Made by a program: the position numbers and the translations under genes. This document shows positions 1 to 64,000 of a DNA stretch of 64,000 nucleotides, one piece after another (the stretch's first letter is position 1; each line of letters begins with the position of its first letter). Below the pieces are notes generated by a model. It made no database searches, was not told where the DNA came from, and worked only from the letters and a program-made list of their open reading frames with translations. The stretch lies in NCBI RefSeq assembly GCF_000003815.2, contig NC_049985.1, positions 9,414,247 to 9,478,246 on the forward strand, read 5' to 3'. This DNA is from Branchiostoma floridae. Taxonomy: Eukaryota; Chordata; Leptocardii; Amphioxiformes; Branchiostomatidae.

Positions 1-495
1 TGGAATAATTACACGTGCAATGCAGTTGATTCTTTTACAGTTTGGCCAAATTTGTATGTTGTGAATGAAGGTCAATTCAAATAGTCACTTTTTGGCATGC
101 AAGAGAAGACAGAAACTTGTGCTGGCAAAAGACTCCTTTGAATCCTTGAATATATATGTTATAGAATGTTTGATAATTCAACACTGTATACACAATGTTA
201 CAAGTGACTGGTATGAATGCATCCTTGCATACATTACATGATGAATAACTGTACGGTATCTCTATGATGGATCCAGTTCATATCCCATTCCTACCGAGAC
301 GTGGTAAATCCCGTGCCTGATCGAATGCATATTCACAAAGCCTGGTATGATCAGGGTCTTGTAGTTGTAGGATGTCTGTGTAGAAATGTAAATGAGAAGA
401 CTGGAACTGGCCTGGTTTAGGCAGGTAGCTCTGTGCTGTACCTTGTCTCAGCAGTGGTGTGGTCTGACGTGGTGTGTTGCTCTGCTCTGCTGCAG

Positions 496-545
496 GTTTT
501 GGTGCTCCCTCTCAGTCCACTGCCTTTAGTGGGCTTAAGTCTTAG
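496..545 (+). CDS. Possible alternative terminal exon of FG-nucleoporin gene
   Basis: After a pyrimidine-rich acceptor ending at 495, this exon in the phase used by the terminal exon at 1802 reads a short FG-type peptide (GFGAPSQSTAFSGLKS) and then meets TAG at 543-545. Both exons begin in the same phase, so either could follow the same upstream exon, giving two C-termini. It may equally be a cryptic acceptor or a remnant exon. Transcript data would decide. Confidence 0.35.
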
Positions 546-1801
546 TGGGACATGTCTTCCTCACCACCCACCACCCTCGTCTGTAGGTCAGAACAACCTC
601 CTCCCCTCACCACACTTCATGCACTCTTCAGTAGGCAATGCCACAGTCATAGCATTCCTTGGTACTCAGGATTTACCTTGCCTTAATGTAAATTATTTGT
701 GGAAAAATAAAGAAACATGTCACTTTACTGAGTGTAGAAATCAAGAAGATACTAAATAACCTTCAAAAATATTCCACAGTCAAGGATTAATGACAATTTT
801 TAACAAATATTTAATCTTGCACATGCCTTGTGCCTTATTCAATCCTCAGAACCAAGGAATTGTATTGCTGTGGAATAGCTACATGTAAATGATCTTTGAA
901 CAGTGTAATTAACACTGTCATAACTGCTGTGTCTTTTTGTGGGTTTTGGGGTATTCTCTGGCAAGTATGCATGTGATCATCTTCATTTTAAATACCAGTC
1001 GTCCTGTTCACAAACAAACCAGAAAACAGGTAACTACAATGACTAAGTGGTTACAGAATCATAGCAAATCTGTACTATCTGACCTGTGTGCATACTCCAA
1101 GAAAATGCCTCAAGCATCCCTGGTAGAAATTGCAATATACCAGTAGTTCTATATTAACAGCCCACCAGCATGGCTTGTTTAGACATTTCTGTATTAACCT
1201 CACCCTGCTGTCCTGTACTGTAATCAATACAAGCTCACCCAATCAATAGCAGTGAGAAGGCTAAAATATCTTCACATCATGATTTAGATTGTGTTTCTGC
1301 CTATTCTTTTTCTGTCAAGAAACAGATGGCTGCAATCAAAAACTAATTCTTATAATTACATATGCTGTTTGGACTCAATGACATTTCCCTTAAATCTTCT
1401 ATTGCCTGGCTTCTGCTGTTACCCATTTTACTTTGGGTAGAAATATGCCCTCATGGGAGTAAGGAGTGGTAATGTTAAGAAGGGGGCAGTGTAGATTCTT
1501 TTCAGAAGAGAAAGGGCACATACTAGTACTAAAAATGCAAAGTTGCCTGTCCTGGACATCACATGTACCTCTAACGCATGTTTCTGTGTATTGTACAAAT
1601 TGTCCAACTGTTGTAACACAAACTCTTTTCACTTTGAATGTGATAACTTGAACAGTTTTCCAGTTTGTAAAGTCACTGATATTGCCAATATGATAGATTG
1701 AAACATGAGTTGCAGTTGCACATAAGCAGTTTAAGCATGCTGTGTTGAGCCAGGATAGTGCAGTGACATGGCCCTGATGAAATCTGCATTTCTCCCTACA
1801 G
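546..1801 (+). other. Intron or intergenic DNA before the nucleoporin terminal exon
   Basis: This is AT-rich sequence without a supported exon. Small open frames here have no recognisable protein features and cross no good splice signals. The first 495 bases of the window look the same. Confidence 0.5.
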
Positions 1802-1935
1802 GTGCTGCTACACCCTTCCCATCAGGAGTAGGTCTGCTGTTTGGAACGTCAGCCTCCGGTGCGACAGCTGCAGCCAACAAACCCTTCCAGTTACAAAAAC
1901 CTCCGGCCGGAAATAAGAAGGGGAAAAGATTTTAG
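1802..1935 (+). CDS. FG-repeat nucleoporin, C-terminal exon (NUP58/45-like?)
   Basis: This is the last coding exon of a gene entering from the left edge. The acceptor AG is at 1800-1801 and the exon starts in phase 1. It encodes 44 residues ending at TAG 1933-1935. The peptide has an LFG motif in a Gly/Ser/Ala/Thr-rich stretch and a basic tail (KPPAGNKKGKRF). LFG/FG dipeptides in such linkers are typical of nuclear-pore FG nucleoporins, which line the transport channel and bind importins. The basic tail reminds me of the NUP58/p45 (NUPL1) C-terminus, but that assignment is from memory. The rest of the gene lies outside the window. The next gene (FAM114A) is convergent with it. Confidence 0.5.
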
Positions 1936-2410
1936 TGATACTACATGATGCTGTACCATTAAAATGTTTAAGAAATTATTACAGACCCATTGAACATAAA
2001 GAAAGGAACATTTCCCAAAATGCTGGTTAGGATGAAAGGGTAGATGGGCAAGTACTGAACTTCAAAAACATGTTCTAGTGAATATCAGACTTACACCCAG
2101 TGCCATGTCAGTTGTCTTCTTCAGAGTGAAGGCAGATCCAGCTATTTTACATGCTATGTACAGTATACATGATCGTTTTGAATTCACTTTCTAAAATAAT
2201 TATGTTTAATATTAACAGTTAAGCTAGACCTTGTGTAACATGTTTAGGTATTGGAATGTATATCTTACTTCCACACATTGTACATCTACTTTTGTCTTAC
2301 TGCATAAGTGTTTTCACCTACTTGTATAACAGTGCTTTGATTTATACATTATAATGTAGTAGCAATGAAAAGTTTTACCTTGAAATAAACATTCCTCTTG
2401 TAGGTCACTG
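1936..2410 (+). other. 3' UTR and poly(A) signal of the nucleoporin-like gene
   Basis: This non-coding AT-rich stretch follows the TAG at 1933. A canonical AATAAA lies at 2384-2389, followed by a GT-rich stretch. I see nothing else in it. Confidence 0.6.
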
Positions 2411-2539
2411 ACATCCCTTTGTCTTTGTACATGTAACCTCATGAGCCTCAGCTAAACACATCAACCACATATTTTATTTATCATTCAAATTCTAAAAGTG
2501 ATAAGGTAATCAGAAAGAAACACTGAAAACTGTAGACTT

Positions 2540-3885
2540 ACTCTAAACATGTTTATTCATTGTTACATCTCACATCCAGCACTGCACTGTTCAAGAGTCA
2601 AGACAGACAAATCTACTTGAAGAAAAATATGTATCAAAGCTTAATTTGATCTAGCAAAATATATCATGAGCAACTTTTACTATTGCGTTATCCATAACGA
2701 TGATTGATTACATTAGTTAATATTGTTTTCAACTACAAAGTCGCACAAATTCACAGCAAAGTATTTTGCTTTGGATTTAAAGAAGAGGGAGTTTGCAGGG
2801 GATGCTACAACACCTCAAAAGATTCATAACCTTAGCTTTGCACTGAATCAAAGGGTTATTTAATGAGGAAAACCAATGACTGACAAACATTTTGCGATGT
2901 CCCTAATTTTTCTGCCACTGATGAGAACAGCAGGTTATTCAACAAAGAACACATACAATGTAGATAACATAAGCAACGTGTTAGTTACAATGACTAAACC
3001 TACAAAATATTGGGTGTTCTGTTGCAACAAAAGAGAACGATTTGTAAACTCACACCTTTGCAATGCAGCAACCAATGTTTTCTGGAGTTAGCTGACTCAA
3101 TAAGTTACCTACCTAATTAGATATTACTTATAAATAAGCCATGTATAGTGAACATTATAATAGCCCTCTCCATTGCTGATTTTTTAGGTAAGAACGAACA
3201 AAGATACACCTCAATATGCGCAATACCAAAAATGATCACCAACTTATCTTCATTTTTCCCTTTGAACATAACTGGTACTTCCACACATCTTTTAAGTCAT
3301 ACTGCCACACATTCGTGTCAGCTTAACTAAATGACAGCTTATGTCACATTTCTTAGCAGAGTTTCAAGGCTTTGGTAAGATGTATAACGTGTAAGATAGA
3401 AACTTTAATCCAACTATGCCATCCCAGCTGCATATTTAATATTGACACAGTACATTTTATGTACAACAGGCACTAGGCACACAACAGCCCTCTTATGAAG
3501 GGATACGACAAAGGCCACAACATTTCAATTCCTTGTGTACATGCAAATCTTTCATCTATTTTTTCAGCAAAAATTGGATCAACAGAATGACACAAGGCCA
3601 AAAGTGTCCCATAATAAAATGATAACAAAGCTCAGAGAAATACTTCATTAAAAAATCAGCTTCACAGACATCTTGTCTGCAATTACATACACTTCCCAAT
3701 ATTATTCCCAATAAATCTATTCCGACTATTATCACTCGGAATTCAGATTTCAATATCAGAACATGAACAGGTGGTCATACTGAAAACCAACATTTTCTAA
3801 CACTAATTAAACAGAAGTAAAACCAAGGAATAGAACTGCTGCAGCTGTCTAAGGCATCACTGTTACAGGTTACTATAGGCTGAGG
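2540..3885 (-). other. 3' UTR of FAM114A
   Basis: This is about 1.3 kb of AT-rich sequence downstream (minus sense) of the FAM114A stop. On the minus strand an AATAAA lies at 2557-2552, a plausible cleavage signal. The end would be only about 150 bp from the convergent nucleoporin gene's poly(A) site. I see no coding exons. Confidence 0.5.
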
Positions 3886-8967
<5,082 letters not shown>

Positions 8968-9332
8968 GGCTGTGTACAACAGGAAAGAAGAAATAATCAA
9001 CTTCTTAAAAGTTGTGATGGTCACGAGTCCGACTCACGACAGTATGCCTTTAATGTGTGAGACTGTTACTCATTTGATATATCTTCTACCAAATATATTG
9101 CCAAATGATATAAAGGTACTCTTAGACACTGCCTTCTTGAGTCTATAAGCATCTACTTCTTCAGTTACTTATGCTTTATCTTCTAATGTTGACAATGTTC
9201 TGCACAGATGTTCCCAAGGCAGGAGTTAAGGTAAACCAAATATTCCGTGCATGTCCAACTGCATGTATTCTATTCATAGTGTGATCTGCATCATAAATGT
9301 GACTTTTTCTGGCTTTTACTGGTAATCTGGTA

Positions 9333-9724
9333 AGGCCTAGGAAAAAAAATGTTGTGTTTCCTGTTTCAGTCCTGAAAAAATTAGGGTCGGTAGGTAGGGG
9401 ATATCTTTATTTTTTTGTAATTTTTTTTAGGCTAGCCAAAAATCTAGTGATACATATTACAATACAGTTGAACAAAGGAAACTGAAATGTATGAGGAAAC
9501 TTGTCTTTCAATGTCAAACTTTGATTTTGTGCACAATAGACACATTAATCCTTTATTAGATAGGACAAGCAGACTGTTTTTACTTCAATAGGAAGCAGGC
9601 TGAATAAAAATTCTAACTGGAAGCTTTGTGACTCCACTGCCCACCCAAAAAAAAGTCTAGGGTCGGCAGGTTTTTCTAGGGAAGGTAGGGAAACAGGAAA
9701 CACAACATTTTTTTTCCTAGGCCT
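9333..9724. mobile_element. MITE family A, copy 1 (392 bp, full length)
   Basis: The terminal inverted repeats begin AGGCCTAGGAAAAAAAATG on the left, with the exact reverse complement on the right. The match continues through TTGTGTTTCCTGTTTC, about 35 bp. Near-identical elements lie at 20744-20965 and 42692-43085. It has no open reading frame, so it is presumably mobilised by a transposase encoded elsewhere. No clean target-site duplication is seen. It lies in intron 1 of FAM114A. Confidence 0.85.
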
Positions 9725-10479
9725 AATGGACTAATCTATCATATCACCCACTTGACAGCTGTGAAACTGATACATTAATAATATCCAGTTATGATGGATC
9801 ATGATGGGTTGGTTCCTGTTGCCCTTGTCTGTTTCAAGGTTAATGGTTGTGCAGCTACACTAAGGTCATTAGTATGAGCCTTTGGATACTTTCCACATAT
9901 TTTGGAAAATGGGACATATTAGTGGATTTAATGAAATTAACTTGCATGTGTTAACTTCATTATGCTTCAATAAATAAGATGGACAACACACAGAACCTTA
10001 AACCTGCATATTATAATTTACACCACATGAACCTGTGTAGACTTTTCATTTTAAGTACAAATAAGTTCTCTGTACTTGATGCATTTCATTGACATCCACG
10101 TTGCTGATGTTAATGCCCAAATTTTCCTTATAACTGCCCATAGGCCATATCTAGGTCAAATTTATTAGTTCCAGATGCATATTAAAAAGTGACAAGTGAG
10201 CTAAAAAAAATGGCCATACAGGCTATGTAACAGTCCTACGATCTCTAACACAATTAGCACCAGCATGATGTTGACTCCTCCAGATCCAAACAACAACGTC
10301 AAATTGTTTTGTTCTTCCACTTGGCCAAGTTTCCAAACCTGAAAAACTCCCAGCACAGCCCTCCCACCCTCCAGCAGTTCTAGGCCTGGAAGGAGACCGG
10401 GCTTCTGGTTCCATCTTTCTCTACTTCATGAACTGCAAAAGTCTAAGAGAAAGATCAAACAAAGAACGACTTGACTTAC
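9725..10479 (-). other. Remainder of FAM114A first intron
   Basis: This is intronic, AT-rich DNA between the inverted-repeat element and the 5' UTR exon's splice donor (10480|10479, GTAAGT on the minus strand). I see nothing else supported here. Confidence 0.5.
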
Positions 10480-11051
10480 CGAGTAGCAATCTGTCAGTCG
10501 AGTAGCATTGCCTGGGAAGTTTTCGCGCACTTTGCCGAGCTACACTCTCCAAAGGCCACGTCAAACTGGAAACGTCTTGTTTTGGTCCCGGAAGTAAAGC
10601 TATTGCGTCATTTGATTGTCACCGATTCGCGCATTTTCGGATGATGATTAAAAAATCTGTGTAGAATAACCAAGAGCTGTTTGTGTTTTAGAATTGAGTT
10701 TTGTGACATAAGAATTTTACTTACAGGGTTTATCAATGGAATTAGCTATTGGGGATTAAAAATTGAGTCAGAAATGGTCGCGTTTCTTCCACATCTTATC
10801 ATTAGAAGAGTCTACTTTAAAGGGGGTTGAAGTACAGATATTAAAATGATATTGCAAGACCAATTCAATAAAGATAACATCATCTCACAACATATAATGT
10901 AATTTATATATATTAGAAAGTAATACTGAATACTTAGTATGCTGTTATGGTATTATCAGTCACTCCCTATGCAATTGAAGGCTAAAATCCAGATGATTCT
11001 CCCCTAAACACAGATGGTATATTCCACAGTGCATCACTCGCAGTATCCAAA
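10480..11051. promoter_or_regulatory. Bidirectional promoter FAM114A / ZMAT2
   Basis: The FAM114A non-coding first exon ends at 10480 (minus) and ZMAT2 starts its ORF at 11052 (plus), so the two 5' ends are less than 600 bp apart. The FAM114A side is locally GC-richer and has an ETS-like CCGGAAGT near 10588 and a CRE-like TTGCGTCA near 10603. There is no TATA box. The transcription start sites are inferred. Confidence 0.55.
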
Positions 11052-13057
11052 ATGGCGTCGACAAGCAAGGTGAGTGCCGGTCTTTGTCTCTTTTTGTCAA
11101 TTTGTGAACGGTAGACGAGAAGTGAGTATTATATATAACTACAAACATCAGGTTGAAGGTGTCTGGAACATACCTAGCGAATATAGTCTTCGCACGTTGT
11201 CAGGAATGTTCCTAAATGTGGTCTTTAGTTTTTGGGTATGTCACGATGTGCGATGAAATCAACAAACGAGCATGTGAAACTCTTGAAGTCTCCAGTTTTA
11301 TAGCTGTTATGGCGTCTTTGTACGTTTTGTTCATTGTCTTTATTTTTGGACTCATGTTTCCTGTGTTCATTGATGTACACATACGAACCTGCACATAGAT
11401 ATACCAGGGAGGTTGGATATCCCAAAAAATGATCAAAGCATGTATCATGACTTTAACAGTTTTGAAAAATAAATCATGAAGAAAGGATGAATGAAACAAA
11501 ATCACCCAAGTTTTTACTGTTGTTTACTTGCAGGCAACCCCTGAGGACCACCGCAGGAAGTGGGATGTGGACGAGTATGAGGAGATGGCCAAGAAGAGGC
11601 TGGAGGAGGAGAGGAAAAAGGCTGAAGGTGAGTTCTCAGAGCTGTAGGCTCATCATGAGAAGGAAGTGGCTAGTAGTAGTTGAGGTAATGTTTTTGGTGA
11701 AGGCTCATATGTCTCAACCAACCTTTAATTGTCACTTTGACAATGAGGAGGTCCAAACTTTCATGTTGAATCCATAATTTTGGGCATGTATTGGTCTAGA
11801 ATGCAGCATATAGAACAACATATTATTGTACTTCAATATGCAACCATAATACTAGGTAGCTGAAAGGCAAGAGCCTGTTATCAATACATGTTGACAATTG
11901 ATGACAATCGATTATATGTACAAATAGTTGTGATGTTACTGAATTGCTATGTTTCTATGAATTATAGATAACCAACATGCCCAGCCTCCTGTCAAGCGGG
12001 ATTTCTTGAGAAGGAGAGATTACAAGGTAGATCTGGAGTCTCAGCTGGGGAAGACAAAAGTCATATCCAAGTCAGCGCCACTTTCTGACCAAGGAGGGTG
12101 AGTACTGGAAGAAATAGTCACACACAGGTTGTATTTCATTGCTTGAATGCAACTACTATATAGCATTCTACATTATAAAATATATGTCAATGATTGCAAT
12201 TAGTCTTTATTTTTAGCAGAGATATGGGACGAGATCATAATATGTTTTTTTCTGTTATTTGTTCAGGTACTACTGCAATGTGTGTGACTGCGTAGTGAAG
12301 GACTCCATCAACTTTCTGGACCACATCAATGGCAAGAAACGTAAGTTGATCTTAAGGTCTCTGTTATGCTTAAACTTTTGAGTGAGTTGCTAGTCTGTTC
12401 CAACTTCGTTACTCTAAATTTTAGTTGTTATGGATTGTTGTCATCTGAATTTACTTACTACTTTTTAGTCCTACTATATCAACACTCTGTCCACATGAAC
12501 TAGAATCATTGTGACCTTGGTGCCTTAACAGATTCACTCTCCTATTTTCTCAGATCAACGTAATCTTGGCATGTCAATGCGAATTGAGCGCTCCACCCTG
12601 GACCAAGTCAAGAAGCGCTTTGAACTCAACAAAAAGAAGAGGGAAGAGAAAAAGAAAGAATATGACTTTGAACAGAGGATGGCAGAGCTTAAGGAAGAGG
12701 TGTGTCCTGTTATATGTTGGGTTCAGTGTGAGCATATAGCATAAGATTTGAAAAAGTTAAAGATGATATGTCATTGTCAATCTTTCTCTGTACATGTAGT
12801 TGTTAGACTTACAGTTGTACAAACAATGTACTAGTGTGACCCATCTTAGTTTTAAAGTTGGCATAACATCAGGAATAATGTATTTATTTTAGATTCTTAT
12901 GATTTTTTTGCAGGAAGCAAAGATGAAAGAATACAGGAAGGAGAAGAAGAAGGAAAAGAAGAGGAAGGCAGATGATGCAGGTCTCAATGAAGATGAGATA
13001 GACCCAGAGATGGCTGCTATGATGGGGTTCAGTGGATTTGGGGGATCAAAAAAGTAA
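11052..13057 (+). CDS. ZMAT2: ZMAT2 / Snu23 spliceosomal zinc-finger protein
   Basis: Six coding exons: 11052-11069, 11534-11627, 11968-12097, 12267-12340, 12554-12699 and 12914-13057. They encode 201 residues, against 199 in human ZMAT2. Diagnostic segments are [34 protein letters not shown], the matrin-type C2H2 finger [13 protein letters not shown]...HINGKKH, then [20 protein letters not shown] and the C-terminal [11 protein letters not shown]. The finger is split over exons 3-5 exactly in phase. ZMAT2 is the metazoan Snu23, a U4/U6.U5 tri-snRNP/B-complex component that helps activate the spliceosome in the nucleus. The first coding exon is only 18 nt (MASTSK). The start is the first ATG after the likely promoter and matches the family N-terminus. 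Confidence 0.97.
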
Positions 13058-14908
13058 CTCTTTGTGTGTCGTTATGTACATATATGCAGGATAGGTTGGT
13101 TAACGTTTTGGTATTTACAAACCAGAAATTTGTGTCAAGTGTATTGTAACAGGGAATGTGTATTTTCTTCACTATTTTTTGTCAATAATACAAGTAAATG
13201 AGTTGTAACAGTTTTTAATTTAGTGATGGTGCTGTTTTATTTGGTCACCATATGATAATACATTGTAATCTTTTTCAATGGTCACCAACTGGCCATCCAG
13301 CTGTGTTTCAATAGTAATGACTGAATCAGAAGTCTGTCTTCTACAAAGTTAAGGTGCTTCTTTTCAGGCATTACTGATGGTACCTGTTTGTCCATTCACT
13401 GTGATGGTTTTGAAGAGTACTTCCAAATGAACACAATTGGCATGCAGTTTGGAGAAATTTTGACATAGATGACAGACCAATTCAGTGTTTGTGTTGTACC
13501 ATGGGGCAGGTGTGAATTTCTGTGATTTGTAAGCTAGGTTTTGGGATCAAAGTAGGCAGCTTGGGTATACTATTCCTCTGATTTGTACAGTGTTCTTATA
13601 TGGAAACTGAAAAAGTCACGAACACATTGTTTTATTTTTGCTGTTCTGCTCATCTTTATTGATAGTAAGTTATTAACCAGACTGTTATTAGCCAAGAAGC
13701 TTCATTGTGTTTTACTCTGCAGCTTCTTTCACTACAAGCCTAGAAAATATGATGCCTGGTGAAAAAGTTAGTTCCTTACAACTGTTGAGCAACCAAAACT
13801 GGATCTGTATGATTTACTGTATGACCTGATCAGTGGCATAAAAATATGCAACAAAAGAGAGACAACAAAACACTTACACAATATGTGTACACTTTACCAG
13901 AGAAATTTGCTGGGACTTATGAAAGTTTAATGACCAATGCCTCTATGGTGGTCTGTGACACCTGGTCATTGGAGCTGTAATATTCATGTATGAACTGAAC
14001 CAAGCAGAGAATATGTGAAAACAAAGTTGTATTTGGGAAAAACCTTGTTAAGCTGGGACCATGCTAGATAGGCCTTGACATTTTGAAATATTCAGTCTGC
14101 TATGAACTCTGCAAGTACTTACAATGTACAATTGTTACTTGAAGTGCTGTTCATAAAAAAAATCTGTCCTGTGGCCAGATCACCATAACATTTATTATGT
14201 ATGTACACATACCTCAGCACCATACAGTGTCAACATTGTTATGTGGAATCAGACAACCTTTGGACTTTCCTTTTTGAGCACAGTTGTATGTGTAGACAAT
14301 TAAATGTACATTGATACACATCTGTTTTGTCCATGTTTTTATTTTGTGTTTATAAAAAAAGTACTTCACATGTCTCCATGTAAAAACTAGAACAACGATT
14401 TACAAATAATCAACGCTATGCACCATGCAAACAACGTAGGATCAAAACTGGTTGCTTATATTTTAATTATCAGGAACATTTCATCAGTAGATGTAGAAAC
14501 TAAACTCAACAAACCTTGAGAAAGATTACTAATGGTTACTGTCTTCCACTCTGATTGATCTGATTGTCTGTTTCCTAAAGGTGCAAAAAAGGTTGCACAC
14601 CATTCTTTAAATGAATGATGACTTCATAGCAATATGCTCAATATTTTGAGGAGTTGAAGCCAAACTCAAAACAAGACCAAACACACAAAAAGTAGAAAGC
14701 TGCTCCAACCCCTTTTATATAACTTTGTTTCTATGAAATATCCTTACTTGTAACATAAATTGCTACGATTGAGATAGCACCTTATTACTTATCATAAGAG
14801 ATTGAAGCCAATGACCATGAACACTTGATTTTATGTCTAGATTAATGTAGTATATGAATATTTAAGAAAGGTTACAAATAAGTTAAAACAGGTAAGAAAA
14901 AGTGTCTA
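13058..14908. other. Convergent 3' UTRs of ZMAT2 (+) and the HMG-box-like gene (-)
   Basis: This is about 1.85 kb without exons. An ATTAAA at 14299-14304 (+) and, on the opposite strand, an AATAAA at 14343-14338 are plausible poly(A) signals. The two transcripts would end close together or overlap slightly. No other structure was recognised. Confidence 0.5.
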
Positions 14909-17900
14909 CTACAGGAAGATTCCAGCATCATCAAGGTCTATGAAGTTTGCATCTGATTCAGGACAGTCAGGAACAGACCTACAAGAGAAGGTTATTAGTG
15001 TGATTTTCTCCCAAATACAATATAGAACAAAAAATAAGATATTGATGCCTCAAGAGTACATGTACTGATAATCTTACAGGTGAAGAAGGAGAGTATTGAC
15101 AAACCTGTCTAAAGACAATGACTATCTTATCCTCACCTGTTGAACCCAGGTAGCCAGGCTCCTGTGTTGGGCTTAGGATCAGAGAACAAATCACACAGAA
15201 ACCCTCCTGATGAGCTTGGGACAGTCTGTAAAACAATGGTATAGACAGTGATAAGCAGTAGTATCGGTTTCAGCACAAAAAAACTAGCTCCTTGCCAAAC
15301 ATAATGGATTGAAAACAACTTCTGTCCATTGGAGTTTCAAAAAGGAATGTCTATCAGGATTATCTTGGGTTTTCCATAGCCTATTATCCAGTTATTTTTA
15401 AGGTTGCACATACCTCTTGTTTGAAATAATCATCTTGTTCTGTTTCTTCAGTGTGCAGGTCCCAGGGATCATCTTCTCCTCTTTCAACTTCGTTGTTTGG
15501 ATCAACAGTCTCCTTTGACTGTACATCAGGTGTCTCTTTTTCTTGACTGCTCTTTAAACCTTTCTTATCTATCTGTTCATCAAAATCAACCGGTGACACA
15601 GAAAGGTGGCAAACTGTTGCAGGGGAAACACTTGTGTTAATAATTTTGTCTTTCTGAATGTCCACAACATCTTTTACTTTTGTTTCAGAGTGCCGAAGAC
15701 CCTCTTTTGTCTGATCATTTCTCAATTCAATCTCTTCAGCAGGCCCATCTTCCCATTGGTGATCCTCCTGTAGCTCAAGTACAGAGCTGGTGGTAGAGAA
15801 GTCACTCCCAACAGATGATGTTGATAGATGCCTCTTCCTTTTCCTGCCCCTATGTCGAGGGGTTCTCATGCTTGGCCCTGAATCACAGGAGAGAATGGAG
15901 TCTTTGCTGTTGTTTCTTTGCCAGTTTCTCTTGCTCGGAGTCTTACGTTCCCTGCTCTTCATTCCACTTAACCTTCTGTAGTCCAACACGTTGCTCCGTG
16001 TGTTTCTCTTATCCACTCTTGACTGAGCTCTGGTGGTCATGTTGTAGTCTCTTGTCAGCAGCCTTACCATGGTGTTTTCTGCAGGTCTGGGAGTTCCTCT
16101 CCTCATGAACCTAGTCTTGGTGGTCTCTGTTTCATTCCCACTACTGTTTCCTGTCATTTGCTTGTCTACATGCTGCTCACTTTCAGTTGGGATGACATTC
16201 TGCCTAGTTGTCAATCCTGAGTTGTTTTCTTTATTTATAGTGTTGTCACACTCCCTTTGTTCAGCACTAGGAACTGAGTGCTGAGTGACATTCTGACTGA
16301 GCCTGTTTGTATCAACATCACCAGAAGAGCGAGGAGTATGCATGTTGGCAGATGTGTCATTCATGTCTATGATGTTTGTGTGAGGAGTCTCTGGTTGTCT
16401 ATCAGGATGGCCTGTCAACCACTCTTCTACAGCTGTCTCCACCTCCTGTGCATCTCCACTTTCTGAAAAAGAAGATGACCTTTTTCTTGTGTATCTCCTC
16501 TTTGACTTCAGTGGTGTTCCTTTCCAGAACATACTATCCCACAATTCAGATCCACTGTCCCTGGTCTCTCCTGGTGTTATTGGCAAGACATCATCCATAA
16601 CTTGTACATTGTTGCTTCTGTTGCCACTTGGGTGATATTCATGCCCTTTGATATTCTCCTTTCCATGTTGCTGTCCATGTTTAACTGCTTTATAATAGGT
16701 GGCTGTGTTAGTATCTGCATTCTGAGCAGCTTTGTTAATAATCCCTGACAGAATACTGCCAACTCTATCATGAATAGATTCTGGTGTGCTTTTTTGCTGT
16801 CTCTTTTCAGCTTTTCCAACCTCTTTATTGTCTTCTGTTAGATTGGTCTCCAAACTGTCAATAGCTGACTCTATCAAAATCTTAGTTTCACTCTCTTCTT
16901 TTTCATCCTCAGAGGCACTTGTGTTGAATGTAGCACTCAATCCACTACTATTGAGGTATTCTGTAATTGCTCTCATTGACTCCAGACTGAGAATATGTTC
17001 TCCAAAATCTTCATTTCTCTCTCTAGCACTATCTTCTTCTTTTGTGTCTCCTGCGTCTGTTGCATTTTTATCTTCATCAAGAAATTCTGTAGATTCCCTA
17101 GTCACAATTTTATCTACTAAGAGCTCTTGTCCATCTTGCTTCTCTGACAGGTTGGATTTAGCAAGGAGGTTAACCTCCTTGGATTTAGTATGTTCTGCAA
17201 CGTAGCAGCTATGTTTTTTTTCTGGTAGCTCTTCTGTCACAATATCTTGATCAAACCAATCCTCAGAGCATGAGATGCCCTCAGATTCTGAGTGGCTGCT
17301 CCTTATGATTGCTCCATTCCCAATACCTTCTGAAGTTGTTGCAACCATCTGCATTCTGGCCATGTGGATTGTCAGCAGACTTTTGGATCTGGTTGAGGAT
17401 TGGAATCTGTTCCGATCTGTTCTTGGAAGGTAGGAGTTGCTATCAGACTCCGCTTCTGAGGAGATATGTAGACTGACATGGTTGTAGGGTTTCTTTTCTC
17501 GTGTAGTAGTCCTGGAAGTCAAACAGGACCAATGGTGTAAGTCATATTTCTATTACACTGTATCGAAAGTTAGCTGTTTTACATTTTGGAATACAAATAT
17601 GTGGTTACAATCAAAACTACACGTATACATTGTAATTGTGTACGCAATGATATATGTTGATAGATTGATAAGGACTTAAATTATGTAATCACATCTGTAT
17701 GTCTGTTAGTGTTACAATTTATCAGACCCTTACCTCTTCCCTCATGACCTAAATGAAAAGCGGCCTGCAGGCCAATTTGAGCTTGTCATGAAAAAATAAA
17801 AGTTCAAACAAACAAATCTATGTGGCTTAATGACAAAAGGTACCTTTCCAATGCAATTTCTTTGGCCTTCTTCACGTCTGACTCAGTGTTTCTGACGAAT

Positions 17901-18402
17901 GGCATTTTTGTGTTTGTAACACCGTGATGTACATCTGATTCATGCTACTGTTCTCCCTCATCTGACATTGAGGTGTTTTCACGGTAACCGCTTTTGAACG
18001 GTCCTGCCAACTCATGACCAGTTATGAAAATGAGCGAAGTATTCTCAAGCTAATTTTGGGACAAAGACCACTCAGACAGTAAAATACAAGCAAATGTACA
18101 TCATGTCACAAAAGAAACAATTACGGTAAAAGTATACGTCACCTCGGATTGAGTGATTCTTCGTCTGAATGTTGCGAGGATTGCAAGGGCTGTCCTCTGA
18201 AGTTGTCCGCAACAGACGGAGAAATAGCACTAAATTCCTCCCTTTCTCTTGGGTCAAGTCTCCGCCACAATTCTTCCACTTTTCTCTGAATTTGTTTTGC
18301 GCCAAGAAATGGATACTTTCTTGCCACTTCTGGGCGTTTCTTGGTGTAGAAAACCTGAAAGTTCCTTCGCCAGTTGTTCCTTTGGAATCCTACACTGGAC
18401 AT
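14909..18402 (-). CDS. Unidentified Ser/Thr-rich protein with HMG-box-like N-terminus
   Basis: Coding exons are 18402-18143, 17511-15414, 15225-15137 and 14978-14909, all in phase, giving about 838 residues. Exon 1 encodes a compact basic domain (NFQVFYTKKRPEVARKYPF...VEELWRRLDPREREEFS) resembling an HMG box: aromatic/basic first helix, a Trp in helix 3, and a Lys/Arg-rich register. The 2.1-kb exon 2 is disordered, acidic and Ser/Thr-rich with Arg/Lys clusters such as RHRGRKRKRHLS, suggesting a nuclear protein. The C-terminus is compact and acidic (SDANFIDLDDAGIFL). I do not recognise an orthologue. A competing first coding exon at 17905-17844 gives a different N-terminus. The gene is head to head with PPME1 across about 450 bp. 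Confidence 0.75.
17844..17905 (-). CDS. Alternative first coding exon of the HMG-box-like gene
   Basis: An ATG at 17905 opens MPFVRNTESDVKKAKEIALE and splices at GT 17843-17842 in the phase that continues into the 2.1-kb exon (17511). There is an in-frame TAG upstream, so this exon cannot be an internal extension of the HMG-box exon. The 18143 donor read into it stops at once. The two N-termini are therefore mutually exclusive: 838 residues with the HMG-like domain, or about 772 without it. It may have its own promoter in the intron, or be joined as a 5' UTR/start exon after AG at about 17962. Confidence 0.55.
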
Positions 18403-18857
18403 CGTGCTGAAACCGACTGCGAACCCGTCTCTATCAATTATTTTTAATACATTTGACGCCGAGTTCCTTTTAGAATCACGACACGATCTTCCGTTTCAAT
18501 TAAAAAGTATGCAAAAGTACCAAAAATCGCTGTTGACGCGCCGCAGTCAGTGAACTCTAGACCACCCTTCCTTCAACACCGAGCAATTTCAAATATGGCG
18601 CCACTTTCATTCTTTTTACAAAGGATTGTGGGAGCGGATCTTAGTATTTCCCGAACATTGGCGAAGAGAAGATATTTAGCCACAGTTGTTAAGTGATTCA
18701 GTGGTATAAAGACATAATAGCAAATACATTACCATCAATTTATTTTTTGGATATGTATTTAAGGCCACTTTAGACAGATTTATCAGCAGACCGGTACAGT
18801 TTTTGTCCCTATTTTTCGTGTACACCCCTTAACGTAAATGGTACGTTCCAAAACAAG
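18403..18857. promoter_or_regulatory. Bidirectional promoter HMG-box-like gene / PPME1
   Basis: Two divergent start codons lie 455 bp apart. The stretch contains a YY1-like ATATGGCGCC near 18595, GGATTGTGGGAG near 18624 and an inverted CCAAT box (ATTGG) near 18657. No TATA box was seen. Confidence 0.5.
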
Positions 18858-21800
18858 ATGTCGTCCCTTCAGAAGAAAGTGATGGCGAGAGGACTCCCAC
18901 CTAGACCACCGGCTGGCACGGGCCCTGGGATGACCAGGTACGTGATCTATATCGTACCGAATTTGCAGGAATCTGATGTATGTCCTGTGCAAATTTTACC
19001 TCCCAAACGTATTTTGTAAGCAGTAAACACAGCAGGACATGGTAGATTTTTAGGGTTCTTCAGTCCCTCCTCCTTTCTGCTTGTATGGACCACACACCGG
19101 TACTAGTCCATCAGTTGAAAATTTTCACAGGTCAGAAATGCTTCAAATGATGTTTATGAATGTACAAAAGATCCCTTGTAACGTTATATTTGTGCCAGAC
19201 ATTATTATATGTTTACATGTGGTGTTTTATTGACCACCACTCTCTCAATTTATGATAAATTTCTTCACTACCCAATAAATCAATGATAATGTGTCATGTT
19301 TGATTTGTTCCTATTATATTATGTTGCTTTTTTTTAAAACCACCACAGAGCAGGTAAACTCATGGGGATGGCTCGCAGGAGAGACTACACACCAGTGTCG
19401 TGGGATAAATACTTTGAAACAACAGACCATGTCACAGTGGGTCAAGATATATCCTTCTGCAATGTTTAATATCATCTGTACTTTACCATGTAAACACAGA
19501 AATCATCATATAACCACTACACATACACAAGTGCAAACCTTAACTTATGCTTAAGAGGAAAAGAGTACTAACTAAGACTGCATCTTACATATACTGAAAC
19601 TGTAGTTCTGAAAATTTACATACTTTTGCGGTGGCTCTATTTCATTAGTTGGAGGAAAAAGAAGGATTTCGCAGAGACATAGTCTCAGCAGTGTGTTGAC
19701 TTTGTTTTGGAGAGGTCATCTGTCATCGTGAAAACTGTGAAAACAAAACCACTGCATCCTCCTAACGCCCGGTCCCCAACGGCATTTACCTTATGGGGCC
19801 CTGCTGACCCAGGGCCTACCTACGGGTATTATGATTGTCGCCACAAACAAGCTGTCAACCAATCAGAGAACAGGCCTTCCTTGGGCTTCATTTTGTCTGA
19901 AGCTGTCTCGCAAAGGCCGCTGGGAAGCTACCAGCCAATCATGTTACGTCTTACATAGCTCCTTTGGGTTCGTAGAAAAATGGCGGCGGCAAGTTTTGAG
20001 AAAGCCGTGCGAGACTTGTTTGGAGTAGATCGGCTTCATCAGCATCAGCAGAGCACGTTACAGGCACTGCTCGATGGTAGGGACGTGTTTCTCAGTGTAA
20101 AGACGGGTGGGGGAAAAAGTCTGTGCTATATGGGCTTTCCAGCTGCAGCGAGAGCGGAGACACAGCTACAGTCTGCCCAAACACAAGCCCGCGCACAACG
20201 CCCTTCTGGAGAGGAGTTCGTAATAGTAGTAAGTCCTCTCAACGCAATCATGAGAGAACAGTGTGACAAGCTGACCTCCCTCGGCCTGACAGCGACGTGT
20301 TTAGGTTTGAACGCTGTCGAGACAAACGATGTCCTCGCTGGAAGATTCCAGTTCATCTACACCTCTCCTGAGACAATTCTCAACGACCACAGATTCAGAG
20401 GGATGTTACGATCTGAAGCGTACAAGGGTCGTGTTGGACTGATTGTGATCGACGAAGCACATACTGTTGTCCAGTGGTAAGTCACACTTTTGGCACAGTT
20501 GGAACGGTTGACCTATGGATAATGATAAATCATGGATATATGGGGGAATCAATTCAATCAAGCAAAAACAAAGTAAACCGAATAGTTTTACGATTAATAT
20601 CCATTTCAGATATAGAATATAACCTTTCAATGCAATTTGAAGGGATTGAAAATATGATTTAAAGTTCTCTAGCAGCTATAATTTAAAACTCCTTGCTGTA
20701 TGTCAACACATATATATGTATATGGAAGTGGTAACCAAACCTTAGGTCTAGGGAAAAAATGTTGTGTCTCCTGTTTCAGTCCTGAAAAAATAAGGGTCGG
20801 TAGGACAAGCAAGTAGTGTTTTACTTCGATAGGAAGAAGGCTGAATAAAGATTCTAACTGGAAGTTATGTGACTCCACAAACCCCCTCCCCCCCCCAAAA
20901 AAAAAATTGGGGTCAGCAGGGGTTTTTCTAGGGTAGGTAGGGAACACAACATTTTTTCCTAGGCCTTATAGATACTACTTAGCTACCCAAAATGTGTACT
21001 ATGTAGCAAGTTATGTCCAAGTCTATTCTATTCTTCTCACATCATACCAACTGTTTGACCTATCAAATGTGCTGAATGTGCAGCCAACAATTCCATTTTA
21101 TTTTTCTGTATTGACTTATTTTAGGGGCCAAGCAGGAGATGATGCTGGCAGTGATACTCCCTTCAGGGAATGGTTTTCTAAGTTAGGAGAGCTGCGTTGC
21201 CTTCTGCCAGGTACACCTCTGCTTGCAGTGACTGCAACTGCCAGCAAGAAACAAAGGAAAAAGATCCAGAAGCTACTCACTATGGAGGGATGTGTGGAAC
21301 ATGTAGAAAATCCAGACAGGGGAAACATCAAACTCCACGTGTCCCATGTGCCCAGCAGCAAACCACTCGCAACAACATTTGACTGGCTTCTGCAGCTCGT
21401 TAGAGGAGAGGATCACAGGTGCCCAAGAATACTCGTGTTCTGTAAGAAGATTGATGACTGCTCAAACATCTATCAGTATGTGTTTATGCCCAATCTTACA
21501 GCAGATCAGTTGAAACTCGTGCAAATGTACCACTCTCACACACCAGAGAGGATAAAGGTAAAGATTCGCGAGGACATGGCAGTCTCTGATGGGAACATAC
21601 GTGTACTCCTGTGCACGACTGCGGCCAGCATGGGCACCAACTTTGCCGGTGTGGACAATGTTGTCAACTTCGGGCCACCACAAGAGCTGGACACTTTGCT
21701 CCAACAGCAAGGCCGGGCAGGAAGAGGGGGCAGTCAGGCACATCATCTCCTGATTTTCAATAATAGGCAGCTCAGGAACTTGGACGTAGAAATGTTGGTT

Positions 21801-24800
21801 TATGTCAGGAATGAGGACAATGTGTGCCGCCGGCAGCTGTTGTTATCTCACTATGGTTCGTGCTGTGATGATGGAAGAATTCGTCATGCCTGCTGTGACG
21901 TCTGCACTACAGCCTGCCAGTGTAATACTTCAGAGTGTAAGCAGTTTAACCACATCGCACACAGTGTTGATACTAGTTCTGAAAGTGACAGTGACAGTGA
22001 ATCTGAAACAGGTCATGTCTCTGACCTGGAACTACATGCTTTGAAAGTTTCTTTGCAGCAGTACAGGACATTGCTTAATGAGCAGGTCAAGTCAGGTAGT
22101 GTATCAACTGTCCCAGAAGTCACTCATGGTTTCACTCAGAAGGTCATTGATTCTGTTCTAACTCAGTGCAGGAAGTTGAAGTCATCTGATGATGTCCTGG
22201 CTATGTGTGGAGTGTGGTCACATGGGCAAGCCAGTGCAGTATTCGACATAGTGAGCAGCATCTTTGACATTGACCATGATTGGCATGAAGAGACTGTAGG
22301 TGACAGTGACTACACTGGATTGGATGATTAATAGATTAATTACGTTTTTATTGTTTGTTTTTGCTTGTATTTGGTAGAGTTATAGACTCTGTAATTGTAG
22401 CTACAGACTTAAAATGATAACAGGGACCAGACAGACAAGTTTGAATTTTAGATTTTGACTTTATTTCAATTGACCAGTTCTTAGTGATGTCAAGAAATCC
22501 AAAATATGGGTTTTGCTGTTTCAGTAGTAAGAGATCTCGTGTCTCAAACTGCCTTGCTAATGCACTTACTAAATGACTTAGATTCTTCCATGTAGTATAG
22601 CACATATTTGGACATTGTAATTTGTAGCCAAAAGGTTATCATTTTACATTGATCTACATGTATTACCAGTACAACAAAGGGACACAATCAAAATGCTGGT
22701 CTTCTAACATTTGTGTAGGATGTGCCTTTGCTGGGCATATTCTTTTCGGTGAGGTATGCATGATTTATATTATACTGGTGCCATGTTCATTTCACACAAT
22801 GACCTCAAATAAGAAGGAAATCTCTTCATGTACAATTTTTCAGACTACATGTATATTGATTTGGCACAAGATGGCTAATTGAAAGCTGATGACATGATCT
22901 GTATGTCTATGGGTTTTGCTTGGAATAGAGAAAAATTACATTGTTCTTTTTGACAGATACCCAGTATCGACATGTGTTGTACATGTATTATAACCTGAAC
23001 ATCCTGGTTATGTGCCTTGTTTTGGACCGCCCAAACCACCCTATTTTCGCATTACAACTGCTACAAAATAAGCTACATGTGTATACATAAGACTAGCCTT
23101 CCCTGACAGCAGCTTAATCAAACACTGCATGCTAGTCACTACCACTATGTTTTATTGTGGTAAACTGTCAACCAACTGTACTAAATTCTTTGCACTGCCG
23201 TCCATTCTACAGTTATTTTTCTGTCATCTTTCCCATTTTTGATACCTGCATTAGGTGGAGGCGACACTTTCCACATGTCAAAGACTTGTAATGATAACAC
23301 ATTGTACCATGTACATAACCTTTCATGTTTTGGGATGTAAATAAAGAAAAAATGTTTGAATATCAATGTCTTGAGTCAGCTATGATTGTATTTCACTCCT
23401 TGTTTCCCATGATGCCAGGGAGAGTTTACTTGCAATCTTTCTTATAATTTATTTCACTCTCAGAATTTAAATATACTTATATAATATCATATAGGCCAGA
23501 GCAAGTAAATGTCATGGATGACATCCTCTACACATTACAAATTTAATGCAATGGGCAAAAAAAGATGGTGAAAGGAAAAAAAGACTAAATTCTCAACATA
23601 GATACCAAACATTACATAACATGACTATTACTATTGTCGCTTTCTCTACAGCACTTTAGGGTACCACACTAGTGTCACTTAGTAGCGTCAATTCCATTAC
23701 TACTTTATACAGCAATATAAATAACAAAAGTGTACAGTGACACATACCACAAACCAAAGTGAATACGATAGACTATTACAGTCGTGCATTTCGCACCATT
23801 CTGATCGAGGCAATTTGTTTTTGCTCTTTCACCCAGTGATGAAACTTTTCAAAGTCCATTCTTGCGAGTGGGTCCTTGTACTCAGGAAAAGTCCTGTAAA
23901 CACTTGTGCAGTCTTGCACATTCGAGTCCAGGATTTCATCCAGCATTGTCTGTATGTCCTTCTCCTTCCTGGCCACAGTTCGCTCTCTGGATTTCACATG
24001 ACTCTTGCATTTCTGCTGTAGGTTTTTGACAACCTCACTTACAACCTGATTGGTTTTACAGATTGTTTGTGCTGACTGAAAGCTCTTGTTTGATCCTTCC
24101 GTCTGAAGCCTTTTCTTTATCTCACCCACCTGCAGCTCAACAGCGTTGTCATTGGGGATATTTTTCCCAATACCCCCCTGCAGGTTTACGCAAGTGTTCC
24201 ACTTATAGTCGAAAGCTGCAGAAGGGGTGAGGATTGCCATCTCATATGCCAACATCCGCCAAAGCCAGATGCAGTACTTGGTATGCTTGAGGCTATATGC
24301 ATAAAGCATTTCCAGCTTTGCATTCCTGAACACTCTGTCTCCATCGCCCATCTTATAGCTATCCTCGGTATCTCTTCGCAGGAAACCCATGCGGCAAAAG
24401 GATGAGATTACGGAAATGGCACTCCCGGTGCTGCTCTTTTTTCTACTGCCATTGTCTTCCTGATTGACAGGTGCTGTGTTCAGATTGATGTTGTGCTCTT
24501 TCTCTAGGTGTTTGGTGAAGTTCTTCTCACGCACATATTCCTTGGCACAATGGGCACACCTGAACTTGCCATTAGGTTGCTTCATTGTGTCCAAGAGGTG
24601 CTGTCTATTGTCCAGAGCCTGTGTTTGTTGACTCATGTCATCAATGTCCATGGCCTCCTCTTCGTCTGGTTCCAGGAGTTGCTTTCTAATCTTCCTGACC
24701 TGCTCAAGTAGCCACGGGTACTTGGGCTGGGCTGGTGGGATGTTGACTACTGGCCTCCCATCCATGCTGGAAATGCCAAAGTGACGGCATGCTGTGGCCA

Positions 24801-27800
24801 GTGTGTAGGCATCCAGACAGTCATCCACAAAGGCCTGATGTGATCTGAAATGCATAAATTTCAAGCTATTAAAACATTTATGTAATGTGTTATGTTCTGA
24901 AGAAGGACAGTTTTTCCTTCCACATACAGTCTGTCCTACATACAGAATGGCAGCATGAAGTTTAGTTGTTTTAGTCCTTTGCTCAGGGGAGGGATGTGGA
25001 GTGAAATATCCTTTGTTTGCACACAAATCCTAAATCTAATTCTAATTGCACATGTAGTTGCTGGCCATACAGAAGTCTCTGTACTTTTGCCAAGGAAATT
25101 CCTCATTTGTGAATTACCTGTAAGCTTTTGTCACAGACTTTGGCCCTTCAACATCTCGCCTGTTTATGATATTCCTCAGGGAATATGGCAGAGCCCTATC
25201 TCCAGCCACTGGTTCCTTGTAGAACTCCTGGTACATACCCTGTATGGGCGCATAAAAGTGTTGAGTGATATTAAACATAAATACAGTATTATTATTCTAA
25301 GAGAGATAACCCTATCAATAGATTAAGATAATGTCATCATTGATTCCTTTCAAAAGTCTAACCTCTCAAGCATGTCTGGCACATTTATAAAGGACATTGT
25401 TCTGTGTTTGCACACTAGAAAGACCTCTTCCTAGAAAATGTGTTGGGACTGGTAAAATGTTTATAGTGGTCAACATCAAAAGCAAATTTGATATAATTTT
25501 CATGATAACATAAAAGAACCCCCCACCCCAAGCACTATCTGATAATTGTTTTGCAGAAAACACAAAAAAAAAAACAGGACAGGGGACAGATACATGTATG
25601 TTACCATAAGAAAGTTCATGAGGCGATGTAGTCCTTCAGGTCGGTGTATGATTCCAGCGCAGGAATCACTCTCATTGTCAGCATTTAGTAGCGCAGCCTG
25701 TCCTGAAAATGCTCTCTCGTTTGTCAAGACGTCACCTCCAAGCACAACACGTTCTATCACCTCTGCATGGTCTCCAGGTGTACGGGGCACTACTAGCTGG
25801 TTCAGCCTCTTCAGTATGGTGAGAATTCCATCAGAACTGTTCTCTGGAGCGTCAATCAGTTCTACATTAAGGACTTCACTTCTCTGCGATGACTCCTGTA
25901 GGTGATCGTGAAGTATGTGTGGTGGCATGCAGTCAGCATATGGCTTCAGAAAGTCCAAGTACTTGACAAGTACCCTTGCAATATGGAACTCTGTGTTCTC
26001 TTCATATGCCTGTAGTTCCTGCTGGGTCAGGAGCCAGGACACTGTTTCCATGGTAAGGATGTTTGCCTTCGGAGAATCGTTTGGAAGCTGAGGGTCTACA
26101 ATCCTCTTCTTGGCAACCAGCACAAGGAACCAGTGCCAACTCTTTCGTTGCCGGTCCATGGTCATAGCCGATGGTTTCTTCATGATGTCCAAGTTGTCTC
26201 CAAGAACTTCAATAGATGTGACGGGTTTGGCCTTGATCCTCTCCAACAGCTTCTTGTTGTACGCCTTGGTTCTTTTCTCTTCAGCCATTGTGCTTGACGA
26301 ATGTCTTGTGGCGACTGTCAGTGAAGATGCAAAACTGCCAGGGAACCAGGTGTGACTGACTGTATGCACTGTCTCCATGGCACCTTCTGGCTCATCCTAG
26401 CCAGCAAACTGCTTTGCTGGCTAAGATGAGCTTACAGATGTCATGGCTGGTTCTGCCTCCATAGAAAGTGCTGTTTGACTACTTGTCCTCCTCTGTGCAG
26501 AGGGCTTTCTCAAAGAGGAGTCATGGTGTTGGGTTGATGTTGCAGGGGAAGTGTAAGTAGAACAGATGAAAGGGTAGAGATTACAGCTGGGGTTCGTGAT
26601 TGGCATACTGAAACCTGCATCATTTGGGAGACGATACAGTGATTTGTTAGGTTCCATGTCATTCGGGGTTGACTGTACTGCAGGCATACTGCTGGTAGAC
26701 AGTGACATCCGTACTGATGGAATACCATCATATTTGCTTGTGTCACTAGCGGATGATACATACCGTTCAGCTGAAGCCTTGAACTCTTTCTGTCGGACAA
26801 AGTCCCCAACAGTTCTGTCCATCATCTCCTGATGTTTCTGTAGCATCTCTTTCCTCTTCCTGTACAAGGTTGAGGGGGTGACTGTTACACCCATTCGCTG
26901 TAGGACACTGATGGACTGAATGAAAAATGTACACAATTACTACAATAGCATATCAGTTAGTATCCATCACATAATCCTTATCCCTCATATCCAAGAACAT
27001 TTGATTTAATTACTTCTTGGGGTGCAGTGCAATTTAGTCAACATTTATAGACATAGATCAGCATACTGGATGAAGATATTAACAAAATCAATGTAATGCT
27101 GGTTTAATACAGCATATGAGTGAAGGCTTGGTGACAGGGACAATCAGGCAAGATGCAATTTGCAAACTTACAACTTCAGGCTAAAAACAGCTTCAGCTTA
27201 GTTACTATGTATATTGCATGCAGAATGTGTAAAATTTGTACTGACATCAAAATAGTCAACATTAAATGTCATGTTTTCTCACAGTCACAGTCATAAATGT
27301 TTAAAGAACTATCATCTGATCAATACATTTCTTTGTGCTCTGTACCTCATCTGTTGTGCCTCCCTTTTCCAGCACCATGCCCACTGCCATTTGGAGACTG
27401 GCCATCTTTGGGTTCCTGTGGTGCAGAAGGGCACTGCCAGCAAGTCCAATGGATGGGTAGTGCCTTTCTTCTCCCTTGTCCTGTACACTCCTGTTCTTGT
27501 GGGTGTTGCATGCTACTGCTTGAAGAACTTCATAGAGGAGGGGAGTTCTCTCCTTCCACTCCCTGATTATGGTGTCCCAATCAATGTTCAGCAGGCCATC
27601 AACGTCAGTCTTCCTTAGCACTGATGGCTCCTTGTCACTGCATAATGCTGTGCATTCCTGTGACAGCTTGTTGCATACTTGACTGTGCAGCAACGGCCTG
27701 AGGTTGGGATCTTTGTACAAAATGCCTGCTAGTCTCTTATCGGGTTCACCTTTGGCAAGAGCACGGAGGTACTTTGCAGTACTGTCATCCTTCACAATCT

Positions 27801-30800
27801 TTGTCATTTTTTGAGACGGGTAGGTGATGACCACCTGTAGAAATATACAAAACCAGGGTACTGCTTAGCAAGAGTTCTGACACTGACTCGGGTACAGCGA
27901 ATGACTCAGTAGACTACCGGTAGTGGTTTACTACAACATTGTATGCCCAAAATTGTTGTCTGGAAACAACCGGTACAGTTGACAAGAACACAGTTGATAT
28001 TTTAGCCATGTAGAAACTTTCAAATGATTTATGATTAGATAAGGTAGTCTATTTCATTAATGGCCAGGAAACGTTCCATGTCATTTCAATGACAACGTGA
28101 GTGTCCTATTGTGACTTTCACATATTTATCAGTAACCAGGGCTCAGCATACTCCCATACAAACAACACATTGCCAGAAAGAGATTATAAGAAACCTGTTT
28201 ACTTCTCTGATGTTGTTCGCATCCTACTAATGCAGTATAAGTTATAACACGGTTACTATTGTTAGGACTATTTGTACAAAATTTTCCAAATAACAGAAAA
28301 GAACTGTTAGCAACTTGAAATTTTGCAGAATAAAAAGTATTTCGAGCCCTGAGCAGACAGACATAAAGCTGGCTCACCTTCACTGTGCCAATGGGGTCCT
28401 GAGCCTGGGTCCACCCAATCTGTGTAGATTTGTGACATACTCTAGACTCAGTCTGCTGTACAGCAGTGTTGGAAGCCTGCGTGGGAAACAATTGATCAAC
28501 ACGTATAAGTATACAAATAAAACTTAAAAAATTTGGCAAGCACGTGAAGTTGTCTACTAATTATTACCGAACACCCACAGAGACCAGGTGTCACTAAATT
28601 TAAGAGCGGACCAAACTGTTCAAACTACCAGGCTGAAACGACTCTACTCTACTCTAATCTTGCCATGCTTTGGTTCCGCCATTGGTTCAGCCAAATCATG
28701 TATCTCATCTGTCATAAAATATTATTAACTGTCATGTTTGATTACAAATGTTTTAGTACAGAGAGTCATAGGAAATAGGGCACAATTCAGCCTATGGCTG
28801 CTAGACTCCTATTGTAACCATAAACCATTTTTGATTGATTGATTCATTGATTGAACTGAAGATACAGGCAAAATATACAGTACACTTACCGTTGCAGCTG
28901 GTAGAATGGGGCGGTAAGTCTTCTCAGGAGTTCGCAGCAGACTCCGCTTCACTGTCTTTTTTGGAGTGGGCGTTTTCACCAGTGGTCTCTTGGCCCCGAC
29001 TTTCACGGGAGTAACGTGAACAGAAACTCCGACATTGGAACCAAACCGGGTGTCTTGTTTTGGTCGCACAGTTTTCTTCGGAGTTGGCGTCTTGACCCCG
29101 GCTGCAACGTTGCCCTGGGCATTGGGACCAAAACAGGTAGCTTGTTGTGGTCGCAATTCCGCGATCAACGCTTCCTTTTCCTCTTTCAGTCGGTGAAGTC
29201 GTGTCGTTAAGTCTTGGTCAATTTTCTCCAACTTGTTGACTTTATTAAAGCAAGAACGGCACACAGTACACGACAAACCTTTTTGAGTCCAAACGTGCCT
29301 ATCGGGAGGAAATCCCAAGATTTCTTGAATCTGTGGGTAGCGTGGAAGGGCAGAAGCGCTGAATATTGATCGAAAGTTCCTGTCGTAGATGGCCTTTCCA
29401 CAAAATAAACAGCTTTTGGAGACACGTTTCGCCATGTTTGTTGTTGTGGCAGCCGCCATCTTGGAAACTTTCTAAACTAGGCGCTGATTGGCTGGCGCCA
29501 TATAAGGGCAAGCTCATTAATATCTAATAAGCAGGGCGGGTAATACTGCCGACAAAAGGGAAGGAAAGCAGAGTCCCGTCAGGAATAAATGACTGACGGT
29601 ACTCTGCTATAGGAGAATGAACCACTGAGATTTACTGTACTTGTTATGTCCTTAACACTGTCACACATTTTCCGTATTTACCGAGCGGGATCAGAAGGAC
29701 CAGTTCTGCTGCTCCTGCATGGTGGTGGCCACTGTGCACTGTCCTGGGCCTGTCTGTCAGTAAGGACAACTTCAGCTGGATATTACATATGAAATGTTCA
29801 CAAGAAATAACAGAGAGAGGTTGCATGTTGCATGAAATATTCTGTAGAGTCAGAAGCGCCTCTTTGTTGTTTGTCATTGATATCAACATGACAGAATATT
29901 GAAATCATATTGGGTAGCTTACAAGTACCATCTTAATTGCAAAGGCACATTATACATGTTAGGTTATACTACATAATTATTATAACAATACATGAGCTGA
30001 TACAGTAGAATTACATATTCTGTTATTCCTCAGTCTGAGAGAGCTCATAGCTGTCCCAACTTAGGTTTGTAATTTGATGGTAAGCTCCATGAACACAAAT
30101 TTCCTGAAAGTTGTACTTTCTCATATTGTATCTTTTCTTGTGAATATTTCAGACAATAGTAACCTCACTTGTGAACTGCAGAACCCTCGCTGTCGACCTT
30201 AGGGGACATGGTAAGCTGCAACCTCTATTCCTGATATTTCAAGTTTTAAAAAGCAATAAGTTTTACTTTAATGATTCGTTCCTTACAGAAATTGTTTCAA
30301 GTAAGAAAACAGCTACCTGGTTGTTTCTTTTGCTGTTTGTGTTAACTTTTTTTTTACTCCAATAAATTCTATTCATTTAAAGGGAAATTCTTTCTCTCCT
30401 TATAGGTGATTCTCAGACAAAAGAAGAAGAAAATTTGTCAGCAGACCAGCTGGCAGAGTGAGTTCATGTATTGATTTGTTGAGGGTGCTCTTTCCATACT
30501 GTATAATCTAATCAACCTGTGATGGGAGACGTCTCACTAATATTACATTATACCTAGTGGTAGTAAATTCACTTCAGTTTCTCAAGCCTTATCAGCTTAA
30601 TCTTATTCGTTATTCCTTAGTGGCACAATGCTGTCACATTTCAGCCCCCAATTGGAGATATCCTGTGTAAAAATGACTTTATAGTTTGTCAGGTTTACTG
30701 GTACATTTTGCTGATGTTTTGTTTTATTTCATTTGCATTGATTTTTCAAGCCTGACTGCCACCAAGTTTATGATTCTTTTGGACCAAATACTGCTCCAAA

Positions 30801-33800
30801 GCATATATCCCAATGATATACATGTAATTCATATTCCTGATTTCCCTGACATGCTCTGTCTTGTGTATATCAAACTGTGACTGCACAGTATTTGTTTAGA
30901 AAATTTGTCACATGTAGGTTATTAAGTGTTATCTAGTGCATAGATAGTTGTAACACATTTGCAGCTGTAACTTTAATATTAATTGTACATACAGAATGTA
31001 CCAATTTGTTTGTGACATTTGTTTGACAGGGATGTTGGAAACTTAGTAACTGCTCTGTATGGTGATGAGCCACCACCCATTATTCTTGTTGGACATAGGT
31101 AAGCAAAGTCACTATTTAGTTGTGTGACCTTTATAAAGTTGTATATTCTCAATTGGGACTACATCATTATTAGTAATATTACATCAAGTTTGACTAAGTG
31201 CTCAGCTCTAGGCATATGATTTTTTAAAAAACATTTTGGCAAATCAAGTGTAATACATATGAGGCAGTACAGACAGAACCAACTTATTCCAGTAGCTTGA
31301 GGTCTAGATACTATATACATGTGTATTTATATGTACAGTTTATATCTTTAGTTTGACAATATCATCTCCCATTTTTCAGTATGGGTGGTGCAATAGCCAT
31401 CCACACAGCTGTTCAAGAGAAGGTTCAGTCCCTTATAGGCATGGTTGTCATTGATGTAGTAGAAGGTGGGTGTTGACAGAATGTTGTGCTTTTGGTAGTG
31501 ATGAATCTTTGACTAGCAATGTTTATTACCTCTGCTAGAAGTTTATGTTTTCAGTAGCATTTGTGTATATGTCTGTGCGTAGAAGACCAGCATAACTCTA
31601 GTTTTAATTTGCAGTTGTACATGTAGGTAGGGTTTCAAACTTACAATATATCAAAGAAGTATTCCAAATTCATCTTACCTGGTAGTTCATTTGATATATA
31701 GAAACATGATTGTGTAGTGTTTAACAGCTGTATATATTTCATTATTTTTAAAATGTGTAGGCACGGCACTAGACGCCCTCCACAGCATGCAGAGTTTCCT
31801 GAGAGGACGGCCCAAGTCTTTCCCCACTCTGGAGGCTGCCATTGAGTGGTGGTGAGTATGTCATAAACAGTCTGTCACATGTATAATGCCTACAATTAAC
31901 CCTTTTTATTTCTCTGCAACAAGAGATGTTACATTTGTAGTTCCTTAGAATTGTCTTAGTAGGTCAATTGCCAAAGTAGTTAACATTTAAATGTATTACA
32001 AAGATGACAAGTAGAAGTAAAATGTGCCTTATGCCTTAATGTATCCATATAAAGACCATGTATTTCTGTCCCATGCTAGTGTGAGAAGTGGACAGGTGAG
32101 AAACCTGGAGTCAGCTAAGGTCTCCATGGTTGGACAAGTAAAAAAGTGAGTGTGTTTTTTTTTACAAGTGTCAGACATGTTACAGACTACCCTGGAGTTA
32201 TCATGATTGTATAAAAAAACAGATAAAAATTTCAAAGATGTTCTTCCTTTACTTCAAATATTAAGAACATCATTTCTTATCAATAATTGTAAGTATTGAG
32301 TTGTCAAGTTTCAGTTTTTAGAATGTTCATGAAAAGTAAATTGTATTATATAATGATACTGATTAGTAATAGCTTCGGACATATCTGATAAAGATTTGAG
32401 CACAAGCGTAATTGAACTATGCAAAATATATATTTTGGTTACAATGATGGCAATGATAAAGAGATAATAAAGTCTAAATTCTTCTTCTATCTCCAGGACA
32501 GACACCCAGGAAACAGGCACGTCCCTGTTGGAGCGTGAGATTGCCAATGAACCCAACGTTGGAGTGAGTCTCAGTGCTGATGCTATAGTAGAGGAGGAGG
32601 AGCCCACCTCCCCCTCCCAGGACATGCCTCCCCCTGCTTCTCCTCCGCCCTCTATGACAGAGGTAAAAGTTTCACCTGACAGATTTGGGCCAACATTTGC
32701 CAGCAAATGCACAATGTTTCCCTTTCCATCTTTTCTAGCATATGTATTATTTTACAAATACGCTCCTTGCTGTCATAGATCTACCTTTCTTCATAAAACT
32801 TTGTACATGTCATTCAGTTTGTATTCATTGACTTTTTTCTTTCTTTCCCTTGTTTCTGTGTTTCTGTCTCTTCACTACGGTACGTCTACGGTACTACCTG
32901 GCAGCGGGCTGTTTTTGTAAGTTTTTGTTTTCTGATGCTTAAGACATCTTTTAAAAAACAATGGTGTGTTGGTTGTTGACAGTGAATAAATGACATTTGT
33001 AAACTACTCTTTACTCCTTACAGGCACCTCCAGGGTCTTACACATGGAGAATAGACTTGTCCAGTACTGAAAAATACTGGAAAGGTTTGTACCTTTCTTA
33101 CAGAAAGGTTTTTATAGATGATAAAAGTAGTTCTCTGATTCTAAAGCCTCAATCTACTCATGTTGAAGCCAATACAAAACTAGATACATGGCTCAGCCCA
33201 TGTCATGTATTGTCAAGGTGATGAGATTACATCAATTAATCCATGTGTAAAACATTTCTTCATGTTGTTTTCTCAGGTTGGTTTGCAGGGATGTCGCAAC
33301 TCTTTCTGTCCTGTAATGTTCCAAAGATGCTGCTACTTGCGGGTAAGAATACACACCAATGAAACATTTTGGTATTGGAAAAAAACATGAAAGATCATTG
33401 CTATTTGTGTGTGTCGTATTTTGTTGTCCATGGTACTTTTATACTTTTACTGAACATGTTAATGTGCTTGTCAATGTTACAGGAGTTGATCGTCTGGATA
33501 AAGATCTCACCATTGGTCAGATGCAAGGTGTGTACTGATGTGTGTTTACCAGTATACATGTATGTTTAACAACACTACAAATAGATATTTTGTGCATGCC
33601 TTTCCCATCAGTTGTCTCACATTAAGCTTGAAGAGGTTTGTACATGTTGTAAGGAATTTTCACTTCTGTTGGTTAGGCAAGTTCCAGATGCAGGTGTTGC
33701 CCCAGTGTGGACATGCAGTCCATGAAGATGCCCCTGACAAGGTAACAACAGACTACTGAAGTCTGACGTGTGTTTGTGTGTGTTTGTGAATACAGTACCA

Positions 33801-34331
33801 CAATTTCAAACAGCATGTTCCTTCATGTCTTCTTGCCTTGTATTTGCCACTTGTATGTCTGCCAAAATGAACATGTTCTCTTCTTGGTGCATCTTTTGCA
33901 GGTAGCAGAAGCCCTGGCCACCTTCATGGTCAGACACAGGTTTGCAGAGGCAACAGCAGATTTTAAAAGGTAGAAAAACCTACAGGACCTTATTTGTCTC
34001 CATAATCTGTGATATGAACCCATCACTAGCTTTTACATGTACTTGTTTTAAGTTTTGTTCTATTAGGACTCAGATGTGTTGAGCTATTTCAACACGGCAA
34101 AATGAATTGTAAGGAGGAAAACCTATCTAGGATGTATGATTAATCTACATACTAAGATGCCTGCATCTAAATTTAACAACTCTTCTAATAATGAAATTGG
34201 CGTAGTCTCCCTCCTCACTAACTTTAGGTGACCACAAATCAAAAAAAGTTAACATGCTCTTAAAGGTTTATCATCAAAAACTGTTTTCTTAACTAAAATT
34301 TTTTTTTTTCAGACCATTTCCTTCCTGCTGA
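18858..34331 (+). CDS. PPME1: Protein phosphatase methylesterase 1
   Basis: Sixteen coding exons: 18858-18937, 19349-19448, 29667-29759, 30153-30210, 30406-30457, 31030-31098, 31380-31465, 31761-31851, 32080-32145, 32497-32662, 33024-33084, 33277-33342, 33483-33527, 33677-33741, 33902-33969 and 34313-34331. All phases agree, predicting about 394 residues (human 386). Landmarks of the alpha/beta hydrolase are GPVLLLLHGGGH, the nucleophile elbow GHSMGG (Ser codon split 31098/31380), the Asp in VIDVVEGTA and the His in QCGHAVHEDAPDK. PPME1 removes the C-terminal methyl ester from PP2A catalytic subunits and inhibits the enzyme. A short last exon gives the family-like tail PFPSC; reading through its donor instead gives a TAG at once. 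The Glu/Pro-rich insert in exon 10 matches a variable acidic loop. Intron 2 is U12-type and carries two other genes. Confidence 0.97.
19449..19979. promoter_or_regulatory. Left flank and promoter of the nested RecQ-like gene
   Basis: This is 5' intronic DNA followed by a locally GC-richer stretch. A CCAAT box within CCAGCCAATCA (about 19930-19940) lies about 40 bp before the ATG, and the ATG sits in a YY1-like ATGGCGGCGGC. A second ACCAATCAGAG lies near 19858. A small hairpin (GAGAC/GTCTC) is near 19672. I could not find a terminal inverted repeat matching the right flank at 29460-29640. Confidence 0.4.
19980..22331 (+). CDS. RecQ-like SF2 DNA helicase, nested in PPME1 intron
   Basis: Two exons, 19980-20476 and 21125-22331 (phase 2 junction inside Trp), give 567 residues with no disruptions. 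SF2 motifs run in RecQ order: Q-region QHQQSTLQALLDGRD (21-35), Walker A KTGGGKSLCY (41-50), IVVSPLNAIMREQ, DEAH box VIDEAHTVVQWG (156-167), TATAS motif III, ILVFCKK motif IV, CTTAASMGTNFAGVDNVVNFG across motif V, and arginine-finger motif VI QQQGRAGRGG. A Cys-rich zinc-binding segment (CCDDGRIRHACCDVC) follows. There is no HRDC or exonuclease domain and the protein is short, unlike the cellular RecQ1/BLM/WRN proteins. With the convergent DUF6589-like gene beside it, it is more likely transposon-borne or transposon-derived. The single intron carries a MITE. Poly(A): AATAAA at 23340-23345. Confidence 0.88.
20744..20965. mobile_element. MITE family A, copy 2 (222 bp, internally deleted)
   Basis: It has the same A-rich terminal inverted repeats as the copies at 9333 and 42692 but lacks about 165 bp of the interior. 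The deletion joins GGGTCGGTAGG directly to ACAAGCA; both breakpoints carry TAGG in the full copies, which suggests a microhomology-mediated deletion. It lies in the RecQ-like gene's intron. Confidence 0.8.
22332..23775. other. Convergent 3' UTRs of the RecQ-like and DUF6589-like genes
   Basis: No coding exons were seen. The RecQ-like transcript probably ends after AATAAA at 23340-23345. The opposite gene has an AATAAA (minus) at 23453-23448. The two 3' ends would then lie about 100 bp apart. Confidence 0.5.
23776..29459 (-). CDS. DUF6589-like zinc-finger protein, probable transposon gene
   Basis: Seven coding exons: 29459-28890, 28476-28378, 27834-27346, 26915-26436, 26396-25605, 25239-25118 and 24844-23776. 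All phases agree (mostly phase 0), giving 1206 residues. The N-terminus has a Cys cluster (C17, C20, C64, C67, C70) like a ZAD or other treble-clef finger, then a coiled coil (about 74-102). Mid-protein, GGDVLTNERAFSGQAALLNA and HRLMNFLMGMYQEFYKEP recall the GDQLT..RA...A and HAK/MNFL blocks of DUF6589 proteins. The ALPYSLRNIINRR...HQAFVDDCLDAYTLATA block is also typical. A C2H2 finger (FRCAHCAKEYV...HLEKEHN) and a basic helical tail follow. I know of no enzymatic function for DUF6589. It forms a convergent pair with a RecQ-like helicase inside one host intron. Translation could also start at Met9. The DUF6589 assignment is from memory. Confidence 0.75.
26390..26431. repeat. 42-nt hairpin enclosing the 39-nt intron of the DUF6589-like gene
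   Basis: Two 19-nt arms (26390-26408 and 26413-26431) pair at all but one position around a 4-nt loop. On the minus strand the donor GT is at 26435-26434, just outside one arm, and the acceptor AG is at 26398-26397, inside the other. The removed segment (26397-26435) is 39 nt. Without removal, an in-frame TAG would end the protein. Confidence 0.8.
28137..28351. mobile_element. 215-bp element with CAGGGCTC inverted ends
   Basis: The left end is CAGGGCTCAGCATACT. The reverse complement of the right end is CAGGGCTCGAAATACT, 13 of 16 identical. The CAGGGCTCGAAA form also ends the element at 56011-56329. It has no ORF, and no target-site duplication was recognised. It sits in a DUF6589-like gene intron, 26 bp from an exon edge. 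Confidence 0.45.
29460..29648. promoter_or_regulatory. Promoter of the DUF6589-like gene and right flank of the nested pair
   Basis: On the minus strand the ATG lies in a YY1-like AAGATGGCGGC. A CCAAT box in CCAGCCAATCA lies about 35 bp upstream, the same arrangement as in the RecQ-like gene. A 15-bp-stem hairpin (29568-29607) lies between this promoter and the U12 branch site. Confidence 0.5.
29568..29607. repeat. Hairpin near right end of the nested gene pair
   Basis: GCAGAGTCCCGTCAG (29568-29582) and CTGACGGTACTCTGC (29593-29607) pair over 15 bp with one mismatch around a 10-nt loop. It may mark an element terminus or be an independent foldback. Confidence 0.6.
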
Positions 34332-35723
34332 CATCTCAAGGCAAGGCAAAACCTAACAAATAAAGATCTTCTGTGTCAAGTTATCAACCAGAGCTTTTAA
34401 AGGCAGATAGAATTGTACTTAATGGTAGAACCAGCTGGATTTGTCATCTCTGGAAGTCTTAATCAAGTGCCTAGAGCAAGCATTCTGTACACCTGCTTGT
34501 TACAGGTACTACATGTGTCTACCTTATAAGGTCATCTTGGATACAAACTATGTGCAACACTGAACTTGTATGTGGATGATTTCACAGTTTGCACCTTTAT
34601 TAGCCTGACTAAAATCACGCTTCTAGTGGCCGGCCCTACAGTTGCCACCAGCTCTCGGGAAGGGGGTCATTAACCCCAGTCAGCGAAAGGCTAGCACCTT
34701 TATTTGACATCTCTTTAATGACTGAAGAGTTTTCCCCACAACAGTTAGCAGAACAAAAGTTATGGATGACTTATTCTCACTGTATAACTGTTAGGTGACT
34801 GTTGGAAAATTCTTTCTAGTTACTAGTGTTCCTGTTCTTAACTCATGTCTGAGTTCTATAAGACAAAAAAGTGATATTTTATTGCCCTGATCTAGAAGGA
34901 GGTAGTTTTCTATTAAAGGTTCAAACTGTCCAATAAAATAGTACCGATATAGTCATACAAGTACCAATTGTAGAGACCAAGGCACCACTACTGGCATTTT
35001 AATGTTACCCATATTGTGTTGCTGTTTAGAATAGCAATATACACGGCACTGCTAGTACAAAGACTGTAGGTAGGATATTGAAGCTTGTACAGGTAAGTTT
35101 GTGGAAAGGTTAAAAAAGGACTGTGGTTTGTGTGTATTAGTGTTGTAGTTAAAAATGCACAGAGAGGTTAGATAAAATCTTGATACATCCTAAAGTTGCC
35201 ACGACTGTTGAGATATAATGTATGGAGATTTCCTTACACGTCATAATGCTGCTTATGTATCCATTTTTTGTGCCACACCTTGTGTTGTTAGTATTTTTGT
35301 TACCACTCAGAAGCCATACAATGGCACCCATAGAGTAACAAGTAACAAAGAGATAATCTATTATGTAAAAGAATAAGCCAGAATCTCCAAATGTAGAGTA
35401 GAGTAGAGGATATAAAACACAAGGGCTATATACTGGTAGTAATATTCTTCAGAGGATATCTCTGTGAGTGAAGAATGCTCAAAGATCGTGTGTATCTGTG
35501 TGATGTAAGACTATATGATTGAGGTGTTTCAACAAACAATATTCCCAGATAGTGGGAACATAAATAAAAACACAAGACATCACAGTCTGATGGATTTTTA
35601 TTTTATTGCATTCAGCTTGGTAATTCTGGAAAAAAGTTTTGTCTTTCATGCTGAAGTTCATGTATGTGTCTATGATGTTTACAAAGGAAAAATATGTTGC
35701 AAGCTTACATGTACGTGTAATAT
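34332..35723. other. Convergent 3' UTRs of PPME1 (+) and MRPL28 (-)
   Basis: No coding exons here. PPME1 has an early AATAAA at 34359-34364 and a later one near 34932. A short diverged interspersed element (about 34604-34700, starting TTAGCCTGACTAAAATC) resembles one at 52387. Nothing else was recognised. Confidence 0.5.
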
Positions 35724-38700
35724 TTATCTATCACCAGTCTTTTTCAGTGACTCTGCTTCTTTGGATTTTGAAGGTTTTAACCAAGAAGACCAAGATCTGA
35801 AATAAAAGGATAAAATGTTAAAGATAATTAGAAACAGCAAACATGAACTTGCAAAACTAGAAAGTATGTCACAATGTTCTGCAGGTTCATTCCCTTAAAT
35901 GGCACCTGAACTGGTTTCAAAGGTTTTGGCTTTAAGTTAAACAGCACTGACTGGTCACAGTACCAGACACTCCAAAATCCCTGTACCCCTCCTGGAACTC
36001 TGGGAGACAACTACTAAAGGAAAAAGAGGTAGGGAAGAGTGATGCAAACCTACAAGAGCCATGGAGGACAAAGTGTTGTGGAGAGGGCTCTCGGGATTAA
36101 AAGTAGTATTAAGAGGGGAAATTGGGGTGTAAGAGTACTTCAATGTATGGATTGATTGATATTTCCAATGTGCAGCCTTATGAACCTTTTAAACAGTTCA
36201 GGTAGTTTGCAACACTTAAGCCATGAAAACCCCCAGAGGTGATACTTGGAAAGACCATTTAGTTATGTCAGTCACAGATGAAGATCCTCTTACCCTTCTT
36301 CCTCCTGTTTGGTATCCAGTTGTTGTGGACCCCCAGCCCCAGGCATGAATACTGCAGGCTCCTGACCCACTTTTTCCCTTTTGGATCGGTCTGAATCAGA
36401 ACAGGCGAAATACAGGTCAAACTTAACATTAAAAGAATGGTCCTACAATGTCCTATGGCTATTTCATTTGTCCCAACACCTATGAAATGACAACAAAATC
36501 ATAATTATTATACAGACAACTTTATGATTGACATCTTTTAAATTACGAGCATGTATCGAATTTCCTTAAAAAGTAACTTAAAAAGTAGTTTATTACATTT
36601 GTATACATATACAAATTGGACAAACTTACGTGTCAGGACAATTGTAGTTGTCTGTCGTCCATTGAAGCCATGGTCCTTAATTAGCATGTCGCTTGTGCGC
36701 GGCATGCTCTCCAAGCTCTTTCGAAGTAAACAGTCGGAAGTGAAAGGAGGCTCCTCCCACTTCCTGTGTTCCCGTGAGTGATGACGTCAGTTTTTTAGTA
36801 GCAACAGTGCTGGCCGAAAACTTAGGGTGGGAAACTAAAAGCGAACCCTAGCAAGATACTAGGGCGGGAAGGACCATGGCTTCAATGGACGACAGACAAC
36901 TACAATTGTCCTGACACGTAAGTTTGTCCAATTTGTATTTGTCTTCGTCCATATCAGCCATGGTCCTTAATTAGCATGACTTTGAAGCCGAGGCCAGCAC
37001 TGAACAACCAAAGTGGAAACTAGAAGAGTTAGAAGGTTTATTATAGAACCTCTCGAATGTAGTAGCATTGGCCCAATTTGCCGCCTTCAAAATATCCTTA
37101 ACAGAAACGCCAGCCTTGAAGGCAGCTGAAGCTGAAGCGCTTCTGACTGAATGGCCTGAGTACTCTTTGATACCTGCTTCAGACAACATTTGCTTAAGCC
37201 AACGGGCAATAGTGGAAGATCCAACCGCCTTATGAGGCTTGACTAACCCCCGAAACACCCGAGAGTCAGACGAGGAGCGAAACCTAGCAGTTCTCTCTAA
37301 GTATGCCCGCAGATAAGTGACCGGACACAACACTTTGTTGTCAAACTTCGCCACCCACAAAGAATGTGAAGGTTTGTCTGGACGTGACGTTTTTGTGACC
37401 TTATCAATAACAAACAAAATCCCCTCTTTAGACGAAGACATGTGACTTGTACTGAGCAGAGCTAGCGATTGTTCCCGACCAGCCGACACTAGCGCCACTA
37501 GCATAGCAACCTTGAAGGTGAGCTGCTTCAAACTGAGGCACTTCGCAGGAGACCACTGTCTGAGGAACTTCAGAACAACAGAGACATCCCAAATAGCAAT
37601 ATGCTTGGGCATGGGCGGTCTAAGCTCAAACACTCCCTTCATAAACCGGGAGACAAGGGAGTGTGCTCCTACTGGTTTTCCCTCTACATTGACATGAGTG
37701 GAAGATATTGCAGATCTATAAACATTGAGTGTTCTATATTGGAAACCCGTAGAAAACAAATGATGAAGAAAATCCAGTACCTTACTCAGAGGTGCATAAA
37801 CGGGATCCAAACCCCGAGAACGGCTCCAGCGAGCCCATTTCCTCCACGCTGACGCATAGAGTCCTCTGGTCTTAGGACGCCAGGAGGCGAGGAGGATCTC
37901 TGTAACTCCTTCCGAAATGTCGAACTCTCGGAACTGACGCCGGAGACAGTCCACATGGCCATACGCAATGTGCTGCTCAGCGGGTGCAGACTTCCGTCTC
38001 CTGGTTGTGTGAGAAGCGACGGGTACCGAGGCAGCCGTACTGGTTTTCTCACGGACATTTCTAGTATCAGTGGATACCATGCCGCTGTGTCCCAAATCGG
38101 TGCCACAAAGTGCACTGTTACTTGGTCCTGGCGGACCTTCCTCAAGACCCTCTCGATGATCTTGAATGGGGGAAAGGCATACAGAGCTTCCCACTGGTTC
38201 CAGTTCATCGTGAACGCATTCGTCCCCAGACTCTCTGGGTCTGGCTCCCAAGACACAAACTTGGGTAGTTTCCTGTTGAGTCGGGATGCGAAGAGATCTA
38301 CCGCTCCCGCTCTGCGCAGACTGGGACACATCTTCTGTATGGCCTGAAACACTTGTGGGCAGAGTGACCACTCTGTTGTGCGAGCGAAGTGTCTGGACCT
38401 GAAGTCCGCTCTTACGTTGGTTACACCCGCCACGTGATCGGCTGACAACAGGATGCTTCTCTCCACGCAGTAATCCCACAGGCTTAGAGCCAGATTTGAA
38501 AGGGCTGGCGACCTTGTGCCGCCTCGGCGGTTGATGTACGAAACTACGGTTGAGTTGTCCGATTTGACTCGTACTGTACAGTTCGCCCTGTCCTTGCAAA
38601 AGGCCTTCAGTGCCAGAAAGACTGCCAGCATTTCCAACTGATTTATGTGCTGTCCGCGTTCTGCGCGCGACCAACGCCCGCCTGTGCTCACGCCATTTGC

Positions 38701-41700
38701 GAATGCTCCCCAGCCATCGAGAGAGGCGTCGGTTTCGATCACTACGTTTTCTTCCGGACAGTGAATCGGACGATAATTGTGAAGGCGTAGCTCGTCCCTC
38801 CACCAGATAAGGTCCTGACGTGCTGACTCGGTTAGTCGAACGGGAGTTTGCCAAAAACCGCCGGATTGTCGTAGACATGAGATGAGGAGAAGTTGCAAAT
38901 GTCGAAGATGCAGAGGACCGAGCAGTACGGACACTGTGGCTGCTTGGAACTTCCCGATGACACTTGCTAACTGCCGTGCTGACAGGCACTCTCTCTCTAG
39001 TACTTCGCCAGCTAACTGGCTCAACTCCTGTAGTTTGACACCAGGGAGAAACAGACACATACTCAAAGAGTTTAACCCTGAACCAAGAAAGGTAATACAC
39101 TGAGTTGGCTCCAGGACAGATTTACCCAAATTTGTGACAAACCCAACATGGGCAATGAAGTCTGTCGCTGTGATGGCATCTTGCCTACATCGATCACTAC
39201 TGTCTGCAAAAATCAGCATATCATCTAAATAAATAATCAACCTGATGCCTCTACGTCTTAAGTGCGAAACCACCACCTTAAGAAGCTTCGTAAACACAAG
39301 TGGGGCGCTCGAAACGCCAAACGGTAAACAAACGAACGAGAAAAACTTGTTCTTCCACGCAAACGTAAGAAAACGGTGATGATTCGGGTGGATGGCTACT
39401 GTAAAGTACGCATCAGTGAGGTCTATTTTGCAAAAAAAATCACCTGGACGAACTAACTCTCTGACCATACCCAGGCTTTCCATTTTGAACTTTGGAACAA
39501 AAAGACACCTATTAAGAGGTCTAAGATTGATAACTGGCCGAAGCCCGCCTGTTTTCTTGGGCACTGTAAACAGTCTAGAAATAAACAAATCAGAACTGAA
39601 GGGAACCTCTTGAATTGCCCCTTTATCCAACATAGAAGCAATCTCAGAATCAATAGCCAAATCTTGCTCCCGTGTCATAGCACGGGTCCAAGGAATACTA
39701 GTTTGCACTGGCGGCGATCGTTTGAACGGCAACCTATACCCCTTAACTATATCCAGAATAACTTGGTCTGAAGTTAGCTTGCGCCAAACTGGCAAAAAAA
39801 ACTTTAAACGCCCTCCATGAGGGAGGGGATTCGGCAAAGGATGGGGTACAGGTTGAAGTGCAGGCAATCGCCGGCGTAAAAGCTGATGTAAACAAGACTG
39901 GGAGACACTACTTAGATTTCTTCCCGTCTCCTGACTGATTGGAGGTGCGGGAATACTGCGAACCCCAGTAGAACTTAGAGTTGGAGTTTCCTCCTGACTG
40001 GCGAGAGGGGGGAGGGCGGAACTTCCGATTGCCGCGAAAGCCACCCCTGCCCCTCGAGGTAGAAGCGCTCGAAGCGCCTCGCCCCCGCTGGGACGACTGC
40101 TTTGGTTTCAAAGTATCAACTAAGGCTTTCTTGCCTGAAGCCAATTCTCTAGCTTTAGAGCCCAAATCATTCCTCAATAACTGAGTAGGGTCATCAGGAA
40201 TCAAACCAAACAAATCCTTAGCCGTAGACTGATAGGAAACTTCCGCTAGAGATGATCTACGAACGTCAGCGATCTTCGAGTGAGCTGAGCCTAAGAGCCA
40301 AACAGCAGTAGCTGCACAGTCCTGCATAATATCTCTATCAGGCTCAGAAAATTCGCCGTTACATTCTTTCAACATCTGCCAAAGATTCAAAACTGGTGCC
40401 ACTACATGCAACAACTTAGTATGAACCGAAGCTAGATTTCTATCGACCTGAAGAGCCGACTTACCTTTGTAAAAGTCGATCGACTTGATCATCTCTTTAG
40501 CGGCTGAATCTAACTCAGGCACCGACAGCGCTTTCGGAGCATTAGAGGGCAGCAAATACTTGTTTTGCCAGTGCGTCAAGGACTCTGTCTTGCGCTCTTT
40601 CTTTAAGTCGAAATAATCTGCGGCAAACCGCACCACGGACTGCCGGGCAGTCCACACTTTTTCCGGGGCGGCCGGCTCACGGTCGAACGGCACAAAAGAC
40701 ATATCGCTCGCCGCCGAACATGTTGACTCATCGCCGCTGTCAAAACGCGACCTCTTCGAGGGGGTAACTTCGGACTCAAGCTCAGAAGGAGCGCCTAAAT
40801 GCCTCTTTGCGCCGACTGAAGCGGCGATAGACCCTAAGATCTCTTTAACTCCTTTGAATTCTTCAGACATTAACCCAAACGCTACGCGAAGAGAGTTTTG
40901 GTCTTGCTGGATGACGTTGACCCCGAGAAGGTCTCTCAATTCGCCCAAATCTCCCGGCCATTCCGGCGTACGCACAGGAGACTTATCTCCGTTCGGCTCC
41001 CGAGGAAGACGAGGACTCTTCTGCCCCTCTAGCAGTAGCTCTTTTTGCCCGCTACTCTCCGGGTCCTCCGTGGAACGGCCGTCCGCAAGCGCGCCGTCTC
41101 CACGTTCGTGTCCGGGGGGGAGGGGGGCGCTGACAAGTTCGCGCTTGTCCCCGATACCACGTGGTGACGAAGAACTCGATTTCCTACGTGAAAACTCCTC
41201 GCGAGCGCGTTTATCACTAGAAGAATGCCTACTGGACGAACTATGAGAACCATGAGACCCTTTACGTCTCCTACTATCCTTTTTTGAATCACTCATAGCG
41301 CTAGAAAACGAAGAAATATACTGGGAACACAAGAGCTCGGAGAGCGTGACCACTTTCCACAGCGAAACTTCAAAAACTGACGTCATCACTCACGGGAACA
41401 CAGGAAGTGGGAGGAGCCTCCTTTCACTTCCGACTGTTTACTTCGAAAGAGCTTGGAGAGCATGCCGCGCACAAGCGACATGCTAATTAAGGACCATGGC
41501 TGATATGGACGAAGACAACTATATAATAAATAGGTACCTTTGAGGTCTGCAATAAGTTGTCTCCTGTACTTTTCCATCAGGGGTACAGGAGGCTTGTATT
41601 CCTCATGCTGCATCTTAAAGATGGCCATCTTCAGTCGGAGCCCCACCCACTCAGCCTCCTCCTCCTACAAGGAAAGATATGGCATTTACATGTCTGTGGA

Positions 41701-44492
41701 ACACTGCAGTAACTTTTGCTGCTTTACAAATGCTCATAATGTGAGTAGACCAGCTTGCCCCTTACCAGCACCCAAGCGCTGGCACACGCCAGGGAGAAAT
41801 AGAAAGGGAGGCAGTGTGCTCAGCTGTAAAGATCTTCCACAACCACTATTAAGCGTCTGCAGTTTAATTTATCAAAACAGAGCACATAAATCTTGTTTAC
41901 TGTATCACACTTTTGGTTCAAGTTAACATCATGAGCAACTCACAGGTATAACATAGTCCTTGTATTTGTTGTATATCCTCTCCCTTTTCTCTGGATCATT
42001 TGGGTAGAGGTCTGTGTCTTTTCTCACCAGCTTGATCAACATGGCTCTCTTCAGATCCATACCCAGCTGAGAGTTCAGGTCTTCCTGGGAAGTCTGGAAT
42101 GTAAGTCCAACACTTACACATGTTGTCTTTTGATACACAAGAATATCAAATCACCCTTTGACAGGTGGACATACTAGATCTGAACACTTCTGAGCTAAAA
42201 TCATTTCAAAGATTCAATGACAAGCTAATGTTATAATGCATAAAAAGCACTAATTACTAATCAGTCTAAATGTCCTAATTCTTTAAAAATTTGGAATTTC
42301 TGCCAGAAGCTCATGTGTTTGAGACAAACACATGTGGACACTTGCAGTTTTTCAATGTGCAAAGTCAAACTTAAAATTTTCTAAAAGTAGTGACCTTGAG
42401 TGATAGTGACCTTGATAATGAAGAATCATACCTTAAGGATATAATGGTCAAACCCATAGGCCTCATCAATGAGATTTAATGTTCTTGATGTGACAGTTGT
42501 AGTTATCGTCTTGTCCAGAATTTCACTGTACAAGTGCCGTTCAATCAGCTGTGGACGCCACATGTGCTTCACTCTGTACAACAAGAAAAAAGGCAATACG
42601 AAAGCCATGTTAGTCATGTGAAGTCTGTCCTAAATAAGAGGAAATGGCAATTACTTTAGAATGAAAGCTATTATAACTACATAAACTCGTTAGGCCTAGG
42701 AAAAAAAATGTTGTGTTTCCTGTTTCAGTCCTGAAAAAAATTAGGGTCGGTAGGTAGGGATTATCTTTTTTTTTTCTTTTTAATTTTTTTTTGGTTGTCC
42801 AGAAGTCTAGTGACACATATTACAATAGGGTTGAAAAAAGTGAACTGAAATGCATGAGGACACTTTTCTTCCAATGTCAAACATTAATTTTGTGCATAAT
42901 AGATACATTGATCCTTTATTAGATAGGACAGGCAGCATTTTTACTTCAATAGAAAGCAGGCTGAATAACAATTCTGACTGGAAGCTATGTGACTCACTGC
43001 CCACGCAAAAAAAAAGTCTAGGGTAGGCAGGTTTTTCTAGGGAAGGTAGGGAAACAGGAAACACAACATTTTTTTTCTTAGGCCTTATCAAAATCAATTT
43101 TTGGGTAGCAATGTCTAAGGAAGCTGTAACAAAGGAGTAGATGTGGTTTTACTTGGGTTTCATCTTATCGTCGTTCTTCCTGCGGAAACCTTGGATCAAG
43201 CCTTCCCCTCCCCACAATCCCGTGTCATACGCCCTGCTGGGGTAGAAGGGCAGAGGGATGTTCTGTACTTTCTGTCTCTCTCCTGGATGGGCAGAAAAAA
43301 ATATACAGATTCCAATGATATCAACGGACATTTCATGGGTATAATTGAAGCTCCTTCTCATGAGGACTTGCTTCCTGTTCTTATGAGTATTATAGCACAG
43401 CACTTTGATGACTTATTTAGTTCCACTACCCTGGTAGCTTCCTTGTCACTGACACACCTTTTTATATCACAAAGAAAAAAAGAAATCAATAACAATTAAA
43501 AAATAAGTGCAGCTTTACACTGCAGAAAATGTTGTAGACTGGATAGAAATTAACAGATCTATGACCATTGCATTGCATGGCTGCTGTTCCACTGTCAATA
43601 TAGACTCAGTACTTTCTGATAAGTGGTTATGATGGATGATATTTAAGGGAGGCCCCTGTAATGACAAAACAAGGGTATCAGGATGTTTTGATGCCTTGAC
43701 AGCTTGGGCCCTAGCCAATCAGAACAGTTTGGCACCAGGCCTAAGATGGGTTAAAGTTAGGGTTAACCCTCCTGAACCTAGTGACGAATCATCCTGATTG
43801 GCTAGGGGCTGAACTACCCAGGTGCCAAAAAGTAATGGAATCAAAAACCAGTTCTACTGACCAGATTTGGGGTGTATTTTCCACTTTCCCTGTTCTTCCT
43901 TGTAGTGGACAGGTGTTGGTGTCTTAGGGTCCAAACTGTCCAGGTAATGCTTGGGAAGTCTGCTGATCATGGCAGGGGTGTATCTGTGGAAAAGGTAAAA
44001 TAAAGGTTGAAAAAAAAAAAAAAAAATTAATAGTTTTCGTATTTGATGCTTTCTAAAAGGTTTTGTTACTCATCATTACATACATCACATGTGAAAGGAT
44101 AAACAGTAGTAGTTTGCTGTCAAAAGCGATTTGTATAAGCCCTTTCGCACATTTGAGGATGCATGTGCAGCAACATGAATTCTGGGTAATATGTCAAAGT
44201 TGAAGACCCATCAGAAGTAAACAGTCTTCTCTCAACCATCCTTGTGATCTGCATAACAATGTCTGGATAGAAATGGCATCTGGAACATGGCGGAATGCGT
44301 ACATTCAGAAGCCTTTACCTTTCACGTACAGCAACATAACCTAGAATTCCTGTCACCAGTATGTGTGTACTTGAATATGCAAAAGGCTTGATGCGAAGGA
44401 TGACTGTATGGGACCCACCTGTATGATAGTCTTTCGTCCCTGTTAAACCACTTCCAGTACCGGAAATAAGGCTTCAGCCCTAGCACCTGCAT
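35724..44492 (-). CDS. MRPL28: Mitochondrial ribosomal protein bL28m
   Basis: Eight coding exons: 44492-44419, 43983-43862, 43282-43153, 42573-42432, 42093-41944, 41664-41538, 36390-36294 and 35796-35724. All phases agree, giving about 304 residues (human 256). Family landmarks are [82 protein letters not shown] and [17 protein letters not shown]. The last two exons ([12 protein letters not shown]...) give a longer tail than in vertebrates, although the EPAV stretch still aligns. The protein is part of the mitochondrial 39S subunit. The ATG overlaps a possible acceptor (ATGCAG), so the start could lie in an undetected upstream exon. The intron between exons 6 and 7 holds a complete DIRS element in the same orientation; another intron holds a MITE. 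Confidence 0.95.
36668..36796. repeat. DIRS inverted terminal repeat, 3' side
   Basis: It begins CCATGGTCCTTAATTAGCAT and ends in GACGTCAGTTTTT. It is inverted and essentially identical to 41372-41500. The outermost 40-60 bp of the two ends are unlike each other and are represented instead in the internal complementary region. Confidence 0.9.
36870..36980. repeat. DIRS internal complementary region (circle-junction template)
   Basis: The first half (to about 36938) is the reverse complement of the element's left outer end (36609-36677). The second half (about 36941-36978) is the reverse complement of the right outer end. In DIRS models this segment templates the joining of both ends during circular cDNA synthesis. 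Confidence 0.88.
36971..38000 (-). CDS. DIRS tyrosine recombinase
   Basis: The recombinase is the C-terminal part of a 709-codon open frame (39100-36971). The upstream part of that frame overlaps the RT/RNase H ORF. Recognisable features are an N-terminal SAM-like helical region ([20 protein letters not shown]) and a catalytic core with Arg in [12 protein letters not shown]-x-x-R in [14 protein letters not shown], and a C-terminal Tyr in [13 protein letters not shown], in the R...HxxR...Y order of the phage-integrase fold. It should insert the circular DNA copy. The true start is uncertain; the domain itself begins around 38000. Confidence 0.88.
37786..40044 (-). CDS. DIRS reverse transcriptase-RNase H
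   Basis: A 752-codon open frame overlaps the end of the Gag-like ORF by 137 nt. RT fingers/palm: [20 protein letters not shown] (about 156-175), [12 protein letters not shown] (203-214) with the first catalytic Asp, [14 protein letters not shown], and the catalytic IYLDDMLIF (271-279). RNase H follows, with [37 protein letters not shown] and [13 protein letters not shown] holding the acidic residues. The RT is of the DIRS/gypsy-like YLDD type. No stops or frameshifts interrupt it. It could be translated from ATG 40044 or by reinitiation or frameshift after Gag. Confidence 0.93.
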   Translation of the reverse strand: MAFAAIGSSALPPLASQEETPTLSSTGVRSIPAPPISQETGRNLSSVSQSCLHQLLRRRLPALQPVPHPLPNPLPHGGRLKFFLPVWRKLTSDQVILDIVKGYRLPFKRSPPVQTSIPWTRAMTREQDLAIDSEIASMLDKGAIQEVPFSSDLFISRLFTVPKKTGGLRPVINLRPLNRCLFVPKFKMESLGMVRELVRPGDFFCKIDLTDAYFTVAIHPNHHRFLTFAWKNKFFSFVCLPFGVSSAPLVFTKLLKVVVSHLRRRGIRLIIYLDDMLIFADSSDRCRQDAITATDFIAHVGFVTNLGKSVLEPTQCITFLGSGLNSLSMCLFLPGVKLQELSQLAGEVLERECLSARQLASVIGKFQAATVSVLLGPLHLRHLQLLLISCLRQSGGFWQTPVRLTESARQDLIWWRDELRLHNYRPIHCPEENVVIETDASLDGWGAFANGVSTGGRWSRAERGQHINQLEMLAVFLALKAFCKDRANCTVRVKSDNSTVVSYINRRGGTRSPALSNLALSLWDYCVERSILLSADHVAGVTNVRADFRSRHFARTTEWSLCPQVFQAIQKMCPSLRRAGAVDLFASRLNRKLPKFVSWEPDPESLGTNAFTMNWNQWEALYAFPPFKIIERVLRKVRQDQVTVHFVAPIWDTAAWYPLILEMSVRKPVRLPRYPSLLTQPGDGSLHPLSSTLRMAMWTVSGVSSESSTFRKELQRSSSPPGVLRPEDSMRQRGGNGLAGAVLGVWIPFMHL
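39908..41296 (-). CDS. DIRS Gag-like protein
   Basis: The open frame runs from 41389, but the likely start is the ATG at 41296 ([16 protein letters not shown]), giving 462 residues. It has a Ser/Arg/Lys-rich N-terminus, a central helical region (from about [20 protein letters not shown]) and an Arg/Gly-rich basic C-terminus ([20 protein letters not shown]) suited to nucleic-acid binding. No CCHC knuckle is seen. Position and composition, rather than sequence identity, support the Gag assignment. Confidence 0.75.
   Translation of the reverse strand: MSDSKKDSRRRKGSHGSHSSSSRHSSSDKRAREEFSRRKSSSSSPRGIGDKRELVSAPLPPGHERGDGALADGRSTEDPESSGQKELLLEGQKSPRLPREPNGDKSPVRTPEWPGDLGELRDLLGVNVIQQDQNSLRVAFGLMSEEFKGVKEILGSIAASVGAKRHLGAPSELESEVTPSKRSRFDSGDESTCSAASDMSFVPFDREPAAPEKVWTARQSVVRFAADYFDLKKERKTESLTHWQNKYLLPSNAPKALSVPELDSAAKEMIKSIDFYKGKSALQVDRNLASVHTKLLHVVAPVLNLWQMLKECNGEFSEPDRDIMQDCAATAVWLLGSAHSKIADVRRSSLAEVSYQSTAKDLFGLIPDDPTQLLRNDLGSKARELASGKKALVDTLKPKQSSQRGRGASSASTSRGRGGFRGNRKFRPPPSRQSGGNSNSKFYWGSQYSRTSNQSGDGKKSK
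41372..41500. repeat. DIRS inverted terminal repeat, 5' side
   Basis: Inverted counterpart of 36668-36796. It lies upstream of the Gag-like ORF and would carry the element's promoter. The outer end continues to about 41518 (GGACGAAGACAA). Confidence 0.9.
42692..43085. mobile_element. MITE family A, copy 3 (394 bp, full length)
   Basis: Same inverted ends (AGGCCTAGGAAAAAAAATG) and same interior order as the copy at 9333-9724, with scattered substitutions. It is non-coding and lies in an MRPL28 intron. Confidence 0.85.
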
Positions 44493-45815
44493 AAGCAAGA
44501 TAAAGAGGGGGTGAATCAAGGCAGTAAAATAACATATGCACAATATAACAGCAATAATTATGTAATTTATGTAGTGTGGCTTTACCAAAAATGATCGACC
44601 CAGTTGCTTGAGTAACTGCTTATGTTTTAACGTTACCTGGATTTCTAAATCTTCATTGACATAGTGTAGTTTAGTCCTTGTACAGGGCCGACACCTGTGC
44701 TAGGCGCCGAAGTGCAAAGTTGGCCATATCTCAGGAACCATTTGGGTTTCTGTTCTAAGCAGCATCTCACTTGGGATAGTTTAATCAACTGTCCTTATCT
44801 GAGAAAAACACTGCACTGTAACTTAAGGTCTCAGAACACAGTATTTCTCCGCGACCCCCGTCCCCAAAAGTAGTTCGGGTTAAAATAGTGCACCGCAGTA
44901 CTTGCAAAGGCCGTATTTATTCTTCCGTGTACAACAGCGAGGTGGAAACTGTGGTGAATGGTAGAGGAATATATCGTTGTTGATACGGTATAAGTTGGAT
45001 TACGTTGCTTCTTCGGCCAGCGGGAATTTGCGCCTTGATACTGTTACCGGCACTTCCTGTTCGTCGCCTGCAGTTCCATGACCTCCGCTGGGGGTCAAAT
45101 CAAAGTGTCTTTTATGGAAAAACGAGCAGGCAAATGTATGCTCATTTTCAGATATTTTGTAGGTCGTACCCTCGACTTCAACATACTAAATTCTTGTAAA
45201 TTGTATCTGCACCTTTCTATAGGTTTTGAGTCGTCGAACCACCTCACTTTGGGGTCCTTAACCATGTAAATCCCCATAGGCGAAAAACTGTGTTCTGAGA
45301 CCTTGAGTCTTAGTTTTCATGGGGAGGGGGGTAACAGAAAGAAAACTCAAAGAAAATACTTACCGATGGAGGTGAAATAAACATTCTATTTTTTTGTTAC
45401 CGTCCGAACCGCCGTTACCATGGCAACGGCCGCCAAGACCAAACCCTATGCTTAAGTATAGGACACAAATTGGTAGAAACTTCTAACAGAAAACCCACGA
45501 CCACATTTCCAAACCGATATCAGTGACATTTGGTGACCCTACTCGGGCCTTCTCGCGCGAACTTGCGAGACCTACACTAGAGTATTTCACTCAGTAAAGG
45601 GGGTGGAATTTTACCTTTCTTACGATCAAAACTATTCATCACACGTTGAGGATAAAAATAGCTTATTTTTCTTCAGAGTTAAGCATATATTTTTTACATA
45701 ATAGTAGAGAAATCTAAAGTACTAAATTCACAATTTACATTAAGTGATTCTTCATACACCCCTATTCTTCTTCGTAATAGAATCGGCCATTTGTGCCAAG
45801 CAACCATCAACAAAA
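44493..45815. promoter_or_regulatory. Head-to-head 5' region of MRPL28 and the TTC6-like gene
   Basis: About 1.3 kb separates the divergent starts. It contains the 480-bp inverted-repeat element (44825-45304) and then a CpG-containing stretch (about 45380-45830) leading to an ATGGCGGACAC start. The MRPL28 transcription start and any 5' UTR exon were not located. Confidence 0.45.
44825..45304. mobile_element. 480-bp element with AAGGTCTCAGAACACAGT inverted ends
   Basis: The left end AAGGTCTCAGAACACAGT is matched exactly in reverse complement at the right end; imperfect pairing continues a few bases either side. The interior has small ORFs on both strands (about 60 residues) without recognisable domains. 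It is a non-autonomous element or the remnant of a larger one. Confidence 0.6.
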
Positions 45816-48800
45816 ATGGCGGACACTAGCATCAATAATGCAAGAACTGAGGTTTTCGCCTGTCATATGTGATAATCATCACTAGATCTGCTTCTCAACT
45901 TTCTGTATTCAATACTTCTGAATGCAGGGCAGCTCTGTACGAAAGGACTGTGAAAAATGTCTTCCCGGTAAGTCAATTTTTATCTATGAAATTTATGGTC
46001 GAGTATAGTCGACATAAACAACAACAACAAATTTTCAAGACTGTTTATAAGTTATAAGTGTAACGTTATGTGTTCATACAGAACATAACGGCACATATGA
46101 TCAATCGTATGAAAACTTTGCGCTTTGAAACGGCGGTACTATATACTTTGAGTTTTACCATAATTGGGAATGATCATTGTGTTGTGGCACAGCAAAAAAT
46201 GAAAAATATTTTGAACGAAAAGTGGAGAGTGATGTTTGCTTGTCTTTTTTTTCGTTTCTAAATTTAAATTGTTTTCTGCTGCGTTTGACATTCTGTTCTT
46301 TATATTGTTATTTCTGTGGCTCTATCAATAGCTATTGCTTTGCCTCTGTGTGAAATTCAAATCGTATTCATGCCTGTAGGCTTGTAAATATTAAAATCTT
46401 TAATATTATAACTCTTACACTTTTGTCCAACAGGGATTTCTTAACACAAGCGGAGCAGAGAAGTCGGTTCTTCCGCCATGGCCCCAACTTCCAACAGGAG
46501 CTGGCCCTTAAGAAGGAGCTGGCCGACCTGGAGAGGAAGTCCATCGCAGAGATCAGGGCTCTTAAGGCAGCAGCAAAACAACAGCCTTTGGACGAGGAGA
46601 CGGAGGCAGTCATGTTAGTACAAACAATTTGTATAGACACATACAAGTATACTTCTTCCCTTGCACAATTACACAATGAAACGCCCTGCCTGGCACAGTT
46701 GAGTCTTTCCATGCCAGGCAGAGAGCCTGCCCCCCTTAGCCAGGGACCACCACCCCCCTCACACACACACACACATTGCCCCTGAAGGCCCCTACATATG
46801 GCCTATGTAGATATAGATAAATTTGGACACCCAATACCAACTACTGTAATTCTTATAATTTCTACAGTGGTTTTATTTCTGGTTTTTGCAATGACACCTC
46901 ACAACTTGAAACCAGTGTTTCCATTTAATACTGCACAGTGATTAAAGTGCTACATGTAATTGCAAACTTGATACTGCCGCTTACACTTCATTTTTTCCTT
47001 ACTGCAAAATAAAATGATCACAAAGTTAAAGGAATTTACAGTATGCTGTCTGAACTGTGTATAATGTTTGTTGGTATTCATTCTGCATAAAAAAAAGATT
47101 GTCCTTAAGCTGAAAGGTAGTAAGGGAAATTAGAATATTGAAAACAAGAAGATTTGGCTGCACTCCTTGATTTTTGTCAATGTCAATGATTTTCTCTCAT
47201 GTCACTTAATTGTCTTGCAGCAAGCTGACTCCCAGGTTTGTACCAGATAGAAAACAGCCACCCATCAAGAGAAGTGATCCAATCTTTCATGATGAGCTCA
47301 CAGAGAAGATCATCTCCAGAGAGGTATTGAAACAATTCCAATCTGTAATGTCACCACACCATAAGAAAATCAATTATTTACTCTATCATTATCTTCCCAT
47401 TATTGGTTCAAAAGGTTTCTATTGTTAACTTGGTTTTAGACGATTTTGTATGACCTAAGTATTACTAGTAACTGCGTCATTTTCTGTATCTCTGTCTATA
47501 CCAGTGCATTACAATGGGTATTGGTTCCATAATATATTGAATAAACCCAAATATGCTACATGATACACAACGTGTATGTGAATTTTTTTGGATAACTTTG
47601 TGTACTAGTAATATAAGACAGTCTAGACTATAGGGATTATTCTGACTGCAGGTTATGAAGTAGTTGTAAATATCAAGTTCCTGTTATCTCAGTCCTAATG
47701 AGTTTGTATAGAGTTGCTAGGGATCTGGTCTGTCTCATTGCATGTATTTGAGTTGAAGTGTTTTCTACATTCCTGTCCAGCCATCCTTTCAGGAGCCCCC
47801 TGTCACCATGTCCACCTATAACCCCCTGGAGAAGTTTGAAGTGCCTCCTCCATCACAGAAAACTAGGAAGTACCCATACAACAAGGAAGAGGTTGTGTTT
47901 GTGGGAGGTATGTGTACATGTATCAAGTGGATTGCCAGATCGCTTTATGTCTTTTCATACTTATGAATATGAGAACCTGAGCCTGTGGGTTAAATATCTG
48001 TGATTGATTTTTTTTCTCGTAACATGGTACACACAAAGTGTTTTCATCATATTTCTTCTTTTTTTTTGGGTACAATTTCCCTGTATGGTAGGTTCATTGT
48101 TGCATGTCTCTTTGAAGCTCTTTGAAGATAACTAACTCACTTCTTTGGACACCACCCCACAGACATGAAGAGGCCCAGAGTCACTTCCATGGGAGTTCTT
48201 CCTTCCAGGCAAAGGTACCAAAACTGTTGTGTCATTCTTTACTATCGGCATACCTATGCAACATAAATAGTTGTCCCAATTTCCAGGTTTTGTACATATT
48301 GGATTTAACCAAGCTGATCTCATAGGGTACTAGTAATCAGTTGTATGTAACTAAGCACAATATTTCAATATGGACTATTGTTGCTGCTTTTCTGTGAAGT
48401 CTCATGGTAAGAAAATGGCAGAACAAGCAAGACAACTGTTTGACATTATTAGTATTAATAGTCTTAGCCTAAATGATCATTCTTATATCATATGTCTTCA
48501 GCATGTCATATTGTTCCTCAATCCTGTATCTTGTGCCAGGTAGCAAGTCTTGTATCTTGTGCCAGGTAGCAATTAGCCGGTTAAGAGATTACATTTTACT
48601 ATTCCCTTGGCTCTCAGGATGTAGGTGCATGTAGTTAGAAAAGAGAAACAGGTTTATTGTCAGTTTCCCATCTGACTTAGGCAGAAGCAGAGACAGATCA
48701 GACATCAGAGTCAGGTCAGGTGCAGACAGGCAGGGGAGATGGAGTTTAGGTGACTCTTAGTCAACAGAGACTGTTCATGTTCAATTGGTTCATTGTTGCC

Positions 48801-51800
48801 TGTTAGGGTTGATTACTCAATAGTGCTGCTAGAGCATTCATTCATTTAAGTGTTAAAACTGTGCAATGGTTTATACCTATTGATGATAATACTTTGACTG
48901 TTGGTGAAATATTCAATAACTTGTTCATCACTGATATCATGTTGGATATCAATGTGTTTAATCGTCTTTACTTTTCACAATGTGTATATATGGTATCTTT
49001 AATTATTAATGATATGTCCTGTTATGAAAAAATATTCATTGATAAAAGCATGTTCTGTTTTGATCATGCTTTCAGTTGTTATACGATACTCTTCAATTAT
49101 AACTGTCCTTCATATAATGATATAGTTAGACTGTGTTATGCTTTTAAAGTCAACAAGAGTTGGGTTATATAAAGAATGAAACAATGGATTATTTCTTGAT
49201 AGTGTGTCAGTACAATGACATTGTTGCATATAAATACATAATTGGTTAGGTATCAGTCATTCTCTTTGATCATTTGAAATTCTATGACATGATGATAACT
49301 CCTTTCCTGTGAAAACCTTCCCTGTCTTTAGTACTGAAGTGGAAGGTCTGGCTGTTCTGATGGAAGGCAAGCCTGCCGTCCCTCCACTGAGGGAGATCTC
49401 TCTGCCTGCTCCCACACCAACCACAGAGGTCACCATCGAGGTACAGTTCAATATTTTGTCTTGCTTGCAATGAAACTGCCCTTGTCAGAAATCATACTTG
49501 ACAGTATCATGCCTCTCAAATGTACAAATTGTGTCTAGTTGTAGAGATTAGATTATCTTTAAATGATTTTCCCCTTAGCTGAATGTCTAACCATCATCAA
49601 CACAATATTATACTTTATTCTTTCCAATCTAAGTTGAAACCAAGGGTATTTAATTTTCCTATATCGTGTTGCTGCAGAAATTGAATTGCTCAGGTTTTTC
49701 AGTATATTATTGGAAGGCAAATGAGAGACAAAAATTGTACAAACTGTTGACTAAAAAAATGCATACCTTTCTCCCAATTCCATCTGTTAATGATATTGAC
49801 AAAAAAAATATTCTAAAGTTGTATCCCATATATTTCTCCCAGTTCCATCTGTTGACAGTTTATGCAAATTATGTTAAATGTTATGTGTTGTGACAAATTA
49901 TGTGTAATGTTTTGAACTTGCAGCCCAAGTATGAGTTTATGGAGTCCACAGAAGAAGGAACCACGGAGACCCCTATCGGCAAACCTGGTACCAAACCAGC
50001 CATCGCCAGTGCAGCTGGCACAACAGGACCAGTACCATTCTCAGCCAGATCCAAACCACCTGCCAGACCCAAGTCTATAGCCAGCGGCAGCCCCACACCG
50101 AGACCTCCAAAATCACCTCCCAAAACTCCAGGTATTCAAATCACCACAATTTTCTGGAATGAGTTAAGGTATTTGAGCCTTTGTAGTTTCCATTACGAGT
50201 TTGAACACAAGGCAACCTCACAAACTTTATAGAATACGTCATTTCCTATGAAATGTGTCTAACATGCCACTGTTTTCATTAATGTAGACAAAGGAGCCAA
50301 GCTGCGGAGGAAGACTGTGGCTAAGAGTGGTACAAGCAAGACAACAAGTATGAAGTCCTCCACCACGGCCAGGTCCTCCCCACAACGGACACCTACAAGG
50401 GCAAAGGTCATCGGAGAGTCAGATGAGGAAGGTAAGAGTCACATGGTACCAACTGTCTTACATAAGGAACTTATTATGTAAGAATAAATGGCTAGATTCT
50501 TCTATGACTGTGGCTTTTGCCTGGCATGGCTATAGAATTAGAAGCATGAGAAGTAAACAATCATTTCTGATGATTGATTAGTTGTATTCAGTAATGTTAT
50601 TTCAGTGTTCTATTTCAGATATTCCATCTATTTCAGTTATTCCATCATATCTTATTATTTGGATGTCTAATCTTCATCAACGTATTCCATCTATTGTGAT
50701 GTACATGTAAATTAATGGTTGGTGAAACACACAATGCCACGTTACATCATAGAAACACCATGTTCATTTTTCTTGTAGATGAAGCAGACAGTTCTTCAGA
50801 AGAGGAAGAGCTGCTGACGCTGAGGAGCAAACCCCAGTCCAGGGTGGGGTTTGCGGATGATGTTGTGATGGAGGGGGAGCCGTCCCCACTCCCCAGGAGG
50901 AGGGTCACCCCCAGGGTCAGGTCTGGCGAAGAGGAGAAGATCAAACCAGGTTAGCTGCAAATCCTTGGGATGACTGACGGTTGTCACACATGTATCTGAT
51001 GGTTACGTTTATGGAATTCACAATGGATTATCACATTTTGTTTTTGGTTTATTTCAAAGAAAATATTACTTCCCTAAACTGTGCACTGGCTATCTACAAT
51101 ATGATACAGTATAGAACTGTACATTTTTGCATCAGCAAGCTAGGGTCTGTTCCAAGAAAATAATAACAAAGTGACAGAGCAAGATGACAAGTTGAAAATG
51201 GAAGATGCTACCCAGTATTGTGAACTTTGTTTGCTTCAAGTGGCTGCCTCCTTGCAGGAATATAGAACTTATCTTCATGTTATTATCATAATTGCATATT
51301 TGTTTCTTGTCTCCCATCCTAGCTTGCCAATGGTAATACTTAAAAAACTAAACCTAAATTCCAATCTTGTCTCCAGGCAGTGCAGATTCTGCAACATCCC
51401 AGAAGTCCATGAAGGAGTTGCTGGCTGAAGCTGAAGCGCTGGCCTCTCCTGGGACCGAACCACTCTACAAGGCCAGGAGGGGGTCGGGCAGGTCCAAATC
51501 TACAGAGGAGGAGAAAAAAGCAGAAACACCTGAAAAGGCTGAGCGATCTGTGGATGAGATTATTGCCACCTTAAGAGCCACCTCTAAGGGCGGAAGGTGA
51601 AATATTTGTTCGAAATAGAATGAAATATATGTTTATACTTTTTTATGAGAAAGTTTGTTCTAGTCTGGTACGTATCTGTTTCAGGTTTTGCTTTCTTCAC
51701 AGTTGTTGCTACTTTGCGAGGCAGCAACCCGTTGGAAGTGGGCAAAGCTGAAAACAGAAGTGTACTAGGCTAAAGCCCCAAACACATTCAGGACATCCCA

Positions 51801-54800
51801 TTGTGTTGTAGTCCAAGTGGATAACACCAAGCAAAGTTGCACTTTCTGATGATCCATTCCATTTGTCTCTCAACAGACGTCTTTCCAGTCTGTGAGGGTC
51901 TATATCAGTGTTTTAGCCTGAATTTTTTTTCCCGTCCCCTGGATTTTGAATGGAAATCCTGTCAAAGGTGTGACGATCCTTGGGGTCCAGGTGTATGCTC
52001 CCCGAAAAATTTTGAAATCTAGACCCTCTGAAATGCTGTTTCCTTTATTTTGAGGGGCAAGACTCAGCTTGGTTCAATTGATATCTTTACATGCCGATTT
52101 TTGGCCATCAAAGAGGACAGAATGGGCAGAATTTTTGTCCAGCAGCAAAATTCCATCAAGGACGGAAGGATGGACGCTGGCTAGAACCCATTATGCTAAT
52201 ACTTCTAACGTTGTTCCCCAGAGCTGCACCAGTGAAGACCGAGGCTGACAGGAAGATCCAGGAGATCATGGAGCGGGTGATGGCTCGAGCCAGCGCCGTG
52301 CTGAGTGAGCTGGGAGTGGAGACAACACTCACCAAGGATGCTGAGGAGGAACAGGGGGAACAAACACAGGCAAGTCAAGAAATATTAGCCTGATTAAATC
52401 TCGCTTATAGCAGCCCGCCCAACATCCGGCGGCCCCCGCGGGGAGGGGCCAGTTACAGCCCTGGACAGCAGAGTTTGTGTTACACAGACTAAAGAAATAT
52501 TGTTTATCTATTTGTATTTACACATGGTACTGTTTATAATGCTAGTTCACCTTTATTTGCAGGGTAACCTATATCCGTTGTATTCAAAACAAAAGTACTT
52601 GGGGATTTCAAGTCAACAGACAGTGGTCTCAAACTGCAATATTTCAAATACATTGCAATTTGAAACCAACATCCAACGACTTGATATGTCTAATACTAAA
52701 ATTTTGAATACAACAGATATAGGTTACCTCGCGATAAAAGTGAATCCACATTATCCTATTACTCTGTGAGTGACAGATCAATCTACATTTTCTTTAAAGC
52801 AGTTGCTGACAGTTTTTATGATATTTATTTCCAGGAAGTAGATGAAGGAGAGAGTGAGGATGAGGAGGAAGGAGAGAGTGAGGGAGAAATGGAGGAACCA
52901 GAAGAAGGGGAAGAGGAGAAAAAGGTATGAAATCTGTGCATGCATTTGGAGACATTAGTCTAGATAATTTAAAGCCTATTTTTTGTTATGTTCCATAACT
53001 TTTTAGCCTTAATCAATAGAAATATGCTATCTGTAAGATGTGTGTGTAAGGTGAAAAAGACGTTAACTTTGATTTACAAAAATGTAGGTATTTTGTCATG
53101 TATTAAGGAAACTACTAAGTCCTACATGTACGGACAATTAATTGATTAAGCAGACTGAGAGTTCACAGTTGGGTTAAATATTCATATGACATGTCAATAT
53201 TTGTGATATTTATGATCCAAGTGTCTTATTTTCTCTTTGCCACCTCATGTATTGAAAATAAATTTTCTCTTGTTCCTTTCCTATAGTTGGTCCCCACCAT
53301 TGAAGTTGCTGAGCCCACCCCCATGGCAGGTGCTGATGCCAGGTCCCCCCTCCCCCCTCCCCCTCCGTTTGTGAGCACTGAAGTCAGCACAGCAGCCCCA
53401 TCAGTTAGCGAGGTCAGCTTTCCTGAGCTCAGGGTGGAGGAACAAGCACCAGACGAAATCTCACCCGCAGAACTAGCTCAGGCCTGGAAGGTAGAACATT
53501 TGTTAAACTCAAACTTACATTGAAATCTTCCCCAAGGAATTTTTAAATTTGATTTGATTTGCATTGGATTGCCACAATACAATATGAGTGGAGCACAGGC
53601 AGCAATTGCTGGTATTGTGCACCATATATGGCCTCATTCGGTGAATATTGACCATGTTAAAATCAGCGAATTTTGTGCACAATATCAAATAGTAAAAAGC
53701 ACACTCCACAAAAATTCTTACTGTACATCATCTGAACAATTGCAGTCTAAACAGCAGCACAGTGAATTTTACTTTTGAACAAAAGAACAAAAGAAACTTC
53801 GTTCAGCGTAAGTTGTAACCATGTCTCCTACTATCAGGACTTCACAGCTCCCTCCATTAGAAGAAACTTTATCTTAATTTTTGACCCTGTCTCTTTCTGT
53901 CAGGATTTCACAGCGCCGGTAGAGGTGACCCACGAGGATGTGGTGAACATGGAGGGACTTCCTGTGGAGCTGTCGGAGAAATGGAGCGTGTTGGACGTCA
54001 GACCTGCCCAGGTCACCGTCCCCACCCGCCCTGTCCTGCCACTCACACAGTCTGTATCCTTCTCAGCACTCAGGGCACCACAGGAGGACACAGCACCAAA
54101 GGTGGGAGGGAGTCACACATTCAGGGTTTTGTATGGTACAACTCTGGTCAGCTTTGAACTTTTTTTTAAACCTTTCTTATATCTCAATGGTATGATTCCT
54201 GTGTATGATTTATAAAGGAGTATGATTTTAAAAGCTCTATGTTTATCAAAATGTCACTGGAGTTGCATTTCACACGTAAAGAAAACAAAATATGTCTGAG
54301 ACCATTCTGTTTCAGATGTGTTTCAAGCAACAAGACAAAGCTATTTGTCTATTTTTGCTTGGTGAAAATGGTTTTGTCAAAGTGGGTTTTGATTAGTTAC
54401 CAGTCTTGGTCTCTATATTGAATGTTGTGTGCCTTTTTCTCCTATCCAGGAGGTCCAGCCCAGAGTGCGTGACAGCTCCCACACCATCCACCACTTCTGC
54501 ACGTCTGTCCCAGCGGCAGTCCTGCCCCCCCACCTCAGGAACATCAGCAGGTTTCACCACACCTGGTCCAAGTTCTTCCAGCCAGAGTACTACTCAGACG
54601 AGGTTTGTTCAGTAGCTGTTACAACATGGTGAACAAAGACTAGAATGTGAAAAATTTGACTTGGCAAATTTGCATGGGAAGTTCAGAATCCTATGAAATT
54701 AAGAACAACAATTTTTTTCAGGTAAAAGAAAATGTGATTGAACAACAGATAAAAGACATAGTTCACAAAGCAAGATTGCACTTGACCTCCCCACCATTAT

Positions 54801-57800
54801 TTGTCCTGTAATGTTCCTTCTCTAAATAGCAGACTGTGTGAGCAGATTTCACAGCCCAGATGAATTCCATTGTACTTTTCTGGCAAAGAAAAAGTCATTG
54901 TGACTGATTTCTTTCAACACCAAATATTTAATCAGACCATTTCTATAAAGTATAATACCTTTGAAAATCTTATTCCCAGACGTTGAGTGAGACATCAGAA
55001 GACAGCGGTGTGGCGCCGTCCGTCACTACTACTGTACGTGATGCGGATAATGCCGACAGGATCGAGGCCGCAGCACAGCGGGTGATGGAGAAACTTCAGC
55101 CATCACAACAACCTCTGGACCTGGAGGGGTGGAAGGCTCTGGCACAGGAGATGGTAGGCCAGTCTGACATTTGATAAGCTTTCTATGTAGAATACATGGC
55201 TCAAATTATAACATGATGTGCCATCATTTGAAGCACCATTTTTTAAAGTAAAGAGTGAATCTTGTGTGAGCCTTGACAATGGCACTGTGATAACACCAAT
55301 ATTTCTTTGTTGGACAGCTCGAGGGACCAGATCTATCTATTGACGGGACAAAGATGGACATCAAAGAAGACATCTCAAGGTAATCCATTTGGCATTTTTA
55401 TCAATGAAAGAAAACATCAAAGCTGATGATGTTTTATTTCATTGACCCTGCATAATGATAATATGAATATATTATTACAAGTAAGAAATGTGCATGCTGT
55501 TAGCAACAATACTGTTGGTTCCACTACTGTCATCTGGAACAACTACCATGAGAAGCCTCTTGATAACGCCATTTTTATGTAGTTACTGTACATACCTATA
55601 GTCATTGTCGTTCTTTTTATTTAGATGTTTCAATATCTGTATGTGTTGAGTATGTGTGCATGGGCCATTGATCCTGAGGTAAACAATTATAGATAAACAC
55701 ATTTTTTATATCGATGTTTAATGATTATTGTGTTCCCCCAGGCTGTACTGGACCCCTGCCCCGCCCAAACTGGACCTGCCCCCGTCCTACATCCGTAGCC
55801 GGGTGTGTCCTGACTACATCCCCGAGGTGACGGCAGGAACCATCAGTCCTGAGAAGAGCAGTCTGATGGAGTTCTCTGAGGAGGAGACTGAGGAGGAGGA
55901 GGAAGAGGAGGAGGAGGAGGACCCAGAGGAGAGGCTGCAGAGAGAAAGGTGAGCTTTTTGGCATGTACATCTTCCTGTGTGGTGTTCCAAGTGAAATGCT
56001 GTTGATAAATCAGGGCTTGAAATACTGGGTGCACCCAAAATTGGAGATGTGCACCCAATTTTGTTCTGCTGTGCACCCAAATATTTTCTTAGGTTTATGT
56101 ATGTAAAGATATCAAAGTATACTAGTATACATCATATTCTTGATATCTAAGTGTTAGAAAGATAATAGAAATGTCTGTCATGGTACTTGTTTAAGAATTT
56201 GATAGCTTGTAACTCAGTTTTATTATATTAGGTTATTACTTTTAAGTGGTGCACCCAAAATGTTTTTGGTGCACCCATTAAACTGGGTGCACCAGTGCAC
56301 CTAATCACAAAAATGATTTTCGAGCCCTGTAAATGATCAAACAGCTATTAGAAATGCATTGACTACTGTAAATGCCTTATGTTTACAGTGATTTAATTTC
56401 ATGGGAGCGTATAGTCACATAAAATCACGCGACAGTGCTGCAACCCTTATAATGTTTTGGATAGTACTTTTTTGGTCTTTATCTGTATTTAGTTGTTGAC
56501 TTACGTTGTATCCTGTACAATTGATGAGCAATAAAGTTCATCTATTCATTCAAAATGTACAGTAATGGAAATACCAGTTTCAAGTTTGCAGGGAAGCAGT
56601 CACCACATAAAACCACTGCAAAAGTTTCAAGACCTACTGTATAACAGTAACATTATCGTGTATTCTCTCTTATTCTGGCTTTCCCAAGTGATCTTTGTAT
56701 GTAAGTACATTAGAGATTCTATCTGCTACTTCTATCAACATGCATCTTTCATCATAGCCTTCATACATGAAGAATCTTTGTGTCCTGTTCTGAAGCTGTT
56801 GTACTTTCGTCCAAAGCCGTTTGCCTTCTCATGATCAGTTGTCATGATTTGTTTATGAAGGTTAGACATCCAGGTAAGCAATATTCAAATACAATTCAAT
56901 CTCTACAACTGGATAAAAACGGATATTTACTTCCGGACATTTCGAAAGTTGTCATGATTGCTATTCCAGACTGCTGAGACACAAACACCCGTCTGCGACG
57001 GACCTGACGAAGCTCGCCCGCCTGCAGCTGGAGTGGGATCTGCGGGGAGGCCAGCCGTCCCCGGAGAGGGCCGAAGAGTCGCTCGCACCAACGCCAGCCT
57101 CCGGGCTGACTACCAAGACTAGGGATGGTAAGCTGTCTCTGTGATTTGGTGGGTGATAGTAGGCATTGTTTGGAACCCCACTGTTGGACCAGACAGTGGA
57201 GGGTTTGAGATGTTGTTGTTCCCCTGAGATGCATGCTACTGGAATGGACTGTAATGCTTACGTTCCTGTCAGCCAGAAGAAATATTGATCAGCCCACTGA
57301 GTACAGTCAACATGCAATTTTTATTATCAGTCAACATACATAGGCGGATGAACAATTCAATGTGACTGTATAAATTTTCAAGGAAAAAATATGTGCAATT
57401 CTCAGGCAACTTTCTGTTGATCAACAAATATGGCCAAACTTTGTTGCTGTGTTACAGTGGCCTCAGAACTAGACATTTTAAAGCATGCTAACGGGTTTTG
57501 GTAGAGTGAAGATCACATTTTTGCTTACTGCAGAAACTTGTTTGAAAATCTGTGAGACTGCCACTGTTTTCTAACCTTATTGCTACACTTTGCTTGTCCA
57601 CAGAAGAGGTATCAGAGGCCTCCTTTACTTCAGAAATGTTCTACATGAAGACTCGGGAGTTGGACGACGATGAGATCTTCACCCCTGCGGTGGTGAGACG
57701 GAGAAGGGCCCAGTCCGCCCCTCAGCTGTACGAGGAGGGGGAGGAGACGTTCTCTGCCCCTGCGGACTTTGACACCAGCATCAAGGAGCTGAAGTACCAG

Positions 57801-60800
57801 GCACAGAAGATATCGGAGCTGAAGGCCTCCAGAGGGCTGGCTCCTGCTAAGGTCTCAGAGGAAGAGGTGAGATCCCCTATGGTATCTGAGTGTATTCTAG
57901 TGCACCTTGTGTCTTATGTTATTAGTCTTACAGAAGGCACTTACCGTACATCAATGCTGTGTTGATGTAAGTAGGGAAAAAATGACATTATTTGCTTTGA
58001 GCTTGATTGTAAATGCCCAGTGTCTGTGTGGAAGTTAACATCCTACTCCTCCTACATTACTACCAACACTGCTTACTGTAAATGCAGAAATATTCGCGGT
58101 GGATTAATATTCGCGGTTTTCGCGGCGGCCGCTTCACCGCGAAATTAAATCCACCGCGAATATTTCGTCTGCTGGCGCCGCCTAAGGTGCCCCTTTTCCG
58201 CTCCATGTACATACTACTACTGTCTTTGTCACTGTATAATGAAATGTTTGACATACTTACTACGGTGAAGTCTTGACTGAAGACACACATGTAATTTTTT
58301 CACTATACGACCAACTGTATTACAGTACTGTACAGTATGTTCACCATGATACAAAGGTCGTACTACTGTATACTATTACATATTGAGAGGGTAGATACGA
58401 TTAGATCAGTAACAGTGGCTCACGCAAGAACAAGTCAAAAGCATGGAAACTGTTCTATCCGTCTGTATAGGACCCTTACCGGGTAACCAGCAAGTGTTTT
58501 CCGACTGGCGGTTTGTAGAGGCGCCGGGTTTTACACGGCAGTTCGTGACTACAGTGCAGTGCTGAAAATGCATTGAATTTCGCGGGATGGTGCTACCGCG
58601 AAATTAAATCCACCGTGAAATGTCCATTTTGCCGCTACCGCGAAATTGAATCCCCGCGAAATTAAATGCATTTACAGTATTTTATCGCTACGTGTTGAAT
58701 TATTATCAATTAATTCATGAAAATCCCTAGTTGGGATTTTCATAAAGGAGTAAAGAGTCAACATTAAACTTGTGATGTCAGCTGTTTTTTGAGCCATCAT
58801 CAAAGACTGACCAGTTTCAGCTTTTGTCAGGAGAAGATGAGAATAATTTATTAGAGTTATGTTTTTTTGATGTTGGAAAACTCAGGCAGCAGACACAGCA
58901 GCTTTACCTACCACCTCAGTCAGCTCCCCTGGGAAGGAGCTGGTACAGCAGAAATCGTTCATCATCAAACCCCCCAAACCCACTCCTGCCGAGCTGGCCC
59001 GGGAGGCGGGGATGAAGTACATCATCTACCCAAAGAAGAAGAAGAAGAAACCTGGCAAGAAGACCATTGGGTTGGAGAAGGCACTGGAGATACAGGTAGG
59101 TTCCTTACAAGAACCAAGACAAATGTGACATTGTGGGGAGGTTTTGTGATACTGTGTGAAATCTTTATTTCTATGTGCAATTTATGTGAAGATAAACTAC
59201 ATGCTTGAGATGTTCATAACTAGACAGGATGACAAGATTGAAGTTTTGTCTGAATGTTCTGTATCTGTATCTATATACTATTAGCCGGTATAACGCCATT
59301 CGGCGTAACACACCAGCTTTGTTCATAGCTCTGTTTCAACTGTCATAGACATTCATTCCTTTAGATTGATTTTCTTTTGACAAGTCACTGTCTAGACATT
59401 GTGGTCTGGTTTGACAGAATCCACATAATTATGTTTTTCTGCAGAAGGAGCTGCTGACCACACACCATACTCTGAAGAGGTCCACATCCCTCCCCAAGCT
59501 GGACATGCCGGTGGAGCGAATGCTGCGTGTACCTCCACACGTCAGATCCGGGACCCGCGGAAGTGTCGCCAACATTCCCACCTTTCTGCAGTATTCCAGT
59601 GATAGAAAGATGCCTGGCAATGCGGATGTAAGGGAATGGGTACGGGACATCTGGAACGAATGGTTCGATGAAGTGTTCCCATCCAGTGAGGACGGCTGGT
59701 CTGATATGTCCAGTGTGGTCAGTGAGCTGGACACAGAAAGGAAGCCTACCACAGCACCCGCCATCACTGCTGATGCTATAGAGAGTATAGAGCCAATAGG
59801 AGAAAACGAGGAAGACAGAGAACTAGTAGAAGCACTTCAGGATGAAGCCAGACAACTCACAGAGAGAATAGAGAGGGAAGGAGAGACGGCGTTTGACTTG
59901 TGCCGGAGGGGAGCGATAAACCGCAAGCTGGGGCTGCTGAAGAAGGCAGAGTATGACCTGAGTAAGGCGATACTCCTTGAGCCAAAGCTGTTGGATGCCT
60001 ACTGGCACAGACACCTGCTCATGCTGGTGCAGGAGAAGCCAGCTGCTGCTATTGAGGACTTGAACTTCATACTAAAGCATAACAAGAAACACGTGGGTGC
60101 GTACCGGTCCCGGGCGGAAGTGTACAGGAAGCAGGACGACTACACGTCAGCCATCGTGAACTACACACAGGCCATCAAGCTCCAGCCGGATGATCATGAG
60201 GCTTATTATTACAGGTCAGGCAGTTGTCTCTGATTAAATGAAGACTGTATATTTCAATTGGTTCACAATACAAAATGTATTTCAATACAAGATATCTACT
60301 TTTTAAGTGTTTTTTTTAGTATTCAAAAATTATATGTTAATTGCGTGTTCGTACAACAATCACAATCATGTCCCAAATGAAACAGTTTTGTATAGGACAA
60401 TTCTGTGATTTTATATTTTTTGTGTCTTAAGGTCCTGAAATCAGCTGCACAGCTTTTGCCTTGTATACAGGAGGCTTTTTATTGATGTCGTACTAATCAT
60501 AATTTCAATCCCCTGACAACCATGTTGGCAGGTAATTAAATTAAGTACTAGCATCTTGCTGTGGACTATAGCTGTACGCTAGTCATGGTGCAGATGATAT
60601 CAAATGAAAAGCTTGTATAGATAAATCTCTCCCTTTTCCCTACCCCAGAGCTGAGATGTATGAGAAGAAGGGAGACATGTTGCTGGCGCTGGAGGACTTT
60701 GCCCAGGCGACCCGCCTCATGCCCAGCCGCACGGAGGCCGTCATGAAGCACGGCCTCTACTACTTCAACAACGGGAACTGGATCGGAGCTGTCAACGACT

Positions 60801-63800
60801 TCACAGCCCTGCTGCAGCAGGAACCCAACAACGCCATAGCCAGGACGTACCGTGGGAGGGCGTACGCTCAACAGGGACACTACAGCAGTGTATGTATTGG
60901 CTCAGTTGTTGGTGTTTTCCACTGTGTTGTGTGAAGTTATATAGGTCCACAGTGATTAATCCTCTGATTCCTGGTCTTTTGCAGTTAAAGTAGAAAGGGA
61001 ACAGAAATTTGATGTTTACTAGTATATAGCCCTTTGAGAAAGGTATAAATACCAGTATGAAATCCTTGCATAATCCATCAAAGCCTCCAGCATTCACTCT
61101 GCAGTTAGTTTTAAAATTGCTCGGAGGCACTCATGTTTGAACTCTAATTCCTATGCTGCATTCTGACACACATCACTATTCCTTCCATCCCAGGCTGTTG
61201 AGGACCTGTCTGCAGCGATCCATCTGGACCCCAACAATGCCATAGCGTTCTACCACCGGGGGTGTCTCCTGAGGAAGGTGCACCCGAAGAAGGCTCTGCA
61301 GGACTTAAGTGTCTCCATTCTGCTGGACGACTCAGAAGACAACGTCAAGGCCATCCTCCACAGGGGCATACTGTATACTGACATGGAGGTGGGTGTGAGT
61401 GTTTTTGTGGGAGAGAAGGAACTGCTACAATAACTGTGAAGGACTTGCTTAATTCTGTTTGAAAGAGCTCTAAGATTGCATTGTCAATTCTTACATTTGT
61501 ACATAACTATCTTTCCACCTCTTAGGACAATCAGCTTGCTACTTTGAAGAGAGAAACAACTGAATCAGTAACATTTTAGGATTTTGATGTATCAAGATGA
61601 TTAGGCCACTGTGTAGAGTTAGCTTTATAGTGACTGCAACTGGCATGTCCCTGATGTGATCATGTTTTGGAAATGAAAGGATTGATACAGAAAAGTTTAA
61701 TGAGCATATTAGTCATTTAGTGTGACATTTTCGCATGAAGCATTTCTTAGGTAATGTTTTAGTTAGCAGATAAAACTTGTACCCTGATGTTTATCTTCTT
61801 TGCCCCTGCCCTGGCCCTACAGAGGTGGACAGATGCCATCTCCGACTTTGAGCACGCCCTGAAGCTGGACAGGAACCTGGCGTGTTAATGTTGTAGTCAG
61901 TAAAAACAACTTGTACCCTAATATTTACCTTTCCTGCCCCTGTCCCGGCCCTACAGAGGTGGACAGATGCCATCTCAGACTTCGAGCACGCCCTGAAGCT
62001 GGACAGGAACCTGGCGTGCGCCCACGTCAACCTGGGCCTCATCTTCCTGCACCAGCTGGAGAACTACTTCAAGGCCATCGGCCGCTTCACGCAGGCCATC
62101 AAAACTGACCCCACCTACATCAGGGCCTACATCTGTAGGTCAGAGGCCTACCACAAAATACACAAGGTAAGAGTACAGGTGGCAATTGTGTGTCTCACAT
62201 ATCAGTAGGTTTTATCATGAACGGTATATAACATCCTTGGTTTCATAACGTCCTTGCTTTGATTTAGGCCTTGCAAACTTGATTTTGTGGGCGACATTTA
62301 CATGCATTGGTTTTGGTGTGATTCCTGTAAAACACTTCATACAACCACGTAATGAAAGAATATGCCATGATTTTCTTCAAAGAAAATAAGCACACATTTA
62401 CTATGTAAAATGCTTATCATAAAAAAGTGTTATCAGATGGTAGCATTAATCAATATGAAACAAAGATTTAAAGTGTTGTCTGTACAGTTATAAGAATGGT
62501 TCCATTATTACTAACAGAGAAAGCAGGCCCTACTGGACATCACCCGTGCCATCCACCTGCGGCCGGACGTCCAGCATTACTACATGCGGCGTGGTCAGCT
62601 CCTGCTGCAGATGAAGAACCTGGAACTGGCCAGCTTCTGTGTCCGGCACGCCTCCGAGCTGAAGGATGGTCTGGGGGCATCGTCTACTCAGCAGGCCGTG
62701 GTGCAGTCCTTCCTGAAGCAGCATGACAAGGCTGTGGAGACCATGGCTCAGGCCTGTAGGGTCAAGCCTTCTCCACAGATGTACACACTGCTGGGCAAAA
62801 CTCAGGTAAGAGACCATGGCTCAGGCCTGTAGGGTCAAGCCTTCTCCCCAGATGTACACACTGCTGGGCAAAACTCAGGTAAGAGATCATGGCTCAGGCC
62901 TGTAGGGTCAAGCCTTCACCTCAGATGTACACACTGCTGGGCAAAACTCAGGTAAGAGACCATGGCCCAGGCCTGTAGGGTCAAGCCTTCACCTCAGATG
63001 TACACACTGCTGGGCAAAACTCAGGTAAGAGATCATGGCTCAGGCCTGTAGGGTCAAGCCTTCACCTCAGATGTACACACTGCTGGGCAAAACTCAGGTA
63101 AGAGACCTTGGCACAGGCCTGTAGGGTCAAGCCTTCTCCCCAGATGTACACACTGCTGGGAAAAACTCAGGTAAGAGCAAGACCATGGCACATCATTCAG
63201 ACATGGTCTCTTGAATTCTCTCTAACAATGTTTATATATGTGGTTGTGACATGGCACTCTCCATACCACACATATTGCAGGTTTTAGTTGAAATTTCAAA
63301 CCAAAGTCTGCAATTTTTCTGCAAGTTGCAATTTTCTATCAGCTGCAAATTGTAATTTTCTATTTCTCACCTCAGATGAAGGCCAAGCAGTTTGAGGAGG
63401 CTGTTGGGACATACAAGCGTGCTATCCAGCTGCTTACTCCCTGGCAGGCAAAACAACCCATGCCCTGGGTATGTATGTGGTCTCCTTACACAATGAAATT
63501 TGGTTGGTTAGAGATGCACTCATAGAATAGATCAACAGTCATAAATAATGAAATATAGTTTTTAGTTTAGATAGATGGAAAAGTGCACTAAAATGTGTAC
63601 ATTCTTATGACTTGTGCATTAATAAATACTTCTTGTTCTTTTCTACTGTTATTGTTTCACCTATGATGATAATACTAATAGATGATGCACCTGTATCATC
63701 ACTATGCTACATATCTGTCCCAATCACTGACTGATTATCTAACCCTATCTGCTAACAACACAAAGGAGGAGCTATCTGATGAGGTAAAGATACCTACATT

Positions 63801-64000
63801 ACCTAGTTTACTGTGTCATGTCTTAATAACCATTGACTTGTGTTGTAACCTAGTTTACTTTATTTCTCCACTTCTGTCTTTTCATATTCATTGTGTAACA
63901 TGTAAAGGGCAGAATGTATTTTTTAAAAGGTTTTTGCTCTTTTCCATCCTAACATTGCTACAAAGGAGGAATCTCAGGTCATGCCAGAGGTAAAGAGTGT
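45816..64000 (+). CDS. TTC6: TPR-repeat protein, TTC6-like (3' end outside window)
   Basis: Exons in phase: 46434-46613, 47221-47323, 47781-47907, 48163-48214, 49332-49440, 49924-50131, 50288-50431, 50779-50949, 51377-51596, 52222-52369, 52835-52924, 53287-53490, 53904-54101, 54450-54602, 54980-55153, 55318-55379, 55742-55948, 56970-57127, 57604-57866, 58886-59095, 59445-60214, 60649-60889, 61194-61388, 61957-62166, 62518-62805 and 63376-63468, about 1659 codons so far. The first half is disordered (Pro-, Glu- and Lys-rich). From about 59.9 kb, TPR units follow (GAINRKLGLLKKAEYDLSKA, AIVNYTQAIKLQPDDHEAY, AVEDLSAAIHLDPNNAIAF, AISDFEHALKLDRNLACAH). A long disordered N-terminus plus a C-terminal TPR array fits TTC6, but the name is tentative. 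The 5' end is unresolved: ATG 45816 (MADTSINNARTE), then a possible exon 45930-45969, needs an alternative acceptor to join in frame. Confidence 0.65.
51894..52028. mobile_element. 135-bp segment with GAGGGTCTA inverted ends
   Basis: GAGGGTCTA at the left is matched by TAGACCCTC at the right in a TTC6-like intron, with weaker pairing inside. It may be a degenerate MITE; the inverted repeat is short. Confidence 0.3.
56006..56334. mobile_element. 319-bp inverted-repeat element with 5-bp duplication TAAAT
   Basis: CAGGGCTTGAAATAC at 56011 and, reverse-complemented, CAGGGCTCGAAAATC at 56329 form the ends. TAAAT directly flanks both sides (56006-56010 and 56330-56334). The interior repeats TGCACCCAA several times. 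It has no ORF. Confidence 0.6.
58074..58679. mobile_element. 606-bp inverted-repeat element rich in CGCGAA motifs
   Basis: The ends are TACTGTAAATGCA and its reverse complement TGCATTTACAGTA. Just inside both ends, CCGCGAAATTAAATCC motifs recur in both orientations, so the ends fold into large stems. It is non-coding. The flanks do not show an obvious duplication beyond possibly TA. Confidence 0.65.
61754..61888 (+). pseudogene. Duplicated pseudo-exon of the TTC6-like gene
   Basis: A tandem duplication of about 134 bp copies the intron end, acceptor and first 63 nt of the exon at 61957. The copy (acceptor AG 61821-61822) encodes the same RWTDAISDFEHALKLDRNLA and then hits TAA at 61886-61888. 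Use of this acceptor would truncate the TPR domain. It has only a few substitutions against the true exon, so the duplication is fairly recent. Confidence 0.8.
62737..63174 (+). repeat. Six-copy 73-bp tandem array across a splice donor
   Basis: Units start at 62737, 62810, 62883, 62956, 63029 and 63102, each beginning GAGA(C/T)C. Unit 1 is the coding end of the TTC6-like exon 62518-62805; the other five repeat it with few changes. Each unit contains an acceptor-like CAG, then 27 nt in frame (MYTLLGKTQ), then the donor CAG|GTAAG. Confidence 0.92.
63766..63989 (+). CDS. Two candidate micro-exons at the right edge
   Basis: After CACAAAG, 18 nt (63766-63783, EELSDE) end at GTAAAG. After ACAAAG, 24 nt (63966-63989, EESQVMPE) end at GTAAAG. 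Both keep phase 0 with the exon ending at 63468. The acceptors lack strong pyrimidine tracts, so either may be false. Confidence 0.35.

Follow-up and report, generated by a model that had tools for sequence, protein, structure and literature searches.

The 64,000-nt stretch of Branchiostoma floridae DNA that we analyzed (NC_049985.1, hereafter the window) very probably contains a DNA transposon that was active recently; it has inverted ends and carries its own two convergent genes, one for a probable transposase and the other for a RecQ-like helicase. Its features are listed in Table 1. An earlier note, made from the letters alone, had proposed a large helicase-carrying DNA transposon here, and this is borne out by precise ends, target site duplications, a second large copy, many copies of its tip, and pairing of the two genes at other loci. 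The bounds given then (19640-29640) overshoot the true ones by 115 and 21 bp.

Table 1. Features of the transposon (positions in the window).
Feature	Positions	Strand	Basis or remarks
Whole transposon, 9865 bp	19755..29619	.	end scan, anchored end alignment, genome-wide matches stopping at these ends or a few bases off
Left target site duplication AACCACTG	19747..19754	+	second end scan
Right target site duplication AACCACTG	29620..29627	+	second end scan
Left inverted end, imperfect, about 56-58 bp, CATCCTCCTAACGC...	19755..19812	+	end alignment; 20-bp tip genome-wide
Right inverted end CATTCTCCTATAGC...	29562..29619	-	end alignment
Right-end subterminal palindrome	29567..29608	.	8+7 bp stem, one mismatch, 10-base loop; single-strand fold, RNA parameters
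Stretch common to short non-autonomous copies, left, 200 bp	19755..19954	+	genome matches
Stretch common to short non-autonomous copies, right, 122 bp	29498..29619	+	genome matches
RecQ-like helicase exon 1	19980..20476	+	gene model, Pfam
RecQ-like helicase exon 2	21125..22331	+	gene model, Pfam
Separate short repeat inside helicase intron	20742..20972	+	relatives at 9331-9730, 42690-43088
DUF6589 protein exon 1	28890..29459	-	190 aa; zf-AD-like cysteine region
DUF6589 protein exon 2	28378..28476	-	gene model
DUF6589 protein exon 3	27346..27834	-	parts match distant DUF6589 loci at 27-32%
DUF6589 protein exon 4	26436..26915	-	gene model
Intron 4, 39 nt, palindromic	26397..26435	-	predicted junction
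DUF6589 protein exon 5	25605..26396	-	candidate D613 (26196-26198), D768 (25731-25733); conserved H803
DUF6589 protein exon 6	25118..25239	-	gene model
DUF6589 protein exon 7	23776..24844	-	C2H2/BED-type zinc finger; D1083; candidate E1087 (24136-24138)

The target duplication of the window element is intact at all eight bases. Both inverted ends start with CATYCTCCTA, and the termini of the element read 5'-CA...TG-3'; the match between the two is imperfect (22 of 40 bases without gaps, counted on the end alignment), and the earlier note had reported no terminal inverted repeats. A first end scan (9 matched inverted-end bases, duplications of 2-10 bp) gave a best score of 13, with controls reaching 14. 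The ends surfaced only in a second scan weighted for 8-10 bp duplications, in which, together with the 8-bp duplication, they were the top flank candidate (score 15, as compared to 12 for the best of five control region pairs). By inverted-end score they rank second among 23,355 identical 8-mer pairs within the window, the first being two copies of a different repeat. Since the weighting was picked after reading that AcademH duplications are 9-10 bp long, the proof of the ends lies in the genome-wide matches rather than in the scan score.

The 20-bp left tip has 253 exact occurrences in the 513-Mb B. floridae genome, and its reversed control has none. As for the left end, 38 of the 40 scored matches (out of 501 candidates) cover query positions 16-21 to 218-220 and begin at window position 19755 or at most 5 bases away, the remaining two being the window itself and a second large copy (C12). 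At the right end, 38 of 40 scored matches (out of 421 candidates) open at query position 59; 37 of these end at 180-185 (180 is window position 29619), and a single one (C11:15685188) crosses the boundary to query position 201 at 91%. Each of the 18 short copies that we examined (373-375 bp) has a target duplication, 8 bp long in 15 and 9 bp in 3, as compared to 0 of 306 swapped flank pairs used as the control. The second large copy lies at a different site with its own duplication (TGAGCAAC). Altogether, 17 of the 20 duplications measured in the window family are 8 bp and 3 are 9 bp long, and none is TTAA.

The 18 short copies share 97.9-100% identity with each other (mean 99.0%, a figure biased towards young copies, as they were drawn from the top scores). 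Between the second large copy and the window element identity is 99.4%, with 51 differences over 8052 compared bases (14/3968 in coding and 37/4084 in non-coding sequence); the codon changes are too few for any claim, with 7 synonymous and 6 non-synonymous in the DUF6589 protein (1100 codons compared) and 1 and 0 in the helicase (222 codons). In the second copy 5 extra nucleotides shift the helicase frame and there are two stretches of N, so both frames are open in only one copy seen. It is very improbable that we are looking at a domesticated pair, i.e. a former transposon with decayed ends in which selection for a host role preserves both genes, for which a single copy without fresh ends would be expected, contrary to the element found. 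Both frames are open across the 9.9-kb element, and changes between the large copies are fewer in coding than in non-coding sequence, as domestication would have it, although the latter is equally expected of copies from an active source. The intact ends and duplication, the second copy with a duplication of its own at another site, and the near identity of the sampled short copies argue against domestication, and likewise against the old, immobilised element kept by selection that the earlier note had envisaged.

According to the gene model, the helicase gene has two exons and one GT-AG intron and encodes a 567-aa protein with Pfam DEAD and Helicase_C domains. No Pfam match to RQC or HRDC was found in it at E-values up to 0.1, in agreement with the earlier view that it is without the usual accessory domains; a RecQ-like Cys cluster can be seen by eye after the helicase core, a segment to which the alignment gives -2.0 bits. 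The protein scores 184.4 bits (E 3.3e-54) with TIGR00614, which is below the curated cut-off of the RecQ family (219.8 bits). Its best PDB match is a bacterial RecQ (113 bits), with BLM, RECQ1 and WRN at 98, 90 and 87 bits; at such similar distances from these three, no single cellular orthologue is indicated. Judged by its sequence, the protein is RecQ-like and divergent.

The partner gene on the opposite strand has seven exons (29459 to 23776) and six GT-AG introns and encodes 1206 aa with no internal stop; this frame depends on the predicted and unusually short intron 4, without the splicing of which the protein would be split. Both models give exactly the lengths of the two intact genes first described (567 and 1206 residues), and their tail-to-tail arrangement is confirmed. 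The partner had been called DUF6589-like, and its joined region indeed matches Pfam DUF6589 (PF20231) with 85 bits (E 5.9e-24; cut-off 27), while other transposase models in Pfam gave no match at E-values up to 1. Out of the zinc fingers ascribed to it, the C2H2/BED-type finger in exon 7 stands, but the zf-AD-like region in exon 1 scores 21.6 bits, under the Pfam cut-off of 28. PF20231 is described as a 'family of unknown function', with no function in the description, and the name DUF6589 is absent from the open literature searched (5.39 million papers). Viral contigs scanned with the last-exon DUF6589 part, the helicase and DUF6589 motif patterns yielded no relative; the sole motif-pattern match (L001) is a phage-like contig and unrelated by eye.

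The 1206-aa protein is most likely a DDD/E transposase with D613, D768 and E1087 as candidate catalytic residues, judging from substitution scores and alignment. Alanine swaps at D768, H803, N1071, D1083 and E1087 each cost 5.5-8.2 bits of the DUF6589 score (6.7 for D768 and 8.2 for E1087), as compared to losses of 0.4 (E of TNERA), 1.0 (D858) and 2.5 bits (H1038) and a gain of 1.6 bits (E1029) for the comparison swaps. In the alignment of DUF6589 proteins from different loci (disregarding the row L002_292, which is in a wrong reading frame; L005 has no usable frame), E1087 is kept as E in 7 of 7 proteins that cover the position, and D768 as D in 3 of 3, which are near-identical copies of one family. 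D613 lies beyond the matched Pfam positions and pairs with D only in the C17 and C11 proteins, again copies of one family, the only other family that covers this position in the alignment.

The two genes also occur together elsewhere in the genome. A DUF6589 locus is found within 15 kb of 13 of the 26 RecQ loci listed (12 of 25 without the window), as compared to an expected fraction of about 0.003, and these paired loci are not independent, with at least C17, C11 and C193 being near-identical members of a single family. The earlier note had counted a lack of co-occurrence at other loci among the refutations of its reading, and no such lack is seen. Among the 13 pairs, 10 are convergent (tail to tail), 3 are on the same strand and none is divergent. 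The other 13 listed loci have no DUF6589 neighbour, which, adjacency itself aside, is all that speaks for two unrelated host genes being neighbours by chance. We give that reading practically no probability: the excess of pairs runs against it, and the finding of both genes within one pair of ends and duplications refutes it. A distant family with both genes in the same genome is represented by two copies with 9-bp duplications (CATACGGGA and GAAGTATAT), and a search for ends in a relative on C18 found none. In the DUF6589 protein on C3, one region looks XPG-like by eye; with no Pfam match even at E 10 and no PDB nuclease match, an XPG nuclease there is a lead at most.

As to the genomic setting, exons of PPME1 (protein phosphatase methylesterase 1) begin at about 29.7 kb on the + strand. 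An exon upstream of the element, at about 18.86-18.99 kb, which had no PDB match, is tentatively assigned to PPME1 as well. Both genes likely lie inside one intron, as had been noted.

Concerning the mechanism, the DUF6589 protein as the putative transposase would bind the ends, perhaps via its N-terminal and internal zinc fingers, and its D613-D768-E1087 site would cut and join DNA, with the target cut staggered by 8 (sometimes 9) bp. The RecQ-like protein, as a putative accessory helicase, may open the palindromic ends or a strand-transfer intermediate; alternatively, it may aid repair after integration. The short copies, which consist of ends only, are presumably mobilised in trans by these proteins or by their counterparts from sister copies. 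In a broader form, the proposal would be that DUF6589 serves as DDD/E transposase throughout a superfamily of DNA transposons that carry RecQ, the members of which in this genome have duplications from 8 to 9 bp and gene orders from convergent to same-strand, and in which the window family is a distinct 8-bp lineage, currently or very recently active and mobilising about 250 or more short copies; we consider this proposal evenly balanced. DUF6589 is given a likely function, together with candidate residues for its active site, and the short derivatives with their clean duplications offer a natural system for studying the part of a RecQ helicase in transposition. For annotation there is a warning, that RecQ-like animal genes of this type can be transposon cargo and not repair genes.

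Among known systems, Kolobok had been suggested together with Academ. According to the sections of PMC9587614 on these elements, KolobokH carries a RecQ helicase, and in Kolobok-1_CCri it is on the strand opposite to the transposase, as in the window element. The same sections give TTAA duplications and 5'-RR...YY-3' ends for Kolobok and report KolobokH only from fungi, whereas the window family has 8-9 bp duplications of varied sequence and CA...TG ends, and its large protein matches DUF6589 and no other Pfam transposase model. That the element combines a Kolobok transposase with a RecQ helicase is therefore extremely improbable, and Kolobok is excluded by the duplications, which are not TTAA. 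The subtelomeric RecQ-like helicases of Agaricus and other fungi resemble ours in having a RecQ core without the usual extra domains, but they form subtelomeric gene families, and the relevant portion of PMC7473861 mentions no partner or transposon ends. As a clear member of Pfam DUF6589, the partner protein adds to that family a mobile element and candidate DDE residues, where the entry gives no function.

AcademH elements reportedly occur in animals and fungi, going by the title of Kojima 2020 as cited elsewhere. They resemble the window element in the combination of a RecQ helicase with a large, probable DDD/E transposase and in long target duplications. Excerpts from the literature report a RecQ helicase for Academ (PMC3627910), divide Academ into one lineage with a helicase and another with a nuclease, and give 9-10 bp for AcademH duplications (PMC10045372), a range that includes the 9 bp of the two distant-family copies. 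There is a slightly better than even chance that the element is a true Academ-H member, with DUF6589 as the Academ transposase and 8 bp as ordinary variation in that lineage; the XPG-like look of the C3 protein would recall the nuclease lineage, but Pfam and PDB show no nuclease in it, and 17 of the 20 window-family duplications are 8 bp instead of 9-10 bp. Given this difference, which leaves the earlier Academ suggestion incompletely matched, we term the element a related variant and not a proven member. Compared by described features rather than by transposase sequence, it appears to work like AcademH, which is its best match in kind.

The second of two scans for element ends, weighted for a duplication of 8–10 bp, returned one candidate (AACCACTG on both sides; tips CATCCTCCTA and CATTCTCCTA) with a score of 15, as compared to at most 12 in the controls (five pairs of regions); the first scan, for inverted ends, found none above control. 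The inverted similarity of these ends is imperfect and extends ~56–58 bp, contrary to the earlier note, which had reported no terminal inverted repeats. Among 23,355 identical 8-mer pairs located 1–20 kb apart in the window and ranked for inverted ends, the element's pair is second; the top-ranked pair involves two copies of another repeat. The tips lie outside the two genes, 225 and 160 bp from the start codons, and the right end contains a palindrome (stem 8+7 bp). The element is probably located within an intron of PPME1, directly upstream of PPME1 exons. The serine-rich frame and the HMG-box-like exon listed in the table are probably on the strand opposite PPME1.

Features in the window
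Feature	Position	Strand	Remarks
Short repeat family, 3 partial copies	9331-9730, 20742-20972, 42690-43088		
Long frame	15384-17549	-	rich in serine and acidic residues
HMG-box-like exon	18139-18495	-	by eye
RecQ-like gene	exons 19980-20476, 21125-22331	+	2 exons, GT-AG intron
DUF6589 partner gene	29459 to 23776	-	seven exons, all introns GT-AG
PPME1 (protein phosphatase methylesterase 1) exons	about 29700-34000	+	
Overlapping long frames	36974-41389	-	DIRS-type retrotransposon look by eye (reverse transcriptase, RNase H, tyrosine recombinase)

We searched the genome (513 Mb, 431 contigs) with end queries overrunning the left and right boundaries by 20 and 21 bp, respectively. Among the best 40 of 501 left-end candidates scored (96–100% identity), 38 start at query 16–21 (21 is window position 19755), reach ~200 bp inside and end at query 218–220; the remaining two are the window itself and a large copy on contig C12. 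Among the best 40 of 421 right-end candidates scored, 38 end at query 180–185 (180 is window position 29619), and matches extend to query 201 in the window itself and, at 91%, on contig C11 (C11:15685188-15685328), where the match beyond the boundary could reflect a nested or rearranged copy. The exact 20-bp left tip is found 253 times in the genome (reversed control: 0).

Nineteen flanked loci (L031 to L049) were looked at, including the large C12 copy (L031), which has no row in the short-copy comparison. All 18 short copies (373–375 bp, both ends present) have a perfect duplication (8 bp in 15, 9 bp in 3), and swapping flanks between them gave a duplication in 0 of 306 cases. Copying has been recent, and not long past as the earlier note's suggestion of an old, immobilised element would have it: mean identity is 99.0% (97.9–100%) among these 18, which are the best-scoring copies and not a random sample, and the C12 copy (about 1149224-1157985, flanked by a separate duplication, TGAGCAAC) is 99.4% identical to the window element (51 differences in 8052 compared bases; 14/3968 coding, 37/4084 non-coding). 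The C12 copy contains two stretches of N, and its helicase exon 1 is frameshifted by 5 additional nt. The short-repeat copy inside the helicase intron is also present there, with small indels. Remoter relatives or fragments are found on C18 (with stops), C16, C6 and C14 among the best 38 of 76 candidates.

The gene models reproduce exactly the lengths first read from the sequence (567 and 1206 residues). Pfam identified DEAD and Helicase_C in the RecQ-like protein, with neither RQC nor HRDC matched at E ≤ 0.1. Against TIGR00614, the RecQ family model, the protein scores 184 bits, under the model's curated cut-off of 219.8; matches to solved structures include bacterial RecQ (113 bits), BLM (98), RECQ1 (90), WRN (87), RECQ5 (68) and RECQ4 (48). 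The partner (joined region) scores 85 bits against the DUF6589 cut-off of 27, as its proposed likeness predicted. The weakest spot of its model is a 39-nt palindromic intron (26435-26397) required for the open reading of 1206 aa; the palindrome is the same in the C12 copy, according to the difference list of the two large copies.

We changed nine residues in silico to alanine, one at a time, and rescored the protein with the DUF6589 model, which gives 85.0 bits for the unchanged sequence: scores were 78.3 for D768, 76.8 for H803, 79.5 for N1071, 78.1 for D1083 and 76.8 for E1087, as compared to 84.6 for E of TNERA, 84.0 for D858, 82.5 for H1038 and 86.6 for E1029. In alignment with other DUF6589 proteins of the genome, D613 (GDNLDI), D768 (GGDVLT) and E1087 (NIPNDNAVE) correspond to D, D and E; an insert resembling a zinc finger separates D768 from E1087. 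E1087 is E in 7/7 locus proteins covering it; three cover D768 and two D613, these being near-identical copies of one family. The insert is preceded by EGLH, an xxxH motif resembling, except in its first letter, the C/DxxH signature that PMC9587614 gives for several transposase superfamilies. This residue pattern fits a DDD/E transposase, and the DUF6589 protein is a probable transposase. Another DUF6589 protein (L069 on C3, 732-4799, minus strand; at least 1355 aa) has a CXC (tesmin-like) region just below the Pfam cut-off; motifs like those of XPG/PIN nucleases were noted in this protein by eye only, and a Pfam search of it found no nuclease.

The DUF6589 profile gave 55 matches at 47 loci (82 of 82 candidates scored), and the RecQ model at least 33 matches at at least 26 loci (best 32 of 254 candidates scored). 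A DUF6589 locus lies within 15 kb of 13 of the 26 RecQ loci listed (gaps 1.9–12 kb; expected fraction ~0.003 per locus), although the pairs are not independent, some being near-identical copies (C17, C11, C193). Ten pairs are convergent, three same-strand and none divergent. Some of the 13 unpaired loci listed are presumably cellular RecQ genes. Using tblastn, we identified an additional convergent pair in two near-identical copies (C9 and C10). The C17, C11 and C193 copies are large and represent a distant family (22–27% protein identity), in which helicase and partner share a strand and the helicase lies upstream; both ends were recovered for C17 and C193 (TAGCCTGG.../...CAGACTA; 9-bp duplications CATACGGGA and GAAGTATAT, respectively), and the far end of the C11 copy was not located. 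A second RecQ+DUF6589 family is represented by L054, L055 and L056, which are nearly identical to one another and contain an internal array; matches of this array are offset in ~51 bp steps. The check proposed in the earlier note, for other loci with both genes, thus yields 12 of 25 RecQ loci listed outside the window, and its helicase-carrying transposon is borne out by these pairs together with the ends, duplications, C12 copy and left tips.

We propose that the DUF6589 protein would bind the element ends, cutting and joining DNA with a stagger of 8 bp, sometimes 9 bp. The RecQ-like helicase may assist by opening the palindromic ends or a joined intermediate, or act in repair, and the short copies would be mobilised in trans.

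Repbase listed 265 Branchiostoma floridae families in 2015 (PMC4455052), so the window family may already be deposited there. KolobokH also carries RecQ, as does our element, but Kolobok duplications are TTAA (PMC9587614). A RecQ helicase is on record for Academ (PMC3627910), and AcademH duplications are 9–10 bp (PMC10045372). The element resembles AcademH in helicase content and animal host, and its distant relatives in their 9-bp duplications, whereas duplications in the window family are mostly 8 bp (17/20 copies). Because of these 8-bp duplications, we do not file the element as AcademH; we provisionally treat it as a related variant that would work like AcademH.
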